Positions 1 to 64,000 of a stretch of DNA of 64,000 nt are shown here, in pieces. This stretch comes from Bacillus cereus (lineage in GTDB: Bacteria; Bacillota; Bacilli; Bacillales; Bacillaceae_G), in assembly GCF_002584535.1 (NCBI RefSeq), contig NZ_NUOT01000073.1, forward strand, positions 1-64,000, in the 5' to 3' direction. The notes under the pieces are model-generated. The model did not search any database, was not told the origin of the DNA, and worked only from the letters and a program-made list of their open reading frames with translations. Both the position numbers and the translations under genes were made by a program. Within the stretch, counting starts at the first letter, position 1. Each line of letters starts with the position of its first letter.

Positions 1-345
1 AATAATCTCGTGTCCTTATCGTTACTTTTCGTTCATGTCTATTTGTTAAATTATTATAATTACGACAATTCAAAAAAGCAAGCTCATTTTTGAAAAAACA
101 TTCATTTTACTATTTATACATTCTTTACTATATAACATAATTATAGCTTTACTTTATATCTTAAAATAATAATTCCGGCAATGAATGAACCTATTAAAAG
201 ATTCCCCATAAAAAAGTGTATATTACATGATAATAACCTATAGAAATATATTCTGGCGCTCAAGCCATACTGAATATCCTTGAAAAAAATGCCTTTACAT
301 TAATTATATTTACATACTTTATCCAACGATATACTATGCGATTTT
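1..345. other. intergenic, no gene seen
   Basis: AT-rich stretch with no convincing reading frame on either strand. On the minus strand an AAGGA-like motif lies within the first 20 bases, so a leftward gene may begin just outside the window. This cannot be decided from the sequence given. Confidence 0.4.
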
Positions 346-984
346 TCAATACAACCTTTTTGTATAACTTTCTTCTAATGAGCGTGCAACTTCTTCTTCA
401 TTTGCGTTCACTTTAGCATGATCAACCAGCATTTTTGCCGCTGATGGTAATACTTCTTTTTCTAACCAAGAATCTGGATTCCATAATTCAGAACGTATAA
501 ATGCCTTAGCACAATGAATGAAACACTCTTCTATTTCTACAACAATTCCAAGGAGTGGATTGCGTCCATTTACCTGCATCTTTTCTAAAATCTCTTCATC
601 GTTTGTAATAGCTGCACGCCCATTTATTCGTAATGACTCTCCAAGCCCTGGAATGAAAAAAATAAGACCCACCTTTGGATTAGATAAAATATTAAGAATA
701 GAATCCACTCGCCGATTCCCCGGTCTTTCTGGAATTACAATTTGATGTTCATTTAAAACATATACAAATCCAGGTGCATCTCCTCTTGGCGAAGCATCAC
801 AATGTCCAAACTTATCTGAAGTGGATATTACAAGAAATGGAGATTTAGATAGAAAATCACAACAATGATGATCAAGTGATGGAATCACTTTCTTTACCGC
901 ACGCTCACTTGGATACCCTAAAATATGACGTAATTCTTCTTCCGTTGAAATGAAAGAATTTATTTTTGTTTCCCCCAATCCCAT
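346..984 (-). CDS. pyridoxamine 5'-phosphate oxidase family protein
   Basis: A 212-residue protein resembling the FMN-binding split-barrel family (the MSMEG_1061-like branch of PNPOx proteins). Conserved-looking blocks are the GDAPGFV segment, the IPERPGNRR segment and the LIFFIPG strand. Such proteins are cytoplasmic flavin or F420-type oxidoreductases of mostly unknown substrate; they are not assumed to make pyridoxal phosphate. The ATG start follows AAGGAG at about 10 nt. It is divergent from the Nudix gene with 83 bp between them, so the two may share a control region. The substrate cannot be inferred. Confidence 0.8.
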   Translation of the reverse strand: MGLGETKINSFISTEEELRHILGYPSERAVKKVIPSLDHHCCDFLSKSPFLVISTSDKFGHCDASPRGDAPGFVYVLNEHQIVIPERPGNRRVDSILNILSNPKVGLIFFIPGLGESLRINGRAAITNDEEILEKMQVNGRNPLLGIVVEIEECFIHCAKAFIRSELWNPDSWLEKEVLPSAAKMLVDHAKVNANEEEVARSLEESYTKRLY

Positions 985-1067
985 TCAATATACACTCCTT
1001 ATTTTTCTTTTTTTCCAAAATTACATATAATTATTGTATACTAAACTATACAGAAAGGGGAATATAA

Positions 1068-1682
1068 ATGACAGAATGGTTAACGATATTTGATCCAGCA
1101 GGAAACAACATTGGAAAAAAACTACGTGATGACGTACATCGTGACGGTGATTGGCACGAAACATTCCATTGCTGGTTTGTGGAAAGAGAAAACGAAGACA
1201 TTTCTTTATACTTCCAATTACGAGCTAAAAATAAGAAAGATTTCCCAGGAAAATGGGATATTACATCTGCTGGACATATTATGCATAATGAAGATGTACG
1301 AATAGGTGGTCTTCGTGAAATAGAAGAGGAATTAGGCTTATCCTTTCAAGCTACTGACTTAGAATACAAAGGCATTTTTAAAATCAATCATGAAATTCCG
1401 CACTTCATTGACCGTGAAATGTGTCATATGTATTTTCACGCTGTTACAAAATCACTTCCGTTCGCACCAGGTGATGAAGTAGAAGATGTAATGAAAATAA
1501 CTGCGACTTCTTTTTTACAGCTTTTAAAAAGAGAAGTCACATCTGCAACAGGAATTTCCATTTCAAACAAAAATGCTGAACCTATTACAATAACATTTGC
1601 AGATATCTATCCATATGAACTTGAATATTATGAATTTGTCATAGAAAAAAGTCGAGACATATTAAATAACAATAATTTATGA
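1068..1682 (+). CDS. Nudix hydrolase
   Basis: A 204-residue cytoplasmic protein with a complete Nudix box: G69, E75, R83-E84, E87-E88, G90, matching G-x5-E-x7-RE-U-x-EE-x-G-U. The N-terminal layout (WLTIFD, GDWHETFHCW) resembles the isopentenyl-diphosphate isomerase/YfcD-like Nudix branch. It should hydrolyse or isomerise a diphosphate-linked substrate using Mg2+; the substrate is unknown. The ATG is preceded by GAAAGGGG. A rho-independent terminator follows, so the gene is probably a single transcription unit. Confidence 0.85.
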   Translation: MTEWLTIFDPAGNNIGKKLRDDVHRDGDWHETFHCWFVERENEDISLYFQLRAKNKKDFPGKWDITSAGHIMHNEDVRIGGLREIEEELGLSFQATDLEYKGIFKINHEIPHFIDREMCHMYFHAVTKSLPFAPGDEVEDVMKITATSFLQLLKREVTSATGISISNKNAEPITITFADIYPYELEYYEFVIEKSRDILNNNNL

Positions 1683-1690
1683 ATTCTGAT

Positions 1691-1729
1691 TGACTCCTAG
1701 CTTATATAGCATGGGAGTCAGTATTTTTT
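1691..1729 (+). terminator. rho-independent terminator of the Nudix gene
   Basis: Inverted repeat TGACTCC (1691-1697) / GGAGTCA (1714-1720) followed by a T-rich run, 8 bp downstream of the stop codon. Confidence 0.75.
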
Positions 1730-1756
1730 AATAACAAGATATACGGAATATTCCCA

Positions 1757-2098
1757 TTATTTCTCCAGCGCTTTTAATCTATTCTCCACCCGTATAAATA
1801 AGCAAATGATTAATACGATCATAAGACCTAAAATAGCAATCATTGTATGCGGATACCTAAATAGCATCCCTATTAAACTTCCTATTAATATCATTAAAAG
1901 TCCATTTTGTTTCATCACTTCCGCACTATATTGATTTCCAACATCCCATAAATCTTTATTTTTCATTGATCGCTTTGTTCGATATCCGTATACTGCGTTT
2001 ATATCTGTTGGTGGATTTTTTTGCAATATGAGTGCAGCTAGTATAAATATAATACCGATTAATATGCTCATTCCTATATTTATAAGTACATATATCAT
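1757..2098 (-). CDS. SdpI family membrane protein
   Basis: A 113-residue protein with three hydrophobic segments (about residues 3-25, 64-80 and 84-104). Between the first two is a conserved soluble block containing GYRT and SMKNKDLWDVGN, the signature of the SdpI/YhfL-type family (PF13630). B. subtilis SdpI is the immunity protein to the SdpC toxin, but stand-alone short paralogs are common and most have no known toxin. No sdpC-like gene lies nearby, so an immunity role is only a possibility. It is convergent with the Nudix gene. Confidence 0.75.
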   Translation of the reverse strand: MIYVLINIGMSILIGIIFILAALILQKNPPTDINAVYGYRTKRSMKNKDLWDVGNQYSAEVMKQNGLLMILIGSLIGMLFRYPHTMIAILGLMIVLIICLFIRVENRLKALEK

Positions 2099-2268
2099 CT
2101 TATCACCTCACATCTCCCTAAACTTTTCCAGTTTACCCCTTTATAATACAACAAAAAGTAATTACAAATCTATATTTTCCATAACAAAAAATACACCACT
2201 CTTGCTTAAATGATGTATAAGCTGAATACAGTATTTTATATTCATAGCTCAAACTTATTGTTTTATAT

Positions 2269-3114
2269 TTACTTTCTCTGTTTCGACGTTTGAAACATGC
2301 TAGGAAGCGTCACAAATCGTGATCCTTTCGCTTTCAGTTCAGGAATAATTCGATCTAATGAATCTACGGATCCCTGCAAGTTCGCTCCTGGCGTCGAATG
2401 TTGTAATACAACACTTCCTGGAAACGCATTACCTAATACAGTATTTGTAATCTTTTCTGCACTTACACCTTTCCAGTCAACTGTATCTACACTCCACTGC
2501 ACAATCATAAAGTTTTGCTCTGTAGCCCATCCCAGCTGTTTTTCACGTATTTCACCATAAGGTGGCCGTATAAACTTTGGCGCATATCCCACCAATTTCT
2601 TCAATATCTCTTCTGTTTTTACAATTTGATTTCGGTATTCTTCATCACTCACTTTAGCTAAATTGGGGTGATTGTACGTATGATTCCCGATAATATGTCC
2701 CTCATCCGCAATTCGTTTTACTACATTAGGATACCTTTCTGCATTTTCACCTAGAAGAAAAAAAGTACCTTTCACACCATAACTTTTTAACTTATCTAAT
2801 ATTTGCGGGGTAAATACAGGGTCTGGCCCATCATCAAATGTAAGAGCAACTTCAGCTTTATTATAGGGACCTGAAAATGCATAAGCATATTTTTCAACCC
2901 ACGAAAACGGAGTCCAAGAACCCCTCTCTTCTTCAGCACCTTGAACCTCATTCTCCATACCGATATTTACCAATTCAAGATTCAAATGAGAAGGATTTTG
3001 ATAATAAAGTACATTTGAATGCGGCACATAAGAATACACATTATAGAAAGGGCTATTACGTTCTGGAGTCCATTGAAAAGGAATAAGCATTTCTGATGGA
3101 TAAAAATAATACAT
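2269..3114 (-). CDS. polysaccharide deacetylase (peptidoglycan GlcNAc deacetylase, Bc1960-like)
   Basis: A 281-residue NodB-homology protein. Motif 1 TFDDGPDP (D94/D95) gives the catalytic base and a metal ligand; motif 2 HTYNH (H145, H149) the metal-binding histidines; motif 3 RPPYG (183-187); motif 4 VDTVDW (209-214); motif 5 LQHS (237-240). The aromatic-rich N-terminus has no signal peptide. From memory, sequence and layout closely resemble the characterised B. cereus Bc1960 enzyme, which removes acetyl groups from peptidoglycan GlcNAc and contributes to lysozyme resistance. The start has AAGGGAGG 8 nt upstream. It appears to be monocistronic. Confidence 0.87.
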   Translation of the reverse strand: MYYFYPSEMLIPFQWTPERNSPFYNVYSYVPHSNVLYYQNPSHLNLELVNIGMENEVQGAEEERGSWTPFSWVEKYAYAFSGPYNKAEVALTFDDGPDPVFTPQILDKLKSYGVKGTFFLLGENAERYPNVVKRIADEGHIIGNHTYNHPNLAKVSDEEYRNQIVKTEEILKKLVGYAPKFIRPPYGEIREKQLGWATEQNFMIVQWSVDTVDWKGVSAEKITNTVLGNAFPGSVVLQHSTPGANLQGSVDSLDRIIPELKAKGSRFVTLPSMFQTSKQRK

Positions 3115-3184
3115 AATAAAAACCTCCCTTACATTTTATATGCCGTTCATTCAAATTTTGTTAGAAAGATACATATTTACAAAC

Positions 3185-3216
3185 CAAAATAAGACCGCTC
3201 CATCATTGGAACGATC
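3185..3216 (-). terminator. terminator downstream of the adenylyltransferase gene
   Basis: Minus-strand hairpin GATCGTTCC / GGAGCGGTC (with G-U pairs) followed by TTATTTT, just beyond the stop at 3240. Confidence 0.6.
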
Positions 3217-3239
3217 TCATTCCTTCCTATCTAAAAAAC

Positions 3240-4112
3240 TTAATAAATAGTTTTACTATCTTGCGGTAAAGACTTCACATGCTTTAAATAACTTGTCACT
3301 CTATCATCATCACCCTGTGGATATTCGTAACCACAATAGCTAGCAATTCCGATTGCAATTTCCCTAAATAAATCTCCCATTACAAAGACGGAATTCCAAA
3401 TCTTTTCATAGTCTGCATTTGAGAATGTATCCATATATTGTTTCCATATGTTATTCTCAAGATATTGTTCAAAAAACTTCCCAAACTTTCCTGCGCTTAC
3501 TGTAAAATTTGTTTTCATCCCAATATGCCATTCTAGCATTTGTATCAGCATATTTCTCACGGGACCTTCAAGCATCCCTTTCACATAGGATAACTCTTCT
3601 CTCCACAATCCCTTTGCGACATTCGTGCTACACCACCAAAACTCATTACAGCAATCCGCAAATTCATTTTCACTTGGTCTTTTTATAAGATAATCTGAAT
3701 CACTTGCTGGTGGAAACGGCTCAATACATCCATCTTTATCTAGAAGAAGTACACTTAGGCTATCTCTATCAAGAAGCTCATTTACTAATTCTACTGGAAC
3801 TAAAGTCAAATCGATTCGGTTCCCGTCTATAAACTGCATCAAATACGGAAACCTGCCATCCTCTGCGGGTGGAACTAAAGTACCTTCTTCTGGCATTTGC
3901 ACAATCATTCTTTCTCCAAATCTATCGATCCAGCTATGATCAGATGTGAATGACTGTATATCTTTCACAACATATATAATATCGTAATCTTGAAAGCAAT
4001 CTTTCTTCACATTTGGATTCACACGAGATCCATTCATAATAACTACACGAATACGTCCATCTTCTCTCGCTGTATTTAATATGAAATCCATCATTTCTTT
4101 TTCGCTTCTCAT
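3240..4112 (-). CDS. aadK: AadK-like aminoglycoside 6-adenylyltransferase
   Basis: A 290-residue nucleotidyltransferase matching the ANT(6)/AadK family in length and layout. It has the GSR motif near residue 28, a QDYDI segment near residue 42 carrying the metal-binding aspartate, and IDLTLVP carrying the third acidic residue. The family transfers AMP to the 6-hydroxyl of streptomycin. Chromosomal homologues are widespread in Bacillus and may give only weak resistance or act on another substrate. A GGAGG motif lies upstream of the ATG, and a terminator follows. Confidence 0.82.
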   Translation of the reverse strand: MRSEKEMMDFILNTAREDGRIRVVIMNGSRVNPNVKKDCFQDYDIIYVVKDIQSFTSDHSWIDRFGERMIVQMPEEGTLVPPAEDGRFPYLMQFIDGNRIDLTLVPVELVNELLDRDSLSVLLLDKDGCIEPFPPASDSDYLIKRPSENEFADCCNEFWWCSTNVAKGLWREELSYVKGMLEGPVRNMLIQMLEWHIGMKTNFTVSAGKFGKFFEQYLENNIWKQYMDTFSNADYEKIWNSVFVMGDLFREIAIGIASYCGYEYPQGDDDRVTSYLKHVKSLPQDSKTIY

Positions 4113-4307
4113 CTTTTTATAACCTCCAAATTTTATTAATCCACTGTACTCTATTCAATTTGGAGGAGCACGAGAAGAATTCTCTGTCTTACATACACGT
4201 TATAACATATCAAACATTTTCTTCATTTTTTCTCCTCCTAATTCTTCATACCTTTTAATTCAGCTCTTTTAAAGGTTGCTGTTGATAATTATCATAAATG
4301 TTCTTCT

Positions 4308-4850
4308 TTACTTCACCTTGTTAAAGTTGTATAAATCTCCATCATCAAATCCTGTTGCAAGTGCAACATCCTTAGCAAATTTCCCTGGATTATTTAGTAC
4401 ATATGTATTCACAAACATAATAGTTGAAGCAATCGTTAAAAATGTTCCTAATACGAGGTTGTTCTCTAACACTCTATATAAATTTTCATAAAGCGTTATA
4501 CTTGGAGATGTGTCCTCTGGAAAATAATCATTATTACTTGCCCAGCCTTCATCATCGCTGTGCCATTCATTTGAGCCGGAAATATATAATTGAATGCTAT
4601 TTTCAGTCTCATACAGTCCGAAATTAAAGGCTACTATATCCTCTTGTGGCTTTTCTTTATCCAGCAATTCATTTAACCATTCCTCAAATTGATTATAACT
4701 AATTTCAAGTGCAGCTTTATAACTATCAAAATTAAAGACATTTTTAATACTTGCCACATTTGCTTCTATCATATCTTTCCCATTACTTAATGTAGGTGTA
4801 TTCTTAATAAAATAATTTAATAAATAATCTATTTGTTCTAAATTACTCAC
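4308..4850 (-). CDS. hypothetical protein (180 aa)
   Basis: I do not recognise this protein. It is acidic, has no signal peptide, and has one moderately hydrophobic helix (about residues 133-153, TFLTIASTIMFVNTYVL). Central beta-like segments (VAFNFGLYE, SIQLYISGS, rich in W/D/E) resemble the look of polymorphic-toxin immunity proteins, but no toxin gene is adjacent. The start is GTG with GAGGTG 5 nt upstream. It begins 29 bp after the stop of the split O-methyltransferase, so it was probably co-transcribed with that gene before the gene was interrupted. Confidence 0.6.
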   Translation of the reverse strand: MSNLEQIDYLLNYFIKNTPTLSNGKDMIEANVASIKNVFNFDSYKAALEISYNQFEEWLNELLDKEKPQEDIVAFNFGLYETENSIQLYISGSNEWHSDDEGWASNNDYFPEDTSPSITLYENLYRVLENNLVLGTFLTIASTIMFVNTYVLNNPGKFAKDVALATGFDDGDLYNFNKVK

Positions 4851-4879
4851 AAACTCACCTCTTTGTCAGAGCTCCCCTT

Positions 4880-5480
4880 CTATTTTTCCGTTTCCTTTAT
4901 TATACGCGCAATTACAAATTCATCATATCCCTTACTCCCTACTGTTTGAATCGCTGTAGCAGTGACACGCGGTTCACTAGCAATTAATTCATAGAAACGA
5001 CGTATTCCCAGCACACGTGGGTCATCACTAGAAGCATCAATTACTTCTCCTTCGCGCACTACATTATCGCCAATAATTAAACTGCCTGACTTTGAGAGTT
5101 TAAGAGCCCACTCAAAATACACTGGATTGTTTTGTTTATCCGCATCAATGAAAATAAGATCAAATGGCTCATAACCTTCCGTAGCTATTTGCTGTAACGA
5201 GTCTATTGCCATTCCTATTCGCACATGAGCCACATCACTCAATTTAGCTCTTTCAATATTAGCACGAGCAATTGCAGCGTGCTTTTCACTTGCTTCAAGC
5301 GTAATGAGACGACCACCTGTTGGTAATGCCCTTGCAAGCCATATTGTACTATATCCACCCAAAGTACTAATTTCTAAAATATTACGAGCTCCTTGAATTT
5401 GTACAAGTAATTGCAAGAACTTTCCTTGAGTTGCTGAAACATCGTGCGCCGGCAACTCAGCTTCAGCATTCACTTGAAGT
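4880..5480 (-). pseudogene. O-methyltransferase, 3' part of an interrupted gene
   Basis: About 197 codons of a class I SAM-dependent O-methyltransferase of the caffeoyl-CoA/catechol type. It has LEISTLGGYSTIWLAR (normally LEIGTLGGYST, the SAM-binding loop), LITLEAS (acidic end of beta-2), LIFIDADK (metal-binding aspartates) and IGDNVVREG. The family normally starts about 25-30 residues earlier. The only in-frame start is a GTG at 5473 with no ribosome site, and the frame closes upstream at 5528. The missing N-terminus lies on the same strand at 10800-10887. The sense CTTCAAGTGAAT joins exactly after GAGGTACTTC there, giving an intact gene of about 227 codons. Confidence 0.85.
5476..5480. repeat. 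left copy of the 5-bp target duplication (GAAGT)
   Basis: GAAGT here and at 10800-10804 directly abut the two ends of the 5481-10799 insertion. Removing the insertion and one copy restores the methyltransferase reading frame. Confidence 0.75.
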
Positions 5481-5507
5481 TGTTTGATTACAAGAAGGTT
5501 GCGGACT
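5481..5507. repeat. left terminal inverted repeat
   Basis: The 27-bp left end contains the first 20-bp site, TTACAAGAAGGTTGCGGACT (5488-5507). It pairs with 10773-10799 at 19 of 27 positions without gaps. Confidence 0.75.
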
Positions 5508-5519
5508 AAAATTAATATA

Positions 5520-5549
5520 AATGCCCATTACAAATGGGCATTCTTTTTT
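5520..5549 (+). terminator. orphan plus-strand terminator near the left end
   Basis: Perfect hairpin AATGCCCATT / AATGGGCATT with a 3-nt loop, then CTTTTTT. No plus-strand gene precedes it; upstream is the antisense of the methyltransferase. It lies 13 bp inside the insertion and may shield the element from transcription entering from outside. Confidence 0.7.
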
Positions 5550-5553
5550 ATTA

Positions 5554-5573
5554 TTACAAGATAGTTCTAAACT
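5554..5573. repeat. subterminal 20-bp site L2
   Basis: TTACAAGATAGTTCTAAACT, sharing TTACAAGA, GT and terminal ACT with L1 (5488-5507) and in the same orientation. Confidence 0.6.
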
Positions 5574-5664
5574 AATCAGACAATGTTTCATACTTCATTT
5601 TACCGTTAATTACAAGATAGTCATGTACTACTTGTTCATACTGTGAATTTAAAATAGAGTCACG
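5572..5664 (-). pseudogene. short coding remnant
   Basis: An open frame of about 30 codons ending in TAG, with protein-like composition (QYEQVVHDYLVINGKMKYE) but no start or ribosome site. It ends within site L2. I do not recognise it; it could be the C-terminus of a lost cargo gene. Confidence 0.3.
5610..5629. repeat. subterminal 20-bp site L3
   Basis: TTACAAGATAGTCATGTACT, third left-end copy in the same orientation, 56 bp from L2. Confidence 0.55.
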
Positions 5665-5733
5665 ATGTTAAAAAAAAGACGCGAAGTTTTGAAAAAAGTT
5701 GCGACGTTTCTAAAAAAGATGTGATGCTTTATC
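5663..5733 (+). repeat. array of 20-bp repeats, copy 1
   Basis: Three tandem units of 19, 20 and 20 bp (the second is CGAAGTTTTGAAAAAAGTTG) plus a partial TGATGC unit. The sequence before it, TGTGAATTTAAAATA, also precedes copy 4 at 22981. Confidence 0.75.
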
Positions 5734-5815
5734 CCATTGGTTTGGACGATCAATAACAATGAACTATTTTTATCTAAGGCTATGTTAAATAATGGTGCTG
5801 ATTTTTATAGTGAAG

Positions 5816-5849
5816 AAGTACGTGACCTCAATTATTAGGTTACGTACTT
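5816..5849 (-). terminator. hairpin downstream of the small membrane protein gene
   Basis: 13-bp arms 5816-5828 and 5837-5849 with one mismatch (AAGTACGT...ACGTACTT), starting just below the stop codon at 5853. The T tract is weak on the minus strand. Confidence 0.5.
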
Positions 5850-5852
5850 TAA

Positions 5853-6035
5853 TCATATACTCTCTTTTGTTGTTTTGATAAACTGCATTAAAATTGCAGT
5901 ACCTGTGAAATTCAGTACAATGCTTGTTCCAAGTGAAACTGCCCATAATACAGTTGGTAACGATACTGTAAATGATAACAGTAAGAATATAATACCTACT
6001 GAAACAAAAGTAAGACCCAAAGACATTTTGTTCAA
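5853..6035 (-). CDS. small two-helix membrane protein
   Basis: A protein of about 60 residues with two hydrophobic helices (LGLTFVSVGIIFLLLSF and VLWAVSLGTSIVLNF) and a short basic C-terminus. The likely start is the TTG at 6035, because GGAGGTG sits 6 nt upstream of it. The earlier in-frame ATG at 6050 would put that ribosome site inside the coding sequence. I do not recognise a family. It lies inside the insertion, opposite in direction to the surface-protein gene. Confidence 0.55.
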   Translation of the reverse strand: MNKMSLGLTFVSVGIIFLLLSFTVSLPTVLWAVSLGTSIVLNFTGTAILMQFIKTTKESI

Positions 6036-6170
6036 TCTAAACACCTCCATTGTAATTATAGTTTAACAGTAGTTACCTTATAATCGCAATTAATATTTGA
6101 ATATACGTTTTTTACAATACAAAGGGCTTATCACACGAAAATGCGAGATGTTCGTAAACTCTTGCTTTTT

Positions 6171-6223
6171 ATTTAGTGATAATAGAGTTGTTTTATTTAC
6201 AATAAAGTCTATTATCACTAAAT
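6171..6223. repeat. perfect 16-bp inverted repeat
   Basis: Arms ATTTAGTGATAATAGA (6171-6186) and TCTATTATCACTAAAT (6208-6223) around a 21-nt loop. There is no T-run on either side, so a simple terminator is unlikely. It lies between the small membrane protein and the first direct repeat. Confidence 0.6.
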
Positions 6224-6322
6224 AATATTGTTTAAAAAAATGGAATAATAATCAGAACCCACGTCATATTTTAATGATTCTCGGTATAATGAAAATAAGA
6301 ATATTTCGACATTCGTATAGAT

Positions 6323-6550
6323 ATGGATATGAAATAAAGTCACGATGTTTATAAGAAAGATGCGAAGTTTTGAAGAAAGGTGCGACGTTTATAAAAAGGA
6401 TGCGATGCTATATCTTTTCAATTAAAGAATTCTAAATGTGTTTTGATTAAACTTTCTTATAAAAATAAGTTACTAAATATTCCGAAAAGACTTTATTTTG
6501 AATGGGATTTTTTCAAAATAAAGTCTTTGTAATTTGGATTAAACTTTATT
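6323..6550 (+). repeat. direct repeat upstream of the surface-protein gene (20-bp array copy 2)
   Basis: It starts ATGGATATGAAATAAAGTCA and contains three 20-bp units (6343-6362, 6363-6382, 6383-6402). Then come a shared CGATGCTATATCTTTTCAAT tail and an AAGACTTTATTTTGAA hairpin. The whole unit recurs downstream of the gene at 8551-8766 with two 20-bp units fewer. Confidence 0.75.
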
Positions 6551-6669
6551 TCAAACCAACAACCATCAAATATTTGATATGCTTCATGTCACAACAGGTT
6601 ATTGATAAATCCCTATAATTTAAATTTAAAAAGACTAAATAAAATGTTAAAGTATGTAATTTTTTGTTT

Positions 6670-6675
6670 TATAAT
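6670..6675 (+). promoter_or_regulatory. candidate -10 of the surface-protein gene
   Basis: TATAAT 73 nt upstream of the ATG, with only a weak -35 (TTAAAG, 17-bp spacer). Confidence 0.35.
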
Positions 6676-6748
6676 GGAACTGTAGTTCATTACAAATATT
6701 TTAGATATTAAAATATTTGTAATCTAAATCAAGCAGGAGGTTGGAAAT

Positions 6749-8521
6749 ATGGGGGAAAAATATGTAATTAGGATTCTAGCTTTACTCTCTGTAGTGTCTC
6801 TTTTCTTTAACTTAATGTTACCGAAGGCTAACGCAGAGGTTATAGCAAACGAAAAGATTCCATCAATCAAAACAACTGCTACTAACAAAACTGATGGTGG
6901 AAAAGAGATTCATTCAAAAGCGGATATCACTATCCAAGACAAGGTAGAATATACTAACTTAGTTGTTGGTAAAGAGTACACTTTAAAAGCTAAACTAATG
7001 AGCAAAGCTACTAAAGAACCATTAATAATTGAGGGGAAAGAAGTAACAGCTGAGACTAAGTTTACTGCAAAAGAAAAGAGTGGGTTTGTAACATTAGACA
7101 TTCCTTTCGTTGGTGCTGAATTACAAGGAATGAACGTTGTTGTGTTTGAAGAACTATATCAAAATGGTGTCTTAGTGGCAAATAACACTGACATTAACGA
7201 TGTAGGACATACAGTTCGATTCGTGGAACCTTTAATTAAAACAACTGCTACTAACAAAGCCGATGGTGGAAAAGAGATTCATTCAAAAATGGATATCACC
7301 ATCCAAGATAAAGTCGAATACACTGACCTAATCGTAGGCAAAGAATACGTAGTAAAAAGTAAACTAATGAGCAAAGCTACTAAAAAACCATTAATAATTG
7401 AGGGGAAAGAAGTAACAGCTGAGACTAAGTTTACTGCAAAAGAAAAGAATGGGTTTGTAACATTAGACATTCCTTTCGTTGGTGCTGAATTACAAGGAAT
7501 GAACGTAGTTGTGTTTGAAGAACTATATCAAGATGGTGAATTAGTGGGAATTAACATGTCCCTTGACGATATGGATCATACAGTTCGATTCGTAGAACCT
7601 GTAATTAAAACAACTGCTACTAACAAAGCTGATGGCTCTAAAGAGATTCATTCAAAAGAGGATATCACTATCCAAGACAAAGTTGAATACACTGACTTAA
7701 TCGTAGGTAAAGAATACGTGGTAAAAAGTAAACTAATGAACAAAGTTACTAAAGAACCATTATTAATTGCTGGTAAAGAAGTAAAAGCTGAGACTAAGTT
7801 TACTGCAAAAGAAAAGAATGGTTTTGTAACATTAGACTTTCCTTTCGTTGGTGCTGAATTACAAGGAACAGAAGTAGTAGTGTTTGAAGAACTATATCAA
7901 GATGGAATCTTAGTGGGAATTAACGTTGACATTGAAGATATGGGTCATACAGTTCGATTCGTAGAACCTGTAATTAAAACAACTGCTACTAACAAAGCTG
8001 ATGGCTCTAAAGAGTTAGACGCTACAAAATCTGTAACTATCCAAGATAAAGTTGAATACACTGACTTAATCGTAGGTAAAGAATACGTGGTAAAAAGTAA
8101 ACTAATGGATAAAGCAACACACAAACCGTTACTAGTTGATGGTAAAGAAGTAACAGCAGAATCTAAGTTTACTGCAAAAGAGAAAAATGGTTCTATCACA
8201 CTTGACTTCACATTTAATGCTTCTGAACTACAAGGTAAAGAAGTAGTAGTGTTTGAAGAACTATATCAAGATGGAATCTTAGTGGGAATTAACGTTGACA
8301 TTGAAGATATGGGTCATACAGTGAGGTTCAAAGAGAAAAAAACAGAAAAATCACAGCCAGAGCAACCTAAAACAGAGCAACCTAAAACAGAAAAAACATC
8401 AAAAGCAGGAACATTACCAGCCACAGGTGGAAATATGTCCTATATGTGGCTCTCAGTGGGTGCTGGTCTTTTGTTACTAATCCTTGGAACTATGTTATTT
8501 ATTAAACGTAGAAATGCATAA
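6749..8521 (+). CDS. VaFE repeat LPXTG-anchored surface protein
   Basis: 590 residues. A signal peptide (residues 1 to about 29, ending ANA) is followed by four tandem 123-residue domains (about 40-162, 163-285, 286-408, 409-531), a Q/P/E/K-rich stalk, LPATG (556-560), a membrane helix and a KRR tail. This is a sortase-anchored cell-wall protein. Each domain ends in VVVFEELYQ, the VaFE block of T-Q ester-bond domains (PF18202-like), which in other Gram-positive adhesins form internal Thr-Gln crosslinks; that chemistry is inferred. The nucleotide repeats are 369 bp and near-identical, which favours copy-number change by recombination. AGGAGG lies 8 nt before the ATG. The gene is the main cargo of the insertion and sits between two direct repeats. 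Confidence 0.9.
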   Translation: MGEKYVIRILALLSVVSLFFNLMLPKANAEVIANEKIPSIKTTATNKTDGGKEIHSKADITIQDKVEYTNLVVGKEYTLKAKLMSKATKEPLIIEGKEVTAETKFTAKEKSGFVTLDIPFVGAELQGMNVVVFEELYQNGVLVANNTDINDVGHTVRFVEPLIKTTATNKADGGKEIHSKMDITIQDKVEYTDLIVGKEYVVKSKLMSKATKKPLIIEGKEVTAETKFTAKEKNGFVTLDIPFVGAELQGMNVVVFEELYQDGELVGINMSLDDMDHTVRFVEPVIKTTATNKADGSKEIHSKEDITIQDKVEYTDLIVGKEYVVKSKLMNKVTKEPLLIAGKEVKAETKFTAKEKNGFVTLDFPFVGAELQGTEVVVFEELYQDGILVGINVDIEDMGHTVRFVEPVIKTTATNKADGSKELDATKSVTIQDKVEYTDLIVGKEYVVKSKLMDKATHKPLLVDGKEVTAESKFTAKEKNGSITLDFTFNASELQGKEVVVFEELYQDGILVGINVDIEDMGHTVRFKEKKTEKSQPEQPKTEQPKTEKTSKAGTLPATGGNMSYMWLSVGAGLLLLILGTMLFIKRRNA

Positions 8522-8550
8522 TAATTAAATAGTTTTTTTACGTAGAAGGT

Positions 8551-8766
8551 ATGGATATGAAATAAAGTCATGATGTTTATAAGAAAGATGCGATGCTATA
8601 TCTTTTCAATTAAAGAATTCTAAATGTGTTTTGATCAGACTTTTTTATAAAAATTGAACATCCAGCCACAAAAAGACTCTATTTTGATCAATCTTTTTTC
8701 AAAATGGAGTCTTTTTGTGTAACACAGAATGTGGATTTGTAAGAGGGTTTTAATCAAACTTTAGTC
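8551..8766 (+). repeat. direct repeat downstream of the surface-protein gene (20-bp array copy 3)
   Basis: Begins ATGGATATGAAATAAAGTCA like 6323. It has one 20-bp unit (8571-8590) before the same CGATGCTATATCTTTTCAAT tail, then an AAAAGACTCTATTTTGA hairpin and AATCAAACTTTA. Confidence 0.75.
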
Positions 8767-8823
8767 CAAAGCTACAATAGTTAAGAAAAGGATAGGAAAA
8801 TTATCAAAAGGGGAGTTGAATTT

Positions 8824-9171
8824 ATGGCTTTAAATCACGAATTTGGCGTAATTAATGACATCAATTATCAAAAAACTTACGAGAGTTACACTCCAGATGA
8901 ACATAACTGTATTTCTGTAGATGATCATATCATCGAAAATTTGCTTAAACCCTTATCGACAATGAAAACGTATTTTCATTCGTTAAAACGCCCTGAATAC
9001 GGTTTAGCGTATTCGAGTATTACAATTATTCCACCTGAATCATTATCTCAATTCTTAGATGTGGTTATATCTTACAAAGATATGAGGCAATCTGTTGATC
9101 TTAACGAATTAGCTAAAAAAATTATTCAAGCAAAAGAAGAGAATAAATATATGATTCACTTTGGAATTTAA
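8824..9171 (+). CDS. hypothetical protein (115 aa)
   Basis: A soluble 115-residue protein with a good ribosome site (AAGGGGAG before the ATG) and normal codon use. No signal peptide or membrane segment. Short patterns such as KTYFHSLKRPEYGLAY and YKDMRQSVDLNELAKKI suggest a small alpha/beta fold, but I recognise no family. It lies inside the insertion downstream of the second direct repeat, in the same direction as the surface-protein gene, with a hairpin after it. Confidence 0.65.
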   Translation: MALNHEFGVINDINYQKTYESYTPDEHNCISVDDHIIENLLKPLSTMKTYFHSLKRPEYGLAYSSITIIPPESLSQFLDVVISYKDMRQSVDLNELAKKIIQAKEENKYMIHFGI

Positions 9172-9246
9172 TTTCTGGAATTAAACAACTTTATTATTCC
9201 TAAACATCATAGAATTGAAAAAAAACTGTGTTTTTTAAACATCTTT

Positions 9247-9283
9247 AATAACCATCTGCCAAAGTGATTGATAGATGGTTATT
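9247..9283 (+). terminator. hairpin after the 115-aa gene
   Basis: AATAACCATCT / AGATGGTTATT (11-bp perfect arms), about 75 nt after the stop and followed by TGTATTTC. Confidence 0.5.
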
Positions 9284-9439
9284 GTATTTCTAAGAATAAA
9301 ATTAAACAATTTTATTATCTCTACACACTTGTAACGATTATATTAAAGGGAAGTATAAACCTGTATTTTAGGAAAAGTTATGATTCCTACTATGTGAAAG
9401 TCATTCTTTATTGAATAAACTGGATTCGAGTCAATATTT

Positions 9440-10660
9440 TGGACACAAAGAAATTAAATCTAAGCTACTTTTTGGGCTAGATCTTCTATTACTTGGGGTG
9501 GGGAGTTTTATAACCAAAGCTACTATGAATCCTCCTGCGGTTATACCATCCCTCGATGTATTCAAATAATGCTAAGTTTGCTTGTCCAAATGTGACATAT
9601 TTTGTACGATATACTTCTTCTTTCTTTAAAATGGCATGAAATGACTCGATACAAGCGTTATCATACGGGTAGCCTTTCTTACTGAAAGACGGCTTTATTT
9701 TATAATTCGCGGGTAAGATTTGAAATTCCTGACTTGTATATTGTGTTCCTAAGTCAGTATGTAGAATGAGCCCTTTTGGTGATTTCTGTGTATAGTAAGC
9801 GCTCACTAACGCTTTTACCACAAGATTCGTTGTCATATTTCGTGAAAATGAATATCCAACAATTTTTTTAGAATACAAATCCATGACAGATGCAAGGTAA
9901 CACCAACCATCTTTTTGCGTGTGAATGTAAGTAATCTCCGCTACCCATTTTTCATTTATTGTCATGGTAGAGAAGTCCTGTTCCAATAGATTTGTACGTT
10001 CCTCTATAGTTGATTTTGATAAATGTGGTTTGTATTTTTTTAAGATAACGGAAAGAATATCTTCTTTTTTCATGAGCCGTTGCACACGCTTTATGCTTAC
10101 TTGTAACCCTTGTTCTAGTAGTATTTGATGAATCTTTGGCGCACCGTAACGCTCTCCACTGTCTTGATGAATTTGTATAATTTTTTTGGTTAATTCTTTA
10201 TTTTCACGACTACGCTTTGACTCTGTTTTATGCTGAGATTGGTAGTAAGAACTTCTTGCTATCCCAAAAGTTTGGCACATCATATGAACAGATTGCGTTT
10301 CTATTTGACAATCAATAAATTGGTGTAATTCTGTATCTTTTATTTTCTCGCGAATATGGCCATAGCCTTTTTTTAAGATTTCATTCTCTTCTTTTAGACG
10401 AAGCGTTTCTTTTTTCATTCGTTTTAGATCTTCTAGCGTCAGTTCATCTTTATCAACTGATGTGATAGGAGAATATATTTTAATCCATTTATAAATGGTT
10501 ACTTCTGATACGCCATACTCACTGCTCAATTGTTTTACAGATTGTCCCGAACAATATAATTCAACAACCATTTTTTTAAACTCTTCATTAAATTTCTTGT
10601 TTGTCATATGTACACTTCCTCCTTAAAACCCCTTGTAAGGACTTAACTAAGTTGTGTCCA
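9440..10660 (-). mobile_element. IS3-family insertion sequence, decayed
   Basis: Ends TGGACACAA (9440-9448) and TTGTGTCCA (10652-10660) form 9-bp terminal inverted repeats with the TG...CA termini typical of IS3 elements. They enclose one transposase gene. No 3-bp target duplication is visible, consistent with an old insertion. The element lies inside the larger 5.3-kb insertion, so it is a later arrival or a passenger and does not explain the outer ends. Confidence 0.8.
9489..10607 (-). pseudogene. IS3-family (IS150-like) transposase, probably inactive
   Basis: 372 codons: an N-terminal helix-turn-helix (YGVSEVTIYKWIK), a leucine-zipper-like segment, then an rve integrase domain. OrfA and OrfB are joined in frame at an A7 run, where related elements use frameshifting. 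Of the DDE triad, D285 (HTDLGTQYTS) and E321 (DNACIESFHA) are present with 35 residues between them. The first position reads WVAEITYI, so E224 replaces the usual aspartate. After GYKTPHPK the frame ends; shifting one base restores a more usual C-terminal tail (VIEDLAQKVA then TAG), so the 3' end is frameshifted. Both changes point to loss of activity. Confidence 0.8.
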
Positions 10661-10694
10661 TATGACTATACTAACTCTATTAATTATAAAACAA

Positions 10695-10723
10695 AAAAGC
10701 ATGACATAAGCTGTCATGCTTTT
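10695..10723. terminator. hairpin near the right end of the insertion
   Basis: Perfect AAAAGCATGACA / TGTCATGCTTTT, T-rich on both strands. It mirrors the orphan terminator close to the left end. Confidence 0.65.
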
Positions 10724-10752
10724 TATCATATGTTTCATAACCAAATTGGATT

Positions 10753-10772
10753 AGTCTACAACTTTATTGTAA
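10753..10772. repeat. subterminal 20-bp site R2
   Basis: On the minus strand TTACAATAAAGTTGTAGACT, directly abutting the 20-bp site inside the right terminal repeat (TTATAAGAAAGATGTGGACT, 10773-10792). Confidence 0.65.
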
Positions 10773-10799
10773 AGTCCACATCTTTCTTATAACTATACG
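10773..10799. repeat. right terminal inverted repeat
   Basis: 27 bp complementary to 5481-5507 at 19 positions without gaps. The outermost bases read CGT on the minus strand where the left end has TGT. Confidence 0.75.
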
Positions 10800-10804
10800 G
10801 AAGT
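10800..10804. repeat. right copy of the 5-bp target duplication (GAAGT)
   Basis: Identical to 5476-5480 and directly outside the right terminal repeat. Confidence 0.75.
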
Positions 10805-10887
10805 ACCTCTTCCAGAATCAGATCAGTTGGCACAAGCATGTCCGTAATGTAATTATCAACAGCCTTCCATTTATCAAAATGATACAT
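10800..10887 (-). pseudogene. O-methyltransferase, 5' part of an interrupted gene
   Basis: ATG at 10887 followed by 28 codons containing WKAVDNYITDMLVPTD and LEEVL, the usual N-terminal helix of this O-methyltransferase family. At 10800 the sense frame runs into the insertion and stops about 14 codons later at TAG. The rest of the gene is at 4880-5480 on the same strand. The ATG is preceded by GAAGGGGATGG at a somewhat long spacing. Confidence 0.8.
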
Positions 10888-10944
10888 GTCAACACCATCC
10901 CCTTCAAATTTATTATAAGTGAAAATTCAGAATAAAAAACAAAT

Positions 10945-10978
10945 AAAAAAAGATTTAGCCCTAAGCTAAATCTTTTTT
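10945..10978 (-). terminator. terminator of the SDR gene
   Basis: Perfect AAAAAAGATTTAGC / GCTAAATCTTTTTT hairpin just downstream of the stop at 10992. Confidence 0.75.
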
Positions 10979-10991
10979 TATTTATAACATC

Positions 10992-11711
10992 TTACGGATT
11001 AGTAGACCAAAGCCCAGCAGATTTAATAAATGTACGTTTATTTAATTTAAGCTGCGCCACGATAAACTCTGCAATATCTTCTGCTTGCATAACTTTATCT
11101 GGATTACCGTCTGTTAATCCTAAGTCTACTGCCATATCTGTTGCAACTGTACTTGGCGTTAAAGCTGTTACACGAATATTGTGTTTACGTACTTCCATCG
11201 CTAATGATTCTGTTAAACCAAGAACACCAAATTTAGAAGCACTGTATGCACTCGTTACTGGCGCACCTTTTTGTCCTGCTGTAGATGAGATATTAATGAT
11301 GTCACCCGACTGTTGTTCAATCATACTTGGCAACGCTGCACGAGTTGCATAGTATACACCCATTAAGTTGACTTGTATAATTTTTTCCCAATCAGCAACA
11401 TCTAGTTCTAAAAATTTTCCGAACTTAGAAATACCCGCATTATTAATTAAAATATCAATAGAACCTAATCCACTTTTTAATGTTTCAATAGCAGTCGTAA
11501 CTTCTTCATATGAAGATACATCAGCAGTAGCAATAACAGCTTTCACGCCTTCAGCTTCCACTTCTTTCGCAACTGCTTTTAAGTTCTCTTCAGAGCGCGC
11601 TAAAAGACCAACATTTACGCCTTCTTTCGCTAAAGCAATTGCTACTGCACGACCAATCCCTCTTCCCGCTCCTGTAATTAATGCATTTTTCCCTTGTAAT
11701 AATTCTGCCAA
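10992..11711 (-). CDS. short-chain dehydrogenase/reductase (FabG-like)
   Basis: About 239 residues, a classical SDR. It has the TGAGRGIG cofactor loop near the N-terminus, NNAG, the catalytic Ser in ISST, and YSASK with Tyr and Lys. The family reduces 3-oxoacyl or related carbonyls with NADPH, and the similarity is to B. subtilis YoxD/FabG-type 3-ketoacyl-ACP reductases. The substrate is not fixed by the sequence. The likely start is TTG at 11711, since GAGGAG lies 8 nt upstream; the GTG at 11720 overlaps that site. It lies just upstream, in position, of the interrupted methyltransferase, separated by a terminator. Confidence 0.82.
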
Positions 11712-11897
11712 ATATAACACTCCTCAATCATTCTATGTTATTTTTTATACTATGAATTCTATCTGCATCTAATCCGAAATGCAATTATGCACTTTGATGT
11801 GCGTAGGTTACTTAAAGGTAACCTATAAATAGAAGAGTGAATGACATTTTTATTTGTCTTCCACTCCTCTATTACCCTATCATTCATTATAATGAAT

Positions 11898-11930
11898 AAG
11901 CAGTGAAGTTAAAGAAACTATCCACTGCTT
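11898..11930 (-). terminator. terminator of the ABC exporter gene
   Basis: AAGCAGTG / CACTGCTT hairpin downstream of the stop at 11956. A second, imperfect hairpin (11829-11872) lies further on. Confidence 0.5.
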
Positions 11931-11955
11931 CAAAATCCAATACTACAATCGCTTT

Positions 11956-13716
11956 TTATAGTGCTCCCTCTTTAATTTTCAGTTGCTGTGTTGCAAATTC
12001 CCGGTACATATCATGAGAACGTAACAATTCATCATGCGAACCACTTCCCGTAAGTTTCCCTTTCTCAATAAAAATAATTTTCTCTGCATCTACAACTGTA
12101 GAAAGTCTGTGTGCAATCACTAAAGTTGTTCTGCCCTTCATTAAATTATTTAAAGCTTTTTGAACAACAGATTCCGATTTACTATCAAGACTAGAAGTCG
12201 CTTCATCTAACATTAAGATTTGCGGATTTCGGAGTAATGCACGAGCAATCGCAATTCGTTGTCTTTGTCCCCCAGATAATTTCACACCACGTTCGCCAAC
12301 TTCTGTATCGAACCCTTTCGGTAAATCATGAATAAATGCATCAACATAAGCCATCGCCGATACTCGTTCTATTTCCTCATCACTTATCTTTTCTTCAACT
12401 CCATAACAAATGTTATCTCGAATCGTTCCATCAATTAATGGGCTATCCTGTGAAACATATCCAATTTGACGTCGCCACGATTGTAATGAATATGTTGAAA
12501 TAGGGTTTTCACCTAATTTTATTACACCACTAGTTGGTTCATAGAAGCGTTCTAATAAAGAAAACAATGTCGTTTTCCCACTACCACTTGGGCCTACAAT
12601 CGCAGTCACTTTTCCTGATTCAATTGTAAACTGAATATTTTGTAATACTTTCTCACCTTCGTTATACTCAAAATCTACATTTTCAATCAAAATTGATTGT
12701 TTTGCATTTGTCACATTAGTGCCCTCTGTATGATTTTCAACCTCATACTCTAAAATTGTATTAATACGTTCTGTTGCACCAATTGCCTTTTGAAATTGTG
12801 TAAAGAACATAGATAGCTGACTCATTGGCATAACAATTTGCACTAAATATAAAATAAATGCCACAAGCTCTCCTGTTGTTAGCACCCCGCTAGAAACTCG
12901 CATTCCACCATATCCTACAATAATAACAAGTAGCGCCATTAAAACAAATGACATAATTGGTGTAATGAATGCTTCAACTTTTCCTTCTTTCAAACCAAAT
13001 TGTAGTAACTTTTGAATTCCTTTGTTACCATTTTCATATTCTCTTGATTCCGTATTTGAAGATTTCACCAAACGGATTTCTGATAATACTTGATTTAAAA
13101 CGCTTGTAAAAGAGGCTGTCTCATCTTGCAATATTTTAGAGATTTTATACATTTTTCTTCCAAGTGGAACTAAAATCAAAACAGATAACGGAATAACAGT
13201 TAACAATAGAACTGTCATTTTCCAGTCTAAAACAAACAATACAATTAATGATCCAACAATTGAAATACCACCCGTTAACAAATTGGACAAGTGCTCTGAA
13301 ATTAATGTTTTTACTACACCTGTGTCATTCGTCATGCGACTAATCGTATCACCAGTCTTATTTTGATCATAATAAGAAACTGGTAAAACAAGAACTTTTT
13401 TCCATAGTCTTTCTCTAATTCCAGCTACAATTTTTTGCCCAATGTAATTGAGCAAATAAATTGATAATCCTGCTGCGATTGTTTGAACAACGAAGAACGC
13501 GACTAAACTAACAATCTGAATTGTATTTATTGAAGAAATTGAAAAATTATCAACTAACCCTTTTGTAAGCATTGGAATAAACAAACTCGCCCCTGTTGAA
13601 AACAAACTCATTACTAATGCAAAAATAAGAATACCTTTCGGAGGATTTGTATCTTGAATAAGGCGTAGAAACTGCCTCCAATTCCCCTTTTCCTTCTCTT
13701 TATTTTGTGTTTCCAT
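11956..13716 (-). CDS. ABC exporter, fused permease/ATPase (BmrA/LmrA-like)
   Basis: 586 residues in half-transporter layout. Six membrane helices occupy roughly residues 28-315 and a nucleotide-binding domain residues 341-586. The ATPase has Walker A GPSGSGKTT (375-383), LSGGQRQR signature, Walker B ILMLDEATSSLD and the H-loop IAHRLST. It should work as a homodimer in the membrane exporting lipophilic compounds or drugs; the substrate is unknown. AAGGAG lies before the ATG. It appears to be monocistronic, and divergent from the hydrolase gene. Confidence 0.9.
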   Translation of the reverse strand: METQNKEKEKGNWRQFLRLIQDTNPPKGILIFALVMSLFSTGASLFIPMLTKGLVDNFSISSINTIQIVSLVAFFVVQTIAAGLSIYLLNYIGQKIVAGIRERLWKKVLVLPVSYYDQNKTGDTISRMTNDTGVVKTLISEHLSNLLTGGISIVGSLIVLFVLDWKMTVLLLTVIPLSVLILVPLGRKMYKISKILQDETASFTSVLNQVLSEIRLVKSSNTESREYENGNKGIQKLLQFGLKEGKVEAFITPIMSFVLMALLVIIVGYGGMRVSSGVLTTGELVAFILYLVQIVMPMSQLSMFFTQFQKAIGATERINTILEYEVENHTEGTNVTNAKQSILIENVDFEYNEGEKVLQNIQFTIESGKVTAIVGPSGSGKTTLFSLLERFYEPTSGVIKLGENPISTYSLQSWRRQIGYVSQDSPLIDGTIRDNICYGVEEKISDEEIERVSAMAYVDAFIHDLPKGFDTEVGERGVKLSGGQRQRIAIARALLRNPQILMLDEATSSLDSKSESVVQKALNNLMKGRTTLVIAHRLSTVVDAEKIIFIEKGKLTGSGSHDELLRSHDMYREFATQQLKIKEGAL

Positions 13717-13929
13717 CTCTATTCATCTCCTTATTTCAAACTCAACGCTTATTTCTAAAATTAGAATAAGATATGAATGTAAACAATTAATCTGATTTTT
13801 GGTAATAAAACACATCAAACCTTATCTTTACAACAGATGTAACCATCTGATATTATTACCTGGTACTTAATATAAATTGAACACCCTATAGTCTATAAAA
13901 AACTATAGAATGATTACTCATATATAACT

Positions 13930-14760
13930 ATGGAAAATATATATTTTCATAGCATACACATCTATCTAATCTTCATTCATCGAAAGGGGTATACCTATAC
14001 CGTGCAAGCAAAAAAGAATTCTGAAAAGAAAACCATTATATTCATTCACGGATTAGTCGGAAATCGTCGTGCCTTCAAAAAAGAATATAAACGATTTTCT
14101 CCTTCTTACAATATTATAACGTATGATTTACTAGGTCATGGTGAAGACAAAGGACAAGCAATAGACTTTTCTTTAGACAGACTAGTACAGCAATTATCAG
14201 ACCTTTATGAAAAAGAAGGTATTCAAGAGGCTCATATTTGCGCCCTAAGCTATGGTTGTTATATCGCTACTCTATTTGCTCACACGTATCCAGAGAAGGT
14301 ATTAAGCCTTTGTCATATTGGTGGTCATTACAATAATCCATCCCTTTTGTATAACGTCTTTCGAAAGTTTTGGGACAAACGTGAAAATGAATATTCCACT
14401 TGGCTTTATCAATATGCAAATACAATTTTCCCAAGTGGTGTATTAAAAGCTAATCCTTTTGCTGTCATTTCAAAAAACATTTATTATCGCTTTGGATTGC
14501 AATTGCACTCATCTATTATTGCCCAATCACTCAAACACCGTCTCGAATTCGATTTGAAATCTCGACTAAGAGAACTATCACAACCTATTCTTTGGGTAAT
14601 GGGAGAACACGATCATCTATATAAATCCTGTTTATTTGATTTAAAATCCATTCTTCCAAACGTTTTATATAAAGAAATTCCGTTAGCAGGTCACGCTGCA
14701 AACTTATTTCGTCCTAACTATTTTCACGATTTGTATTCTAAATTTTTACTTGATTCGTAA
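13930..14760 (+). CDS. alpha/beta hydrolase
   Basis: Up to 276 residues. The core has IIFIHGLVGNRR (oxyanion loop), a nucleophile elbow ALSYG (Ser), GEHDHLY (acid) and AGHAANL (His), so the catalytic triad is complete. These are cytoplasmic esterase, lipase or peptidase-like enzymes and the substrate is unknown. The start is uncertain: the ATG at 13930 has no clear ribosome site, whereas a GTG at 14002 lies about 12 nt after AAAGGGG. The N-terminal 24 residues may therefore not be translated. Confidence 0.8.
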   Translation: MENIYFHSIHIYLIFIHRKGYTYTVQAKKNSEKKTIIFIHGLVGNRRAFKKEYKRFSPSYNIITYDLLGHGEDKGQAIDFSLDRLVQQLSDLYEKEGIQEAHICALSYGCYIATLFAHTYPEKVLSLCHIGGHYNNPSLLYNVFRKFWDKRENEYSTWLYQYANTIFPSGVLKANPFAVISKNIYYRFGLQLHSSIIAQSLKHRLEFDLKSRLRELSQPILWVMGEHDHLYKSCLFDLKSILPNVLYKEIPLAGHAANLFRPNYFHDLYSKFLLDS

Positions 14761-14794
14761 ATACAATCATTAAAGTAAACATATAAAATAGAAA

Positions 14795-14824
14795 AAAAGC
14801 TTTCTAGTTTCCTAGAAAGCTTTT
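14795..14824. terminator. bidirectional terminator
   Basis: Perfect AAAAGCTTTCTAG / CTAGAAAGCTTTT hairpin between two convergent genes. Confidence 0.8.
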
Positions 14825-14855
14825 CCTTATAATATTTAAGAATAAGATTCTCTTA

Positions 14856-16172
14856 TTACGCTTTTGTGTAACCAGCTAGGTGCTTACTCCAGTAAGAGCT
14901 GTTTACTGATTGAATTCTCACACCAGTTTTTTCAGTTTCTGCACTGATAAACTGTCCATTTCCTAAGTAAATACCCATATGAGTCATACCACCACTACCA
15001 GTAGTATTGCTAAAGTATACTAAATCACCTGGTTGTGGATTGCTAGTATGTGGTTTACTGCTCCAGTAACCTGCAACAGTTTGACGTCCGCCAGAGTGTC
15101 CTGCTTGTTTTAATACGTAGTAAACGAAGCCACTGCAGTCAAAACCAGATGGTGTTGTACCACCATAAACATATGGTGAACCATTTAATGATTGTGCAAT
15201 AGACACAATTGATGAGCCATTAGCAGATGGTATTGTTGGTTTTTCTGTTTGCGGTTTTTCTGTTTGTGTATTTCCTTGCTCACCGCCAGTTGTTGGACGA
15301 GAAGGCGTAGTTACATTTGCTGTACCACCTTTTACAAACTTAACATGATCTGCACTAACATAACCTGTTTTTCCTTGGTGGTTAATTTTATACCAACCGT
15401 TTTCTCCACCAATAACTTGTAATGTTTGGCCTTGTAATACGCCACCAATTACAGCATTATATGTAGCTGGACCTGTACGTACACGTAACGCTCCAGTATC
15501 AACAACATATGAACCATCTTTTCGAATTGTCATTTCATTATTGCTTGGTTGTTGCGTTTCCGTACCTACATTTGTAGTTGTACCGCCTTTTGATACAAAG
15601 TTTTTACTTACATAGCCAGTTTCGCCATTGTAGTTAATTTTGAACCAGTCTTGTACTTCACCGACAACTTGTACAGTTTGCCCTTTGCTTACAGTACCTA
15701 GAACTGTATGAGAAGCGCTAGGACCTGTACGTACATTAAGTGAAGAAACTTTCACTGTATAGTTCCCTGTTCCTTGTTGAACAGCAGTTCCTTTTTTCTC
15801 ACCAGTTGTTACAAAATCACCGCTTACATAGCCTGTTTGACCATTTACGTTTACTTTAAACCAGCCATTTTCTTGACCGATTACTTGTAACACTTGACCT
15901 TCTTGTACTTTAGCAATAATATCATGTCCTGTGCTAGCACCTGTACGTACATTCAATACATCAGCTGTCACTGTGTATTTTAGCTCAGAATTCACTTTTG
16001 GTGTTTCAGCTACTGTTGTTTGAGTTTGTGTTTGAGTTTGTGTTTGAGTTTGTGTTTGTCCATTGATTTCTTTTAATGCATCTTCTGATACTTGTGCATG
16101 AGCCGAATCCATTCCAGGAACTGCCATACCAGCTACAGACGCTGCTGCTAAACCTGCTATTACTTTCTTCAT
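14856..16172 (-). CDS. cwpFM: cell-wall peptidase CwpFM (EntFM), NlpC/P60 with three SH3b domains
   Basis: 438 residues. A signal peptide ends near AHA (about residue 26), followed by a QT-repeat linker (about 38-52). Three bacterial SH3 domains follow, each with VLNVRTGAS/VRTGP-type motifs and GQTGYVS (about 66-128, 137-199, 222-284). A T/Q/P linker leads to an NlpC/P60 domain with Cys346 (GFDCSGF) and His398 (THMG). It is secreted and binds the wall. The closely related B. cereus CwpFM/EntFM affects cell shape, motility and adhesion; an endopeptidase role is inferred from the family. A terminator shared with the convergent hydrolase follows. Confidence 0.93.
   Translation of the reverse strand: MKKVIAGLAAASVAGMAVPGMDSAHAQVSEDALKEINGQTQTQTQTQTQTQTTVAETPKVNSELKYTVTADVLNVRTGASTGHDIIAKVQEGQVLQVIGQENGWFKVNVNGQTGYVSGDFVTTGEKKGTAVQQGTGNYTVKVSSLNVRTGPSASHTVLGTVSKGQTVQVVGEVQDWFKINYNGETGYVSKNFVSKGGTTTNVGTETQQPSNNEMTIRKDGSYVVDTGALRVRTGPATYNAVIGGVLQGQTLQVIGGENGWYKINHQGKTGYVSADHVKFVKGGTANVTTPSRPTTGGEQGNTQTEKPQTEKPTIPSANGSSIVSIAQSLNGSPYVYGGTTPSGFDCSGFVYYVLKQAGHSGGRQTVAGYWSSKPHTSNPQPGDLVYFSNTTGSGGMTHMGIYLGNGQFISAETEKTGVRIQSVNSSYWSKHLAGYTKA
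16018..16062 (-). repeat. 12-bp tandem repeat encoding the QT linker
   Basis: Repeats of GTTTGTGTTTGA on the plus strand encode alternating Gln-Thr between the signal peptide and the first SH3 domain. In-frame copy-number change would alter linker length. Confidence 0.75.
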
Positions 16173-16294
16173 AAGTTGTATTTACTTCCTTTCCCTACTA
16201 TCCTCTTTAAAAAAATACAAACTTAATACTTTACAATATTATAAAAGCAAAATATTCATCAAGTTCCATTTTTTAACAAGAGTTTTATTTTTCA

Positions 16295-16323
16295 CACGTT
16301 AATCATTTTAAATGATTGACGTG
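16295..16323. promoter_or_regulatory. candidate operator upstream of cwpFM
   Basis: CACGTTAATCATT / AATGATTGACGTG, 13-bp arms with one mismatch and a 3-nt loop, 123 bp upstream of the start. TGTGAACTTCA occurs twice in tandem directly beyond it. The binding protein is unknown. Confidence 0.4.
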
Positions 16324-16860
16324 AATTTTGTGTGAACTTCATGTGAACTTCATCTTCAAATACAGCTTCGCAATAATAAACTTCCTATTTATTATAAATC
16401 CAACCGAAATTTCCAGTAGTATTCTTTCTTCACATGCAGCACCAATAAAAGCATAATACCTCTGTGACGAATTTATTTTTCTACCGCTCTTTCAAAATAG
16501 CATTAACTATTTCCATACAAAGAAGTTCTTTCCATGAGCCACCTTCTTATCATTACAAAAATTTAAACATTTATCAACCATATATTATTCTAAAAAATGA
16601 AATTTATATAAAAAAGAATTTATCTCGCTCTGGAGCAATCCAAGAATCCATATTTTGATCACAATCTTTCACCAAACGATTGACTAATATATCGTGCCAT
16701 ATATAATTCTCTAATAAATCTATATGTACGGGATCATCTGAATTTTATTTATCATCGTAACGGTACTTCTCATTGAAAAAAATATAGGGGATTATTTAGG
16801 GATTTTATAAACCTTAAAATCTAAAATGGAATATTTAACCTAAAAATGATAAAATGAAGC

Positions 16861-16920
16861 TTTAACCACCCCTCACCAATCCGGTTCTTACTGCCCATTA
16901 ATGCGGGATAAATTGACTAC
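16861..16920. repeat. partial copy of a dispersed repeat
   Basis: The CCCTCACCAATC segment and what follows resemble the repeat at 53769 (CCCTCACCAATCGGACTTTT) and, more weakly, the one at 32470. Confidence 0.4.
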
Positions 16921-16955
16921 TGCATATTTAAATATTAGGAGGTTCATTTTTATCT

Positions 16956-17138
16956 ATGGAGCACATTATTGATAATAGTTCAAAACATTATACCGAATTT
17001 CATTATGCACTCGTATACTTACTATCCTTACTAACATTCAAAAAAGTAGAACCCATTGAAAGAAAAAAGAATACATTAAAAATGGCTATAAAACAACAAA
17101 GACATGAATTAGCAAAAGAAAATCCTTATAAATTATAA
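16956..17138 (+). CDS. small hypothetical protein (60 aa)
   Basis: 60 residues, basic at the C-terminus (EPIERKKNTLKMAIKQQRH), with a short hydrophobic patch (ALVYLLSLLTF). AGGAGG is present but 13 nt from the ATG, which is long. The gene ends 59 bp before the convergent nitroreductase, with a hairpin between. Family unknown; it may be a small gene specific to the B. cereus group. Confidence 0.45.
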   Translation: MEHIIDNSSKHYTEFHYALVYLLSLLTFKKVEPIERKKNTLKMAIKQQRHELAKENPYKL

Positions 17139-17161
17139 AGATATTCTATAACAGGCACAGA

Positions 17162-17191
17162 AAAAGGATTATCAAAATTGATAATCCTTTT
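17162..17191. terminator. bidirectional terminator
   Basis: Perfect AAAAGGATTATCAA / TTGATAATCCTTTT hairpin between convergent genes. Confidence 0.8.
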
Positions 17192-17196
17192 CTACT

Positions 17197-17796
17197 TTAT
17201 TTATAAATTTTCACTCGAGTTTCTAACGGCTGAAATTCTTTTTCCCCTGCTGGTGCAACTGGTTTACCAAATGGCATTTGTGCAATCAGCTTCCAAGTGT
17301 CTGGAATATCCCATTCTTTTCTCACTTCTTCATCAATTAATGGATTATAATGTTGTAGCGTTGCACCAAATCCTTCAATTTCTAATGCTGTCCAAATCGC
17401 AAATTGCAGCATTCCTGATGATTGCTGGGACCAAGTCGGGAAATTTTCTTTATATAACGTAAACTTTTCTTGAAGTTCTTCTATTACTTTACTATCTTCA
17501 AAGTACAAAACTGTTCCATAACCACTTCTAAATGCATGCATTTTTTCTTCGGTTGGTGCAAAATTATTTTCTGGTACAATTTTTCGTAAGGTTTCTTTCG
17601 TAATATCCCATAGTTTGTCATGTTGCTCACCTAATAAAACAACAACCCTTGCACTTTGAGAATTAAAAGATGAAGGTGTATACTTTACGGCATGATTTAC
17701 TACTTCTTGAATTTTTTCATCAGAAACAACTTGCTCTTTACTAATTGCATAAATGGATCTTCTGTCTTCAATTGCTGAATAAAAATCTTTTGCCAT
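17197..17796 (-). CDS. nitroreductase family protein (YdgI/YodC-like)
   Basis: About 199 residues. It has the nitroreductase FMN-binding opening DRRSIY and the PSSFNSQSARVVV segment, then WTALEIEGFGATLQHYNP and IAQMPFGKPV near the C-terminus. These are dimeric FMN enzymes that reduce nitro compounds or quinones with NAD(P)H; B. subtilis YdgI is the closest type I recall. The ATG at 17796 has GGAGGG 7 nt upstream. A TTG 15 nt earlier would cover that ribosome site and is unlikely. Confidence 0.85.
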   Translation of the reverse strand: MAKDFYSAIEDRRSIYAISKEQVVSDEKIQEVVNHAVKYTPSSFNSQSARVVVLLGEQHDKLWDITKETLRKIVPENNFAPTEEKMHAFRSGYGTVLYFEDSKVIEELQEKFTLYKENFPTWSQQSSGMLQFAIWTALEIEGFGATLQHYNPLIDEEVRKEWDIPDTWKLIAQMPFGKPVAPAGEKEFQPLETRVKIYK

Positions 17797-17978
17797 ACTA
17801 ATTCCCTCCAATTTTATTTTGAGCCTTACTAATATGTATAATGTTATATATACCTCTAACTTATCAATAATAAGTTTATAACTTTATAATATCAGCAAAC
17901 AAAAATAAATTCAAACTTTCTCACTCATACTTCTTCATTTTGTGTTGTTAACACTTTTTATATTCCCCATTAAATAAA

Positions 17979-18025
17979 AAAACAGCTTATTTTCCACTCA
18001 ATTCGAGTTTCAAACAAGCTGTTTT
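17979..18025 (-). terminator. terminator of the DD-carboxypeptidase gene
   Basis: AAAACAGCTT / AAGCTGTTTT arms with a long loop, followed on the minus strand by a T-run. Confidence 0.6.
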
Positions 18026-18046
18026 CCTTCAAATTAGATTCCTCAC

Positions 18047-19033
18047 TTACTTAACAATCTGGAAGCCATAAGACATTAGTTTATGCGTTTCTGTAAAACG
18101 TTTCATTTTACTTTCCGTACCCATAACAACTGTTATGATTCGTTTATCACCTTGTTTCGCAGTCCCTGTAAAACAATAACCTGCACTATCAGTGAATCCT
18201 GTTTTCAGCCCATCCATTCCTTCTATATAAAGTTCTTGGTTAGATGGATTCAACATTTCATTTGTACTTGTAACAGTCGTACTTTTAAATGCTAACTGAC
18301 TTTGACGTAAATGTGTGACCTCTACTATCTCTGGATAATCTTTCACAAGATGATACGCTAACTTCGCTACATCAGCTACAGTCATCTTTGTTTCACTGCC
18401 GTCTGCTTCCTGTAGCCCAGAAGCATTTGCAAATTTAGTCGCTTCTGATAACTCCAATTGTTCGGCTGTTTTATTCATAAGTTGTGCAAACTCTTGCTCT
18501 GTCTTCGCTATATGTTCTGCTAAAGCCACCGCAGAATTATTTGCAGACTCAAGCATTAGTGCATGGTATAAATCTCTAACTGTCACTACATCCCCCGCTT
18601 GTACTGGAATTCTGGCACCTTCTGTTTGTGCTGATTTCGCACTTATTTTCACTTGATCATCCCAATGAATCTTTCCTTTATGTATATTTTCTAAAAGAAT
18701 ATAAGCTGTCATCATCTTTGACATGCTCGCTGGAGCAAGCACATCCTCTTCATGCTTTTTATACATAATTTGTCCATCATTTGCATCAATGATTATTGCT
18801 GCTTTTGCTTCTACTTCCGGGACATACTTTTGTGGGATTTCTTTTTCAGTTAGTCCTGTCTTTGGAAGCTCTGCTACCTGCAAAAGCGAACCATCTATCG
18901 CCGTCTTTTCTTTTGCTTTTGAAACATTCGTACCGCTCTTTTCTAATATACTTCCATGGAAAAAGAACCAACATATACCTAAAAGAACAACACATAGTAT
19001 CGTTACTCTTCTCCACCCTAACCTTTTCATCAC
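18047..19033 (-). CDS. D-alanyl-D-alanine carboxypeptidase, short form
   Basis: 328 residues. An N-terminal membrane anchor or uncleaved signal (about 8-26) is followed by a peptidase S11 domain with S103-M-S-K106, S163-A-N165 and K277-T-G279, the three active-site motifs of penicillin-binding proteins. It should trim the terminal D-Ala from peptidoglycan stems outside the membrane. Typical DacA/DacF proteins are about 380-440 residues, with a C-terminal PBP5_C domain and amphipathic anchor. This one ends soon after the catalytic domain and is held by its N-terminus instead. AAAGGAG precedes a GTG-ATG pair at 19033/19030, so the exact start is open. Confidence 0.87.
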   Translation of the reverse strand: MMKRLGWRRVTILCVVLLGICWFFFHGSILEKSGTNVSKAKEKTAIDGSLLQVAELPKTGLTEKEIPQKYVPEVEAKAAIIIDANDGQIMYKKHEEDVLAPASMSKMMTAYILLENIHKGKIHWDDQVKISAKSAQTEGARIPVQAGDVVTVRDLYHALMLESANNSAVALAEHIAKTEQEFAQLMNKTAEQLELSEATKFANASGLQEADGSETKMTVADVAKLAYHLVKDYPEIVEVTHLRQSQLAFKSTTVTSTNEMLNPSNQELYIEGMDGLKTGFTDSAGYCFTGTAKQGDKRIITVVMGTESKMKRFTETHKLMSYGFQIVK

Positions 19034-19375
19034 GAAAACTCCTTTTACTCAACCTATTATAATTTCAAATTTAACCATAACAACAATGGCTTTAAATCGT
19101 CAAGGGCAAACAGTAGATTAATAATCTACTATACATATTCTTTTAAGATTATTGGCTAAAGATATGTTATACTATAAAATATCCAATAATAAGAATTTTC
19201 AAATCTTATTCCCGCAATTTTTTCAATTGGACATAAAATGGTTGATACAATGATTCTACTTAACACTTTACAAAAAGGAGATACAATCGATATCTCCCAA
19301 ATAGTTTAATCGGCTAAAAGGTATCGTTTTTTCTAAATAATAAGTAAACGCCTTATTGTTATACCTTCAATTTAA
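19034..19375. other. intergenic, no gene seen
   Basis: AT-rich. Only a small GGAGATA / TATCTCC hairpin near 19278-19298 is notable; no open frame has a ribosome site. Confidence 0.4.
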
Positions 19376-19406
19376 AAAAGCCCATTTATACATAACGGAC
19401 TTTTTT
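19376..19406 (-). terminator. terminator of the lipoprotein gene
   Basis: AAAGTCC / GGGCTTT-type hairpin followed by a T-run on the minus strand, ending 11 bp below the stop. Confidence 0.5.
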
Positions 19407-19416
19407 CAATCTATAT

Positions 19417-19866
19417 TTACTGCCCTAAATTTTGAATCTTATCTTTCAAATCTTTAAGTTGTTGAACTGTCTGCATAAGTTCCGAGTTTTTGAATTGTTC
19501 TACATCTAATTTTCCTTCTTCTATCTTTTTCATAGTTGTATCAATTAATTCATTTAACTTTTCATTATATCCAACAATTTGCTGATGAATGTCCTTTGCT
19601 ACATCAGGAGGTGTCAATTCATTAAAAGCTGGAATATCCTTTTGAATTTCTCTGAGTTTAGTTTCTAATTCTTTGCGAGCAGTACTATCATTGATTGCTT
19701 TTTCTACTAATCCCGGCGCTTCATTTGCAAACGTACTTACTTCATTCACATAGTCTGTTGCCTTTTGAGCGTAATCAATTGAATTCTTACCTTCTTCAAT
19801 GACAGAACATCCCATTAAACCAATTGTAAATAAAAACACAAGTAATATAGTCTTTTTTAATTTCAT
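19417..19866 (-). CDS. lipoprotein, DUF6376-like
   Basis: 149 residues. The lipoprotein signal peptide has lipobox LMGC (Cys20). The mature part is helical and acidic, with charged heptad-like stretches (KELETKLREIQKDI, LKDLKDKIQNLG). It resembles the small Bacillus lipoproteins grouped as DUF6376; no function is known. It should sit on the outer face of the membrane. A GGAGG motif precedes the ATG. Confidence 0.75.
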   Translation of the reverse strand: MKLKKTILLVFLFTIGLMGCSVIEEGKNSIDYAQKATDYVNEVSTFANEAPGLVEKAINDSTARKELETKLREIQKDIPAFNELTPPDVAKDIHQQIVGYNEKLNELIDTTMKKIEEGKLDVEQFKNSELMQTVQQLKDLKDKIQNLGQ

Positions 19867-20283
19867 ATTTTACCTCCTAAATGAATACTAACCTATTGTT
19901 TCTTCTATACATCTATCAGATTTTACCGAATGAGTACCCCTACTTCAAACGTAGTTAAGTGGAGGATTATTCATAAACACATATTCCTTTCGTTATACTA
20001 TCGTCTAAAAATGTTAGCTATTTTGTTTTCATTTTCCTTACCTCAAATTATATATTCTAGCAAAACTTTGCATTTTCCTTTTCTTAATCAATTTTGGAAA
20101 ACATACGTGCTTTTCATGGTTAAAAAGAGGAAAAAGCACGAATACGAATCTTCACGTCATATCGTATAGAGACCCTACAAAACGTTGATCCCAATCATTT
20201 TTTATTTTTCCTCATATATCACCTACAAATAAGTTATATATGTAACTTCATTTGTATATATACATACAAATACATCTAAAAAA
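19867..20283. other. intergenic, no gene supported
   Basis: An open frame at 19930-20169 (plus) has no ribosome site and poor coding composition. Nothing else stands out. Confidence 0.4.
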
Positions 20284-20312
20284 GACATACTTAAGACTCA
20301 CTCAAGTATGTC
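20284..20312 (-). terminator. terminator of the 76-aa gene
   Basis: GACATACTT / AAGTATGTC perfect arms, followed on the minus strand by TTTTTTAG. Confidence 0.75.
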
Positions 20313-20322
20313 AATTCCTTTA

Positions 20323-20553
20323 TCATGCCGTTTCCTCTCTTACATATCCTATAGCTGTTATAACTTCAGGTGCTATATGTACACTGATGATTTCCTCAAT
20401 AATACTTGTGTATCCTTCTCCTATAGCCGCTCCATACTGTAAAGAAATTTCTTTCCTCTTATAAATTGACTGAGGTATAGTCAAAATGAATTTCCTAAGA
20501 TTTCTTTCATCTACAGGTTCCATAAGCAACACTATTCCATCTTCTTCAAACAT
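20323..20553 (-). CDS. small hypothetical protein (76 aa)
   Basis: A soluble 76-residue protein, not recognised. It has a clear ribosome site (AAAGGA, 7 nt before the ATG) and a strong terminator, so it is probably a real gene. The sequence reads like a small alpha/beta unit (IVLLMEPVDERNLRKFILTIP, then YGAAIGEGYTSIIEEIISVH). A second small gene with a strong ribosome site lies just upstream. Confidence 0.6.
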   Translation of the reverse strand: MFEEDGIVLLMEPVDERNLRKFILTIPQSIYKRKEISLQYGAAIGEGYTSIIEEIISVHIAPEVITAIGYVREETA

Positions 20554-20623
20554 ATACTCATCCTTTCACATACATTCCTACTATGGCTCAGTATTGCCTT
20601 TATCCGCTTTGTTCTAAACCCAC

Positions 20624-20734
20624 TTATAAAGCGGATAATACTCTCTCTTTTCTAAACAGAATATTCTTTCGTTCATTTGAGTTAGGACAGCACCACAACA
20701 CATCCCTTCGCTGCCTTTGCAAGGTAAGTTTCAT
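20624..20734 (-). CDS. 36-aa peptide with a near-perfect ribosome site
   Basis: ATG at 20734 is preceded by GGAGGTGAT at ideal spacing. The frame encodes 36 residues, basic and with a CC pair (MKLTLQRQRRDVLWCC at the N-terminus). An inverted repeat TATCCGCTTT / AAAGCGGATA overlaps the stop codon. There is no signal peptide. Either a short peptide gene or an abandoned start region; in the next frame the same DNA also reads openly as ETYLAKAAKGCVVVLS, but without a start codon. Confidence 0.4.
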   Translation of the reverse strand: MKLTLQRQRRDVLWCCPNSNERKNILFRKERVLSAL

Positions 20735-21060
20735 TCCATCACCTCCAATAATTTAATGATTTTTACTAGCGTTCAAACTTACGGGAACAACAAAAAAGCC
20801 TTTAGAACGGCTTAAAGATAGCTCTTTAAGCGACTATCTAAAGACTCGAATCTGTATGTCTTATATAATTACAAATAAGAAAATTCAAATCATCCTTACT
20901 ATATACCGTTTGATGAAGTCTATAGCAATATTTTAAATTTGCTACTATCCAATTTTCGTAAAATAACCATACCTATTCACAACCTTTTTTCAACTAACCT
21001 GCCCAATTTTCTTTTAAAACGCTCCTCCACAATCTGGCCCGATTATGGAACAAAAAGTAA
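20735..21060. other. intergenic, no gene seen
   Basis: Contains nested small inverted repeats near 20800-20860 (CTTAAAGATAG and CTTTAAG copies) but no supported gene. Confidence 0.4.
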
Positions 21061-21104
21061 AAGGGATGATACATATTAGTCATGTGTAATATGTATCATC
21101 CCTT
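21061..21104. terminator. strong hairpin at the end of the P450 gene
   Basis: Perfect 18-bp arms (21061-21078 / 21087-21104, AAGGGATGATACATATTA) with an 8-nt loop, T-rich on both sides. Confidence 0.75.
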
Positions 21105-21109
21105 AATTT

Positions 21110-22402
21110 TTATGAATTTTCACAATTTAGATCCTGATAACGTACGATATCCGCGGTTTGTCGGCAGGACTCCTTATAAACTTTCATTGGTAGATAAGTC
21201 AAGGACTGTCCCGTAGCAGAAGGAGTTAAGTTTTTTTCTAATTCAAACCCTTCTACTGATTCGATACTAGAAAATTTTTGTAAGAATGCCTCTAATGCAA
21301 TTTTCATTTCTAATCGTGCAAGAGGTGCACCTAAACAAAAATGCGGACCACTTCCGAAAGTCAGGTGCTTTTTATTGTTTGAACGATGAATATCTATAGA
21401 GAAAGGATCACTATACATGTTTTCATCCATATTAGATGCACTCATCCAAGCAACGACTACATCACCTTGTTTTAACTCAACCCCTAATAGATTATTATCT
21501 TGTTGGACCGTACGATCTCTCCTTGAAATATGAAAACGATATCGAAGCATTTCTTCAACAGCTTTTGGGACTAACCCTATATCATTTCTTAGTGTTCCAT
21601 ATAATGACTTGTCATCATAAAGCAATGAATAGAATGTATTTGCTATTGCGTGACTAGTTGTTTCAAGACCTGCCCCTAAAAGTAACATAGTTGTCTGTAC
21701 AATTTCATTATCCGTCAATTTTTCCACATCTACTTCAGCTTGAATCAAATCCGAGATAATATCATCACAAAGGTTCGAACGTTTTTGAACTACAATAGGG
21801 TAAAGGTATTCAAAATATTCTTTCGCTGCCTTTTGTTTTTGTTGTTCAAGGTCTTCTAACCTTTCTTTGTCGTATGGGTGGAACAAAATATCAACCCATT
21901 CTTTAAACTGACCTTGACCTTGTGCAGGTACGCCGAATAAATCGGCAATTACTAGAGCAGGTAAAGGGGACGCCAAAGCTTCCACAATATTAATTGTAGT
22001 GTTTTCTTGTATATTTTCTACAAGCTCTGTTGCAATTTGTTGAATACGAGGTTCCCACTCTTTTAAACTGCGGGGAGTGAAAGCTGCTGCTAATAAGGAA
22101 CGCACTTTTCGATGATCAGGAGGATCAAGGAACGTAATCATTGTTATAGGTGAAGTGCTTTCTTACTTTTTATTATCGCCGACAAAAAGACCGCTTCTAG
22201 GCCCCTGACTTGAAAAGACTTCATAATTGGTTAACACCTGTTTAACATCTTCATACTTAAACACATTCCATGTATTCGTTTCTTCGTGAAAATAAACAGA
22301 ATGATTGTGAAGCATTTCTTTATACCACTTTAAAGGAAAAAACTCTTCAGTACGTGTCTGGAAATTAGGGATTTCTGTAATTGCAATGACTTCTTTACTC
22401 AC
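21110..22402 (-). pseudogene. cytochrome P450 interrupted by one in-frame TAA
   Basis: A bacterial class I P450 of the CYP107-like type, about 430 codons in one frame. The N-terminus starts at GTG 22402 with AAGGAGG upstream. Codon 80 (22163-22165) is TAA within DNKK-stop-ESTSPIT, and the frame then continues without shift to 21110. All core motifs survive: AGLETTSH (I-helix), EEMLRYR (ExxR), and FGSGPHFCLG with the haem-ligating cysteine. A single nonsense change is therefore the only visible lesion. Such enzymes hydroxylate fatty acids or natural products using ferredoxin. A decayed TetR gene lies divergently upstream, perhaps its former regulator. Confidence 0.88.
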
Positions 22403-22626
22403 TGATATTCCTCCTTAAAAATAAAAATTGTATAAGTCACTCTATAAATAATCATATTTGGAGTACATCACATTTCCAGTCTGCATAAAGATAGAAGCGA
22501 TGTACTGCAAACATGTTGACTAACAAATGGTATAAATTGCTTCTTTTTTTATTCAGAAACTCAAATGGCTTTTAATTTGTACTTAATTTCTCTGTCGTTA
22601 CCATCTCTACAGGATTGTTAGATTCT

Positions 22627-22975
22627 AATTCGGAAGCCCGTTTAACTTTCTTTATAAAGATGGTTAAAACTCGTAGACCTACTTGAATACATTACTGACA
22701 ATGCTAAATTCTATAAAGTAGTTCTTGGTTCTAGACGAACACCGATTTTTACAGAACGTTTGTTAAATACACTTTCAGGCCATATAACAGAGAGAGCAGA
22801 AAGTGACTCCTTTCTCGCTACTAAAGATATTCCAAAAGATATTGCTATTTGGTACGGTTCCTCAGCTTTAATTGGAACGATTGTAAAGTGGTTACATAGG
22901 GACATGCCATATACACCGCAATTTCTCGCCAAGAGGTTGTATATGCTTTTTAAATTGAGTAATAAAGAAGTTTGA
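22627..22975 (+). pseudogene. TetR/AcrR family regulator remnant
   Basis: The C-terminal domain is readable from about 22658 (LLEYITDNAKFYKVVLG, then IVKWLHRDMPYTPQFLA), a typical TetR C-terminal pattern. Just before it, in another frame, EARLTFFI matches the end of the HTH region. The DNA-binding domain itself is missing or scrambled. It is divergent from the broken P450 gene. Confidence 0.7.
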
Positions 22976-22980
22976 GTGGA

Positions 22981-23040
22981 TGTGAATTTAAAATATAGTT
23001 ACGATGTTTTTAAAAAAGATGTACCGTTTTGAATGAGCTG
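22981..23040 (+). repeat. 20-bp repeat, copy 4 (outside the insertion)
   Basis: TGTGAATTTAAAATA leader as at copy 1, then CGATGTTTTTAAAAAAGATG (23002-23021) and a degenerate second unit. Confidence 0.6.
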
Positions 23041-23080
23041 ATACGAAAAGAATTCGTGTCGGCTTTTTCCATACCATTTA

Positions 23081-23278
23081 CTAAAATCGCACTAGTTTTT
23101 CTTCTATTTCTTTTCTTCTTTCTTCTAAAAACAGAGGTAAATCTAACTTTGTCCCAAGCTCTTCAACTGTTAAATCTCCATAAATTATACATAAAAAAAT
23201 TACTCTGCTGGTAATTCTTTTTTCGCTATACTTAAGAACACAGGTCATAAACGTATAGAATATTTTGTTCTTCTTCAT
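23081..23278 (-). pseudogene. degenerate coding remnant
   Basis: The frame near its C-terminal end is protein-like (IIYGDLTVEELGTKLDLP, then ERRKEIEEKLV), but preceding protein-like segments (NEEEQNILYVYDLCS, KELPAE) lie in the other two frames. It looks like a small gene broken by frameshifts. Family not recognised. Confidence 0.35.
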
Positions 23279-23322
23279 TTAATACATCATCAAAAAATGA
23301 TGATTGAAATACACGCAAAAAA

Positions 23323-23347
23323 TCTCATAAAGTAAAACTTTATGAGA
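23323..23347 (-). terminator. terminator of the importer operon
   Basis: TCTCATAAAGT / ACTTTATGAGA, followed on the minus strand by TTTTTTGCG. Confidence 0.75.
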
Positions 23348-23420
23348 TAGGTGCTTCTCCTCGATGATTGCTAATTCGCTGCTACTTTCTGCATTTCTCT
23401 TTGAATATTGAGGACAGGCT

Positions 23421-24425
23421 TCATGCACTATGCTCAACTTTCTTACCTTTCTCTATCCTCTTCTTCTTGGTTATATTTCTTATTTTTTTAATCGCTCCAA
23501 TTAATCCTGTTGGAAAACCTAATAACACAATAATATATAATAACCCAAGGAAAATCGTCCATCGCTCAAAGATTGGATACTGCGCCGCCAGTTCTGATAA
23601 ATAATACTTTAGAAATTCAATAATCCCCGCGCCTGCAATCGCCCCGATTAGTGTTCCAACTCCCCCTATCATTGCCATCAATAAAGCATTCAAAGTCATT
23701 TCAATTGAAAAAACAGATGTATTTATAAATCGTAATGTAATAACGAATAAACCACCGCTAATCGCTGCTACTACTCCCGCAACGATGCTCGCAATAATTT
23801 TATAGTGAAGAACCTTATATCCAAGTGCTTCTACTCGTTGCTCATTTTGCGAAATTGCCTTCAAAACTTTTCCGATAGAAGATTGAGTAAATAGACGAAG
23901 CAATAAAAAAATCACAAGTAGACATACGAGTGTAATGTAGTAAAATATGAACCGATCACGAAACATATCAGGTACACCGAATGTAAAGCCATCTCCCCCA
24001 TGCGTGACAGCTCGCCACTTTTCAGCAAGTACAAAGAATAATTGGGAAATAGCCAGTGTTAGCATTGCATAGAAGTGGCTTTTTAACCGTAAAGAGAGTA
24101 AGCCAACTATATAACTAATTATCGCTGATAGTACAATCGCGATCGCAATGCCAATAAAAAAGCTAAGCACCGAAACCTCATATCGATCAAATAAAAGCGC
24201 CACACAATAGGCTCCTATTCCAAAAAACATACAATGACCGAATGAAACAATTCCTGTATAACCAAGGAGAAGATCAAAACTCATCGCAAATATAGCAAAG
24301 ATGAAAATTTGTGTAAACAAAATGAGTAAACTTCGCGAATCATTTACAAAAGGGAACACGCTTAAACAAACCAATACAGCTATCCCAAAATATACCCCAG
24401 CCCGATTAAATGTGCTTTTCACCAT
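23421..24425 (-). CDS. livM: branched-chain amino acid-type ABC permease LivM
   Basis: About 334 residues with some eight to ten hydrophobic helices and the LivM landmark FGHCMFFGIGAYCVALL near residue 65, plus GGVGTLIGAIAGA near the end. With LivH it forms the membrane channel of a HAAT-family importer. The start is taken as ATG 24425, one nucleotide after the livH stop and with AAGGGG 4 nt upstream, which implies translational coupling. An earlier TTG would overlap livH. Last gene of the operon. Confidence 0.9.
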   Translation of the reverse strand: MVKSTFNRAGVYFGIAVLVCLSVFPFVNDSRSLLILFTQIFIFAIFAMSFDLLLGYTGIVSFGHCMFFGIGAYCVALLFDRYEVSVLSFFIGIAIAIVLSAIISYIVGLLSLRLKSHFYAMLTLAISQLFFVLAEKWRAVTHGGDGFTFGVPDMFRDRFIFYYITLVCLLVIFLLLRLFTQSSIGKVLKAISQNEQRVEALGYKVLHYKIIASIVAGVVAAISGGLFVITLRFINTSVFSIEMTLNALLMAMIGGVGTLIGAIAGAGIIEFLKYYLSELAAQYPIFERWTIFLGLLYIIVLLGFPTGLIGAIKKIRNITKKKRIEKGKKVEHSA

Positions 24426-24426
24426 T

Positions 24427-25287
24427 TCACCCCTTTTCATCAACGAGTCCTGTTGGCTTGACTATTAAGAAAAACAACAACATTAACATATTGATTGCAA
24501 GTGATAAATCAGGTATATAATAAGCCGTAAACGCTCCAGCCAACCCTACAATTAAAGACGCGATCGCTGAACCTTGTACGCTGCCTAACCCTCCAATAAT
24601 GACAACAATAAATGCTAAAATAGCATACTGCATACCCATTTCAGCAAAAATAACTCCTGAATATGGCGCAAGAAGAAAACCGCCTAATGCCGCCATTCCA
24701 GCCCCTAATAAAAAGACAAATGAAAATATAGCTTTTACATTTATACCAAGTGCTTGAACCATTTCCTTATCCATTACACCTGCACGAATCATAAGACCTA
24801 TTTTTGTTTTACGTAATAACAACATCAAGCCGATGTAAATCATGACTCCAATAACAATCACAAATAAACGATACTTAATTAATATAACTCCATCAAATGT
24901 ATAGCTTCCTTGTAACCATGTTGGTAATTTAGCACTAATTGGATTCGGTCCCCAAAATACTTTTATACATTCACTAAGTACGAGCATTCCACCAAGTGTA
25001 ACGAGAAGCTGACGAACATGATTTCCATAAACAGGACGAATAAGAAATCTTTCTAAAACGAAACCGAGAAACATTCCCATCAAAATCGCCCCTATTAATG
25101 CAATTACATAACTATCTGTCATATTAAATAACCACACACCTGTAAAAGCTCCCCATGCAAACAATCCACCATGAGCAAAATTGAGTACACTCATTAAACC
25201 AAAAATAAGTGACAGTCCAGATGCTAATAAGAAAATAAGCATACCTGTTGAAATGCCGTTTACAAACAAGTTCACTAACACATCCAC
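24427..25287 (-). CDS. livH: branched-chain amino acid-type ABC permease LivH
   Basis: 286 residues, about eight hydrophobic helices. It has the LivH signatures SLIFGLMSVLNFAHGGLFAWGAF near the N-terminus and VVIIGGLGSVQGS near residue 230. It is an inner-membrane partner of LivM. GTG start with AAGGAGG 8 nt upstream. It follows livF by 25 bp. Confidence 0.9.
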   Translation of the reverse strand: MDVLVNLFVNGISTGMLIFLLASGLSLIFGLMSVLNFAHGGLFAWGAFTGVWLFNMTDSYVIALIGAILMGMFLGFVLERFLIRPVYGNHVRQLLVTLGGMLVLSECIKVFWGPNPISAKLPTWLQGSYTFDGVILIKYRLFVIVIGVMIYIGLMLLLRKTKIGLMIRAGVMDKEMVQALGINVKAIFSFVFLLGAGMAALGGFLLAPYSGVIFAEMGMQYAILAFIVVIIGGLGSVQGSAIASLIVGLAGAFTAYYIPDLSLAINMLMLLFFLIVKPTGLVDEKG

Positions 25288-25312
25288 GTTCTATACCTCC
25301 TTCGTATCAATG

Positions 25313-26020
25313 TTAAGAAATCCCTAAATACTTATGACACGTTTCCTTATCTTCCTTCAATTCATGCATCGGACCGTTATGAACAATTCTCCCGTTATCC
25401 ATAATGTAAAAATAATCACCGATCTGGCTTGCCATCATAAAATTTTGTTCCACAAGTAAAACAGTTGTTTTCTCTTTCATTTTCAAAATTGCCGACATTA
25501 ACTTTTCAATCATAATCGGCGCTAATCCTTTACTTGGCTCATCAATTAATAGCAATCCATCACTATTAATGAATGCTCTTGAAATCGCCAGCATTTGCTT
25601 TTGTCCTCCGCTCAACAACCCACTTTTTTTATTCCAATATTGCTTTAAATCTGGAAATAAATTGAGCATCCATTCTACTTTCCCTGCGACCTCTAGCCCT
25701 TTCTTCGCTCCCGCAAGGGCAAATGTTTCTTCTACCGTTAAATCATGAAAGATCCCTTGATTTTCTGGCACATAGCCCATTCCTTTTCGCGAAATCAGAT
25801 GGGTAGATAAACCATTTACTTTCTCATCACAATAATAAATTTCTCCATTAGAAATCCGATGAAACCCCATAATTGAACGTAAAGTTGTTGTTTTTCCAGC
25901 GCCATTTCTTCCAAACAATACGGTAATTGTTCCTTTCTCAACCATAAAAGAAACACCTTGCAAAATATGAAACTGATCCAAATGCGTTTCTATATTATCC
26001 ACTTTTAATAGTGTCACCAT
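25313..26020 (-). CDS. livF: ABC importer ATPase LivF
   Basis: 235 residues. Walker A GRNGAGKTT, signature LSGGQKQM, Walker B GLLLIDEPSKGL and the switch histidine region (here LLVEQN, as usual for LivF). Cytoplasmic ATPase subunit. The start overlaps the end of livG by 26 bp, so the two are co-translated. ATG preceded by GGGGGA. Confidence 0.92.
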   Translation of the reverse strand: MVTLLKVDNIETHLDQFHILQGVSFMVEKGTITVLFGRNGAGKTTTLRSIMGFHRISNGEIYYCDEKVNGLSTHLISRKGMGYVPENQGIFHDLTVEETFALAGAKKGLEVAGKVEWMLNLFPDLKQYWNKKSGLLSGGQKQMLAISRAFINSDGLLLIDEPSKGLAPIMIEKLMSAILKMKEKTTVLLVEQNFMMASQIGDYFYIMDNGRIVHNGPMHELKEDKETCHKYLGIS

Positions 26021-26768
26021 ATAATCCCCCTAAGTACGCCGTTTGTACACGTTCATCCTTCATAATCTCTTCTGGTAACCCTTCGGCCAATAACTCGCCA
26101 TGAAATAATACAATTAAATGATCAGATACATGTAAAACCATATCCATTTTGTGTTCAATAAGTACAATTGTATTCTCACGATTTTTCTTTATATTCTCTA
26201 TCACTTGAAGAATAGCCGGGACTTCCTCAACAGAGATACCCGCTGTTGGTTCATCAAGTAGTAATACATCTGTTCTGAGCGCTAGCAGCATGGCCAATTC
26301 TAATTTTCTCTTTTCCCCATGTGCTAAATCTTTCGCTAGCACTTCTTCTTTTTCGTGAAGCAATACTGTCTTCAGAAGACGCCTCGCCTCTCCCGTCTGC
26401 TGCTTGAATCGTGAGAAGTTTGGAAAAAAACTATAATAATCTTGAACGAACGACTGTACACTTAAGCGTACATTTTCAATCACTGTTAATTCCGGAAAAA
26501 TATTTGTAAGCTGGAAAGAGCGTCCCATACCAAGGCGGGTTCGCTCTGGAATCGATAACTTTGTAATGTCACGTTCTTTAAAATAAATCTGACCTTTTGT
26601 TGGGGGAATTTGTCCACTTAACAAGTTAAATAGAGTTGTCTTCCCTGCTCCGTTAGGTCCAATAATAGAAATAAGTTTTCCTTTTGGTATCATCAAATTT
26701 ACGTCTTTAATAACATGATGTTCTCCAAATGAGACACAAAGATTTCTAGTCTCTAACAAGTTCTTCAC
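25995..26768 (-). CDS. livG: ABC importer ATPase LivG
   Basis: 257 residues. Walker A GPNGAGKTT, a LAHGEKRKLE signature (LivG proteins have LxxGxQR/KxLE-type variants), Walker B VLLLDEPTAGIS and LIEHKMD. Pairs with LivF. GTG start with GGAGGGG 5 nt upstream. It lies about 100 bp after the binding-protein gene, with a small hairpin between that may reduce downstream expression. Confidence 0.92.
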   Translation of the reverse strand: MKNLLETRNLCVSFGEHHVIKDVNLMIPKGKLISIIGPNGAGKTTLFNLLSGQIPPTKGQIYFKERDITKLSIPERTRLGMGRSFQLTNIFPELTVIENVRLSVQSFVQDYYSFFPNFSRFKQQTGEARRLLKTVLLHEKEEVLAKDLAHGEKRKLELAMLLALRTDVLLLDEPTAGISVEEVPAILQVIENIKKNRENTIVLIEHKMDMVLHVSDHLIVLFHGELLAEGLPEEIMKDERVQTAYLGGLYGDTIKSG

Positions 26769-26867
26769 TCTATCCCCTCCTCAAAAAATTCATATTTCAG
26801 GATAAAAAAGAGAAGTTGATGTAAAGAGAGATTCCCTCCTCCCCTTACATCTTTTTAAATATTCAGT

Positions 26868-28085
26868 CTATTCATTTTGCATTGGTGGTTCGGTTTCTTT
26901 CATTGTTAATTCTCGCTCTAGAACAGGTACTGGATAATCAATACCCTCTTGTTTTTGTAACGTTATAGAATAAAGCGCTTGCAAAGCTTGGTGGTCTTTC
27001 TCTCTAAATTTCATTTTTCCTTTTGGTGTTTCAAATTCCATTCCTTCCATTTTCCTAATAAGCGTAGCAACATCTGTATCTCCTTTTGTTTTCTTTAACC
27101 CTTCAACAATGGAAATTGCAGCTGACATTCCTCCAGCTGTAAACAAATCTGGAACTGTTCCATTGAAACGCTTCTTATGTTCTTCCACTAGCCAATCGTT
27201 TACTTTATTTTTCGGAAGTGTATGATAATACACTGAAAATCCTTGCATGCCTACTAATGCGTCCATCGTCTTTAATGCTGGTATATCCGGTGCGCCCGTT
27301 GAAATCTTGATCCCTTGTGCTTCTACATTCATATCTTTTAATTGCTTCCATGGTGAATTCGCACCAGCCCAAACAACAAATAAATAATCTGGTTTTGAAC
27401 TAATGATGTTTTGAATATTTGCAGTAAAATCAGTAGAATTCGTATCAGCATATTGTTCATTTACAATATTCGCCCCTAGTTTCTTCGCTCCCGCTTTAAA
27501 CGCAGCAATTCCTTCACGACCAAACGCGTTATCTGGAGCAAACGTTGCAATCTTTACATCTTTTTTAGCAATGGATGCAGCACCAGCAATAGCATCTTGA
27601 GATGAATTTCTGCCTGTTCTAAAAATATATTTATTCCAGTTCTTCCCCGTAATACTATCTGCAACCGCAGGTTCAACAACCATTATTTTTTCATATTCTT
27701 CCGCTAATGGTAACACTGCTAATGTATCACTTGAACTCGAAGATCCAACAAGAAAATCGACCTTTTCTTCTTCTAATAGTTTCGTAGCTTTTTTAACTGC
27801 TACATCCGCTTTTGTTTCCGTATCTTCTACAACAAACTTAATCTTCTTCCCTTCTACTTTCCCTGTCCCGCCTGTTGCATAATCTAGTCCTAGTTCAAAC
27901 CCGTTTACCGTTTGTTTCCCATATGATTCAAGCGGTCCTGTTAACGAAGCTAGTACACCTACCTTAATCGTCTTCTCATCATCTGTACTTACTTTTTTCC
28001 CTGAACATCCTGCTGTTACTAACAATGAACCAAGAATACATCCCGTAAACACCATTTTTAGCCACTTACGTTTTTTTGCTGACAT
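26868..28085 (-). CDS. ABC importer substrate-binding lipoprotein (LivJ/LivK-type)
   Basis: About 405 residues. Signal peptide with lipobox VTAGC, then a two-lobed periplasmic-binding-protein type 1 fold with IKVGVLASLTGPLESYGKQT at the start and FVVWAGANSPWKQL mid-domain. It is lipid-anchored outside the membrane and feeds LivHMGF. The family imports Leu/Ile/Val, urea, amides or aromatic acids, and the sequence does not decide which. The ATG at 28085 has GGGGAGG 6 nt upstream, making the start 15 nt upstream unlikely. First gene of the operon; a TTGACA (28188-28183, minus) lies upstream, but the -10 is poor. Confidence 0.88.
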   Translation of the reverse strand: MSAKKRKWLKMVFTGCILGSLLVTAGCSGKKVSTDDEKTIKVGVLASLTGPLESYGKQTVNGFELGLDYATGGTGKVEGKKIKFVVEDTETKADVAVKKATKLLEEEKVDFLVGSSSSSDTLAVLPLAEEYEKIMVVEPAVADSITGKNWNKYIFRTGRNSSQDAIAGAASIAKKDVKIATFAPDNAFGREGIAAFKAGAKKLGANIVNEQYADTNSTDFTANIQNIISSKPDYLFVVWAGANSPWKQLKDMNVEAQGIKISTGAPDIPALKTMDALVGMQGFSVYYHTLPKNKVNDWLVEEHKKRFNGTVPDLFTAGGMSAAISIVEGLKKTKGDTDVATLIRKMEGMEFETPKGKMKFREKDHQALQALYSITLQKQEGIDYPVPVLERELTMKETEPPMQNE

Positions 28086-28100
28086 TGTGATCCTCCCCAT

Positions 28101-28444
28101 ACTTTACTTTCTGATAGAATCAAATCCGCCAAAGTAACCATCCGTAATCATGACTTTTTGCTATTAATAATGTAGACTATGTTGTCAATAGAAATTTCTC
28201 GAAGTACCTCTACATTCGCCAGACATTTCCAAATCCCTTCCAATACATTTGTAAATGTTCATACAATTATATGAATTATACATATCATTCCTGGAACAAA
28301 TAAATTAAAATAACTGTTCTCTTCTTCTAATATTTTAGCCCTACAAAAAACTAACTTCCAAATGGTAGAGTTGTTATAGCATATGAAGGTTATGCTTTCT
28401 TTAAATAATATTAACTTTCCAATCACTATCATTTTTATACATAC
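28101..28444. other. intergenic, upstream of the importer operon
   Basis: Holds the leader and presumed promoter of the importer operon; no gene, T-box or riboswitch was recognised. Confidence 0.4.
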
Positions 28445-28481
28445 AAAAGCAGCGTAGAATCTATAATTCTACGCTGCTTTT
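28445..28481 (-). terminator. terminator of the COG0523 GTPase gene
   Basis: Perfect 16-bp arms AAAAGCAGCGTAGAAT / ATTCTACGCTGCTTTT. Confidence 0.85.
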
Positions 28482-28496
28482 CTATATCAACAAAAA

Positions 28497-29435
28497 TTAT
28501 GAAATCGAGTTACTCTCTAATCCACCTAATTCTTCTGCCAATTGTTTCTTATCTAAACTCTCACCAATAATCACCAAGTTTGTAGGAAACCCAAAGTCCT
28601 GTTCCAATAAAATCGGTACACCAAATGAGTATTGTAATAAGTGCGGATATTTCTCTCCATGAAATTTCACAAATCCTTTTACACGATAAATCTCCTGCGG
28701 TAAATTGGAAAGCCATTCATATAATTGATCTTGATTAATTAATTTCGTAAATTGATATGTCATCGTTTGTATATGTAAATGCTGCTTCATATGTAATGTT
28801 TCATGTTCTTTATCTTCTGTAAGTTCCACACCCTCTATATCCTCTAAAGATATATTACAATACTGCGTTTCATACAATTTCGCATGTTTATTTATTGCTG
28901 CTACTTCTTCTAAAACTTTTTTCTTCTCCTCATCTTTTAATAAATCTAATTTATTAATGAGGATATGACTTCCGTATTTGATTTGTTCATGTAAAAGTTG
29001 TTGAATATTTTTACTTAGTGTATCACGCTTTAACCATCTCAGTGCATCCAATACAACAACAATGGATCTCACGTCAAGATAAGGAGCTAAAATAGGTGAA
29101 AGGCATGCATCTAACACTTCAATTGGGTGAGCAACTCCTGTTGTTTCTATATAGATTACATCCGGCCTTTCTTGTTGGTATAAAGAATGTAACTGAATCT
29201 CAAGCTCATCTTTTAATGTACAACAAATACATCCTTTTAGAAGTTCTCTTAAAACATTCTCCTTCCCTATAATATCTGTATCTACCGAGTATTCTCCTAT
29301 TTCATTCATTAAAACAGCGACTTTTCGATTTTTCTTTTTTTCTGCTAATAATAAATTTTGTAACAGTGTTGATTTTCCGCTACCTAAAAAGCCACCCAAT
29401 ATATGAATTTCTACTTTACTCATATTACCGACCAT
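28497..29435 (-). CDS. COG0523 (CobW-like) GTPase, zinc-responsive (YciC/ZagA type)
   Basis: 312 residues. Walker A GGFLGSGKST (14-23), metal-binding G68-C-I-C-C72 (GCxCC), INKLD (G4) and a CobW C-terminal domain. COG0523 GTPases are metal chaperones or insertases. A near-consensus Zur operator (29459-29479) directly upstream links this one to zinc limitation, as for B. subtilis YciC/ZagA. The start is either ATG 29435 or ATG 29423, and neither has a strong ribosome site. It is apparently monocistronic, with a strong terminator. Confidence 0.87.
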   Translation of the reverse strand: MVGNMSKVEIHILGGFLGSGKSTLLQNLLLAEKKKNRKVAVLMNEIGEYSVDTDIIGKENVLRELLKGCICCTLKDELEIQLHSLYQQERPDVIYIETTGVAHPIEVLDACLSPILAPYLDVRSIVVVLDALRWLKRDTLSKNIQQLLHEQIKYGSHILINKLDLLKDEEKKKVLEEVAAINKHAKLYETQYCNISLEDIEGVELTEDKEHETLHMKQHLHIQTMTYQFTKLINQDQLYEWLSNLPQEIYRVKGFVKFHGEKYPHLLQYSFGVPILLEQDFGFPTNLVIIGESLDKKQLAEELGGLESNSIS

Positions 29436-29458
29436 CCATTTCTGCGTTTCTATTTTTC

Positions 29459-29479
29459 AAAGCGTAATTATTACGATTT
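29459..29479 (-). promoter_or_regulatory. Zur box
   Basis: Core CGTAATTATTACG (29463-29475), perfectly palindromic, flanked by AAAG and ATTT. It differs at one position from the B. subtilis Zur consensus as I recall it. It lies 24 bp upstream of the GTPase start, so bound Zur would block expression when zinc is plentiful. Confidence 0.8.
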
Positions 29480-29754
29480 ATATTCATTATTTTATTAAAA
29501 CAGCTGCTATTTGTAAACAAAACAAGCTCATTATGTTGATTCACTTCATAAGTAACCCACTTGCTCTTGGTATTTAACCGTGTGTTAACGTCGTATGTTC
29601 TCCTATAAAATGTACGCAAGCCACTGCGATTTATAAGTCGATGTCTAGTCTTAGTTCAAGAGCTATAAATCCTCCGTAAAAGTATGGATTTTGACCCCAG
29701 CTAAAAGATACTTATGTTTCACTCCTTATAATTAATACCGATATGAACAGATTT

Positions 29755-29776
29755 TGAAATAATTGTATATATTTCA
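29755..29776. promoter_or_regulatory. candidate operator upstream of ldh
   Basis: TGAAATA-N8-TATTTCA inverted repeat about 50 bp upstream of the -10. It does not match the Rex or Fnr consensus well, so the binding protein is open. Confidence 0.35.
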
Positions 29777-29803
29777 TGAAATGTAATAAACTAGATTTGA
29801 ATC

Positions 29804-29809
29804 TATAAT
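29804..29809 (+). promoter_or_regulatory. -10 element of ldh
   Basis: Perfect TATAAT with a poor -35 (ATGTAA at 17-bp spacing), consistent with activator- or redox-controlled expression. Confidence 0.5.
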
Positions 29810-29835
29810 AGTAATACCTATTTTTTTACATATAA

Positions 29836-30810
<975 letters not shown>

Positions 30811-30831
30811 AATGCACGTTGATTATGACCT

Positions 30832-30870
30832 TGCAAAAAGCAATCCAATTATTTTGAATTGCTTTTTGCA
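30832..30870. terminator. bidirectional terminator
   Basis: TGCAAAAAGCAAT / ATTGCTTTTTGCA perfect 13-bp arms between convergent genes. Confidence 0.8.
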
Positions 30871-30882
30871 TAGCTTAAAAAT

Positions 30883-31917
30883 TCATTCTGTATGTGGATG
30901 AGCTTTCTCTCCATCATATACTTCAAGCACATCAAGTAAAAAGATAAAGATTGGAATCCCAATAATAAGCCCCCATATTCCTAAAAAATGCTCCGAAAAG
31001 ATAAGAATCATAAATGTATAAAAAATAGGTAAATTTGTTTTCGCAGACATAAACTTCGGATTTAAGATGTAGCTTTCAATTGCATGAATAACTGTAATAA
31101 AAATTAATATGTATACGACATATGCAATTCCCCCAATATTATACGCAATGATACAAAGTGGAAATAGTGAAATAATAACACCTGCAACAGGAATGAGCCC
31201 CAGCAAAAAAATCATAACTGCTAATACAAGAAGCTGTGGAAATCCTAAAAACCAAAGTGCAATAACAGATAAAATACAATTTACAATAGCTATTAAAAAC
31301 TGCGCTTCAATAACCTTTCCAAATGAACGAGCAAATTTCTGACCGAAGTATGCAATTTCCTCGTAGAAAATACTCAGCCTACTCCCTTTAAATTTAGAGG
31401 TAAAAACAATAATACGCTCCTTTTCTAACAAGAAAAATAAACTTAAAATAAGAGAAAGTAAAATTTGTAAACTTACCTTTCCGATATTCGCTAACGATTG
31501 ATAAATCACATCCACACCTTGTTCAATATACTTCGATACTTCCATTTGATTAATTGCAGTAAACACATATCTTATCATTTCATTATCAGGAGGATTTTTA
31601 AAAAACAACTTAAACTGGTGAATCAATTGTGAAATCTGTATTGTCAATACAGGTAAATATTTATATACAATAGTAATAATAAACGCTACTAAAACAATGT
31701 ATAAAAAAGCGATAATCACTTTCCTATTTATCTTCACATACCGATTAAGCTTTTCAGAAATAAATCTTTGAAAATGATCCATTAGAAACGTAAGGATAAA
31801 GGTAATCAATATTAAATTAATCATGCTTTTTAGCCCGTATAATATAAGGGCTAAAATGACTAATACAAGGAGCCTCTGAAACCCTCTGCTTTGAAAGAAA
31901 TTTTTCATTTGAATCAT
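30883..31917 (-). CDS. AI-2E family (PerM/YtvI-type) transporter
   Basis: 344 residues with about eight hydrophobic helices in the 2+1+5 pattern of the AI-2E/UPF0118 family. A soluble amphipathic segment after the first helices (FKNPPDNEMIRYV) is followed by the conserved FPQLLVLAVMIFLLGLIPVAG stretch. Members include autoinducer-2 exporters and Na+/H+ antiporters; this one cannot be assigned. Integral membrane protein, apparently monocistronic. Confidence 0.82.
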   Translation of the reverse strand: MIQMKNFFQSRGFQRLLVLVILALILYGLKSMINLILITFILTFLMDHFQRFISEKLNRYVKINRKVIIAFLYIVLVAFIITIVYKYLPVLTIQISQLIHQFKLFFKNPPDNEMIRYVFTAINQMEVSKYIEQGVDVIYQSLANIGKVSLQILLSLILSLFFLLEKERIIVFTSKFKGSRLSIFYEEIAYFGQKFARSFGKVIEAQFLIAIVNCILSVIALWFLGFPQLLVLAVMIFLLGLIPVAGVIISLFPLCIIAYNIGGIAYVVYILIFITVIHAIESYILNPKFMSAKTNLPIFYTFMILIFSEHFLGIWGLIIGIPIFIFLLDVLEVYDGEKAHPHTE

Positions 31918-32151
31918 TAAAAATTAATCGCCCCCTTCAATAGATAGAAATTCAATATATTTATGAAAATATTGACCGTTTATTCATTACTATCTTATAA
32001 TATTTTATGAACTCCTAAAGCCATTCTTTCTTACTAGTTTGAAAGAATCCACTTTTTTCTTCTTAATTGTCTGATTTTTTTATTTATAGGTGTACATTTA
32101 TATCAGCATATCCTTTTAGTCATTGGCGATATTCTAAAACACATAAACAAA

Positions 32152-32173
32152 CCATAAACGTAATTGTTTATGG
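32152..32173 (-). terminator. terminator of the 42-aa gene
   Basis: CCATAAAC / GTTTATGG with a 6-nt loop, then TTTGTTT on the minus strand. Confidence 0.65.
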
Positions 32174-32188
32174 CTCTATTTAATCTTT

Positions 32189-32317
32189 TTATCTCCGGTT
32201 CATTCGCTTTGCTAATAATTCTTTTACTTGATTATACGTTAGTCCGGAATTTTTATTTAAACGTTTCACTTCATCAATATCAGTACCTACAACTGTATAT
32301 TTCTTCTCTTTATTCAT
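32189..32317 (-). CDS. small protein (42 aa), possibly spore-associated
   Basis: A 42-residue frame with AAAGGA 9 nt before the ATG and its own terminator. The sequence has VVGTDIDEVKRLN followed by SGLTYNQVKELLAKR. The D-x-x-EVKRxN pattern resembles one half-repeat of gamma-type small acid-soluble spore proteins, but it lacks their Gln/Asn-rich body, so this assignment is tentative. Probably a real short gene. Confidence 0.55.
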   Translation of the reverse strand: MNKEKKYTVVGTDIDEVKRLNKNSGLTYNQVKELLAKRMNRR

Positions 32318-32628
32318 CACGACACATCCTTTTGTTTAACTCACTGAGTCGAGTACTTATTATTTGTTATATTTCTTCCCTAAATAAAAAGTTCATACTC
32401 ATGTCATAACAAATTAAGTAAAAAAGGTTATTTCACTCTGTTAAGGCGTGGTAAAGTGAGATTCTAATCAGTGGAGGGGTCTTCATTCCCCACTGATTAT
32501 TAGTTAAACCGATTGAGCTTTTACGAGCAGCCTATTAATACGAGAAAAATACAGCCTGCACATAGGCCCCTTTTTGATAATACTTCATATCATTTGCTCG
32601 CGTTATTGCATTTTCACAAAAATAAAAT
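32318..32628. other. intergenic with a dispersed repeat
   Basis: No gene seen; contains the dispersed hairpin repeat listed at 32470-32540. Confidence 0.4.
32470..32540. repeat. dispersed repeat, copy A
   Basis: Hairpin AATCAGTGG...ACTGATT with TCTTCAT in the loop, then TTATTAG and CCGATTGAGCTTTTACGAGC. It corresponds to 53769-53830 (TCTTCATCCCCACTGATTAT, then AATCGGACTTTTACAGGC). Confidence 0.55.
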
Positions 32629-32657
32629 GTCCCAATAGAGGTAACACTATTGGGACA
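32629..32657 (-). terminator. hairpin downstream of the MFS gene
   Basis: Perfect TGTCCCAATAG / CTATTGGGACA, followed by TTTTATTTTTG on the minus strand, about 150 bp below the MFS stop. Confidence 0.65.
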
Positions 32658-32808
32658 ACATAATGTAAAGTAGATAATCACTGGTGTATTTATTAAATTT
32701 AGTGTCGCTTTTGAGGAGAACGAAATTGTTTACTATATCATCCTACATAGCCTATATTTTTATAAATGATTTGCGCGAACTCATATGTTTATTACTCTTC
32801 CATCATCT

Positions 32809-34167
32809 TTACATTTTTTCTCCTAAATCTTTTTGCGACACATCTACATTCTTGCCTTCAGTTTTATAGTCGGAGTATCGTTCTTGAACAAATAGTATAG
32901 CTATCGCTCCCACTATTGCAGCTATTCCAATAACTATAAAATTCATATTCGCCGGTAAATTCATCGTTAATAATACTCCTACAAATGTAGGTGCTACAAT
33001 ACCTCCAATTCTCCCGAATGCCATAGTAGCTCCGATACCAGTTGAGCGCATTGAAGGCGGATAATATTGAGAAACAAAAGCATTTCCTATATTTTGAACA
33101 CCAACTGATGCAGCACCGATAACACCGATCAATATATATGCAACCAATGAGCTCTTTGTAAGGCCAATAGCTGAAAGAGCTAGTGCTCCGCAAATATAAA
33201 GCGGTATCATAACCTTTTTGAATCCCCATTTATCAGTTAACCGTCCAAAAATTATGGTTCCTATTATTGCACCGACATTCATCATTGCCGTAAATGTTAA
33301 ACTTGAACTTAAATCATACCCGGCTTGAATCATTAACTTTGGCAGCCATGTACTCATCGTATAGATCAATACAAAACAACTAAAGCAAGAAATCCAGAAC
33401 ATGATGGTACTAAGAGCCCTCTTTTTTTCAAATAATTTAACAATAGGTGATCCTTTTTCCTTCACTTGCGGTCTTTCAAATTTAACATTTTCACTCATTT
33501 TGTACTCCGAATCTAATTTACTAAGTATATTACTTATTTCTTTATCTTTACTTTTATCCAAAAGAAAGCCTACTGATTCAGGTATTGCTTTAGCTATCAA
33601 TGGAAGTAACAGTAAAGGCAAGCTTGCAACCCAAAATATCGGCTTCCATCCCATTGTAGGCAGCATCGATTTACTTAATAGCGCTGCTATAATGCCTCCA
33701 ACTGAATAACCACAAAAGACAAATGAAACTATAGCGGTCCTTATTCGTTTAGGAGCATATTCTGTTGTTAATGAGATAACATTAGGCATAACACCTCCAA
33801 GTCCTAATCCAGCTATAATACGTAATACCGTAAAAGCTAAAGGTCCTTCGGCAAACCCTGCTAAAGCCGTAAAAAGACTAAAGAGCGCAGTACAAAATAA
33901 AATTACTTTTTTCCTTCCTACTTTATCAGCTAAAAACCCAAACAATATAGCACCAAGGGCTGTCCCTGCAGCAGTATAACTGCCGATTGTACCTGCTGTA
34001 ACGGGTGTCATTGCCCATTCTTCTATTAAAATTGGAACGACCGAACCATATATTACTGCATCATATCCATCAATAAGAATGATTAGAAAGCACCAAAAAA
34101 CTAAAGAAATATGGAACGAACTAAAACGACTACGGTCAATAATTTGAGTTGTGTTGATTGCGTTCAA
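32809..34167 (-). CDS. MFS transporter, aromatic acid:H+ symporter type
   Basis: About 452 residues, 12 predicted helices. The AAHS-family signature is DGYDAVIYGSVVP in helix 1, followed by GFLADKVGRKK between helices 2 and 3 and EYAPKRIRTAIVS later. Relatives (BenK, PcaK, MhpT types) import aromatic carboxylates. The TTG at 34167 has GGAGGTG 6 nt upstream and is the best start; an upstream TTG would include that site. A 5' remnant of a flavoprotein monooxygenase lies directly upstream on the same strand, so both may belong to one former aromatic-degradation unit. Confidence 0.85.
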   Translation of the reverse strand: MNAINTTQIIDRSRFSSFHISLVFWCFLIILIDGYDAVIYGSVVPILIEEWAMTPVTAGTIGSYTAAGTALGAILFGFLADKVGRKKVILFCTALFSLFTALAGFAEGPLAFTVLRIIAGLGLGGVMPNVISLTTEYAPKRIRTAIVSFVFCGYSVGGIIAALLSKSMLPTMGWKPIFWVASLPLLLLPLIAKAIPESVGFLLDKSKDKEISNILSKLDSEYKMSENVKFERPQVKEKGSPIVKLFEKKRALSTIMFWISCFSCFVLIYTMSTWLPKLMIQAGYDLSSSLTFTAMMNVGAIIGTIIFGRLTDKWGFKKVMIPLYICGALALSAIGLTKSSLVAYILIGVIGAASVGVQNIGNAFVSQYYPPSMRSTGIGATMAFGRIGGIVAPTFVGVLLTMNLPANMNFIVIGIAAIVGAIAILFVQERYSDYKTEGKNVDVSQKDLGEKM

Positions 34168-34274
34168 TACGTACACCTCCGAAATCAATTTAATATTTTT
34201 CGAAAATTACAGGTGTTAAAAAACGATGAAAATTGAACACACTGACATTAGTCATCTAAAAAAGAATGTACCGA

Positions 34275-34403
34275 TTACAGTACATAGAATTGATCATCAA
34301 CTAACCCTAAGCTTCGAAGGGCCAAAGCCGCTGTCAAACCAACTGGACCAGCCCCAATAACTAATACTTGTCTCTTATAATGTTGATCATCATAACTGTT
34401 CAT
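34275..34403 (-). pseudogene. FAD-dependent monooxygenase, 5' remnant
   Basis: 42 codons with a good ribosome site (AAGGAGAG before ATG 34403). It encodes VLVIGAGPVGLTAALALR, the FAD-binding GxGxxG motif at the start of class A flavoprotein hydroxylases such as MhpA. After RSLGL the frame runs into an unrelated tail and stops at 34275. The remaining ~450-500 codons are absent. It lies between the CoA-ligase operon and the aromatic-acid transporter. Confidence 0.8.
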
Positions 34404-34487
34404 ATATATCTCTCCTTAACATTTCGAAGTTATCATGAACGATCCAATACCGTTTTTCAGCTTGAATATCCTAGTTCTACATAAAAT

Positions 34488-34532
34488 AGCCGGCGGGCAT
34501 GATTTTAAAGTTTGATATAATCTAAGCCGGCT
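34488..34532 (-). terminator. GC-rich hairpin downstream of the CoA-ligase operon
   Basis: AGCCGGC / GCCGGCT arms with a long loop, followed by TATTTTATG on the minus strand. Confidence 0.45.
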
Positions 34533-34662
34533 TTACTTGATTCATATAAATTCTAACCTTTATAAAACTCAGAATATTCAGAATTTAAGTCTTAGATTTA
34601 TATAAACGAAATAGCCTATCAGATTAAAACATTTCATTAATAATTAGAAAAATATTCAAGAT

Positions 34663-36237
34663 TTACTGAAGAGAGGAATATAACTTCTCTTTAATAACAT
34701 CCTGTAATACTAGTTTCTTAATTTTTCCACTTGCTGTCATCGGCAACTCTTCCATAAAGACGATTCTATCAGGGATTTTATAATTTGCGATTTTATCTTT
34801 CACGTAATCCTTCATGGAACCTTCATCTTCAACATAATTAGGCTTTAGTTTAATCACGGCGCAAGAAATTTCTCCTAAAACAGAATCAGGTAATCCAATA
34901 ATAGCTACTTCGAGCACACTAGGGTGCTTATAAAAAACTTCCTCGATTTCTCTAGGATAAATATTATATCCTCCACGAATGATCATCTCCTTTTTTCGCC
35001 CGACTATCCGTATGTAACCCCTTTCGTCTTTTGTCGCTAAATCACCCGTGTAAAACCATCCATCTTTATCAACAGCTTCTCTTGTTTGATCAGGCATTTG
35101 GTAATAACCTTTCATAACCCCAAAGCCTCTGCATACTAATTCGCCGACTTCTCCAGATGCTACTTCCTCTCGCTTTGCATCTACAATCTTTATTTCTGCA
35201 CCAGGCGCTGCCTTCCCGACCGTTTCTGAACGAATCGAATCATCATCATCAAAACTAGTAAAGGTTAAACCAGCAGACGTTTCGGTTAACCCATATGATA
35301 CGACAATGTCGCATCCCATGACCCTTCGAATCTTGGTGACTATTTCTTCCGGACAGGGTGCGGATGCAATAATCCCTGTACGTAATGATGTTAAATCTAC
35401 TTTTGTAAAGGTAGGATGATTTAACTCGAGAATAAACATGGTAGGAACACCATGATGAATTGTGATTTTTTCTAGTTCTATAATTTTTAACGCTTTTTCT
35501 GCATTGTATTTCTCCATAAATACAATTTTGGCTGCTGACGAAATAGCTGATAAAATGCCAGGTACCATTCCAAATATATGGAAAACAGGAACAGCTATTA
35601 AAAATACATCACAGCTACTACACCGCAGCCATTCTGCTGATAGTTTAGCTGTAAAGACCACATTTTCATGTGTGAGCATCGTTCCTTTTGGTCTACCGGT
35701 TGTACCTGATGTATATAAAATGGCGAAAACATCTTCCTTTGGGTCAATTACAACTTTCGGGGCTGGAGTTTTTTGTCCTAACTCAATTAATTCATTAAAA
35801 GAATAATATCCATCTTGCTTAAAACGCACTGTGAAAATGCATTCCAGTGCGTGAGACTTTTTTGTTCCATTCAAATATGGTTTGAAGAGGTCAATATGAT
35901 GAAAATCCTCCATAAGAAAAACTGCTTTTGCTTGAGAATTCTCTACTATATATTCTAACTCTGTAGTACGATAACGTGTATTACATGGAATGAGAATAGC
36001 CCCTAATCGTGCTATAGCAAAATATATCGTTACAAATTCATTCCAATTTGGTAAGCAGACAATCACTCTGTCGCCTTTTGCAATTCCCTGCTGGGACAAT
36101 GCTGACGCTATATATTCAACATGATTTTTCAACTCTCCATACGTAACACGACTATATCCATCATATAACGCCTCTTTCTCTAGGAATTTTTGAGACGAAT
36201 GGTTAAGTACCTCTGGTAATGATAAATTGTGGCTCAT
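34663..36237 (-). CDS. acyl-CoA ligase (AMP-forming)
   Basis: 524 residues, full-length ANL superfamily. It has the AMP-binding motif YTSGTTGRPKGT (A3), SYGLTET (A5), GWFYTGDLA (A7), IIRGGYNIYPREIEE (A8) and ASGKIKK with the catalytic lysine (A10). It activates a carboxylic acid to its CoA thioester. The substrate is unknown; with three beta-oxidation-type genes upstream it would start degradation of a fatty, alicyclic or aromatic-derived acid. ATG preceded by GGGAGGG. It is 16 bp after the thiolase gene and last in the operon. Confidence 0.9.
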   Translation of the reverse strand: MSHNLSLPEVLNHSSQKFLEKEALYDGYSRVTYGELKNHVEYIASALSQQGIAKGDRVIVCLPNWNEFVTIYFAIARLGAILIPCNTRYRTTELEYIVENSQAKAVFLMEDFHHIDLFKPYLNGTKKSHALECIFTVRFKQDGYYSFNELIELGQKTPAPKVVIDPKEDVFAILYTSGTTGRPKGTMLTHENVVFTAKLSAEWLRCSSCDVFLIAVPVFHIFGMVPGILSAISSAAKIVFMEKYNAEKALKIIELEKITIHHGVPTMFILELNHPTFTKVDLTSLRTGIIASAPCPEEIVTKIRRVMGCDIVVSYGLTETSAGLTFTSFDDDDSIRSETVGKAAPGAEIKIVDAKREEVASGEVGELVCRGFGVMKGYYQMPDQTREAVDKDGWFYTGDLATKDERGYIRIVGRKKEMIIRGGYNIYPREIEEVFYKHPSVLEVAIIGLPDSVLGEISCAVIKLKPNYVEDEGSMKDYVKDKIANYKIPDRIVFMEELPMTASGKIKKLVLQDVIKEKLYSSLQ

Positions 36238-36253
36238 TTTTCACCCTCCCTTC

Positions 36254-37435
36254 TTACAGTCGCTCCCAAATAGCAGCAATCCCTTGACCTCCACCGATAC
36301 AGACAGATGATGCTCCATATTTCTTTCCCCTGCGATCAAGTTCGTAGATTAAAGATAAAGAAATTCTTGTTCCCGAAACTGCCAAAGGATGACCTAAGGC
36401 AACGGCCCCGCCATTCACATTTCCAATTTCTGGATTAAATCCTAATTCCTTTTGACAGGCCAAATATTGCGCAGAAAAGGCTTCATTGATTTCAATCAAG
36501 TCCAAATCTTCCAATTTTAGACTGGCCTTCCGCAGGGCGCCTCGGATGGCTGGTGCTGGACCGATCCCCATGAGCTCTGGTTCCACTCCGACTACATCCC
36601 AAGAAACCAATCGTGCAAGAGGCTTCAACCCTTTTTTGATTGCATATTCTTCAGAAGCTAAAACAACTGCTGCTCCGGCATCATTCATTCCACTAGCATT
36701 CCCCGGTGTAATAACCCCTCCTTCAATAAACCTAGCCTTCAATTTGCTCAGTTGTTCTATGCTCGTGTTTCTCGGATGTTCATCCGTATCAATAATCTTA
36801 GATCCCTTTTTATCCTTCACAGTAACTGGAATGATTTCTTCCTTAAAATATCCCTTCTCCATGGCGGCTAGAGCCTTTTGATGACTTAAAAAAGCATATT
36901 CATCAATTTCTTCACGAGAAAGTTTATATTTTTTCGCTAAATTTTCTGCGGTCACAGCCATAGTACAATCTCCATAAGTATCATAAAGACCGTCCCACAC
37001 CCAATCTTCCATAGTAGGTGAGCCTAACGGACTCCCCCATCGCATCCCTCTAATGACATGAGGAACTTGACTCATGTTCTCAGCCCCTCCGGCTAAGACC
37101 ATGTTCGCTTCTCCTGTAAGAATATATCGCGCGGCGGTTAAAATAGATTCTAGACCGCTTCCGCACAAGCGATTGACAGTTAAGGCTGGAACATGAATAG
37201 AGAGTCCCGCTTTTAACCCTACATGTCGAGCCAAATAGTGCGCATCACGGCTGGATTGTTGGACATTTCCGAACACTACTTGGTCGATTTCCTCAGGATT
37301 GACATTCGCCTTTTTTATCGCTTCCTTTGAAGCTATCGCTCCCAAATCAATGGCAGAAACATCTCGAAACGATCCGCAAAATTCTGCCAAAGGTGTACGA
37401 GCACCTTCTACTAAAACCACATCTGTCTTACTCAT
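36254..37435 (-). CDS. thiolase (acetyl-CoA C-acyltransferase)
   Basis: 393 residues, complete. The nucleophile Cys is in NRLCGSGLES (near residue 90), GGAENMSQVP follows, NEAFSAQ and GHPLAVSGTR carry the active-site His, and CIGGGQG the second Cys. It cleaves 3-ketoacyl-CoA with CoA, or condenses two acetyl-CoA in reverse. By context it is degradative. By eye this gene is richer in G+C than its neighbours, hinting at transfer. It starts 6 bp after the hydratase stop, so it is translationally linked. Confidence 0.92.
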   Translation of the reverse strand: MSKTDVVLVEGARTPLAEFCGSFRDVSAIDLGAIASKEAIKKANVNPEEIDQVVFGNVQQSSRDAHYLARHVGLKAGLSIHVPALTVNRLCGSGLESILTAARYILTGEANMVLAGGAENMSQVPHVIRGMRWGSPLGSPTMEDWVWDGLYDTYGDCTMAVTAENLAKKYKLSREEIDEYAFLSHQKALAAMEKGYFKEEIIPVTVKDKKGSKIIDTDEHPRNTSIEQLSKLKARFIEGGVITPGNASGMNDAGAAVVLASEEYAIKKGLKPLARLVSWDVVGVEPELMGIGPAPAIRGALRKASLKLEDLDLIEINEAFSAQYLACQKELGFNPEIGNVNGGAVALGHPLAVSGTRISLSLIYELDRRGKKYGASSVCIGGGQGIAAIWERL

Positions 37436-37441
37436 GAAGAA

Positions 37442-38221
37442 TCATCTCCCTACAAAGATTGGTTTTCTTTTTTCTGTAAAGGCTGTCATCCCTTCTTTTC
37501 GATCTTCTGTGACAAATGCAGTTCCAAAACATGCGCTCTCAATTGTTAGTGCAGATTCAAGATCAACGTTGCTACCTGTATTAACAGCGGTCTTTAGCAT
37601 ACGCATACCAACAATTGGTTTCTGTGCCAGCTTTTCAGCCCATTCTCTAGCAGTTGATAGTAATTCTTCTGCTGGTACAACTTTGTTGACCAATTGAATT
37701 GCTAATGCTCTTTGTGCATCAAACATCTCTCCGAAATACAACAACTCTTTTGCAACTCCTTGACCTACTAACCTTTGTAAACGCTGCGTACCCCCACCTC
37801 CAGGGATAATGCCAAGGTTTACTTCAGGGAATGCAAATTTAGCTTTGTCCGAGCTTATACGTAAATCACACGTTAAAGCCAATTCAAGCCCTCCACCAAG
37901 TGCTAATCCATTAATAGCAGCGATAACGGGTTTTGATAAGTTTTCAATACTAGAAAAAGCCGCTCTTGAAATTGTATTCATTTCCATCATTCCAACTAAA
38001 TCCAAGTCTAACATTTGATGAATATCCGCACCTGCCACAAATGCTTTTTCACCGCTACCTGTAAGTACGATTGCATGTACTTCGGTATTGACTTCAAGAT
38101 CATGCATCAAAGAGTTCAATTCATTAAATACGTGTGTGTTTAATGGATTGAATGGCGGGCGATTTATATATACAATCGCTACTTTATTTTCAATTTCATA
38201 TTGTAAAAACTCACAATTCAT
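37442..38221 (-). CDS. enoyl-CoA hydratase
   Basis: About 259 residues of the crotonase family. The oxyanion-hole segments are AFVAGADIHQM and ALGGGLELALTCDLRI, and the catalytic Glu region is PEVNLGIIPGGGGTQRL with both glutamates apparently kept. It hydrates trans-2-enoyl-CoA to 3-hydroxyacyl-CoA. ATG 38221 is preferred, since GGGGGGAG lies upstream of it and inside the longer frame that begins at a TTG. Confidence 0.9.
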   Translation of the reverse strand: MNCEFLQYEIENKVAIVYINRPPFNPLNTHVFNELNSLMHDLEVNTEVHAIVLTGSGEKAFVAGADIHQMLDLDLVGMMEMNTISRAAFSSIENLSKPVIAAINGLALGGGLELALTCDLRISSDKAKFAFPEVNLGIIPGGGGTQRLQRLVGQGVAKELLYFGEMFDAQRALAIQLVNKVVPAEELLSTAREWAEKLAQKPIVGMRMLKTAVNTGSNVDLESALTIESACFGTAFVTEDRKEGMTAFTEKRKPIFVGR

Positions 38222-38240
38222 TTTTACTCCCCCCAATTAT

Positions 38241-39101
38241 TCATTTGTCGTAGTCGTAGAAACCAGCCCCAGTCTTTCTCCCTAATCTTCCAGCTCTTAC
38301 AAGCGATTTAAGTAGTACAGGGGGTGCAAAGCGATTATCTTTGAATTCCTCATAAAAATAATCCATTACGTGGAGACCGATATCTACACCTGCGTAATCT
38401 TGTAAAGCAAATGGACCCATTGGATAATTCAAGCCTAATGTAACCGCTTTATCAATATCTTCTGGAGATGCAACTCCCTCTTCTAAAAGTTTAATCGCTT
38501 CAATAAATTGCGGAATCATAATTCGATTTACAATAAATCCTGGTGTATCTTTTTTTACTTCTACAGTTTCCTTGTTCAGTTTCTTCGAAAATGTTTTAAT
38601 TTCTTCTACTGTTTCATTACTTGTTTTATAACCACGAACCACTTCCACTAGTTTCATAATTTGTGCCGGATTAAAAAAATGCATACCAGCAACACGTTCT
38701 GGTCTCTTTGTCGCTTCAGCAATTGCTGTGATGGACATCGATGAAGTATTAGTGGCAAGAATTACGTTTTCAGGAACAATTTCATCTAACTTTGAGAAAA
38801 CTTCCTTTTTCAGTTCTAAATCTTCAATGATAGCCTCAATAACAATATCAACTTCTTTCATATCTTCGAGATCTGTTGTTACTGTAATTCGTTCCATTAC
38901 TTCTTCCTTTTGCTCTACTGTCATTTTCCCTTTAGAAATACTTCTGTCTATAAACTTTTCTATTTTAGCTATAGCGTGTTGAAGATATTTCTCTTCAACA
39001 TCTCGTAATATGACGTTAAGCCCTGACATAGCTGCCAAATTGGCAATCCCACTTCCCATTGTGCCAGCACCGACTATGCCAACTGTTAATATACTCATCA
39101 A
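38241..39101 (-). CDS. 3-hydroxyacyl-CoA dehydrogenase (Hbd/MmgB type)
   Basis: 286 residues. The NAD-binding Rossmann motif is GIVGAGTMGSGIA at the N-terminus. The catalytic His is in GMHFFNPA, with TPGFIVNRIMIP and GLNYPMGPFALQDYAGVD in the dimerisation domain. It oxidises 3-hydroxyacyl-CoA to 3-ketoacyl-CoA, the step between the hydratase and thiolase encoded downstream. First enzyme gene of the operon, 88 bp after the regulator gene. Confidence 0.92.
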   Translation of the reverse strand: MMSILTVGIVGAGTMGSGIANLAAMSGLNVILRDVEEKYLQHAIAKIEKFIDRSISKGKMTVEQKEEVMERITVTTDLEDMKEVDIVIEAIIEDLELKKEVFSKLDEIVPENVILATNTSSMSITAIAEATKRPERVAGMHFFNPAQIMKLVEVVRGYKTSNETVEEIKTFSKKLNKETVEVKKDTPGFIVNRIMIPQFIEAIKLLEEGVASPEDIDKAVTLGLNYPMGPFALQDYAGVDIGLHVMDYFYEEFKDNRFAPPVLLKSLVRAGRLGRKTGAGFYDYDK

Positions 39102-39189
39102 CTTACCTCCTTATTTTTTAATTTTTCTGTATTTTCATTATAAAATAGAATAATTTAAAATAATTCCTACACAAAGTAGGAAAGAAGAT

Positions 39190-41412
39190 TTACATTTTCA
39201 GCTTTTTGGAGGAATTCTTATAATATAAATCATATAACTTAAAAGCCATCATTAAATTCAATCTGTATTCAGAATAATCAAGATCCACTTCTAGTAAATT
39301 TTTTATTTTCTCGATTCGATATTGAAGTGTACTCCTATGAATATAAAGCTCCTCAGACGTATCTTTAAGACTCCCATTATGATGAAGATATACTCGCAAT
39401 GTTTGAAACAAATCTGCGTTTTTCCCTTCTGAATCATATAATAACGGTCCAAGATGCTTTTTTATAAATAGAGTTGCTACTGAAGAATCTTTTAAATAAT
39501 GCAATACGGTATAAACGCCTAGTTCATCAAACAATGCAACCCCTCCTCTATCAAAACAATTAGATACAACATGAAGAGCTTGTATCTCCTGACGATAACA
39601 AATATAGTAATCTTGTAACTCTTTTGTTTTCCCACCTACACCTAGGAAAACTTGAACGGGCATTTTCTCCACCTCCATCCATCTCTTAATATTTCCATAA
39701 AGATTGGACCAATAATTTTTGGGATTATTTTTTTCTTTTTCTATTGGAACAAACATTATATATTCGTCTCCTTTATTTGCAAGAAGAATATCTTTGTCCA
39801 CGATAGAAATCTGCATTTTTAATTGTTCCCACAGTAATGATTTTTGCGCTTGTTGTTTTAGAATATCACTATGTTTTATGTCCGTTTCATTAAACGTAAT
39901 AGAAAGTGCTGAGATGCGATGCTGATCAAATAAATCCCAGTTAAATACATTAGCATGTTGAAAAATGGTTTCTCGATCCTCTATTTTTTCAACTAATAGT
40001 TTGTGGATGAAACTATCCTTGACCTGTTCTTTTGTATCTAAGACCAGTTTTTGCTTTATAAATTGAATTGAAAATACGTTTAAGGCGGAATCAATACTAA
40101 TCCGCTGAAACTCATCAACTTCATCGTTCGACAGTTCAATAACAAGATAACCTAATAGATCACCTCCACCCCTAATCCGCCAAAAAACGATCTTCGTTTC
40201 ATTTATATTTTTAAGAGAAAACTCTGCGTCTCTATTTTTCTCTTGAATAATTTGATATATTGCACATTCAACTATTTCTTCAATACCCATTTGCTTTCCA
40301 GAAGATAGGTGATACGAAATCGGACGTAAAAATCGATCTAATACAACCACTGATTTTGATAAAGTTTTACTTAAAGTTGTCGTAATGCCATTGAAATCAT
40401 CTTGATCTACAGTTTCTTTGACAAGTGCCTGTTGAAAATCCAATAGTGAATGTAACCGCTGTTTATGCTCTTTTTCATTCATATATAAACGAACGTTTTC
40501 AAGCATAGCAGCAACATGACTAGATAATAATTCAAGGACTTCTAAATCCTCATTTGTGAATACACCTTTACTTTTCGTTTCGACATGTAACACACCAATT
40601 GTTTTAAGATTTACAACTAACGGAACCGTTAATTGAGATCCACCGGTAACTTCCAAAAACGGAAAATATTCTTTTAGCATATAATTATTTTCAGTAATAA
40701 TTTTTTTAGATTGATTTATTTCTCCGTATGAAGGCGGTTGAAAAGAAAAATAATTTTCTTTTTCATGATACAAATAGATGCATGCACCCATCGCGTTAGT
40801 CTCTTTCCCTGCACGCTCTACTATTTTTTCGACCACTTCTTCTATAGATGAATCTGAAAAGAGATTTTTACTAATCCATTCTACATCTAACATGGTCTTT
40901 TTTTGAGCTTCTTTTCTTTTTGCCAGAGCTATTGCTACTGCTATATCTTTTCCAAAGTCTACAAATGGCTTGTCCATTTCCATAAATAACGGAACTGCAT
41001 TCATAAAACCGATAATACAGAATCCAAAACTATTTTCCTCGTCTTTTAAAGGGACAGTAAACCATGTTTGTATTTTTTCTGCTTGCAATAATTTAACCAA
41101 TTCGCATTTCGTTTCCCAATTAGACTTCTCAATTGTTAAACCCTGAATGAGAAGTTTTGGCGAGCATTCATCTATTTTTATTGGGAATGAGTCTCCAAAC
41201 GTATCTGAACCGCCGCTCCATACTTTAGGAATTAAGTTCTCACCTTCTTTTAAAATAATACCAACTAAATCACAAGCTAACTTAGAACGAAATGATTCAA
41301 TTAAATATTGTAACGTCTCCTCTTCCGTATCAAACTTTACAAGTTGACGTGCTGTAATACGAAGATGATTCTCAATTTTTTTTGTGAGTTTTTCCCGCTC
41401 AGTTAATTTCAT
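39190..41412 (-). CDS. PucR/CdaR-type transcriptional regulator with GAF domains
   Basis: About 740 residues. Two GAF-like sensor regions (about 30-165 and 185-310) are followed by a linker, a degenerate GGDEF-like middle and a C-terminal PucR helix-turn-helix (GSLKDTSEELYIHRSTLQYRI near residue 700). This layout is typical of activators of catabolic operons that sense small aromatic or purine-like ligands. It lies upstream of the CoA-pathway genes on the same strand and is the likely regulator. ATG 41412 has GAGGGGG 7 nt upstream and is preferred over the ATG 24 nt earlier. Confidence 0.83.
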   Translation of the reverse strand: MKLTEREKLTKKIENHLRITARQLVKFDTEEETLQYLIESFRSKLACDLVGIILKEGENLIPKVWSGGSDTFGDSFPIKIDECSPKLLIQGLTIEKSNWETKCELVKLLQAEKIQTWFTVPLKDEENSFGFCIIGFMNAVPLFMEMDKPFVDFGKDIAVAIALAKRKEAQKKTMLDVEWISKNLFSDSSIEEVVEKIVERAGKETNAMGACIYLYHEKENYFSFQPPSYGEINQSKKIITENNYMLKEYFPFLEVTGGSQLTVPLVVNLKTIGVLHVETKSKGVFTNEDLEVLELLSSHVAAMLENVRLYMNEKEHKQRLHSLLDFQQALVKETVDQDDFNGITTTLSKTLSKSVVVLDRFLRPISYHLSSGKQMGIEEIVECAIYQIIQEKNRDAEFSLKNINETKIVFWRIRGGGDLLGYLVIELSNDEVDEFQRISIDSALNVFSIQFIKQKLVLDTKEQVKDSFIHKLLVEKIEDRETIFQHANVFNWDLFDQHRISALSITFNETDIKHSDILKQQAQKSLLWEQLKMQISIVDKDILLANKGDEYIMFVPIEKEKNNPKNYWSNLYGNIKRWMEVEKMPVQVFLGVGGKTKELQDYYICYRQEIQALHVVSNCFDRGGVALFDELGVYTVLHYLKDSSVATLFIKKHLGPLLYDSEGKNADLFQTLRVYLHHNGSLKDTSEELYIHRSTLQYRIEKIKNLLEVDLDYSEYRLNLMMAFKLYDLYYKNSSKKLKM

Positions 41413-41641
41413 AAATATGCCCCCTCTCATGTTCATTATTTTCTTATTTATTCCACTATTTGCAGTGGACTATCTTTACAGCTTCACTTCTTTTAAACTC
41501 TATAAGGAAAAGTACCGATCCTACTCTTCTTATCTTTAATGGTATTGACATATTTACGATGAAAAAAGACAGCTTCACCTCGTTGATGAAATCTGTCCAA
41601 AATGAAATTAAATATATAAGTTGTTTATAATTCATCATAAC

Positions 41642-41719
41642 CTAGAGTGAAACATGCCATGTAGCAACTTCTAATTTCTCATATTCTTGTGATGAAATTT
41701 TTTTAACGATAAACGCCAC
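41642..41719 (-). pseudogene. 25-codon frame, possible 5' remnant
   Basis: GTG at 41719 preceded by AAGGGGGGAG, encoding VKKISSQEYEKLEVATW and then a stop. The strong ribosome site suggests the start of a former gene. The pattern loosely recalls the N-terminus of small cupin proteins; not certain. Confidence 0.3.
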
Positions 41720-41880
41720 AATTCTCCCCCCTTCAGTAACTCTTGCATCAATAAAATATTTTCTTCATTCACTACTACTTATTACTAATTCCTCTCTCAT
41801 CTATCATCTGATTTATTTTCATATGATACGATTACTACATGAAATGCACAATTTTAATCTTACATACAAATTCAATTAGA

Positions 41881-43302
41881 TTATCTTTTTTGACCTCTAT
41901 ATCTCTCGTTTTTGTTCATATGCTTTAATCTTTGAAACTCTTTATACATAAAGAGAAGAGCTATCAAAAATGCAAGTATATCTGCAACTGGAATAGAATA
42001 CCATACACCTTCAACTCCATACATCTTAGGGAGAAGATAAAATAACGGTAACGAAAAAAGAAAAGATCGCCCTATTCCTATAAACGTCGCCTTAGCATTT
42101 TGCTCTATTGCCTCAAAATAGCCCGATATGAGCACTACAATTGCGACAAATGGAAAAGACAAGTTAAACACTCTTGTCGACCATATACTAATATCTTGTA
42201 AAGCTGCATCTCCTCCTGTAAAGAAACCAACTATCGGATCGACAAAGAAAAACAATAATACTGTCAAGAAAGCACTAGTTATGAATGTAAATATAATTCC
42301 TAACCGAGTAACTTCCCTTACCCGCTCATACAGCCTAGCACCATAATTATAGCTAATAATCGGTTGAATACCAGTTACTACCCCCATTGCGATTAAAATA
42401 AGAAAGTTAGTTATATATCCATTTTGTATGGCAAAGGCGGATATATGTAATTCTCCCCCTAATGAAGCTAACAAATTATTAATAATAATGACGGAGATAA
42501 ACATAGTAAGTGAAATTGAAAATGCGGCAAATCCGGTTGCATTTACTTCCCAAATATCTCTTAACTTCATTTTCAAGTCCTTCAGCTTAGGTTTGAGCAA
42601 AGTTTTGCTAAATAGAAAATAAAAAATAAGAAGACATGGGGTCGATTGAGAAATAATATTAGCCCAAGCGGAAGCTATTATTCCATATTGAAATTTATGA
42701 AATAATAGTAGTTCCACAGCAGCTGCTAAAATGGCTCCAACAAACCAACTCCACACGCTAAGTCCCGGGCGTTCGTCAAGAATAGCAAGAATACTAAGAA
42801 TAACTGCTAATACTGTAAAAGGAAACGAAAGCCACATGTAATTTCCAAACTGAATTGCATACGGTAATGCCTGATCATCCGCACCAAAAAAACGCATAAG
42901 AGGCTCATTATAAATATAACCAGCGACACCAATCATTGTTGACAGGATGATCCCAAACCAAATCGATTGACCAACAACATTTCTTGCTTCATCGATTTTT
43001 CCAGCTCCTAATCTAAGAGCAGCCACCGCTCCCGCTCCAACTCCAACTAGCGTACCTATCGCACGAGAGAGAACCATAATAGTAAAACCAATCCCCACAC
43101 CCGCTAGTTCTGTTGCCCCTATATTCCCCAAAATATTCCCATCTACAAATGAAGTAACTGCCAAAAATATGTTCCCTAATATAGCAAGCAAAATATAACG
43201 GTAAAACAAATGCGTTATTTTTTTTGTTCCTAATTCTCTCTCCACAAGTGCTTTCGGTTTAATATTTTCTATTTTTGGAATCTCCAAGTTTGTATGATCC
43301 AT
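41881..43302 (-). CDS. MATE family efflux transporter
   Basis: 473 residues with 12 predicted helices in two homologous halves (about 30-240 and 265-460). Features include FVDGNILGNIGATELAGVGI in helix 1-2 and GIQPIISYNYGA in the second half, both typical of the NorM/DinF-like branch. It should export cationic drugs or metabolites using a Na+ or H+ gradient. The N-terminal 30 residues are charged and soluble. Single gene, with an aldehyde dehydrogenase remnant just upstream. Confidence 0.9.
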   Translation of the reverse strand: MDHTNLEIPKIENIKPKALVERELGTKKITHLFYRYILLAILGNIFLAVTSFVDGNILGNIGATELAGVGIGFTIMVLSRAIGTLVGVGAGAVAALRLGAGKIDEARNVVGQSIWFGIILSTMIGVAGYIYNEPLMRFFGADDQALPYAIQFGNYMWLSFPFTVLAVILSILAILDERPGLSVWSWFVGAILAAAVELLLFHKFQYGIIASAWANIISQSTPCLLIFYFLFSKTLLKPKLKDLKMKLRDIWEVNATGFAAFSISLTMFISVIIINNLLASLGGELHISAFAIQNGYITNFLILIAMGVVTGIQPIISYNYGARLYERVREVTRLGIIFTFITSAFLTVLLFFFVDPIVGFFTGGDAALQDISIWSTRVFNLSFPFVAIVVLISGYFEAIEQNAKATFIGIGRSFLFSLPLFYLLPKMYGVEGVWYSIPVADILAFLIALLFMYKEFQRLKHMNKNERYRGQKR

Positions 43303-43324
43303 ACATTACCTCCCTAAACTATAC

Positions 43325-43678
43325 TTATTGATTAGAAAACCATCCAACCCGTTGTGCCTTATAGCTTAGATTAATTTGCTTTATTTCTGAAAATTCATCG
43401 AGTCCGTATGTTCCCCTACCCTCTACCAATTCCACTTTGTTTATAACCAACCAACCCAAATACTGTATGATTCGCCAAAGTAATCGCTTCTTCTTCATCT
43501 CTAAACTTTTGAACAACTAAAACTGGGCCAAAGATTTCTTCCTGCACATTTCTCATCTCTGGCCTAGTATTGATAAAGATTGTGGGTTCAACAAGGAAAC
43601 CGCTTTCAAAACTACCATCTATGCGTCATAAACCTCATCGTATGCACTATCATCCCGATTTGGAATAATAGCTCCTCC
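43325..43678 (-). pseudogene. aldehyde dehydrogenase, C-terminal remnant
   Basis: In one frame GFLVEPTIF, MRNVQEEIFGPVLVVQKF and EEEAITLANHTVFGLVGYKQSGIGRG match the C-terminal third of NAD-dependent aldehyde dehydrogenases. In another frame GTYGLDEFSEIKQINLSYK matches the last residues. A stretch between FGLVG and GYKQSG (normally containing W-x-N and PFGG) is deleted, a frameshift follows, and an in-frame TAG lies before FLVEPT. The catalytic N-terminal part is gone. Confidence 0.8.
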
Positions 43679-43699
43679 GATGAACTATATTCCCTACTC

Positions 43700-45319
43700 C
43701 TATCCTTTTGAAAGGACTCCTTCCCTCTGGAATACAATTTCTCCATCGACCATTGTCATATTTACTACTAAATCTTTAATATTCTGCTCTTTTGTATTCA
43801 AAATACTTTTATCTAATACTATCAAATCCGCAAACTTCCCAGCGTCAAGACTTCCTTTACGATCTTCTTCAAAGCTTGCATAGGCACCATTCCATGTGTA
43901 CAGACGAATCGCTTCCAAAACGCTAATCCTTTGATTTCCACCTACATCAATACCATTTTTACTTTTTCTATTTACCGCAACATGTATTCCTAATAAAGGA
44001 TCGCAGGAGGTTACGGGACAATCAGAACCGGCGGCAGCGATAATATCATGATTCAAATAATCACGGAGAGGATACATATGGTTTACACGCTCACCATAAT
44101 TCTTCATATAACCTTCACCAAATTCATAGAAAAATGGCGGATTTGGTATCGGAATCACACCAAGCTTTTTCATACGTTCTTGTAAGTCGGGCTCGGCAAT
44201 ACCAGCATGTTCAATTCGATGTCGACTGTTTGCTCTAGGATACTTTTGCTGTGCACTTTCAATACAATTCAGAACCATTTCAATCGCTTTATCTCCTTGG
44301 GCATGTGCCGTAATTTGAAATCCTTTTTGATGTGCTCTTGTTAAAATCCTATCAATCTCTTCCTGAGTATAATAAAGAATACCATAATCAGTAGAGTTAC
44401 TCGTATATGGTTTTCTAGTTGCGATAGTTGGACCACTACTGCTTCCATCGGTAAATATTTTGGCAGGTCCAACTCTAAACTTATCGTCTCCTATACCTGT
44501 GACAATTCCTGCATCGATCATTTTATCAACGAACTCTTCCGAATTATGTAGTGCACATATCATTGCATATACACGAACGCGAACATCGCCAGCTTGCACT
44601 GCCTTAAAAATGTTTCTGAAATGATCAGGACCGTGCCCACCCGCATCGTGAACACTTGTAATTCCATAAGAGAGAAAGTCATCAGATGCTAGTTTAAAAG
44701 CCTTGAGTAATTCTTCCTCCGTATATTTGGCGACCTCAAACATCTTCATATTGGCACTCTCAATTAATCGCCCAGTTAATTTACCAGTGTCGTCTCGTTC
44801 AATTTGAGTATGATCCAAATTTGGTGTATCTTCATCAATACCCGCTATTTCAAGAGCTTTGCTATTTACCACGCATATATGGTTGCATGTTCTCGAAATA
44901 TAAATGGGATGCTCCTGAGAAACATCATCCAATTCATCGACTGTAGGATATCTTCCCTCCAAAATTGCCATTTCGTTAAATCCAAAAGCACGAATCCATT
45001 GCCCTTTTGGTGTTTCTATTTTTTTTGCCTTGAGAGCTTCTATAAGATCTTTTATAGACTTAATATGCAACTCCTTACAATCAACCCCTAATTTATTCGT
45101 TCCATGCAGCATATGTAGATGTGAATCGATAAATCCTGGAAGAAGACTTTTCCCCTGCAAATCAATAACTTTTGTATTCTCAGTAATATAAGGTTTTACA
45201 TCCTCGTTTGTACCTACGGCGATAATTAGATTCCCCTTAATAGCAATAGCTTGCTCAACATCATTTTCATGATTTACCGTTATAACCTCACCATTTATGA
45301 ATATAAAATCAGCGTTCAC
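43700..45319 (-). CDS. amidohydrolase (YtcJ-like)
   Basis: 539 residues. Amidohydrolase-3 family: GFIDSHLHML near residue 60 (HxH metal site), HDAGGHGPD, AHAQGDKAIE, HRIEHAG and AAGSDCPVTS (last metal aspartate). This is the set expected of YtcJ/exoenzyme-regulatory-like metal hydrolases. They act on amide or similar bonds; the substrate is unknown. GTG start preceded by AAGGGGGAAT. Divergent from the MerR fusion gene with 239 bp between, so that regulator may control it. Confidence 0.88.
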   Translation of the reverse strand: MNADFIFINGEVITVNHENDVEQAIAIKGNLIIAVGTNEDVKPYITENTKVIDLQGKSLLPGFIDSHLHMLHGTNKLGVDCKELHIKSIKDLIEALKAKKIETPKGQWIRAFGFNEMAILEGRYPTVDELDDVSQEHPIYISRTCNHICVVNSKALEIAGIDEDTPNLDHTQIERDDTGKLTGRLIESANMKMFEVAKYTEEELLKAFKLASDDFLSYGITSVHDAGGHGPDHFRNIFKAVQAGDVRVRVYAMICALHNSEEFVDKMIDAGIVTGIGDDKFRVGPAKIFTDGSSSGPTIATRKPYTSNSTDYGILYYTQEEIDRILTRAHQKGFQITAHAQGDKAIEMVLNCIESAQQKYPRANSRHRIEHAGIAEPDLQERMKKLGVIPIPNPPFFYEFGEGYMKNYGERVNHMYPLRDYLNHDIIAAAGSDCPVTSCDPLLGIHVAVNRKSKNGIDVGGNQRISVLEAIRLYTWNGAYASFEEDRKGSLDAGKFADLIVLDKSILNTKEQNIKDLVVNMTMVDGEIVFQREGVLSKG

Positions 45320-45558
45320 CTGAATTCCCCCTTGACGAAATTTTCGAAAAGTTGTACTTATTAATTACTACAACATTATTTTTCATAGTAGTTTGCGAAT
45401 AAATCAAATAACACTCTGTATTTTTTGATTATTCTGTTAATTATATGTATATTTATAATAACTGTCGGGTTGAACTTCATGTCAATACAAGTATTTTCAC
45501 ATTATTTCTTGAAAACATGGAGTTCATAACCACTTTTTTGTAGATCGGGGGGATATAG

Positions 45559-46773
45559 TTGAAAATCGGGTCTTTTGCTAAACTTTATAATGTTTCTGTG
45601 GATACAATTCGTTACTATATTGAACTAGGGTTATTAGTTCCAGAAAAAAAAGGGGCTCAGTTCCAATTGAATCAATCCTGTCTCGATGACATGGAGTTAA
45701 TATTAGAACTAAAACATCTACAGTTCTCTTTGAAAGAAATTCAAAAATTTCTTTCATACAAACGTTTGACCATTAATATCGACATTAGTTATTATCAAAA
45801 TCTCTTATCGGAGAAGAAAAATACGTTTGTAGAAGAAAAAAAGGAACTGAACCGATTTATTAAACTCATAGATGATAAGTTGCAATCCTTCGAGCAACCC
45901 GCTATTTCATGCAGCTATACCGGTGTACCAATATCCTTCATTCCATTTTTTTATTGTCCGTATTGCAAAGTCCAATTAAACATTAGTGATGCATCTATAC
46001 GGGACAGTAATATTTCTGAAGCAAAATTAACCTGTTCATGTGGTTACTTTTCCTCAATACAAGATGGGATAGTAGTGACTTCAAACCTAGAGGAATCTCC
46101 CTACTGTATCCTCAATGAAGAAACAATGAAGGAATTTACCCCAAGCTTTGTCAGCTTAAGAGAAAAAGGGGACCAATGGATGATTAAGGTATTGAAGGAA
46201 CAAGATTTATCAAATAAAGTCGTAATTGAAACAAATATTGATATATCTGTCTCCTTACCAAAGTACATATCATCACTTGACTCGGATACCTTTTATATTT
46301 TTTGTGGTTTCTCTTTGACTATGATTAAAAAATTGAAGTGTTTAATTGAAAAAGTCAACTCAAAACTTCGTATTGTGTATATCCAAAATACTGACTATCT
46401 TCTCCCTCTAAAACCTGGATCAATAGATGTCGTGATAGACAGTATTACTACTAACGATGTTTGTTCGCATAAAAACGTCTTCCCAATTACCTTGTTACAG
46501 ACTTATATGAACGACAGATCTAAGGTCATTGGAAATTACCTGTATTATCATGAAGGTGCAACCTCTTTACTTAATTTTCGCACCCTATACCCTAATTCAC
46601 ACCCACATGTCTTATACCCAAATTATCTTGAGTCTAACTTAGGGAAAGAGGGATTAAAGATTCAGCAAAGGACAATCATTGGCTCGACAGATAACCCTGG
46701 TATTTTTCTTGATTATCACGAACAAGGCGAAAAAGTTAATTTACTGGGTTATATTGCAAATCGTGCTATCTAG
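45559..46773 (+). CDS. MerR regulator fused to a zinc ribbon and a methyltransferase-like domain
   Basis: 404 residues. The N-terminus is a MerR DNA-binding domain (IGSFAKLYNVSVDTIRYYIE, 3-22) with a coiled-coil dimer helix (about 80-112). A four-cysteine cluster follows (C133-P-Y-C136 and C159-S-C161), resembling the zinc finger at the start of RlmA-type rRNA methyltransferases. The remaining ~230 residues have the order of a class I methyltransferase (VVIETNI, then PLKPGSIDVVID), but the glycine-rich SAM loop is lost, so it is probably a ligand-sensing pseudo-enzyme. TTG start after CGGGGGGA. Divergent from the amidohydrolase; ligand unknown. Confidence 0.75.
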   Translation: MKIGSFAKLYNVSVDTIRYYIELGLLVPEKKGAQFQLNQSCLDDMELILELKHLQFSLKEIQKFLSYKRLTINIDISYYQNLLSEKKNTFVEEKKELNRFIKLIDDKLQSFEQPAISCSYTGVPISFIPFFYCPYCKVQLNISDASIRDSNISEAKLTCSCGYFSSIQDGIVVTSNLEESPYCILNEETMKEFTPSFVSLREKGDQWMIKVLKEQDLSNKVVIETNIDISVSLPKYISSLDSDTFYIFCGFSLTMIKKLKCLIEKVNSKLRIVYIQNTDYLLPLKPGSIDVVIDSITTNDVCSHKNVFPITLLQTYMNDRSKVIGNYLYYHEGATSLLNFRTLYPNSHPHVLYPNYLESNLGKEGLKIQQRTIIGSTDNPGIFLDYHEQGEKVNLLGYIANRAI

Positions 46774-46843
46774 GTGTATCTATATCGTACCGTTGATTCA
46801 GAATGAAATACGATTGATTTTTATTTAAACGAAACAAGAGATT

Positions 46844-46886
46844 AAAAGACTGCAAAGCGATTTTTTAGAAATCTTTGCAGTCTTTT
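46844..46886 (+). terminator. terminator of the MerR fusion gene
   Basis: AAAAGACTGCAAAG / CTTTGCAGTCTTTT perfect 14-bp arms. Confidence 0.8.
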
Positions 46887-47001
46887 CACGTTTCAAGGCC
46901 CCAAAATTTGTTGTAGTTACTGACATATTAAAGCCTCTAGGTATATAAGTTTTATAGTTTATTTAAACAAACCGATTTGACTCTTTAATTAAATATCAGA
47001 C

Positions 47002-47652
47002 TTAGCAATATCCATCAGTCGTACATTGCATGCCATCAAATGAATTTGTTTTTTCCTTTTGTATTTCTTTATCAATTACTCTTTCTAACATTTCTTTACT
47101 AGCAAGCCCTTGAATGACTTCGTCTCCAATCATTACTGTTGGAACAGCCATAATATTCGCCTCATCATATGCATGTTGGATTGCTTTTTGATGTTTCTCT
47201 TTATATTTACGAGTTACTAAAGCATCTTTAAATTCCGCTTCAGGAAGCCCTACTTCTACCGCTAGCTTTGTTAATACATCAATATCTTCAATGTTTTGTT
47301 CTTCTTGGAAAAACGCAGTAAATACTCGGTGATGATACTCGTTTCCAAATCCATGCTCCTTCGCAAATTGACATCCTTCAAAAGCTAAATGTGTATATGG
47401 GTGCGGAGAAACACGAGGTAAACGCATTTCAATTCCTAATTTTTTCGCAGTAGGAAGAATAAAAGAATCCCAAGAACTTAATTTATCTGGTTCTTGCCAT
47501 GGATCGATTTTTGAATACGGGCTTGGACGTAATTCAAATGGCATCCATTCGATTTCTACATCTTTCTCCTTAGCTACCTCATCCAATGGACCTTTTGCCA
47601 AAAAACAAAATGGACAAATAAAATCAGAGTATACTTTCATTTTTACAGACAT
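47002..47652 (-). CDS. DsbA family oxidoreductase (FrnE-like)
   Basis: 216 residues with a thioredoxin fold and helical insertion. C13-P-F-C16 active site in the first strand-helix, and cis-Pro region AVPTVMIG near the C-terminus. A second Cys pair at the tail (MQCTTDGYC) is also found in FrnE relatives. Cytoplasmic (no signal peptide); FrnE proteins act as disulfide isomerases or in thiol stress. The truncated Rrf2 regulator gene lies directly upstream on the same strand and may have controlled it. Confidence 0.87.
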   Translation of the reverse strand: MSVKMKVYSDFICPFCFLAKGPLDEVAKEKDVEIEWMPFELRPSPYSKIDPWQEPDKLSSWDSFILPTAKKLGIEMRLPRVSPHPYTHLAFEGCQFAKEHGFGNEYHHRVFTAFFQEEQNIEDIDVLTKLAVEVGLPEAEFKDALVTRKYKEKHQKAIQHAYDEANIMAVPTVMIGDEVIQGLASKEMLERVIDKEIQKEKTNSFDGMQCTTDGYC

Positions 47653-47767
47653 ATGATTACACCTTACCTTCTTTTATTATTTCTAAATGTAACGGAGTTG
47701 GTTACATTTAGAAGAAAAAAATATGCATTCTCCTTTTTATAGAGCTCTGCATTCCTCAATTCTTATT

Positions 47768-48199
47768 TCAAGCATTTATTTTTTCTTGTAAAGATTGAAA
47801 TAACTGCCCCATAGTAATACTTTTCAAGACCTCTTCCATTGCAGATTGTGCCTAAACTAAAATAACCTCTAAAACAGCTTGAATATTTGCTCCAATTGGA
47901 CAATCTGGATTTGGTTGTTCATGAATATGAAATAACTTATCTTCCGCAACTACATTTACTGCATGGTACACATCTAATAATGTAACCTCAGTTAAATCCT
48001 TTAATAGTCCAGCCCCACCTGGCCCTCGATTTACATAAACAAACTCAGCCCGTTTTAAGTCAGGTATTATTCTTCGAATTACAACCGGATTTGTATTTAT
48101 ACTCTCAGCCATACATTCAGAAGTACAAATGGGGGATGAATTGTTTTCCAAAATAGATAAAATATGAACAGCTATAGAAAAGCGGCTACTAATTTTCAT
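47768..48199 (-). pseudogene. Rrf2 family regulator truncated by an amber codon
   Basis: The start at 48199 follows GGTGGTGATC. It encodes MKISSRFSIAVHILSIL, a winged helix, VNRGPGGAGLLKDLTEVTL and NPDCPIGANIQ. The reading frame meets TAG at 47852-47854 after LEVILV, then continues in frame for 27 more codons (AQSAMEEVLKSITMGQLF and on) to TGA at 47768. Full-length YwnA-type homologues include such a C-terminal helix, so a CAG-to-TAG change is likely. The truncated product of about 115 residues keeps the DNA-binding domain and single Cys, and might still bind DNA. Confidence 0.8.
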
Positions 48200-48302
48200 T
48201 ATGATCACCACCCGAATGTAATCATTATAGTTACAACAAAGAGGTACGTCAATCCTTTTTATAGACTTTTTTTGGGGCGTTATTATAGTGAAAAACAAAC
48301 AG

Positions 48303-48328
48303 GCGTCTCATTATCATATATGAGACGC
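48303..48328 (-). terminator. terminator of the LysR gene
   Basis: GCGTCTCA / TGAGACGC hairpin just below the stop at 48335. Confidence 0.65.
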
Positions 48329-48334
48329 TCTTTA

Positions 48335-49204
48335 TCATTCTGCGAATAGCCCCTGGAACTCTTCAATAAATAGTTGAACAGCTAGTGAGGATTCCCTTAA
48401 TGAAGGAACAGCCAAAGCAATTTCCCTCCATACTTGAGGTGCTAATGCTTTCGTTTTGACATTTGGAGGTAAATTCATTAATGATAATTCAGCTAATATC
48501 GCTAAACCTAACCCCTCTTGAATCATATTTAAAGATGTTGTAACGGTAGACACCGCATACTCAACTCGAAGTGGTACACCTGCTTGTTTAAACATATCAA
48601 TAATTGGTGGTTCGTATCCTCCCTTAAATAAAATAATTGGTTCATCTTCTAAATCATTTATTGTAATAGCTTCTTTCTCACAAAGAGGATGATCATCCCG
48701 CAAGACAACAACCATTTCTCCTTTTGTTAACGGTACAATCTCCATTTCTTTATTGGGCAAAATAACAATTCCTACATCAATTACACGTGATAATAGCCAC
48801 TCTTCCACTTCTTTAAGAGTTCCTTCATAGAGAACCAGCTCTAAATTCGGATATTTTTCGCGAAAGATATTAATCATTTTAGGCAAGAAATATGCTGATG
48901 CACTTGGAAAGCTTCCGATTCGAATTGTCCCAACTTCATGCCCTTTCTCCATCGCAACCTCTTGTTCTATTTTTTCAACGCCACTTAAAATTTCACGAAA
49001 ATGAACAAGAATCCGAGTTCCTACATCAGTCAGAATTAGACCTTTTCTTTTATCACGTATAATAAGCGTTACACCGAGTTCTGATTCAACACTAGAAATA
49101 GCATGGCTCACAGCTGGTTGTGTCATATTCAAAACTCGAGCTGCCTTCGTGAAACTTCCTAGTTCAACTACCTTTACAAAAACTTGAAGTTGTGTGATGG
49201 TCAT
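48335..49204 (-). CDS. LysR family transcriptional regulator
   Basis: 289 residues. N-terminal winged helix-turn-helix (GSFTKAARVLNMTQPAVSHAI) and a C-terminal two-lobed effector domain beginning GTIRIGSFPSASAYFLP. It is divergent from an EamA transporter gene with 97 bp between, the usual arrangement for a LysR protein and its target. The effector is unknown but may be the transported metabolite. Confidence 0.88.
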   Translation of the reverse strand: MTITQLQVFVKVVELGSFTKAARVLNMTQPAVSHAISSVESELGVTLIIRDKRKGLILTDVGTRILVHFREILSGVEKIEQEVAMEKGHEVGTIRIGSFPSASAYFLPKMINIFREKYPNLELVLYEGTLKEVEEWLLSRVIDVGIVILPNKEMEIVPLTKGEMVVVLRDDHPLCEKEAITINDLEDEPIILFKGGYEPPIIDMFKQAGVPLRVEYAVSTVTTSLNMIQEGLGLAILAELSLMNLPPNVKTKALAPQVWREIALAVPSLRESSLAVQLFIEEFQGLFAE

Positions 49205-49301
49205 AACAAATTACTTATACTCCTTATAAAAAAGATTCATTTTATTTATCGTGTTCAATATCATATCATAATGAAATGAAATACAACAAGGGGGTATTAT
49301 C

Positions 49302-50213
49302 ATGACACAGCTTTCACGAACAAAAACGGTCATGCTCCTTTCATTTCTCGTTCTTATGTGGGGGATTAATTGGCCCTTATCTAAATTCGCCCTGCATTAT
49401 ACACCACCCGTATTATTTGCAGGACTTAGAACAGTAATTGGAGGATTCATTCTACTTATTTTCGCATTGCCTAAGTACAAACAATTACATTTAAAAGAAA
49501 CTTGGCATTTGTACTTTATTTCAGCTTTACTCAATATTATTTTATTTTACGGTCTACAAACTGTAGGACTTCAATATATGCCTGCAGGACTTTTTTCCGC
49601 TATTGTATTTCTCCAGCCTGTCTTACTTGGAATTTTCTCTTGGATTTGGCTTGAAGAAGTAATGTATGGCTTAAAAATCTTTGGTCTTATTCTTGGATTT
49701 ACAGGCGTTGCTGTTATTAGTTCTAGTGGCTTAACTGGACATATTTCTATCATCGGTATTTTTCTTGCTTTAGGATGTGCAATAGGCTGGGCGCTAGGGA
49801 CCGTTTTTATAAAAAGAACCGGGAACCGTGTAAACGCTATTTGGATGGTAACCCTTCAACTCATTATCGGTGGCTTCTGCTTAATTGGGCTCGGTTCAGA
49901 ATTTGAAAGTTGGTCTAGTATCGCTTGGAGCGTACCATTTGCAATCGTACTACTATTCATTTCAATCTTTGTAATTGCACTGGGGTGGCTTTCTTACTTT
50001 ACACTTGTCGGAGCTGGCGAAGCGAGTAAAGTTGGAGCCTACACATTTCTTATTCCGCTCATCGCAATTATTGTAAGTTCTATTTTCCTACACGAAGCGA
50101 TTACAATTAGCTTATTTATCGGACTATTGTTTATTGTCATAAGCATTTGCTTTGTAAATATAAAACCAAAATCACTCCTAACAAAAGAAGCGGCTGAGCC
50201 TAAAAGATGTTAA
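49302..50213 (+). CDS. EamA/DMT family transporter
   Basis: 303 residues with ten predicted helices in two EamA repeats (about 8-135 and 150-290). Landmarks are WGINWPLSKFAL in helix 1 and a GWALGTVFIKR entry to the second half. Members export amino acids or other metabolites; the substrate is unknown. ATG preceded by AAGGGGG. Probably controlled by the divergent LysR gene. Confidence 0.88.
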   Translation: MTQLSRTKTVMLLSFLVLMWGINWPLSKFALHYTPPVLFAGLRTVIGGFILLIFALPKYKQLHLKETWHLYFISALLNIILFYGLQTVGLQYMPAGLFSAIVFLQPVLLGIFSWIWLEEVMYGLKIFGLILGFTGVAVISSSGLTGHISIIGIFLALGCAIGWALGTVFIKRTGNRVNAIWMVTLQLIIGGFCLIGLGSEFESWSSIAWSVPFAIVLLFISIFVIALGWLSYFTLVGAGEASKVGAYTFLIPLIAIIVSSIFLHEAITISLFIGLLFIVISICFVNIKPKSLLTKEAAEPKRC

Positions 50214-50268
50214 TCAAATATAAAGAAGAAAAGACCTATAAGATGGTAAGCTCTTTCTTTATTACTTT

Positions 50269-50526
50269 TTAAGACGTAATACAAATATACATGTACCGAG
50301 CGATACTATAATAGAAAGAATCGATTGTCGGAATAAAGAATCTACTATTAAATAAACCGGTTACGACAATAATAATAACCGCACATATTGCCCATGGTGA
50401 AAATCTTTTAATGGCATCCGAATATAACGTCCATTTCCCATTCTTATGATCTTTAGATAAAAGAGGTATACTTGCAGAAAATCCTCCAATCCATAGCGAA
50501 GCTGCAAATAAATGTTTAAATTCCAT
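50269..50526 (-). pseudogene. CopD-like copper resistance protein fragment
   Basis: 85 codons resembling the middle of CopD/YcnJ membrane proteins: LFAASLWIGGF, SDAIKRFSPWAICAVIIIVVTGLFNS. The ATG is internal to the usual protein and has no ribosome site, and the last helix pair is missing after YYSIARYM. Both ends are therefore lost. Confidence 0.7.
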
Positions 50527-50603
50527 AGTTACAGCAATCTCTTTTATACTTTAGACCATATACATGACTATTCATTGCTTTCATAATAAGTAATCCAAAC
50601 CAA

Positions 50604-50633
50604 AAAGGTATTACGCCAATGCGTAATACCTTT
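50604..50633 (-). terminator. terminator of brnQ
   Basis: AAAGGTATTACGC / GCGTAATACCTTT perfect 13-bp arms with a 4-nt loop. Confidence 0.85.
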
Positions 50634-50679
50634 CATTACTCTTCCTAAACGAATTCTACAACTTTTTTCATGCATATCA

Positions 50680-52032
50680 CTACTTATTAGCTTTTGCTAC
50701 GCTAGAATGAATTTCATTTTTCACTCTTAAATGACTAATACCGTATCCAATAAATCCACCAATAATAGCTGGGAATATCCATCCTAGGCCTACTTCTTGC
50801 ATTGGAAGAAATTTAGTAAATACATGATTCACTACTTGGATATTCACTCCAGCTGCATTTAATCCATCAAATAAACTTATAATAAACGTTACTAGTAAGC
50901 TTACTTGATACACTTCCGTTCTCCCTTTAAATAATGAATGGAAGAATGTTAAAAAGATTAGTACAATCGCTAATGGATAAATCGCTGTTAATACCGGAAC
51001 AGAAACTGCAATCAGTTGTGTTAATCCTACATTTGCAACAATTGCACTAAAAACAGATAAAATAACAACAATTTTTTTGTAAGATACCTTTGGAAATAGT
51101 TTATGGAAAAATGAAGAACATGCTGAAACAAGTCCTACACTAGTCGTTAAACAAGCTACTGTAATCATTAATCCTAATAGAATTCCACCATATGAACCAA
51201 AGTAGTAGTTTGACACTTTCGCTAAAACTGCCCCACCATTTTCTAAGTGCCCCAGTTTTGCTACGCTTGAAGCTCCCATATAAGAAAGCGCCGTATAAAG
51301 AATTGCTAATACTGTCGCTGCAATCATCGTTGCTTTTGCACAAACAACCATAATTTGCTTTTTCGTTTTTGCCCCTTTTTCTTTAATAGCGTTAATGATA
51401 ATAATACCAAATACGAAAGATGCAAGTGTATCCATTGTTAAATATCCTTCTTGAAACCCTTTGAAGAATGCATTAGATGTATATGCTTCAACAGGTGCTT
51501 GCATATCCCCTATCGGATGAATGAAAGCAACAATTACTAAAATTCCAATGAACGTTAACTTAATTGGCGTCAAGATTTTTCCAACAATATCGACAATTTT
51601 CGCAGGATTGAGCGAAAAAAAACAAGTAATACTAAAAAATATTATTGTAAAAATAACTAAAGCCATAGAACTTAAACTTTCTGGTACAAAAGGCTTAAGA
51701 CCAATTTCAAAGGAAACATTACCCGTTCTCGGTATTGCAAATAATGGACCAATTGCTAAATATAGAACTGTTGTAAATACAATTCCAAAAACAGGGTGAA
51801 CACGACTTGCCAGTGATTGTAAATCCTCTTTTCCTGAAATTCCAAATGCTAATACACCAAGTAATGGTAGTCCAACCCCAGTTACTAAAAATCCCGCATT
51901 CGCTGACCAAATATTTGTTCCAGCTGATTGACCTAACATTACAGGGAAAATTAAATTTCCTGCTCCAAAAAAAAGAGCAAATAACATTAATCCGATAACT
52001 ACTATGAACGAAAAAGGTACTTTATTCGACAT
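50680..52032 (-). CDS. brnQ: branched-chain amino acid transport system carrier BrnQ
   Basis: 450 residues with 12 predicted helices. The LIVCS-family start LFALFFGAGNLIFPVMLGQSAG is followed by GFLVTGVGLPLLGVLAFG. It is a Na+- or H+-coupled symporter for Leu, Ile and Val in the membrane. GGAGG lies upstream of the ATG. The 5' region (52033-52520) shows no clear T-box. Single gene with a strong terminator. Confidence 0.92.
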   Translation of the reverse strand: MSNKVPFSFIVVIGLMLFALFFGAGNLIFPVMLGQSAGTNIWSANAGFLVTGVGLPLLGVLAFGISGKEDLQSLASRVHPVFGIVFTTVLYLAIGPLFAIPRTGNVSFEIGLKPFVPESLSSMALVIFTIIFFSITCFFSLNPAKIVDIVGKILTPIKLTFIGILVIVAFIHPIGDMQAPVEAYTSNAFFKGFQEGYLTMDTLASFVFGIIIINAIKEKGAKTKKQIMVVCAKATMIAATVLAILYTALSYMGASSVAKLGHLENGGAVLAKVSNYYFGSYGGILLGLMITVACLTTSVGLVSACSSFFHKLFPKVSYKKIVVILSVFSAIVANVGLTQLIAVSVPVLTAIYPLAIVLIFLTFFHSLFKGRTEVYQVSLLVTFIISLFDGLNAAGVNIQVVNHVFTKFLPMQEVGLGWIFPAIIGGFIGYGISHLRVKNEIHSSVAKANK

Positions 52033-52520
52033 GATACAACCTCCATTACAAAATCAATTATTTCATTTCCATTTTTAACTAATTGAAGATTCTGAATATT
52101 TAACTAGTATATATTTTATTATCACTTATTATAGTCTTAAGAATAATATATTTCAATACTATTTTTTGAATTTTTTAATTAAATTCGCTTTCAGTATAAA
52201 AAATTGGAGAAATACTACAAATTTCATTCGCATTACAAAGTTATACTAAACTACTTTACTTGTAAGTGCATATCTATCTCATCTTTCTTCATGTGATAAA
52301 ATTTCATTCACACTTTCAGCTTCTTTCATAATTATTTCTAATTTAATAATATTTTCCACGAATTAAAAACACCTAAAAAATAATGACTTTTCCTAAAATA
52401 GATCCCCTTCATATTTTTTACATTTCCCTCTTGTTTTTCATAATTTCTCCTCCATTAGCCTAAGTGTGGAGAATAAGAGCTTTTTTATATACAAATAATA
52501 AACCTCAAGGAGTTGTTGAC
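52033..52520. other. intergenic between brnQ and the nucleoside transporter
   Basis: 488 bp of AT-rich sequence holding two divergent promoters by position. I could not identify a T-box or purine riboswitch. Confidence 0.4.
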
Positions 52521-53714
52521 ATGAATTTGATATTAAATATTATAGGGATTTTCATTGTATTATTAATAGTTTTCTTATGTTCACCTAATAAAAGAAACAT
52601 AAAGTGGAAACCAATCATTATTCTGATAATCCTTGAACTTTTTATTACATGGTTTATGTTAGGCACCAAATTGGGAAGTATCATAATTAATAAAATTGCA
52701 TCATTTTTCACTTGGCTCATTTCATGTGCGAATGAAGGTATTCGATTTGCGTTTCCATCAGCTATGGAAAATCAAACAGTTGACTTCTTCTTTAGCGCAT
52801 TACTTCCTATCATTTTTGTTATCACTTTTTTCGATATTCTTTCTTACTTTGGAATCTTAACTTGGATTATTGATAAAGTAGGTGCAATCATTTCAAAAAT
52901 TTCTCGTTTACCAAAGTTAGAAAGTTTTTTTTCCATTCAAATGATGTTTTTAGGAAACACGGAAGCTCTTGCTGTAGTTCGTGACCAATTATCTGTTTTA
53001 AAAGAAAATCGTTTGTTGACTTTTGGAATTATGAGTATGAGTAGCGTCAGCGGATCTATTCTTGGTGCCTATCTATCAATGGTGCCAGCAACATATATTT
53101 TCAGTGCAATTCCTTTAAACTGTATAAATGCATTAATTTTAGCAAATGTTTTAAATCCTATAGCAATCACTAAAGAAGAAGATATTGTTTATTCACCATC
53201 AAAAGAAGAAAAAAAAGATTTTTTCTCTACCATTTCAAACAGTATGTTAGTGGGGATGAATATGGTTATTGTTATTCTAGCCATGGTTATTGGATATGTA
53301 GCATTAACAGCATGTTTGAATGGTATTTTAAGTTTTTTTGTAACAGGTTTAACAATTCAAAAAATCTTCTCTATTATCTTTAGTCCCTTCGCATTTTTAC
53401 TCGGTTTATCAGGAACTGATGCTATGTATGTCGCTGAATTAATGGGGATAAAAATTACAACTAATGAATTTGTTGCGATGATGGATTTAAAATCACGCTT
53501 ACACTCTTTACATCCGCATACTATTGCAGTTGCAACAACATTTCTAGCCTCTTTTGCTAACTTTAGTACAGTTGGTATGATTTATGGGACTTACAATTCA
53601 TTATTTGGTGCAGAAAAATCAGTAATTATCGGTAAGAATGTTTGGAAGCTTCTTGTTAGTGGAATGGCTGTTTCCTTATTAAGCGCTATGCTTGTGGGGC
53701 TTTTTGTATGGTAA
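52521..53714 (+). CDS. concentrative nucleoside transporter (NupC family)
   Basis: About 397 residues, with the CNT layout: N-terminal helices, a gate region (LPIIFVITFFDILSYFGIL), then GNTEALAVVRDQL and MSSVSGSILGAYLSMVPATYI, the conserved nucleoside and Na+-binding core. It imports nucleosides with Na+ or H+. The start is ATG 52521, 8 nt after AAGGAG; an in-frame start 57 nt earlier lacks a ribosome site. Confidence 0.88.
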   Translation: MNLILNIIGIFIVLLIVFLCSPNKRNIKWKPIIILIILELFITWFMLGTKLGSIIINKIASFFTWLISCANEGIRFAFPSAMENQTVDFFFSALLPIIFVITFFDILSYFGILTWIIDKVGAIISKISRLPKLESFFSIQMMFLGNTEALAVVRDQLSVLKENRLLTFGIMSMSSVSGSILGAYLSMVPATYIFSAIPLNCINALILANVLNPIAITKEEDIVYSPSKEEKKDFFSTISNSMLVGMNMVIVILAMVIGYVALTACLNGILSFFVTGLTIQKIFSIIFSPFAFLLGLSGTDAMYVAELMGIKITTNEFVAMMDLKSRLHSLHPHTIAVATTFLASFANFSTVGMIYGTYNSLFGAEKSVIIGKNVWKLLVSGMAVSLLSAMLVGLFVW

Positions 53715-53768
53715 ATGAATACAGAAGATACATGACACCTTTACATATAAAATGAAATTTTAATTAAT

Positions 53769-54035
53769 GTGGATCTTCATCCCCACTGATTATTAGCCCT
53801 CACCAATCGGACTTTTACAGGCTGTTGATTCCCACCTAACTTCTTAAAGAAAAGTGGAAGTGGCTCGTCCAGAATGTGAGGAGGATGGAGCTTCTGACGT
53901 AGAGGTGTTTTTTACCTCGCAGGAAGAAGCGAAGCCACTGGAACTGGACAATGCTTTCGCTCAGTTTTGAGGTAAGGGTCTTACTACCCGCGAATAGCGG
54001 GATGAAAATTATGTAAACTATGCAAGAAACGAGGG
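53769..54035. repeat. dispersed repeat, copy B, with a coding remnant
   Basis: The left part (TCTTCATCCCCACTGATTAT, CCCTCACCAATCGGACTTTT) recurs in diverged form at 32470 and 16861. The right part holds a 39-codon frame (53854-53970) with protein-like, less AT-rich codons (ending LELDNAFAQF), but no start after a stop at 53847. A CCCGC / GCGGG hairpin follows. Probably the remnant of a mobile or repeated element; identity unknown. Confidence 0.5.
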
Positions 54036-54072
54036 AATATCTACTAGACCCTTTACACACAAATACTTAGAA

Positions 54073-54107
54073 AAAAAGGTGTTACGATATTATCGTAACA
54101 CCTTTTT
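54073..54107 (-). terminator. terminator of topB
   Basis: Perfect hairpin with arms of about 17 bp (AAAAAGGTGTTACGATA) directly after the stop. Confidence 0.85.
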
Positions 54108-56252
54108 TCACTTTTCAAACACAAAGTTAATTTTATTATCTTTCCACTCTAGCTTCGCATCGAATGCTTTATCGTTTTTCTTAAACCCTTTAATTAAATC
54201 TGTCTGTTCACCTTTTAATAGCTTCGTCATATTTTTTTGTGAAATTGTTTTTCCTAATATTTTTTTGGAGATAGTGAAATCACATTGAGTTGTATTATAA
54301 TTTGAACAACCGTAAAAAGTCGATTTATCAATTACATCCCCATCGCATTTTTTACATCTTCCTACTTTTTTACCTATTGTAAATTTCGATCCTTTTCGTT
54401 CAATTGACTCTACATTCAATCCAGTAAAATCCCATTTCTCAGACATTTCAATCGCATCTTCAATAATTTTCGCCGATAATTTTTTCGTTTGTTCCATAAA
54501 GGTTGCTGGTGAAGCTGTACCTTCTCCAATTTCAGCTAGACGCTGTTCCCACTTTGCCGTCATTTCTGGAGAAGCTAAAATTTTATCCCCAATTGCGGTA
54601 ATTAATACTTTCCCTTTATCCATTGCGTATACTTGGTTTTTCTTAACATCAATATACTTACGATCTTTCAGCATTGTGATGATGCCAGCACGAGTTGCTT
54701 CTGTACCTAAACCTTCCGTCTTCTTTAATACTTTCTCAAGCTCTTCATTATCTAAGTACTTTCCAGCCGTCTTCATTAATGTAATGAGTTGTCCTTCTGT
54801 GTAACGCTTTGGCGGCTGCGTTTTTCCTTCTTTCACCTTCACCTTTACAACTTTTCCTTGCTCACCTTCTGCTACGATTGGAAGAATGGTTTCATCATCC
54901 TTATCATCTTGGAAAATAACTTTGCGCCAGCCTTCTTGAATTTGCTGTTTCCCTTTTGAAATAAATTCAGCACGGCCATCAACAAGTGTTGTAATCGTTG
55001 TATAGTCAAAGATCGCAACCTCATAATGAGCCGCAATGAGACGCCTTATAATCATATCGTAAATTTTCTTTTCATCGCCAGATAGTTTACTTGGATTTGT
55101 CACTTGTTCTGTTGGAATAATTGCATAGTGATCTGTAACCTTCTTCTCATTCACATATCGCTTATTATTCATAATGGATTCAATCGGCGCTGGTAGTAAC
55201 TCTTTATATTCATCAAACTGGCTTAACTTTTGTAAGATATCAGGAAACGTCGCTGCTTCACCTTGCGTTACATAGTTAGAATCAGAACGTGGATAAGACA
55301 CAATTCCTTTTTGGTATAAAGCTTGCGTTATATCAAGCGTCTTTTTCGGCGAAAATTTAAATGCTTTATTCGCTGTTGCTTGCAGTGATGATAAGTTAAA
55401 TAGAAATGGGGGCTGAAACTCTTTCCGCTCTGTTTTCATTTCCTTTACTTCGGCCGGTTTATTTTGGCAAAATGCTGCGATTTTATTCGCCATATCAGGA
55501 TCTTTTAAACGGGACTCATTATCTTGCTCCCATTTTCCTTCATATTTCTTTCCCTCTATATTAAAAGTTGCAAACACTTCCCAAAACGGCTCTGATTTAA
55601 AGTTCTCTATTTCTTTTTCACGTTTCACAATTAAAGCTAATGTCGGCGTCTGTACACGACCAGCCGAAAACACATCATTCATTCCTTTTTTCTTTAACAA
55701 AATACTAAAGACACGCGATGCATTCATCCCAACCACCCAGTCGGCACATGATCGTGTGTATGCTTCATAGTACGTATTGATTGTATCTGCTTCATCAAGT
55801 AAATTTTTAAATCCCTGGTAAATCGCTTGCTTCGTTAAGGAGGAAATCCATAAACGCTTCATCGGTTTTTGCACGTTACAAAGATTGATAATATTTCGTA
55901 CAATTAATTCCCCCTCGCGCCCTGCATCGCCTGCATGAATAATTTCTGTCACTTGCGGATTATGTAACAACTGTTTTACAACATTAAATTGCTTATACTT
56001 TGATTTTGTAACTTCAAATTGAAAGCGTTCCGGAATCATTGGTAATGTATCAAGTGACCATTTTTTCCACTCAGCGTGATAATGTTCCGGATTACATAAC
56101 TGCGTCAAATGACCAATTGCCCATGTACAGTAAGCTCCATTTGGAAATAACTCATTTGCTTCCACTTCTAAATAACCATCTTTTCGGCGATATTTAAATT
56201 GGGAAACAAGGGCCAAACCTTGATCTGGTTTCTCGGCAATAATTAATTTCAT
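54108..56252 (-). CDS. topB: DNA topoisomerase III
   Basis: 714 residues. Toprim domain at the N-terminus (IIAEKPDQGLAL; HAGDAGREGELI with the acidic metal triad), then the type IA core with the active tyrosine in GIVSYPRSDSNY. A C-terminal zinc-ribbon-like tail has CKKCDGD and YGCSNYNTTQCDF. It relaxes or decatenates DNA by single-strand passage. Length and layout match Bacillus TopB. Single gene. Confidence 0.94.
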   Translation of the reverse strand: MKLIIAEKPDQGLALVSQFKYRRKDGYLEVEANELFPNGAYCTWAIGHLTQLCNPEHYHAEWKKWSLDTLPMIPERFQFEVTKSKYKQFNVVKQLLHNPQVTEIIHAGDAGREGELIVRNIINLCNVQKPMKRLWISSLTKQAIYQGFKNLLDEADTINTYYEAYTRSCADWVVGMNASRVFSILLKKKGMNDVFSAGRVQTPTLALIVKREKEIENFKSEPFWEVFATFNIEGKKYEGKWEQDNESRLKDPDMANKIAAFCQNKPAEVKEMKTERKEFQPPFLFNLSSLQATANKAFKFSPKKTLDITQALYQKGIVSYPRSDSNYVTQGEAATFPDILQKLSQFDEYKELLPAPIESIMNNKRYVNEKKVTDHYAIIPTEQVTNPSKLSGDEKKIYDMIIRRLIAAHYEVAIFDYTTITTLVDGRAEFISKGKQQIQEGWRKVIFQDDKDDETILPIVAEGEQGKVVKVKVKEGKTQPPKRYTEGQLITLMKTAGKYLDNEELEKVLKKTEGLGTEATRAGIITMLKDRKYIDVKKNQVYAMDKGKVLITAIGDKILASPEMTAKWEQRLAEIGEGTASPATFMEQTKKLSAKIIEDAIEMSEKWDFTGLNVESIERKGSKFTIGKKVGRCKKCDGDVIDKSTFYGCSNYNTTQCDFTISKKILGKTISQKNMTKLLKGEQTDLIKGFKKNDKAFDAKLEWKDNKINFVFEK

Positions 56253-56470
56253 TTTATAACTCCCTATCTAAATTCCAGTATTGCTTCAATAATATCTCTT
56301 CAATTTTCATATAAACTCTTTAAAACCTTCACAAATTTTCACATATAAGTATAACCTACAACTTTGTATACTCTACTATAGACTTCTAATATTATACGCT
56401 TAATTTTAGTACCTTCACAATAGGAACTCATTATATAACATATTACTAAAAATTCTAAAACAACATGAAA

Positions 56471-56494
56471 AAGGCGCCACAAATTAGGCGCCTT
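56471..56494 (-). terminator. terminator of the M24 peptidase gene
   Basis: AAGGCGCC / GGCGCCTT hairpin 9 bp below the stop. Confidence 0.75.
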
Positions 56495-56502
56495 CGTTCT
56501 TC

Positions 56503-57786
56503 TTATTTTGCAACAATCTGTCTATCCTTCACATTTGGATTGTGTACTCTCATGAAATCCTCAATCTCTTCAACAGTTCTTATTATATCTTTTGACAAGT
56601 TTTCATATCCATTTTCAGTAACTAAAATATCATCTTCAATACGAACTCCAATCGTTTCTTCCTCAATATACAAGCCGGGTTCCACTGTAATGACCATACC
56701 AGCTTCGAGCACTCGGTCTTTGTACGAACCTACATCATGAGTATCTAAACCAAGGAAATGGCTCACCCCATGATAATAATAGTTGGAGAGTTCGGAGTCT
56801 TCTTGGATTAAACCAATTTTCTTGCACTCTTCGGCGAGCACCTTTTTTGTATGTTCATTTAGTGCAGCAAATTTTAATCCCGGCCTCACGATCTCAATTG
56901 TTTCCCTCAGTGCTTTTAACACAATATTATAAATCTGTTTTTGGCGATCTGAAAATGTTCCACTTGCAGGGAACGTATAACTGATATCAGCATTGTAGTA
57001 ATCTTTCTGAGCTCCAAGGTCAAGCAGTACAAGATCGCCTTTATTAATTTTGGAATCATTGTCCTCATAATGCAGCACTGTTGCATTTTTCCCACCTGCT
57101 AAAATCGTATTGAATGCATGATTCTTAATACCAGCTGATTTTAGTGTAAAATCAAAATGAGCTTCTAATTCATATTCCATCTGGTCCTCTTTCGCATGCT
57201 TAAGTACATTGTAAATACCTTCTTTTGTAACCATAATTGCTTCTTTTATCTTTTCAATCTCTTCCTCAGTTTTAAATACGCGCAATTCAGATATATTCGG
57301 ATAAACGTTCCCGATTGAAAGGTGTGGATAACGTTCCCTTACATGTTTAGCGAATGCTAATGTCCGTGTCTCTGTCCCTGCCCACTCACGACATTCTAAA
57401 TCTAAATATACGTGTTTCACATGTTCTGTAAAAAACGTTCGCGCAATTGATGATTCAAAACTGTCTAAGTACACAATCGTTTTTATACCTGAAATAGCTT
57501 CTGCTTCTTCTTTTGAAATTGTTTTGCCTACCCATTTTTCAAGAACTGGATCTGCCTTCTCAATAAAAAGCATTTCTTCTACTGTTTCGCCTACTTTTTT
57601 CAACACAAAAATAACGTTCGCCCCATCAATACCGGTCATATAATAGAAGTTTCTGTTTGGCACAAATGTATAAAGGTAATCAGCCGACTTATGAGGCGCC
57701 TGTCCGGCAAATAGAATCGTAACAGATTCATCCGGCAATGTTTCTGCTAACCTTTTTCGATTTTCAATAAAAAATGATTGCTTCAT
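56503..57786 (-). CDS. Xaa-Pro aminopeptidase (M24B)
   Basis: 427 residues. An AMP_N domain (about 1-135; VPNRNFYYMTGIDGAN) precedes the pita-bread catalytic domain. Metal ligands are in LLDLGAQ, YYNADISYTFP, HGVSHFLGLDTHD, VEPGLYI and VRIEDDI, so the active site is complete. It removes the N-terminal residue preceding proline, in the cytoplasm. This is the PepP type with the additional N-domain. Single gene. Confidence 0.92.
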   Translation of the reverse strand: MKQSFFIENRKRLAETLPDESVTILFAGQAPHKSADYLYTFVPNRNFYYMTGIDGANVIFVLKKVGETVEEMLFIEKADPVLEKWVGKTISKEEAEAISGIKTIVYLDSFESSIARTFFTEHVKHVYLDLECREWAGTETRTLAFAKHVRERYPHLSIGNVYPNISELRVFKTEEEIEKIKEAIMVTKEGIYNVLKHAKEDQMEYELEAHFDFTLKSAGIKNHAFNTILAGGKNATVLHYEDNDSKINKGDLVLLDLGAQKDYYNADISYTFPASGTFSDRQKQIYNIVLKALRETIEIVRPGLKFAALNEHTKKVLAEECKKIGLIQEDSELSNYYYHGVSHFLGLDTHDVGSYKDRVLEAGMVITVEPGLYIEEETIGVRIEDDILVTENGYENLSKDIIRTVEEIEDFMRVHNPNVKDRQIVAK

Positions 57787-58000
57787 AACAATCCCCCTTA
57801 AGTTCTATGAATCTCCTTAAAACTGCCTATCCAGTTTATTTAATTGTATTATCGTTATAATTTTCCGTCAATTCAATACCTATCGATAGACTCGAACAGG
57901 TCGAGATAAATGATGACACAAGACTGTTTTTCATAGCCTAATACTTAAAAATATATTGCACTTCTTAAATGAAATAATAATACAATACCAATCACAAATT

Positions 58001-58032
58001 AAAAGGCCACTTTTTCATAAAGTGACCTTTTT
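58001..58032 (-). terminator. terminator of the copper operon
   Basis: AAAAGGCCACTTT / AAAGTGACCTTTTT hairpin below copZ. Confidence 0.8.
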
Positions 58033-58056
58033 GTAAAAAACGATTGAAATTACCTT

Positions 58057-58260
58057 TTACTCCACATCATATCCTTGATCTTCAATAACTTCTTTCATTT
58101 TTTCTACATCTACTTTTGTATCATTATACTCTACATTTACAGTTCCCTCTTGTAAATCCACTTCAACATTTTGTACTCCTTCTAACTCCGTAAGTGCATT
58201 TGTTACTGACATTTTACAGTGATTACATGTCATTCCTTGTACGTTTAATGTGATTGTCAT
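58057..58260 (-). CDS. copZ: copper chaperone CopZ
   Basis: 67 residues, a single heavy-metal-associated domain with the GMTCNHC copper motif near the N-terminus. It carries Cu(I) to CopA in the cytoplasm. ATG 58260 has GGAGG 8 nt upstream; the earlier in-frame ATG would contain the ribosome site. It follows copA by 20 bp, third gene of the csoR-copA-copZ operon. Confidence 0.95.
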   Translation of the reverse strand: MTITLNVQGMTCNHCKMSVTNALTELEGVQNVEVDLQEGTVNVEYNDTKVDVEKMKEVIEDQGYDVE

Positions 58261-58280
58261 AATAAATTCCTCCATTTAAT

Positions 58281-60677
58281 TTATATTTTAACGCGTTTCA
58301 AGCGAAGCGCATTAGTCACAACAGATACTGAGCTAAATGCCATCGCTGCCCCTGCTACCCAAGGTTCTAACAATCCAGCCGCAGCTACAGGAATTCCAAT
58401 TGCATTATAAAATAAAGCCCAAAATAAATTTTGACGAATATTTTTCATTGTCTTACGACTTAACTCAATTGCTTTTGATATATGAGATAAATCCCCACCA
58501 ACTAGAGTAACATCTGCTGCTTCAATCGCTACATCTGCACCAGTTCCAATGGCCATACCGATATCAGCTTTCGCAAGAGCTGGTGCATCATTAATACCGT
58601 CTCCCACCATTGCCACTCTTTTTCCTTGCTTTTGTAAATCATCTACAATTTTAGCTTTATCTTCTGGTAATACCTCTGCGTATACATGATCAACATCAAC
58701 TAGCTTCGCAATCGCTTCAGCTGTACGTTTATTATCCCCCGTCACCATGTATACTTCAATTCCTATTTCTTTTAATGTTTGAATCGCATACTTTGAGCTT
58801 TCTTTTACTGTATCAGCTACAGCGATAATTCCAGCAAGTTTCCCATCAATTGCGACAAGCATTGCTGTTTTACCTTGATACTCTAATTCTTTCATGACTT
58901 CTTCATGCTTTGATATTTCCACTAATTGTTCATTCATTAATTTACGTGTTCCAACAAGAACCTTTTTGTCTTCAATATTTGCCTCAATACCATGACCTGG
59001 AATTGCTGAAAACTGTTTTAAATCTTTCAATCTAATTTCATTTTTCTTTCCATATTCAACAATAGCATGTGCTAATGGATGTTCAGAAGCACTTTCAGCT
59101 GAAATAGCATAATCCAGCATGCCTTTTTTAAATTCTAGTACATCAGTAACTTCTGGTTTCCCTTTTGTTACTGTTCCCGTTTTATCAAGTAATACCGCAT
59201 TGATTTTATGCGTTCCTTCTAAGAATTCACCTCCTTTAAATAGAATTCCTTTCTCTGCTCCCTTTCCTGTGCCAACCATAATAGAAGTTGGTGTAGCCAG
59301 ACCTAACGCACACGGACAAGCGATGACAAGGATCGCAATTCCAACTTCCAATGCTTTTGGTAAATCCCCTGGTGTGATAAAGAAATACCATACAATAAAA
59401 GCAATTAAAGCAATAACTACAACAATTGGAACAAAAATACCTGAAATGATGTCTGCTAATCTCTGAATAGGTGCTTTAGAGCCTTGAGCTTCTTCAACAA
59501 TTTTAATAATGCCTGCTAAAGCTGTATCTTTCCCAACCTTGTCAGCCCTAATAGTCAGAACACCATTTGCATTAATAGTCGCGCCGATAACAGCGTCTCC
59601 CTCTTTTTTATCAACTGGAATAGATTCTCCAGTAATCATAGACTCATCAACAGAAGATATCCCCGAGATTACAATACCATCTACGGGTATTTTTTCACCT
59701 GGTTTTACAATAATCGTATCTCCAATAACTACTTCTTCAAGTGGTATTCGTATTTCTTGACCATCACGTACAACAAGTGCATCTTTAGCCTGTAAACTCA
59801 ATAATTTAGAAATTGCTTCTGTTGTACGCCCTTTGGCTAATGTTTCAAAATATTTCCCAACTAGAATTAATGTAATTAAAACTGCACTTGTTTCAAAATA
59901 AAGGTCAGGAACATATGCAGAATTACTCAATGTTTTCAATGCTTCATATAAGCTATAAAAGTAAGCTGCTGATGTTCCTAAGGCAACTAGTACATCCATA
60001 TTCGCACTTTTGTTTCTAAGAGCACGATAAGCACCTACATAGAAATGGCCACCAATATAAAATTGAACCGGTGTTGCTAGTAGAAGTTGAAACCATGGAT
60101 TCATTAAAATATGCGGCATTGGTAGACCTGTATCAAATGGCATATGCCCAAGCATTGTATAGAGTAAAGGTAAAGACAAAATAATAGAAATAATAAGTTG
60201 ACGCTTCTTCTCCTTAATTACCTCCTCTTTTCTCTCTGAATGATCTACATCTTCACTACGTATTTGCCCCTTATACCCTGTCTTCTTTATTTTTTCTAAA
60301 ATATTTTCTGTAGAAATTAAACCTTCATTATATTCTACAACCGCACTGTTTGTAGCTAAATTAACAGTTGCATTCGAAACTCCTTCCATTTTGTTTAGCA
60401 CTTTTTCAATTCGGGTTGCACAAGCTGCACATGTCATTCCTTCAATATCTAAAGTAACTTTTTCCTCTGCTACGTTATAGCCTAGTTTTTCAATTTTATT
60501 TTTTATATTTGAGATTTCTTGTTTTGATGAATCATATTTAATACTTGCTTTTTCCATAGCTAAATTTACGTTAGCTTCTACCCCCTCCATTTTATTTAGT
60601 ACTTTTTCAATCCGGGTTGCACAAGCTGCACATGTCATTCCTGTAACTCCAAGCGTAACATGTTTTTGTTTATCCAT
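58281..60677 (-). CDS. copA: copper-exporting P-type ATPase CopA
   Basis: 798 residues. Two N-terminal metal-binding domains (GMTCAAC near residues 13 and 81), then eight membrane helices with the CPC ion motif in IACPCALG. The phosphorylation site is DKTGTVTKG, with [16 protein letters not shown] in the hinge and GHG (as PGHG) in the N-domain. It pumps Cu(I) out across the membrane. The two metal domains share a near-identical stretch at DNA level (about 57 bp), showing a recent duplication or gene conversion. AGGAGGGG precedes the ATG; 12 bp after csoR. Confidence 0.96.
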
Positions 60678-60689
60678 TGTATACCCCTC

Positions 60690-61001
60690 CTATTTTGAAA
60701 ACTGTTTAATGACACTCATTAATTCTTGAATAGATTCATCTCCATTCCCTTCATGAATTGCCTTTGCTACACAATGTTTTGTATGACGTTCTAATAATGA
60801 AAAACCCACCTTATTTAAAGCTGCATTAATCGCTGAAATTTGGATTAAAATATCAACGCAATAACGATTATCTTCAACCATTTTTTGAACACCACGTACT
60901 TGACCTTCAATACGCTTTAAACGTTTTATAACATTTTGAATTTCCTCTTCTGTTCGAGGAACCATTTTTGAATTTGTTTCATTACCTTCACAATGCCCCA
61001 T
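60690..61001 (-). CDS. csoR: copper-sensing repressor CsoR
   Basis: About 103 residues, all helical. It has RLKRIEGQVRGVQKMVE and the Cu(I) ligands C (NRYCVDIL), H and C (ERHTKHCVAKA), the C-H-C set of true CsoR proteins. Apo-protein represses; Cu(I) releases it. ATG 61001 has GAGGTGG 5 nt upstream and is preferred over an in-frame start 27 nt earlier. First gene of the copper operon. Confidence 0.93.
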   Translation of the reverse strand: MGHCEGNETNSKMVPRTEEEIQNVIKRLKRIEGQVRGVQKMVEDNRYCVDILIQISAINAALNKVGFSLLERHTKHCVAKAIHEGNGDESIQELMSVIKQFSK

Positions 61002-61042
61002 CCATACCACCTCAGTTATAGTAATCATCGTTCTTCAAATAC

Positions 61043-61071
61043 ATTATACGGGTAAGGGGTATAAAATGCAA
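61043..61071 (-). promoter_or_regulatory. copper operon promoter with CsoR operator
   Basis: On the minus strand: TTGCAT (-35), a 17-bp spacer TTTATACCCCTTACCCG, then TATAAT (-10). The G/C-tract dyad in the spacer (TACCCC and ACGGGTA sides) resembles known CsoR operators, so repressor binding would block RNA polymerase directly. A second TATACCCCTT half-site lies about 50 bp away near 61107. Confidence 0.7.
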
Positions 61072-61131
61072 CTGGATATAATCCTATTTTTGAATTTTTT
61101 CAAACATATACCCCTTCAACCTACAAAAAGA

Positions 61132-61153
61132 AGCCTACTGTTATCAGTAGGCT
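61132..61153 (-). terminator. terminator of the YitT-family gene
   Basis: AGCCTACTG / CAGTAGGCT, followed by TTCTTTTTG on the minus strand. Confidence 0.75.
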
Positions 61154-61209
61154 CTTAAGTATTTCTATCCTATAACAAACACAATTATTGTAACGCTTTT
61201 TGTATATTT

Positions 61210-62043
61210 TTAACTCGCTTTAAAGCCACCACCTAATACATCACGTACATCATGAATAACAACGAACGCATTTTCATCTTTTTGGCTCACGACTTTCTTT
61301 AATTGCATAAGTTCTTGTTTATTAATGACAATATATAATACTTCTTTGTTATTTCCTGTGTAACCGCCCTTTCCATCTAATACTGTGACACCTCGTGTCA
61401 TATTCTTCATAATTGATTCTTTGATCATGTCTGGATAGTTTGAAATAATTGTTACAGCAGTCTTTGTATTCAATCCTTCTACAATAAAATCAATAACCTT
61501 TGCACCTATAAATACCGCTACCAGCGTATACATAGCCTTTTCCTGTCCGATAATAAATACTGAACCCGCAATAACTACGATATCAATAATTAATACACCT
61601 TTCGCAACGCTCCAGCCTAAATATTGGTTTGCTAGTTGTGCTATGATTGCAGATCCACCTGATGTACCACCTGCACGGAACATAAACCCTAAACCGATTC
61701 CAACAAAAACACCAGCGAAGAGAGCCGCTAATAATGTATCATGATTTACTGGAGTCGCAATATCTTCTGTGATATATAAAAAGAAAGATGAAGATACAAT
61801 ACCAAGTATTGTATATACCATTGTTTTCTTATCAAAAAATTTATACCCAATTGCAAGTAATACTGCATTTATTATAAGGTTTACAGTACCTGGTGACCAA
61901 TCGAACAGATAATATGTAATAACTGTCAGTCCGATAATTCCACCTTCAGATAATCGATTTGGAATAGCAAAAAAGTTAATTCCAATCGCAAACAATAATG
62001 ATCCAATTACGACAAGCGCTATTTCTTTTACTCTTTCGTTCAT
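61210..62043 (-). CDS. YitT family membrane protein
   Basis: 277 residues. Five to six helices of the YitT/DUF161 type (GINFFAIPNRLSEGGIIGLT at the start; FRAGGTSGGSAIIAQLA) followed by a soluble C-terminal DUF2179 domain (about 205-277; RGVTVLDGKGGYTG, VVIHDVRDVLGGGF). A membrane protein of unknown function, common as several paralogs in Bacillus. ATG start. Just downstream of, and opposite in role to, the LysR gene on the same strand. Confidence 0.88.
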   Translation of the reverse strand: MNERVKEIALVVIGSLLFAIGINFFAIPNRLSEGGIIGLTVITYYLFDWSPGTVNLIINAVLLAIGYKFFDKKTMVYTILGIVSSSFFLYITEDIATPVNHDTLLAALFAGVFVGIGLGFMFRAGGTSGGSAIIAQLANQYLGWSVAKGVLIIDIVVIAGSVFIIGQEKAMYTLVAVFIGAKVIDFIVEGLNTKTAVTIISNYPDMIKESIMKNMTRGVTVLDGKGGYTGNNKEVLYIVINKQELMQLKKVVSQKDENAFVVIHDVRDVLGGGFKAS

Positions 62044-62102
62044 TACTTTTCCCCCTACCTATCCAATACATATGTTTTTCAGCCTAATTTCATCTCAGAG
62101 AA

Positions 62103-62999
62103 TCAAGAGAATTTTTTCCATTTCTCTGCATGCTTTTCTATCATTTCAATTAATTTCTTCATTGCAGGAGTTAACCATTTACTTTTATGATATGCCAATT
62201 CAGTAGTAACGAAATCTTCACTATACTTCCATGGTAATACACTTAGCTTACCCTGCTCGATTTCTTCTTTTACCGTTATAAACGGTAAATAAGATATCCC
62301 TAGCCCACACATAACAGTTTGCTTAATCGCTTCAATACTCCAAAAATGAATATGAGAACAATTAATACCATCTTCTTTAATTCGTCTTTCTAACAAATCT
62401 CGATAACTCCCTGGCTCTGTAAGTAACAACATTTCCCCTTCTAAATCAGCAGGATCAACGTTCATTTTTTTCGTTAAGGGATGTCTCGGCGGAGCAATAA
62501 GTACAATCTTCTCTTGAACAAGAGAATGAGTAACGATGTCTGCCCCAAGTTGTTCCGGATGTGTAAATAATGCGAAATCAAATTTCCCTGATTTTAATTC
62601 ATTATGCAACTCTTGACTCTCTGATGGTTGTAAAATGATATGAACTTGTGGATACTTCCTTTTAAATTCATATAAAACAGCAGGTAATCGATAAATCATT
62701 AAAGATTCATTTGCTCCAATACGTATTGTTCCTGACGATTTACCGTTCATTTGAGATGATTCCAATGCTTCATTCGATAATTCTAATATTTTATGTGCAT
62801 AAGAAAGCATATGCTCTCCTACCTCAGTTAAAATTACCTTTTTGCCAAGACGATCAAATAATGGATTTCCTATCTCTTCTTCTAATGATCTAATATGATT
62901 GGTGATTGTCGATTGCGTATATCCCAGTTGTTCACCAGCCCGTGTAAAGCCACCGCTTTCCGCTACAATAATAAAAGTTTTCAAATGGCGCAGCTCCAT
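62103..62999 (-). CDS. LysR family transcriptional regulator
   Basis: 298 residues. Winged helix-turn-helix (GGFTRAGEQLGYTQSTITNHI) and effector-binding domain starting GTIRIGANESLMIYRLP. It is on the same strand as the YitT gene, 59 bp upstream of it, with no terminator between, so the two may be one unit. The effector is unknown. TAAGGAGGAG-like ribosome site before the ATG. Confidence 0.88.
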   Translation of the reverse strand: MELRHLKTFIIVAESGGFTRAGEQLGYTQSTITNHIRSLEEEIGNPLFDRLGKKVILTEVGEHMLSYAHKILELSNEALESSQMNGKSSGTIRIGANESLMIYRLPAVLYEFKRKYPQVHIILQPSESQELHNELKSGKFDFALFTHPEQLGADIVTHSLVQEKIVLIAPPRHPLTKKMNVDPADLEGEMLLLTEPGSYRDLLERRIKEDGINCSHIHFWSIEAIKQTVMCGLGISYLPFITVKEEIEQGKLSVLPWKYSEDFVTTELAYHKSKWLTPAMKKLIEMIEKHAEKWKKFS

Positions 63000-63442
63000 A
63001 CTTACTCCTCCTGTTGTACGATCATTCTTTTGTGTTATATAAAGCTAAACTATAAATCCCTGATATTTTTCTTGTTATATTCATATTTCCATAATAATAA
63101 AAAAGATAATATGTAAATTACATAGTTTTCTTCTAAAGCGGAAATGTAGTCCAGTATTCACCAAAACACCAATAAAAATAATAATTCTCATGAAATTAGT
63201 TGGTTTTAGTAACAACCTCATTATATTTTCAACTTAATCAATGCTCTAAAAAAGCATTAATTCCTATACTCATGAAAAAGCCGCTTCTTTGCACTCACCT
63301 AATCGCTATTATATATTTAGAATACAAATAAATAAAATGAATTATTTTAATAGAAATCATTTATAAAAATGATGGATGAATCTAATGTAGCACAGTTAGA
63401 CACTCTTCTTGGAGAAAAGAATGTCTTTTTCATTTACAACTA
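63000..63442. other. intergenic between LysR and UPF0291 genes
   Basis: No supported gene. A 25-codon frame (63369-63446) lacks a ribosome site. Confidence 0.4.
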
Positions 63443-63471
63443 TTGACATAATCAAAAAGAAATATTAAAAT
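63443..63471 (+). promoter_or_regulatory. promoter of the UPF0291 gene
   Basis: TTGACA (63443-63448), exactly 17 bp, TAAAAT (63466-63471): a near-consensus housekeeping promoter. Confidence 0.75.
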
Positions 63472-63505
63472 AACTATAAATTAGTAAGTTACTAATTTAT
63501 AGTTA
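63471..63505. promoter_or_regulatory. 35-bp perfect palindrome over the transcription start
   Basis: 17-bp arms TAACTATAAATTAGTAA and TTACTAATTTATAGTTA around a single G. It begins at the last base of the -10 and covers the expected transcription start, 20 bp before the ATG. The central TTAGTAA-G-TTACTAA resembles HxlR/MarR-type operators. Likely a repressor site; the repressor is not in the window. Confidence 0.65.
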
Positions 63506-63524
63506 AATAACAGAGGTGAAGAAA

Positions 63525-63755
63525 ATGAAACATATATTATTTCGTATTAATGAATTGGCAAAAAAAGAAAGAATTTCAGGACTTCAAGAAATTGAAAAAC
63601 AAGAACAGCAAATGTTAAGACAAAGCTACATGAAGGAATTTCGCGGGAGTTTAGATTCCATTTTATTAAATACAACGATTGTAGATCCTAACGGAGAAAA
63701 TGTTACTCCACTTGCTTTACAGCATGCACAAAATCGTATGAACGTTAAAAAATGA
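63525..63755 (+). CDS. UPF0291 (DUF896) family protein, YnzC-like
   Basis: 76 residues. It matches the DUF896 pattern: ILFRINELAKKER, QEIEKQEQQMLRQSYMKEFR, TTIVDPNGENVTPLAL. Small cytoplasmic two-helix protein of unknown function. ATG 63525 has GAGGTG 6 nt upstream; the GTG at 63516 is part of that site. The strong promoter and long palindrome upstream suggest tight regulation. A bidirectional terminator follows. Confidence 0.88.
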   Translation: MKHILFRINELAKKERISGLQEIEKQEQQMLRQSYMKEFRGSLDSILLNTTIVDPNGENVTPLALQHAQNRMNVKK

Positions 63756-63803
63756 GATCTAAGATCGATGCAAACGACCAATTTTACAAAATCGTATCAA
63801 CAT

Positions 63804-63846
63804 AAAAAGAGCCCAATTTCTAAATTGAGAAATTTTGGCTCTTTTT
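63804..63846. terminator. bidirectional terminator
   Basis: AAAAAGAGCC / GGCTCTTTTT with a mostly paired AATTTCT / AGAAATT inner stem, between convergent genes. Confidence 0.75.
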
Positions 63847-63896
63847 ATAGTATAGACATAGTTTCATACGTACTACATTGTGATTTAAACACCATA

Positions 63897-64000
63897 TCAT
63901 TCCTCATATTCTTGTCTCACCTGTTGATAATTCCCCCATGTATCTACATCAAAAAACATTCTCTCACTTTCCGACAACAATGAAATTCCATTTATCGTAG
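63897..64000 (-). CDS. nucleotidyltransferase (MobA/MocA-like), C-terminus only
   Basis: 34 codons ending at TGA 63897 and open to the right edge. The sequence contains FFDVDTWGDYQQV, the C-terminal motif (D-x-D-T-x-x-D) of molybdenum-cofactor guanylyl/cytidylyltransferase and related NTP transferases. The catalytic N-terminal domain lies outside the window, so the substrate cannot be given. Confidence 0.6.
   Translation of the reverse strand, partial: TINGISLLSESERMFFDVDTWGNYQQVRQEYEE

What the first reader, a model, noticed from the sequence alone, without database searches (positions are those of the whole stretch)
4880..10887. O-methyltransferase gene split by a 5.3-kb element with 27-bp terminal repeats and a 5-bp duplication
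The N-terminal codons (10800-10887) and the rest of the gene (4880-5480) lie 5.3 kb apart on one strand and join in frame if 5481-10799 and one GAAGT copy are removed. The removed segment has 27-bp inverted ends (19/27 matches, no gaps) that abut the duplication exactly. Hairpin terminators sit just inside both ends. This is the structure of a transposition event, not a random rearrangement.
Basis: partly seen in the sequence, partly recalled or inferred. Interest (0 to 1): 0.88.

Follow-up and report, generated by a model that had tools for sequence, protein, structure and literature searches.

The report
Helper-dependent Tn7-type element splitting a gene
A bacterial gene has been cut in two by a 5.3-kb jumping DNA segment whose ends look like those of Tn7-type transposons but in which no Tn7-type transposase was found, only a second, smaller jumping unit with a surface-adhesin gene and an unrelated IS, so it probably depends on a helper transposon to move.

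Summary
5481-10799 separates two pieces of one O-methyltransferase gene and is flanked by GAAGT. It scores best of 213,736 five-base repeat pairs tested. Searched apart in 80 homologous loci, the pieces are adjacent in 66, always exactly 9 bp apart, as expected if one GAAGT copy is removed.

The "27-bp inverted repeats" are the outermost sites of Tn7-type end arrays: three spaced sites on the left (66 and 56 bp apart), two tandem 20-bp sites plus a hairpin on the right. A motif built from right ends of three tns-bearing elements behind glmS has its best hit in the 64-kb window at the element's right end. No tns gene is detected: a non-autonomous element with Tn7-type ends.

Nested inside, 6322-8776 consists of two short Tn7-type repeats around a sortase-anchored T-Q ester-bond adhesin. 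A Bacillus arachidis plasmid has the corresponding site empty. An IS3-family IS is a separate passenger.

In the Bacillales loci examined, 9 of 16 Tn7-type right ends with a downstream left end share an identical 5-bp flank with one; 22 of 38 genomes with such left ends have no TnsB-type (PF09299) match.

The parts
10805..10887 (-). N-terminal codons of the interrupted O-methyltransferase gene (27 codons plus 2 bases)
   Evidence: In 66 of 80 homologous loci this piece, searched alone, lies 9 bp and in frame before the C-terminal piece
4880..5473 (-). Rest of the O-methyltransferase gene (197-aa open frame)
   Evidence: PF01596 E 3.2e-40; up to 73% identity to homologues
5476..5480 (.). Left copy of the 5-bp target duplication GAAGT
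   Evidence: Sequence
10800..10804 (.). Right copy of the 5-bp target duplication GAAGT
   Evidence: Sequence
5481..5629 (+). Left end of the outer element: terminal TGT, three 22-bp sites at 5486, 5552 and 5608 (spacing 66, 56), hairpin at 5520-5542
   Evidence: Site scan; the tns-bearing element in G154 has left-end sites spaced 66 and 46; hairpin
10694..10799 (-). Right end of the outer element: two tandem 20-bp-spaced sites (10794 and 10774, minus strand) followed inward by a hairpin at 10694-10724; terminus CGT instead of TGT
   Evidence: Best (10774) and third-best (10794) of 7 window hits of a motif built only from tns-bearing right ends; 20/27 identical to right termini in L200 and in G154; hairpin
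5642..5742 (+). Further Tn7-type right end (type with GCGATG/GCGAAG-like sites), partner not identified
   Evidence: 84.1 bits to the right-end profile (this copy was one of the 8 used to build the profile); flank CATAC matches neither left-end flank in the window
5853..6050 (-). 65-aa open frame, DNA conserved in several Bacillales
   Evidence: 73% over 344 bp (5767-6110) in G384; no Pfam or NCBIfam match
6317..6321 (.). Left flank ATAGA of the inner unit (target duplication, 4 of 5)
6322..6561 (+). Short Tn7-type repeat 1: right end joined directly to a worn left end (outer right end of the inner unit)
   Evidence: the same kind of repeat in G308 (233 bp) has exact flanks CCAAT/CCAAT
6749..8521 (+). 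590-aa surface protein: four T-Q ester-bond (VaFE) repeats and an LPXTG-type anchor
   Evidence: PF18202 E 3e-104, four stretches, PF00746; NF033903
8550..8776 (+). Short Tn7-type repeat 2: short right end joined to a left end (outer left end of the inner unit at 8776)
   Evidence: 119.1 bits to the left-end profile
8777..8781 (.). Right flank ATAGT of the inner unit
8824..9171 (+). 115-aa protein of unknown function, also on a Bacillus arachidis plasmid next to the empty inner site
   Evidence: 92% DNA identity over 8820-9171; no Pfam or NCBIfam match
9179..9328 (-). Possible further Tn7-type end (repeated sites and a hairpin read by eye)
   Evidence: Direct repeat 9179/9300; motif hit 14.5 bits at 9201; similarity to B. 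arachidis ends at 9328; sequence printed
9421..10679 (-). IS3-family insertion sequence; transposase frame 9489-10607; imperfect terminal repeats 9421-9448 and 10652-10679 read by eye, no flanking duplication seen
   Evidence: NF033516 E 5.7e-105; in most listed plasmid hits similarity runs from 9421 to 10677, in some it starts up to 13 bp earlier or ends up to 13 bp later

Best explanation
5481-10799 is a non-autonomous transposon with Tn7-type ends. Shown: multi-site left and right ends of the kind that flank tnsABC-bearing elements in Bacillales, a 5-bp target duplication, insertion inside an O-methyltransferase gene about 28 codons from its start, and no detectable tns gene. Inferred: a TnsA/TnsB transposase supplied in trans by a Tn7-like element elsewhere in the cell bound the end sites, cut the segment out and joined it to a staggered 5-bp cut, interrupting the gene. 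Because the target is not the glmS site, target choice was probably not by the glmS-directed TnsD route. Inside it, 6322-8776 is a second such unit, made of two short Tn7-type repeats (right end joined to left end, no gene between) that flank an adhesin gene and use the outermost right and left ends, so that two short repeats can carry a gene together much as two ISs do. An IS3-family IS inserted separately next to the right end.
For: Outer ends: a motif built from 22 bp of each 27-bp end finds, in both strands of 64 kb, further sites at 6347+, 10774-, 8575+, 5608+, 6367+, 6387+, 5666+ and 5552+ among its 23 best new hits, the other 15 lying elsewhere. An independent motif built from 10 right-end sites of three tns-bearing elements (L200, G154, L198), each of whose right end starts 27-28 bp behind the last codon of glmS, has its best window hit at 10774- (26.6 bits) and also hits 10794- (15.9) and 5608+ (13.0). 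The window's right terminus is 20/27 identical to those of L200 and G154, 18/27 to L198. The G154 element has left-end sites 66 and 46 bp apart and an exact AATGT duplication. The end model is anchored by genes: in G048 glmS, right end, TnsA, TnsB, TnsC, TnsD (PF15978) and TnsE (PF18623) follow in order; in plasmid pLEW6932, annotated with TnsA, a Mu-transposase protein, an ATP-binding protein, TnsD and TnsE, right and left ends are flanked by TTATC/TTATC. Over 31 sequences (window, 10 contigs, 20 loci, chosen because they hold such ends or tns genes), 9 of 16 right ends with a downstream left end have an exactly matching 5-bp flank; control mean 0.03 exact pairs, maximum 1 in 2000 rounds. Several of these lack detected tns genes: 233 bp in G308, 1.0 kb in G048, 12.6 kb in NZ_CP156675. 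tblastn of nine Tns proteins of G048 and G154, and of proteins of two named records, gives no hit in the window (the latter covers window 1-16000). Inner unit: B. arachidis NZ_CP127373 has window 6220-6315 next to 8799-9328, lacking what lies between.
Against: No close copy of the outer ends was found: plasmid searches gave only chance-level hits, best E 0.1 for the left end and 0.09 for the right end, and a tandem-site pattern matched 5 of 397 genomes, none with the window's GGACT signature. The right terminus is CGT, not TGT, and has two clear sites where the three tns-bearing right ends have three or four. The inner duplication is 4 of 5 (ATAGA/ATAGT). 7 of 16 right ends with a downstream left end have no exactly matching flank. 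The independent motif also hits 50451+ (17.9, second best), 9201-, 19266+ and 9373-, of which 50451, 19266 and 9373 are not part of any recognised end. No cognate tnsABC was seen in the host, whose genome is not held, so movement in trans is inferred.
Confidence: 0.85

Rival explanations
1. The IS3-family transposase at 9489-10607 moved the whole 5.3-kb segment (a transporter-IS or one-ended IS transposition).
For: It is the only recognised transposase in the segment and lies near the right end.
Against: The IS has its own boundaries: similarity to plasmid ISs mostly runs from 9421 to 10677, and imperfect terminal repeats lie at 9421-9448 and 10652-10679 (read by eye). No such end is seen at 5481. 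The element's termini match Tn7-type ends. A 5-bp duplication is less usual for this IS group than 3-4 bp (recalled).
Confidence: 0.05
2. The outer element was an autonomous Tn7-like transposon that lost its tns genes after it had inserted, so it moved under its own power rather than in trans.
For: An IS3-family IS occupies the place next to the right end where tnsA lies in the G048 and G154 elements; truncated tnsA pieces are found in other loci (L125, L126, L129, L144).
Against: No trace of a tns gene is detected in the window, whereas other units without tns genes have exact duplications, and one of 233 bp in G308 is too short ever to have held them in its present form.
Confidence: 0.3
3. 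Chance: two unrelated gene fragments and a random repeat pair.
For: 27-bp repeats at 19/27 are imperfect.
Against: In all 66 homologues with adjacent pieces the spacing is exactly 9 bp; best of 213,736 repeat pairs.
Confidence: 0.01

Closest known systems
Tn7-like transposons of Bacillales (for example pLEW6932, NC_009130; the two tnsABCD sets in island BCEGI-1 behind glmS of B. cereus ATCC 10987, PMC2359905, passages seen)
   Same: End architecture (spaced left sites, tandem 20-bp right sites, hairpin inside the right end), TGT terminus on the left, 5-bp duplication
   Different: No tns genes detected; inserted in an O-methyltransferase gene rather than behind glmS; only two clear right-end sites; right terminus CGT
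MITEs and composite transposons (general knowledge)
   Same: Short end-to-end elements without genes, with target duplications; a pair flanks a cargo gene and the outermost ends appear to be the ones used
   Different: Ends are asymmetric Tn7-type arrays, not simple terminal inverted repeats; the two units lie in direct orientation, right end to left end
Mobile insertion cassettes of the B. cereus group (MIC231, recalled, not searched)
   Same: Passenger genes between transposon ends without a transposase
   Different: MIC231 has IS231 ends and 10-12-bp duplications (recalled); here ends are Tn7-type with 5 bp
B. cereus group interspersed repeats bcr1-bcr18 (papers seen only as listings)
   Same: Short mobile-like repeats in that group of bacteria
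   Different: Their sequences were not compared here; one of them could correspond to the short Tn7-type repeats

Membership tests
Tn7-like transposon (autonomous) | tnsA/tnsB/tnsC (and TnsD/TniQ) genes inside the element | tested here: not met
   tblastn with nine Tns proteins from G048 and G154 elements finds nothing in the window; TnsA-E of pLEW6932 and TnsA, TnsC of L200 find nothing in window 1-16000
Tn7-like transposon (autonomous) | Asymmetric ends with several TnsB-type sites, tandem on the right and spaced on the left | tested here: met
Tn7-like transposon (autonomous) | 5-bp target duplication | tested here: met
   GAAGT/GAAGT, consistent with 66 of 66 homologues that have both pieces adjacent (80 examined)
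Tn7-like transposon (autonomous) | 5'-TGT...ACA-3' termini | tested here: inconclusive
   Left TGT, right CGT
Tn7-like transposon (autonomous) | Insertion at attTn7 behind glmS (TnsD route; not met by all Tn7-like elements, e.g. G321) | tested here: not met
   Insertion is inside an O-methyltransferase gene
Non-autonomous element with Tn7-type ends | End sites related to those of tns-bearing elements, duplication, no tns genes | tested here: met
Non-autonomous element with Tn7-type ends | Bound and moved by TnsA/TnsB supplied in trans | not testable with these tools
   needs biochemistry or a transposition assay
IS3-family element as the vehicle | IS terminal repeats at both ends of the moved segment | tested here: not met
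   IS similarity is confined to about 9408-10690; ends at 5481 and 10799 match Tn7-type sites
T-Q ester-bond (VaFE) LPXTG surface protein (cargo) | Repeated PF18202 domains and an LPXTG-type anchor | tested here: met
   four PF18202 stretches, PF00746; NF033903, TIGR01167; solved relatives 8f90, 8dj2, 7ui8 at E 4e-4 to 4e-3

The most novel reading that the evidence does not exclude
Bacillales carry a widespread, largely unnoticed population of Tn7-type MITEs and small tns-less units, moved in trans by resident Tn7-like elements. Pairs of these short repeats pick up single genes, such as the adhesin here, and spread them as cassette-like composite units, in tandem and nested, to glmS and to other sites including the inside of genes.
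Probability: 0.45. Interest if true: 0.75.

Novelty: new variant of a known kind. Interest (0 to 1): 0.6.

Why it matters
Surveys that start from tns genes would miss units that keep only the ends. Here such units carry genes, interrupt a gene and nest in one another; in a sample of 150 Bacillales genomes 22 of 38 with such left ends have no TnsB-type match. The end models used here give a direct way to count them and to test in a simple binding or transposition assay whether Tn7-type transposases move genes they do not own.

Tried and rejected
Integron-like cassette arrays: the direct series of repeats behind genes first suggested attC-like sites. Rejected when the repeats proved to be the left and right ends of tns-bearing elements, several behind glmS. 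Rfam gave no family for the repeats: in eight array loci only a glmS ribozyme, a group I intron and Bacillaceae-1 RNA reached the gathering score, and the window gave only sub-threshold matches.

IS3 as the vehicle: disfavoured on IS boundaries and end type. A duplication for each short repeat of the inner unit alone: flanks ATAGA/ACCAT and GAAGG/ATAGT do not match, hence the composite reading.

Led nowhere: plasmid and phage searches for copies of the whole element or the outer ends; megablast of window 11721-36000 against plasmids, no match, so the host could not be named; the adhesin in 397 Bacillales genomes, 0 matches, with no positive control. Literature: the listings (held open-access library; one returned nothing) show no paper on Tn7-type MITEs in Bacillus; subscription journals are mostly not covered. 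Seen as passages only: PMC2359905, PMC8649781, PMC10293859, PMC7043111 (its MITE passage is about plants).
Full report
Observation. The window holds an O-methyltransferase C-terminal piece at 4880-5473 (minus; PF01596) and its first 27 codons at 10805-10887 (minus). 5481-10799 lies between them, flanked by GAAGT on both sides, with 19/27 inverted termini. Of 213,736 pairs of 5-bp direct repeats at least 300 bp apart in the first 16 kb, this pair has the best inverted match (19; seven others reach 18); random 27-mers reach 19/27 at 7.5e-6. The two pieces were searched apart in 80 homologous loci, the best being a Brevibacillus at 73%. They are adjacent and in frame in 66; in all 66 the extrapolated ends are 9 bp apart, the length that remains if one GAAGT copy is kept. 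In 14 of 80 no adjacent N-piece match was found.

What lies inside. From left to right: an end region with three spaced sites (5481-5629); a right-end-like array at 5642-5742; a 65-aa frame; a unit at 6322-8776 with a 590-aa protein of four T-Q ester-bond (VaFE) repeats and an LPXTG-type anchor; a 115-aa protein; a possible further end at 9179-9328; an IS3-family IS (about 9421-10679); and the right end (10694-10799). Hairpins lie inside both ends.

What the repeats are. Two repeat types inside the element match many Bacillales genomes (184 of 397 genomes match some part of window 4300-9300, not all of them the repeats). One is an array of 20-bp units, the other a roughly 147-bp sequence with a hairpin, extended by conserved upstream sequence to about 190 bp. 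They often lie in direct series behind genes. PF09299 (TnsB-type) genes occur in 10 of 30 chosen genomes, and the regions around them explain the repeats. The 20-bp array is the right end, next to tnsA; the long repeat is the left end. In seven loci outside the window (G048, G319, G154, L129, L141, L198, L200) a right end starts 27-29 bp behind the last codon of a glmS gene (glmS by tblastn with the annotated one of L200, 73-76% identity; L200 itself is annotated). In G048 the order is glmS (SIS and amidotransferase domains), right end, TnsA (PF08722), TnsB, TnsC (PF13401, PF05621), TnsD (PF15978) and TnsE (PF18623). Not all lie behind glmS: in G321 the gene before the right end is a ribonucleotide-reductase-like protein (PF02867). 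The G048 element runs from right end 10680 to left end 27082 with GTTTG on both sides; the last two bases of the second copy also belong to the next right end, which follows at 27086. In plasmid pLEW6932, whose record names TnsA, a Mu-transposase protein, an ATP-binding protein, TnsD and TnsE, the ends are flanked by TTATC/TTATC. A TnsB of this kind (G154) is about 36% identical to proteins annotated as Tn7 TnsB.

How firm the end model is. In 31 same-strand right-to-left pairs drawn from 25 right and 33 left ends in 31 sequences, 10 pairs have identical 5-bp flanks, and 9 of 16 right ends with a downstream left end have such a partner; flanks drawn from other sequences gave a mean of 0.03 and never more than 1 exact pair in 2000 rounds. 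Seven of the 16 have no exact partner, the window's inner unit (4 of 5) among them. The exact pairs include tns-bearing elements (G048, G137, G321, pLEW6932) and units without a detected complete tns set: 1.0 kb in G048, 1.9 and 2.2 kb in G267 (the first holds a tnsA fragment), 233 bp in G308, and 12.6 kb in Pseudalkalibacillus NZ_CP156675.

The outer element. A motif from the two outer ends alone picks out the second right-end site (10774), the second and third left-end sites (5552, 5608) and five sites in the inner right-end arrays among its 23 best new hits in 64 kb; 15 of those 23 lie elsewhere. A second motif uses no window sequence: it is built from 10 right-end sites of L200 (record CP031730), G154 and L198 (G383), all directly behind glmS and with tnsA, tnsB and tnsC further in. 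Its best window hit is 10774- (26.6 bits), with 10794- (15.9) and 5608+ (13.0); 50451+ (17.9), 9201- (14.5), 19266+ (10.6) and 9373- (9.1) also pass the cut. The right terminus matches those of L200 and G154 at 20 of 27 positions each and L198 at 18. The left end of the G154 element, found with this motif, has sites 66 and 46 bp apart (window: 66 and 56) and an exact AATGT duplication with its right end. Right ends of this kind are followed inward by a hairpin, read by eye (L194, L198; G154), as in the window. No Tns protein match exists in the window. So the outer element has Tn7-type ends and no detectable Tn7-type transposase.

The inner unit. Two short repeats, 6322-6561 and 8550-8776, each a right end joined to a left end, lie in the same orientation on both sides of the adhesin gene. 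Their own flanks do not match, but the outermost flanks do in 4 of 5 bases (ATAGA, ATAGT). A Bacillus arachidis plasmid carries window 6220-6315 and 8799-9328 almost side by side (about 85-87% identity, 12 bp between the matches), without the unit. The unit therefore behaves as one insertion, a composite of two Tn7-type short repeats with the adhesin as cargo. That the short repeats move on their own elsewhere is supported by the 233-bp copy in G308 with CCAAT on both sides; two other copies looked at, on CP120579 and CP079755, have no matching flanks.

How common. In the same sample of 150 Bacillales genomes, a left-end query matches 38 and PF09299 matches 38; 16 have both (Fisher p 0.009), and 22 of the 38 with left ends have no PF09299 match. 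Some of these orphan ends are likely relics, or belong to incomplete assemblies; the exact duplications of tns-less units show that others moved without their own tns genes or lost them without disturbing the ends.

Mechanism proposed. TnsA/TnsB of a resident Tn7-like element bind the end sites, excise the segment and insert it at a staggered 5-bp cut (established for Tn7, recalled; inferred here). The site is not behind glmS, so the glmS-directed TnsD route is unlikely; TnsE-type or loose targeting is a guess. B. cereus ATCC 10987 is reported to carry two tnsABCD sets behind glmS (PMC2359905, passages), so helpers exist in that group, if the window indeed comes from it. IS3-family ISs are reported in about 30% of Tn7-like transposons (PMC8649781, passages), which fits the IS here as a passenger.

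Limits. No close relative of the window's chromosome was reached, so neither the uninterrupted gene nor a helper with matching end signature was seen. The right terminus is CGT with two clear sites only, so the right end may be worn. The first look of the genome searches scores only a few candidates per genome, so counts are lower bounds.

Noticed in passing
L145 (CP079755.1, Klebsiella grimontii pNY3A), L200 (CP031730.1, Stenotrophomonas rhizophila GA1 plasmid), L151 (NZ_CP031260.1, Klebsiella quasipneumoniae pL22-3): Records labelled as Gram-negative plasmids hold Bacillales-type repeats; L200 also has a glmS locus with sigW and a Tn7-like element. This suggests mixed or mislabelled assemblies.
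   Followed up: no
L147 (NZ_MN909556.1) 8001-8147: A Tn7-type left end lies about 95 bp behind an ABC-F ribosomal protection gene on a Staphylococcus saprophyticus plasmid.
   Followed up: no
window 9179-9328: A 150-bp stretch with two related sites and a hairpin, conserved in B. arachidis and in a few Bacillales, looks like one more Tn7-type end whose partner was not found.
   Followed up: partly
G048:C11 10680-65377: Behind glmS lie two tandem tns-bearing elements and then five further left ends in one orientation, four of them behind different genes and one directly behind a right end.
   Followed up: partly
G321:C6 (L175 16342-18111) and G137:C54: Tn7-like elements with tnsABCD sit behind a gene other than glmS; in G321 it is a ribonucleotide-reductase-like gene (PF02867), which may mark another target site.
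   Followed up: no
G088: One genome has 16 PF09299 (Mu-transposase C-terminal) matches, far more than any other in the sample of 150.
   Followed up: no
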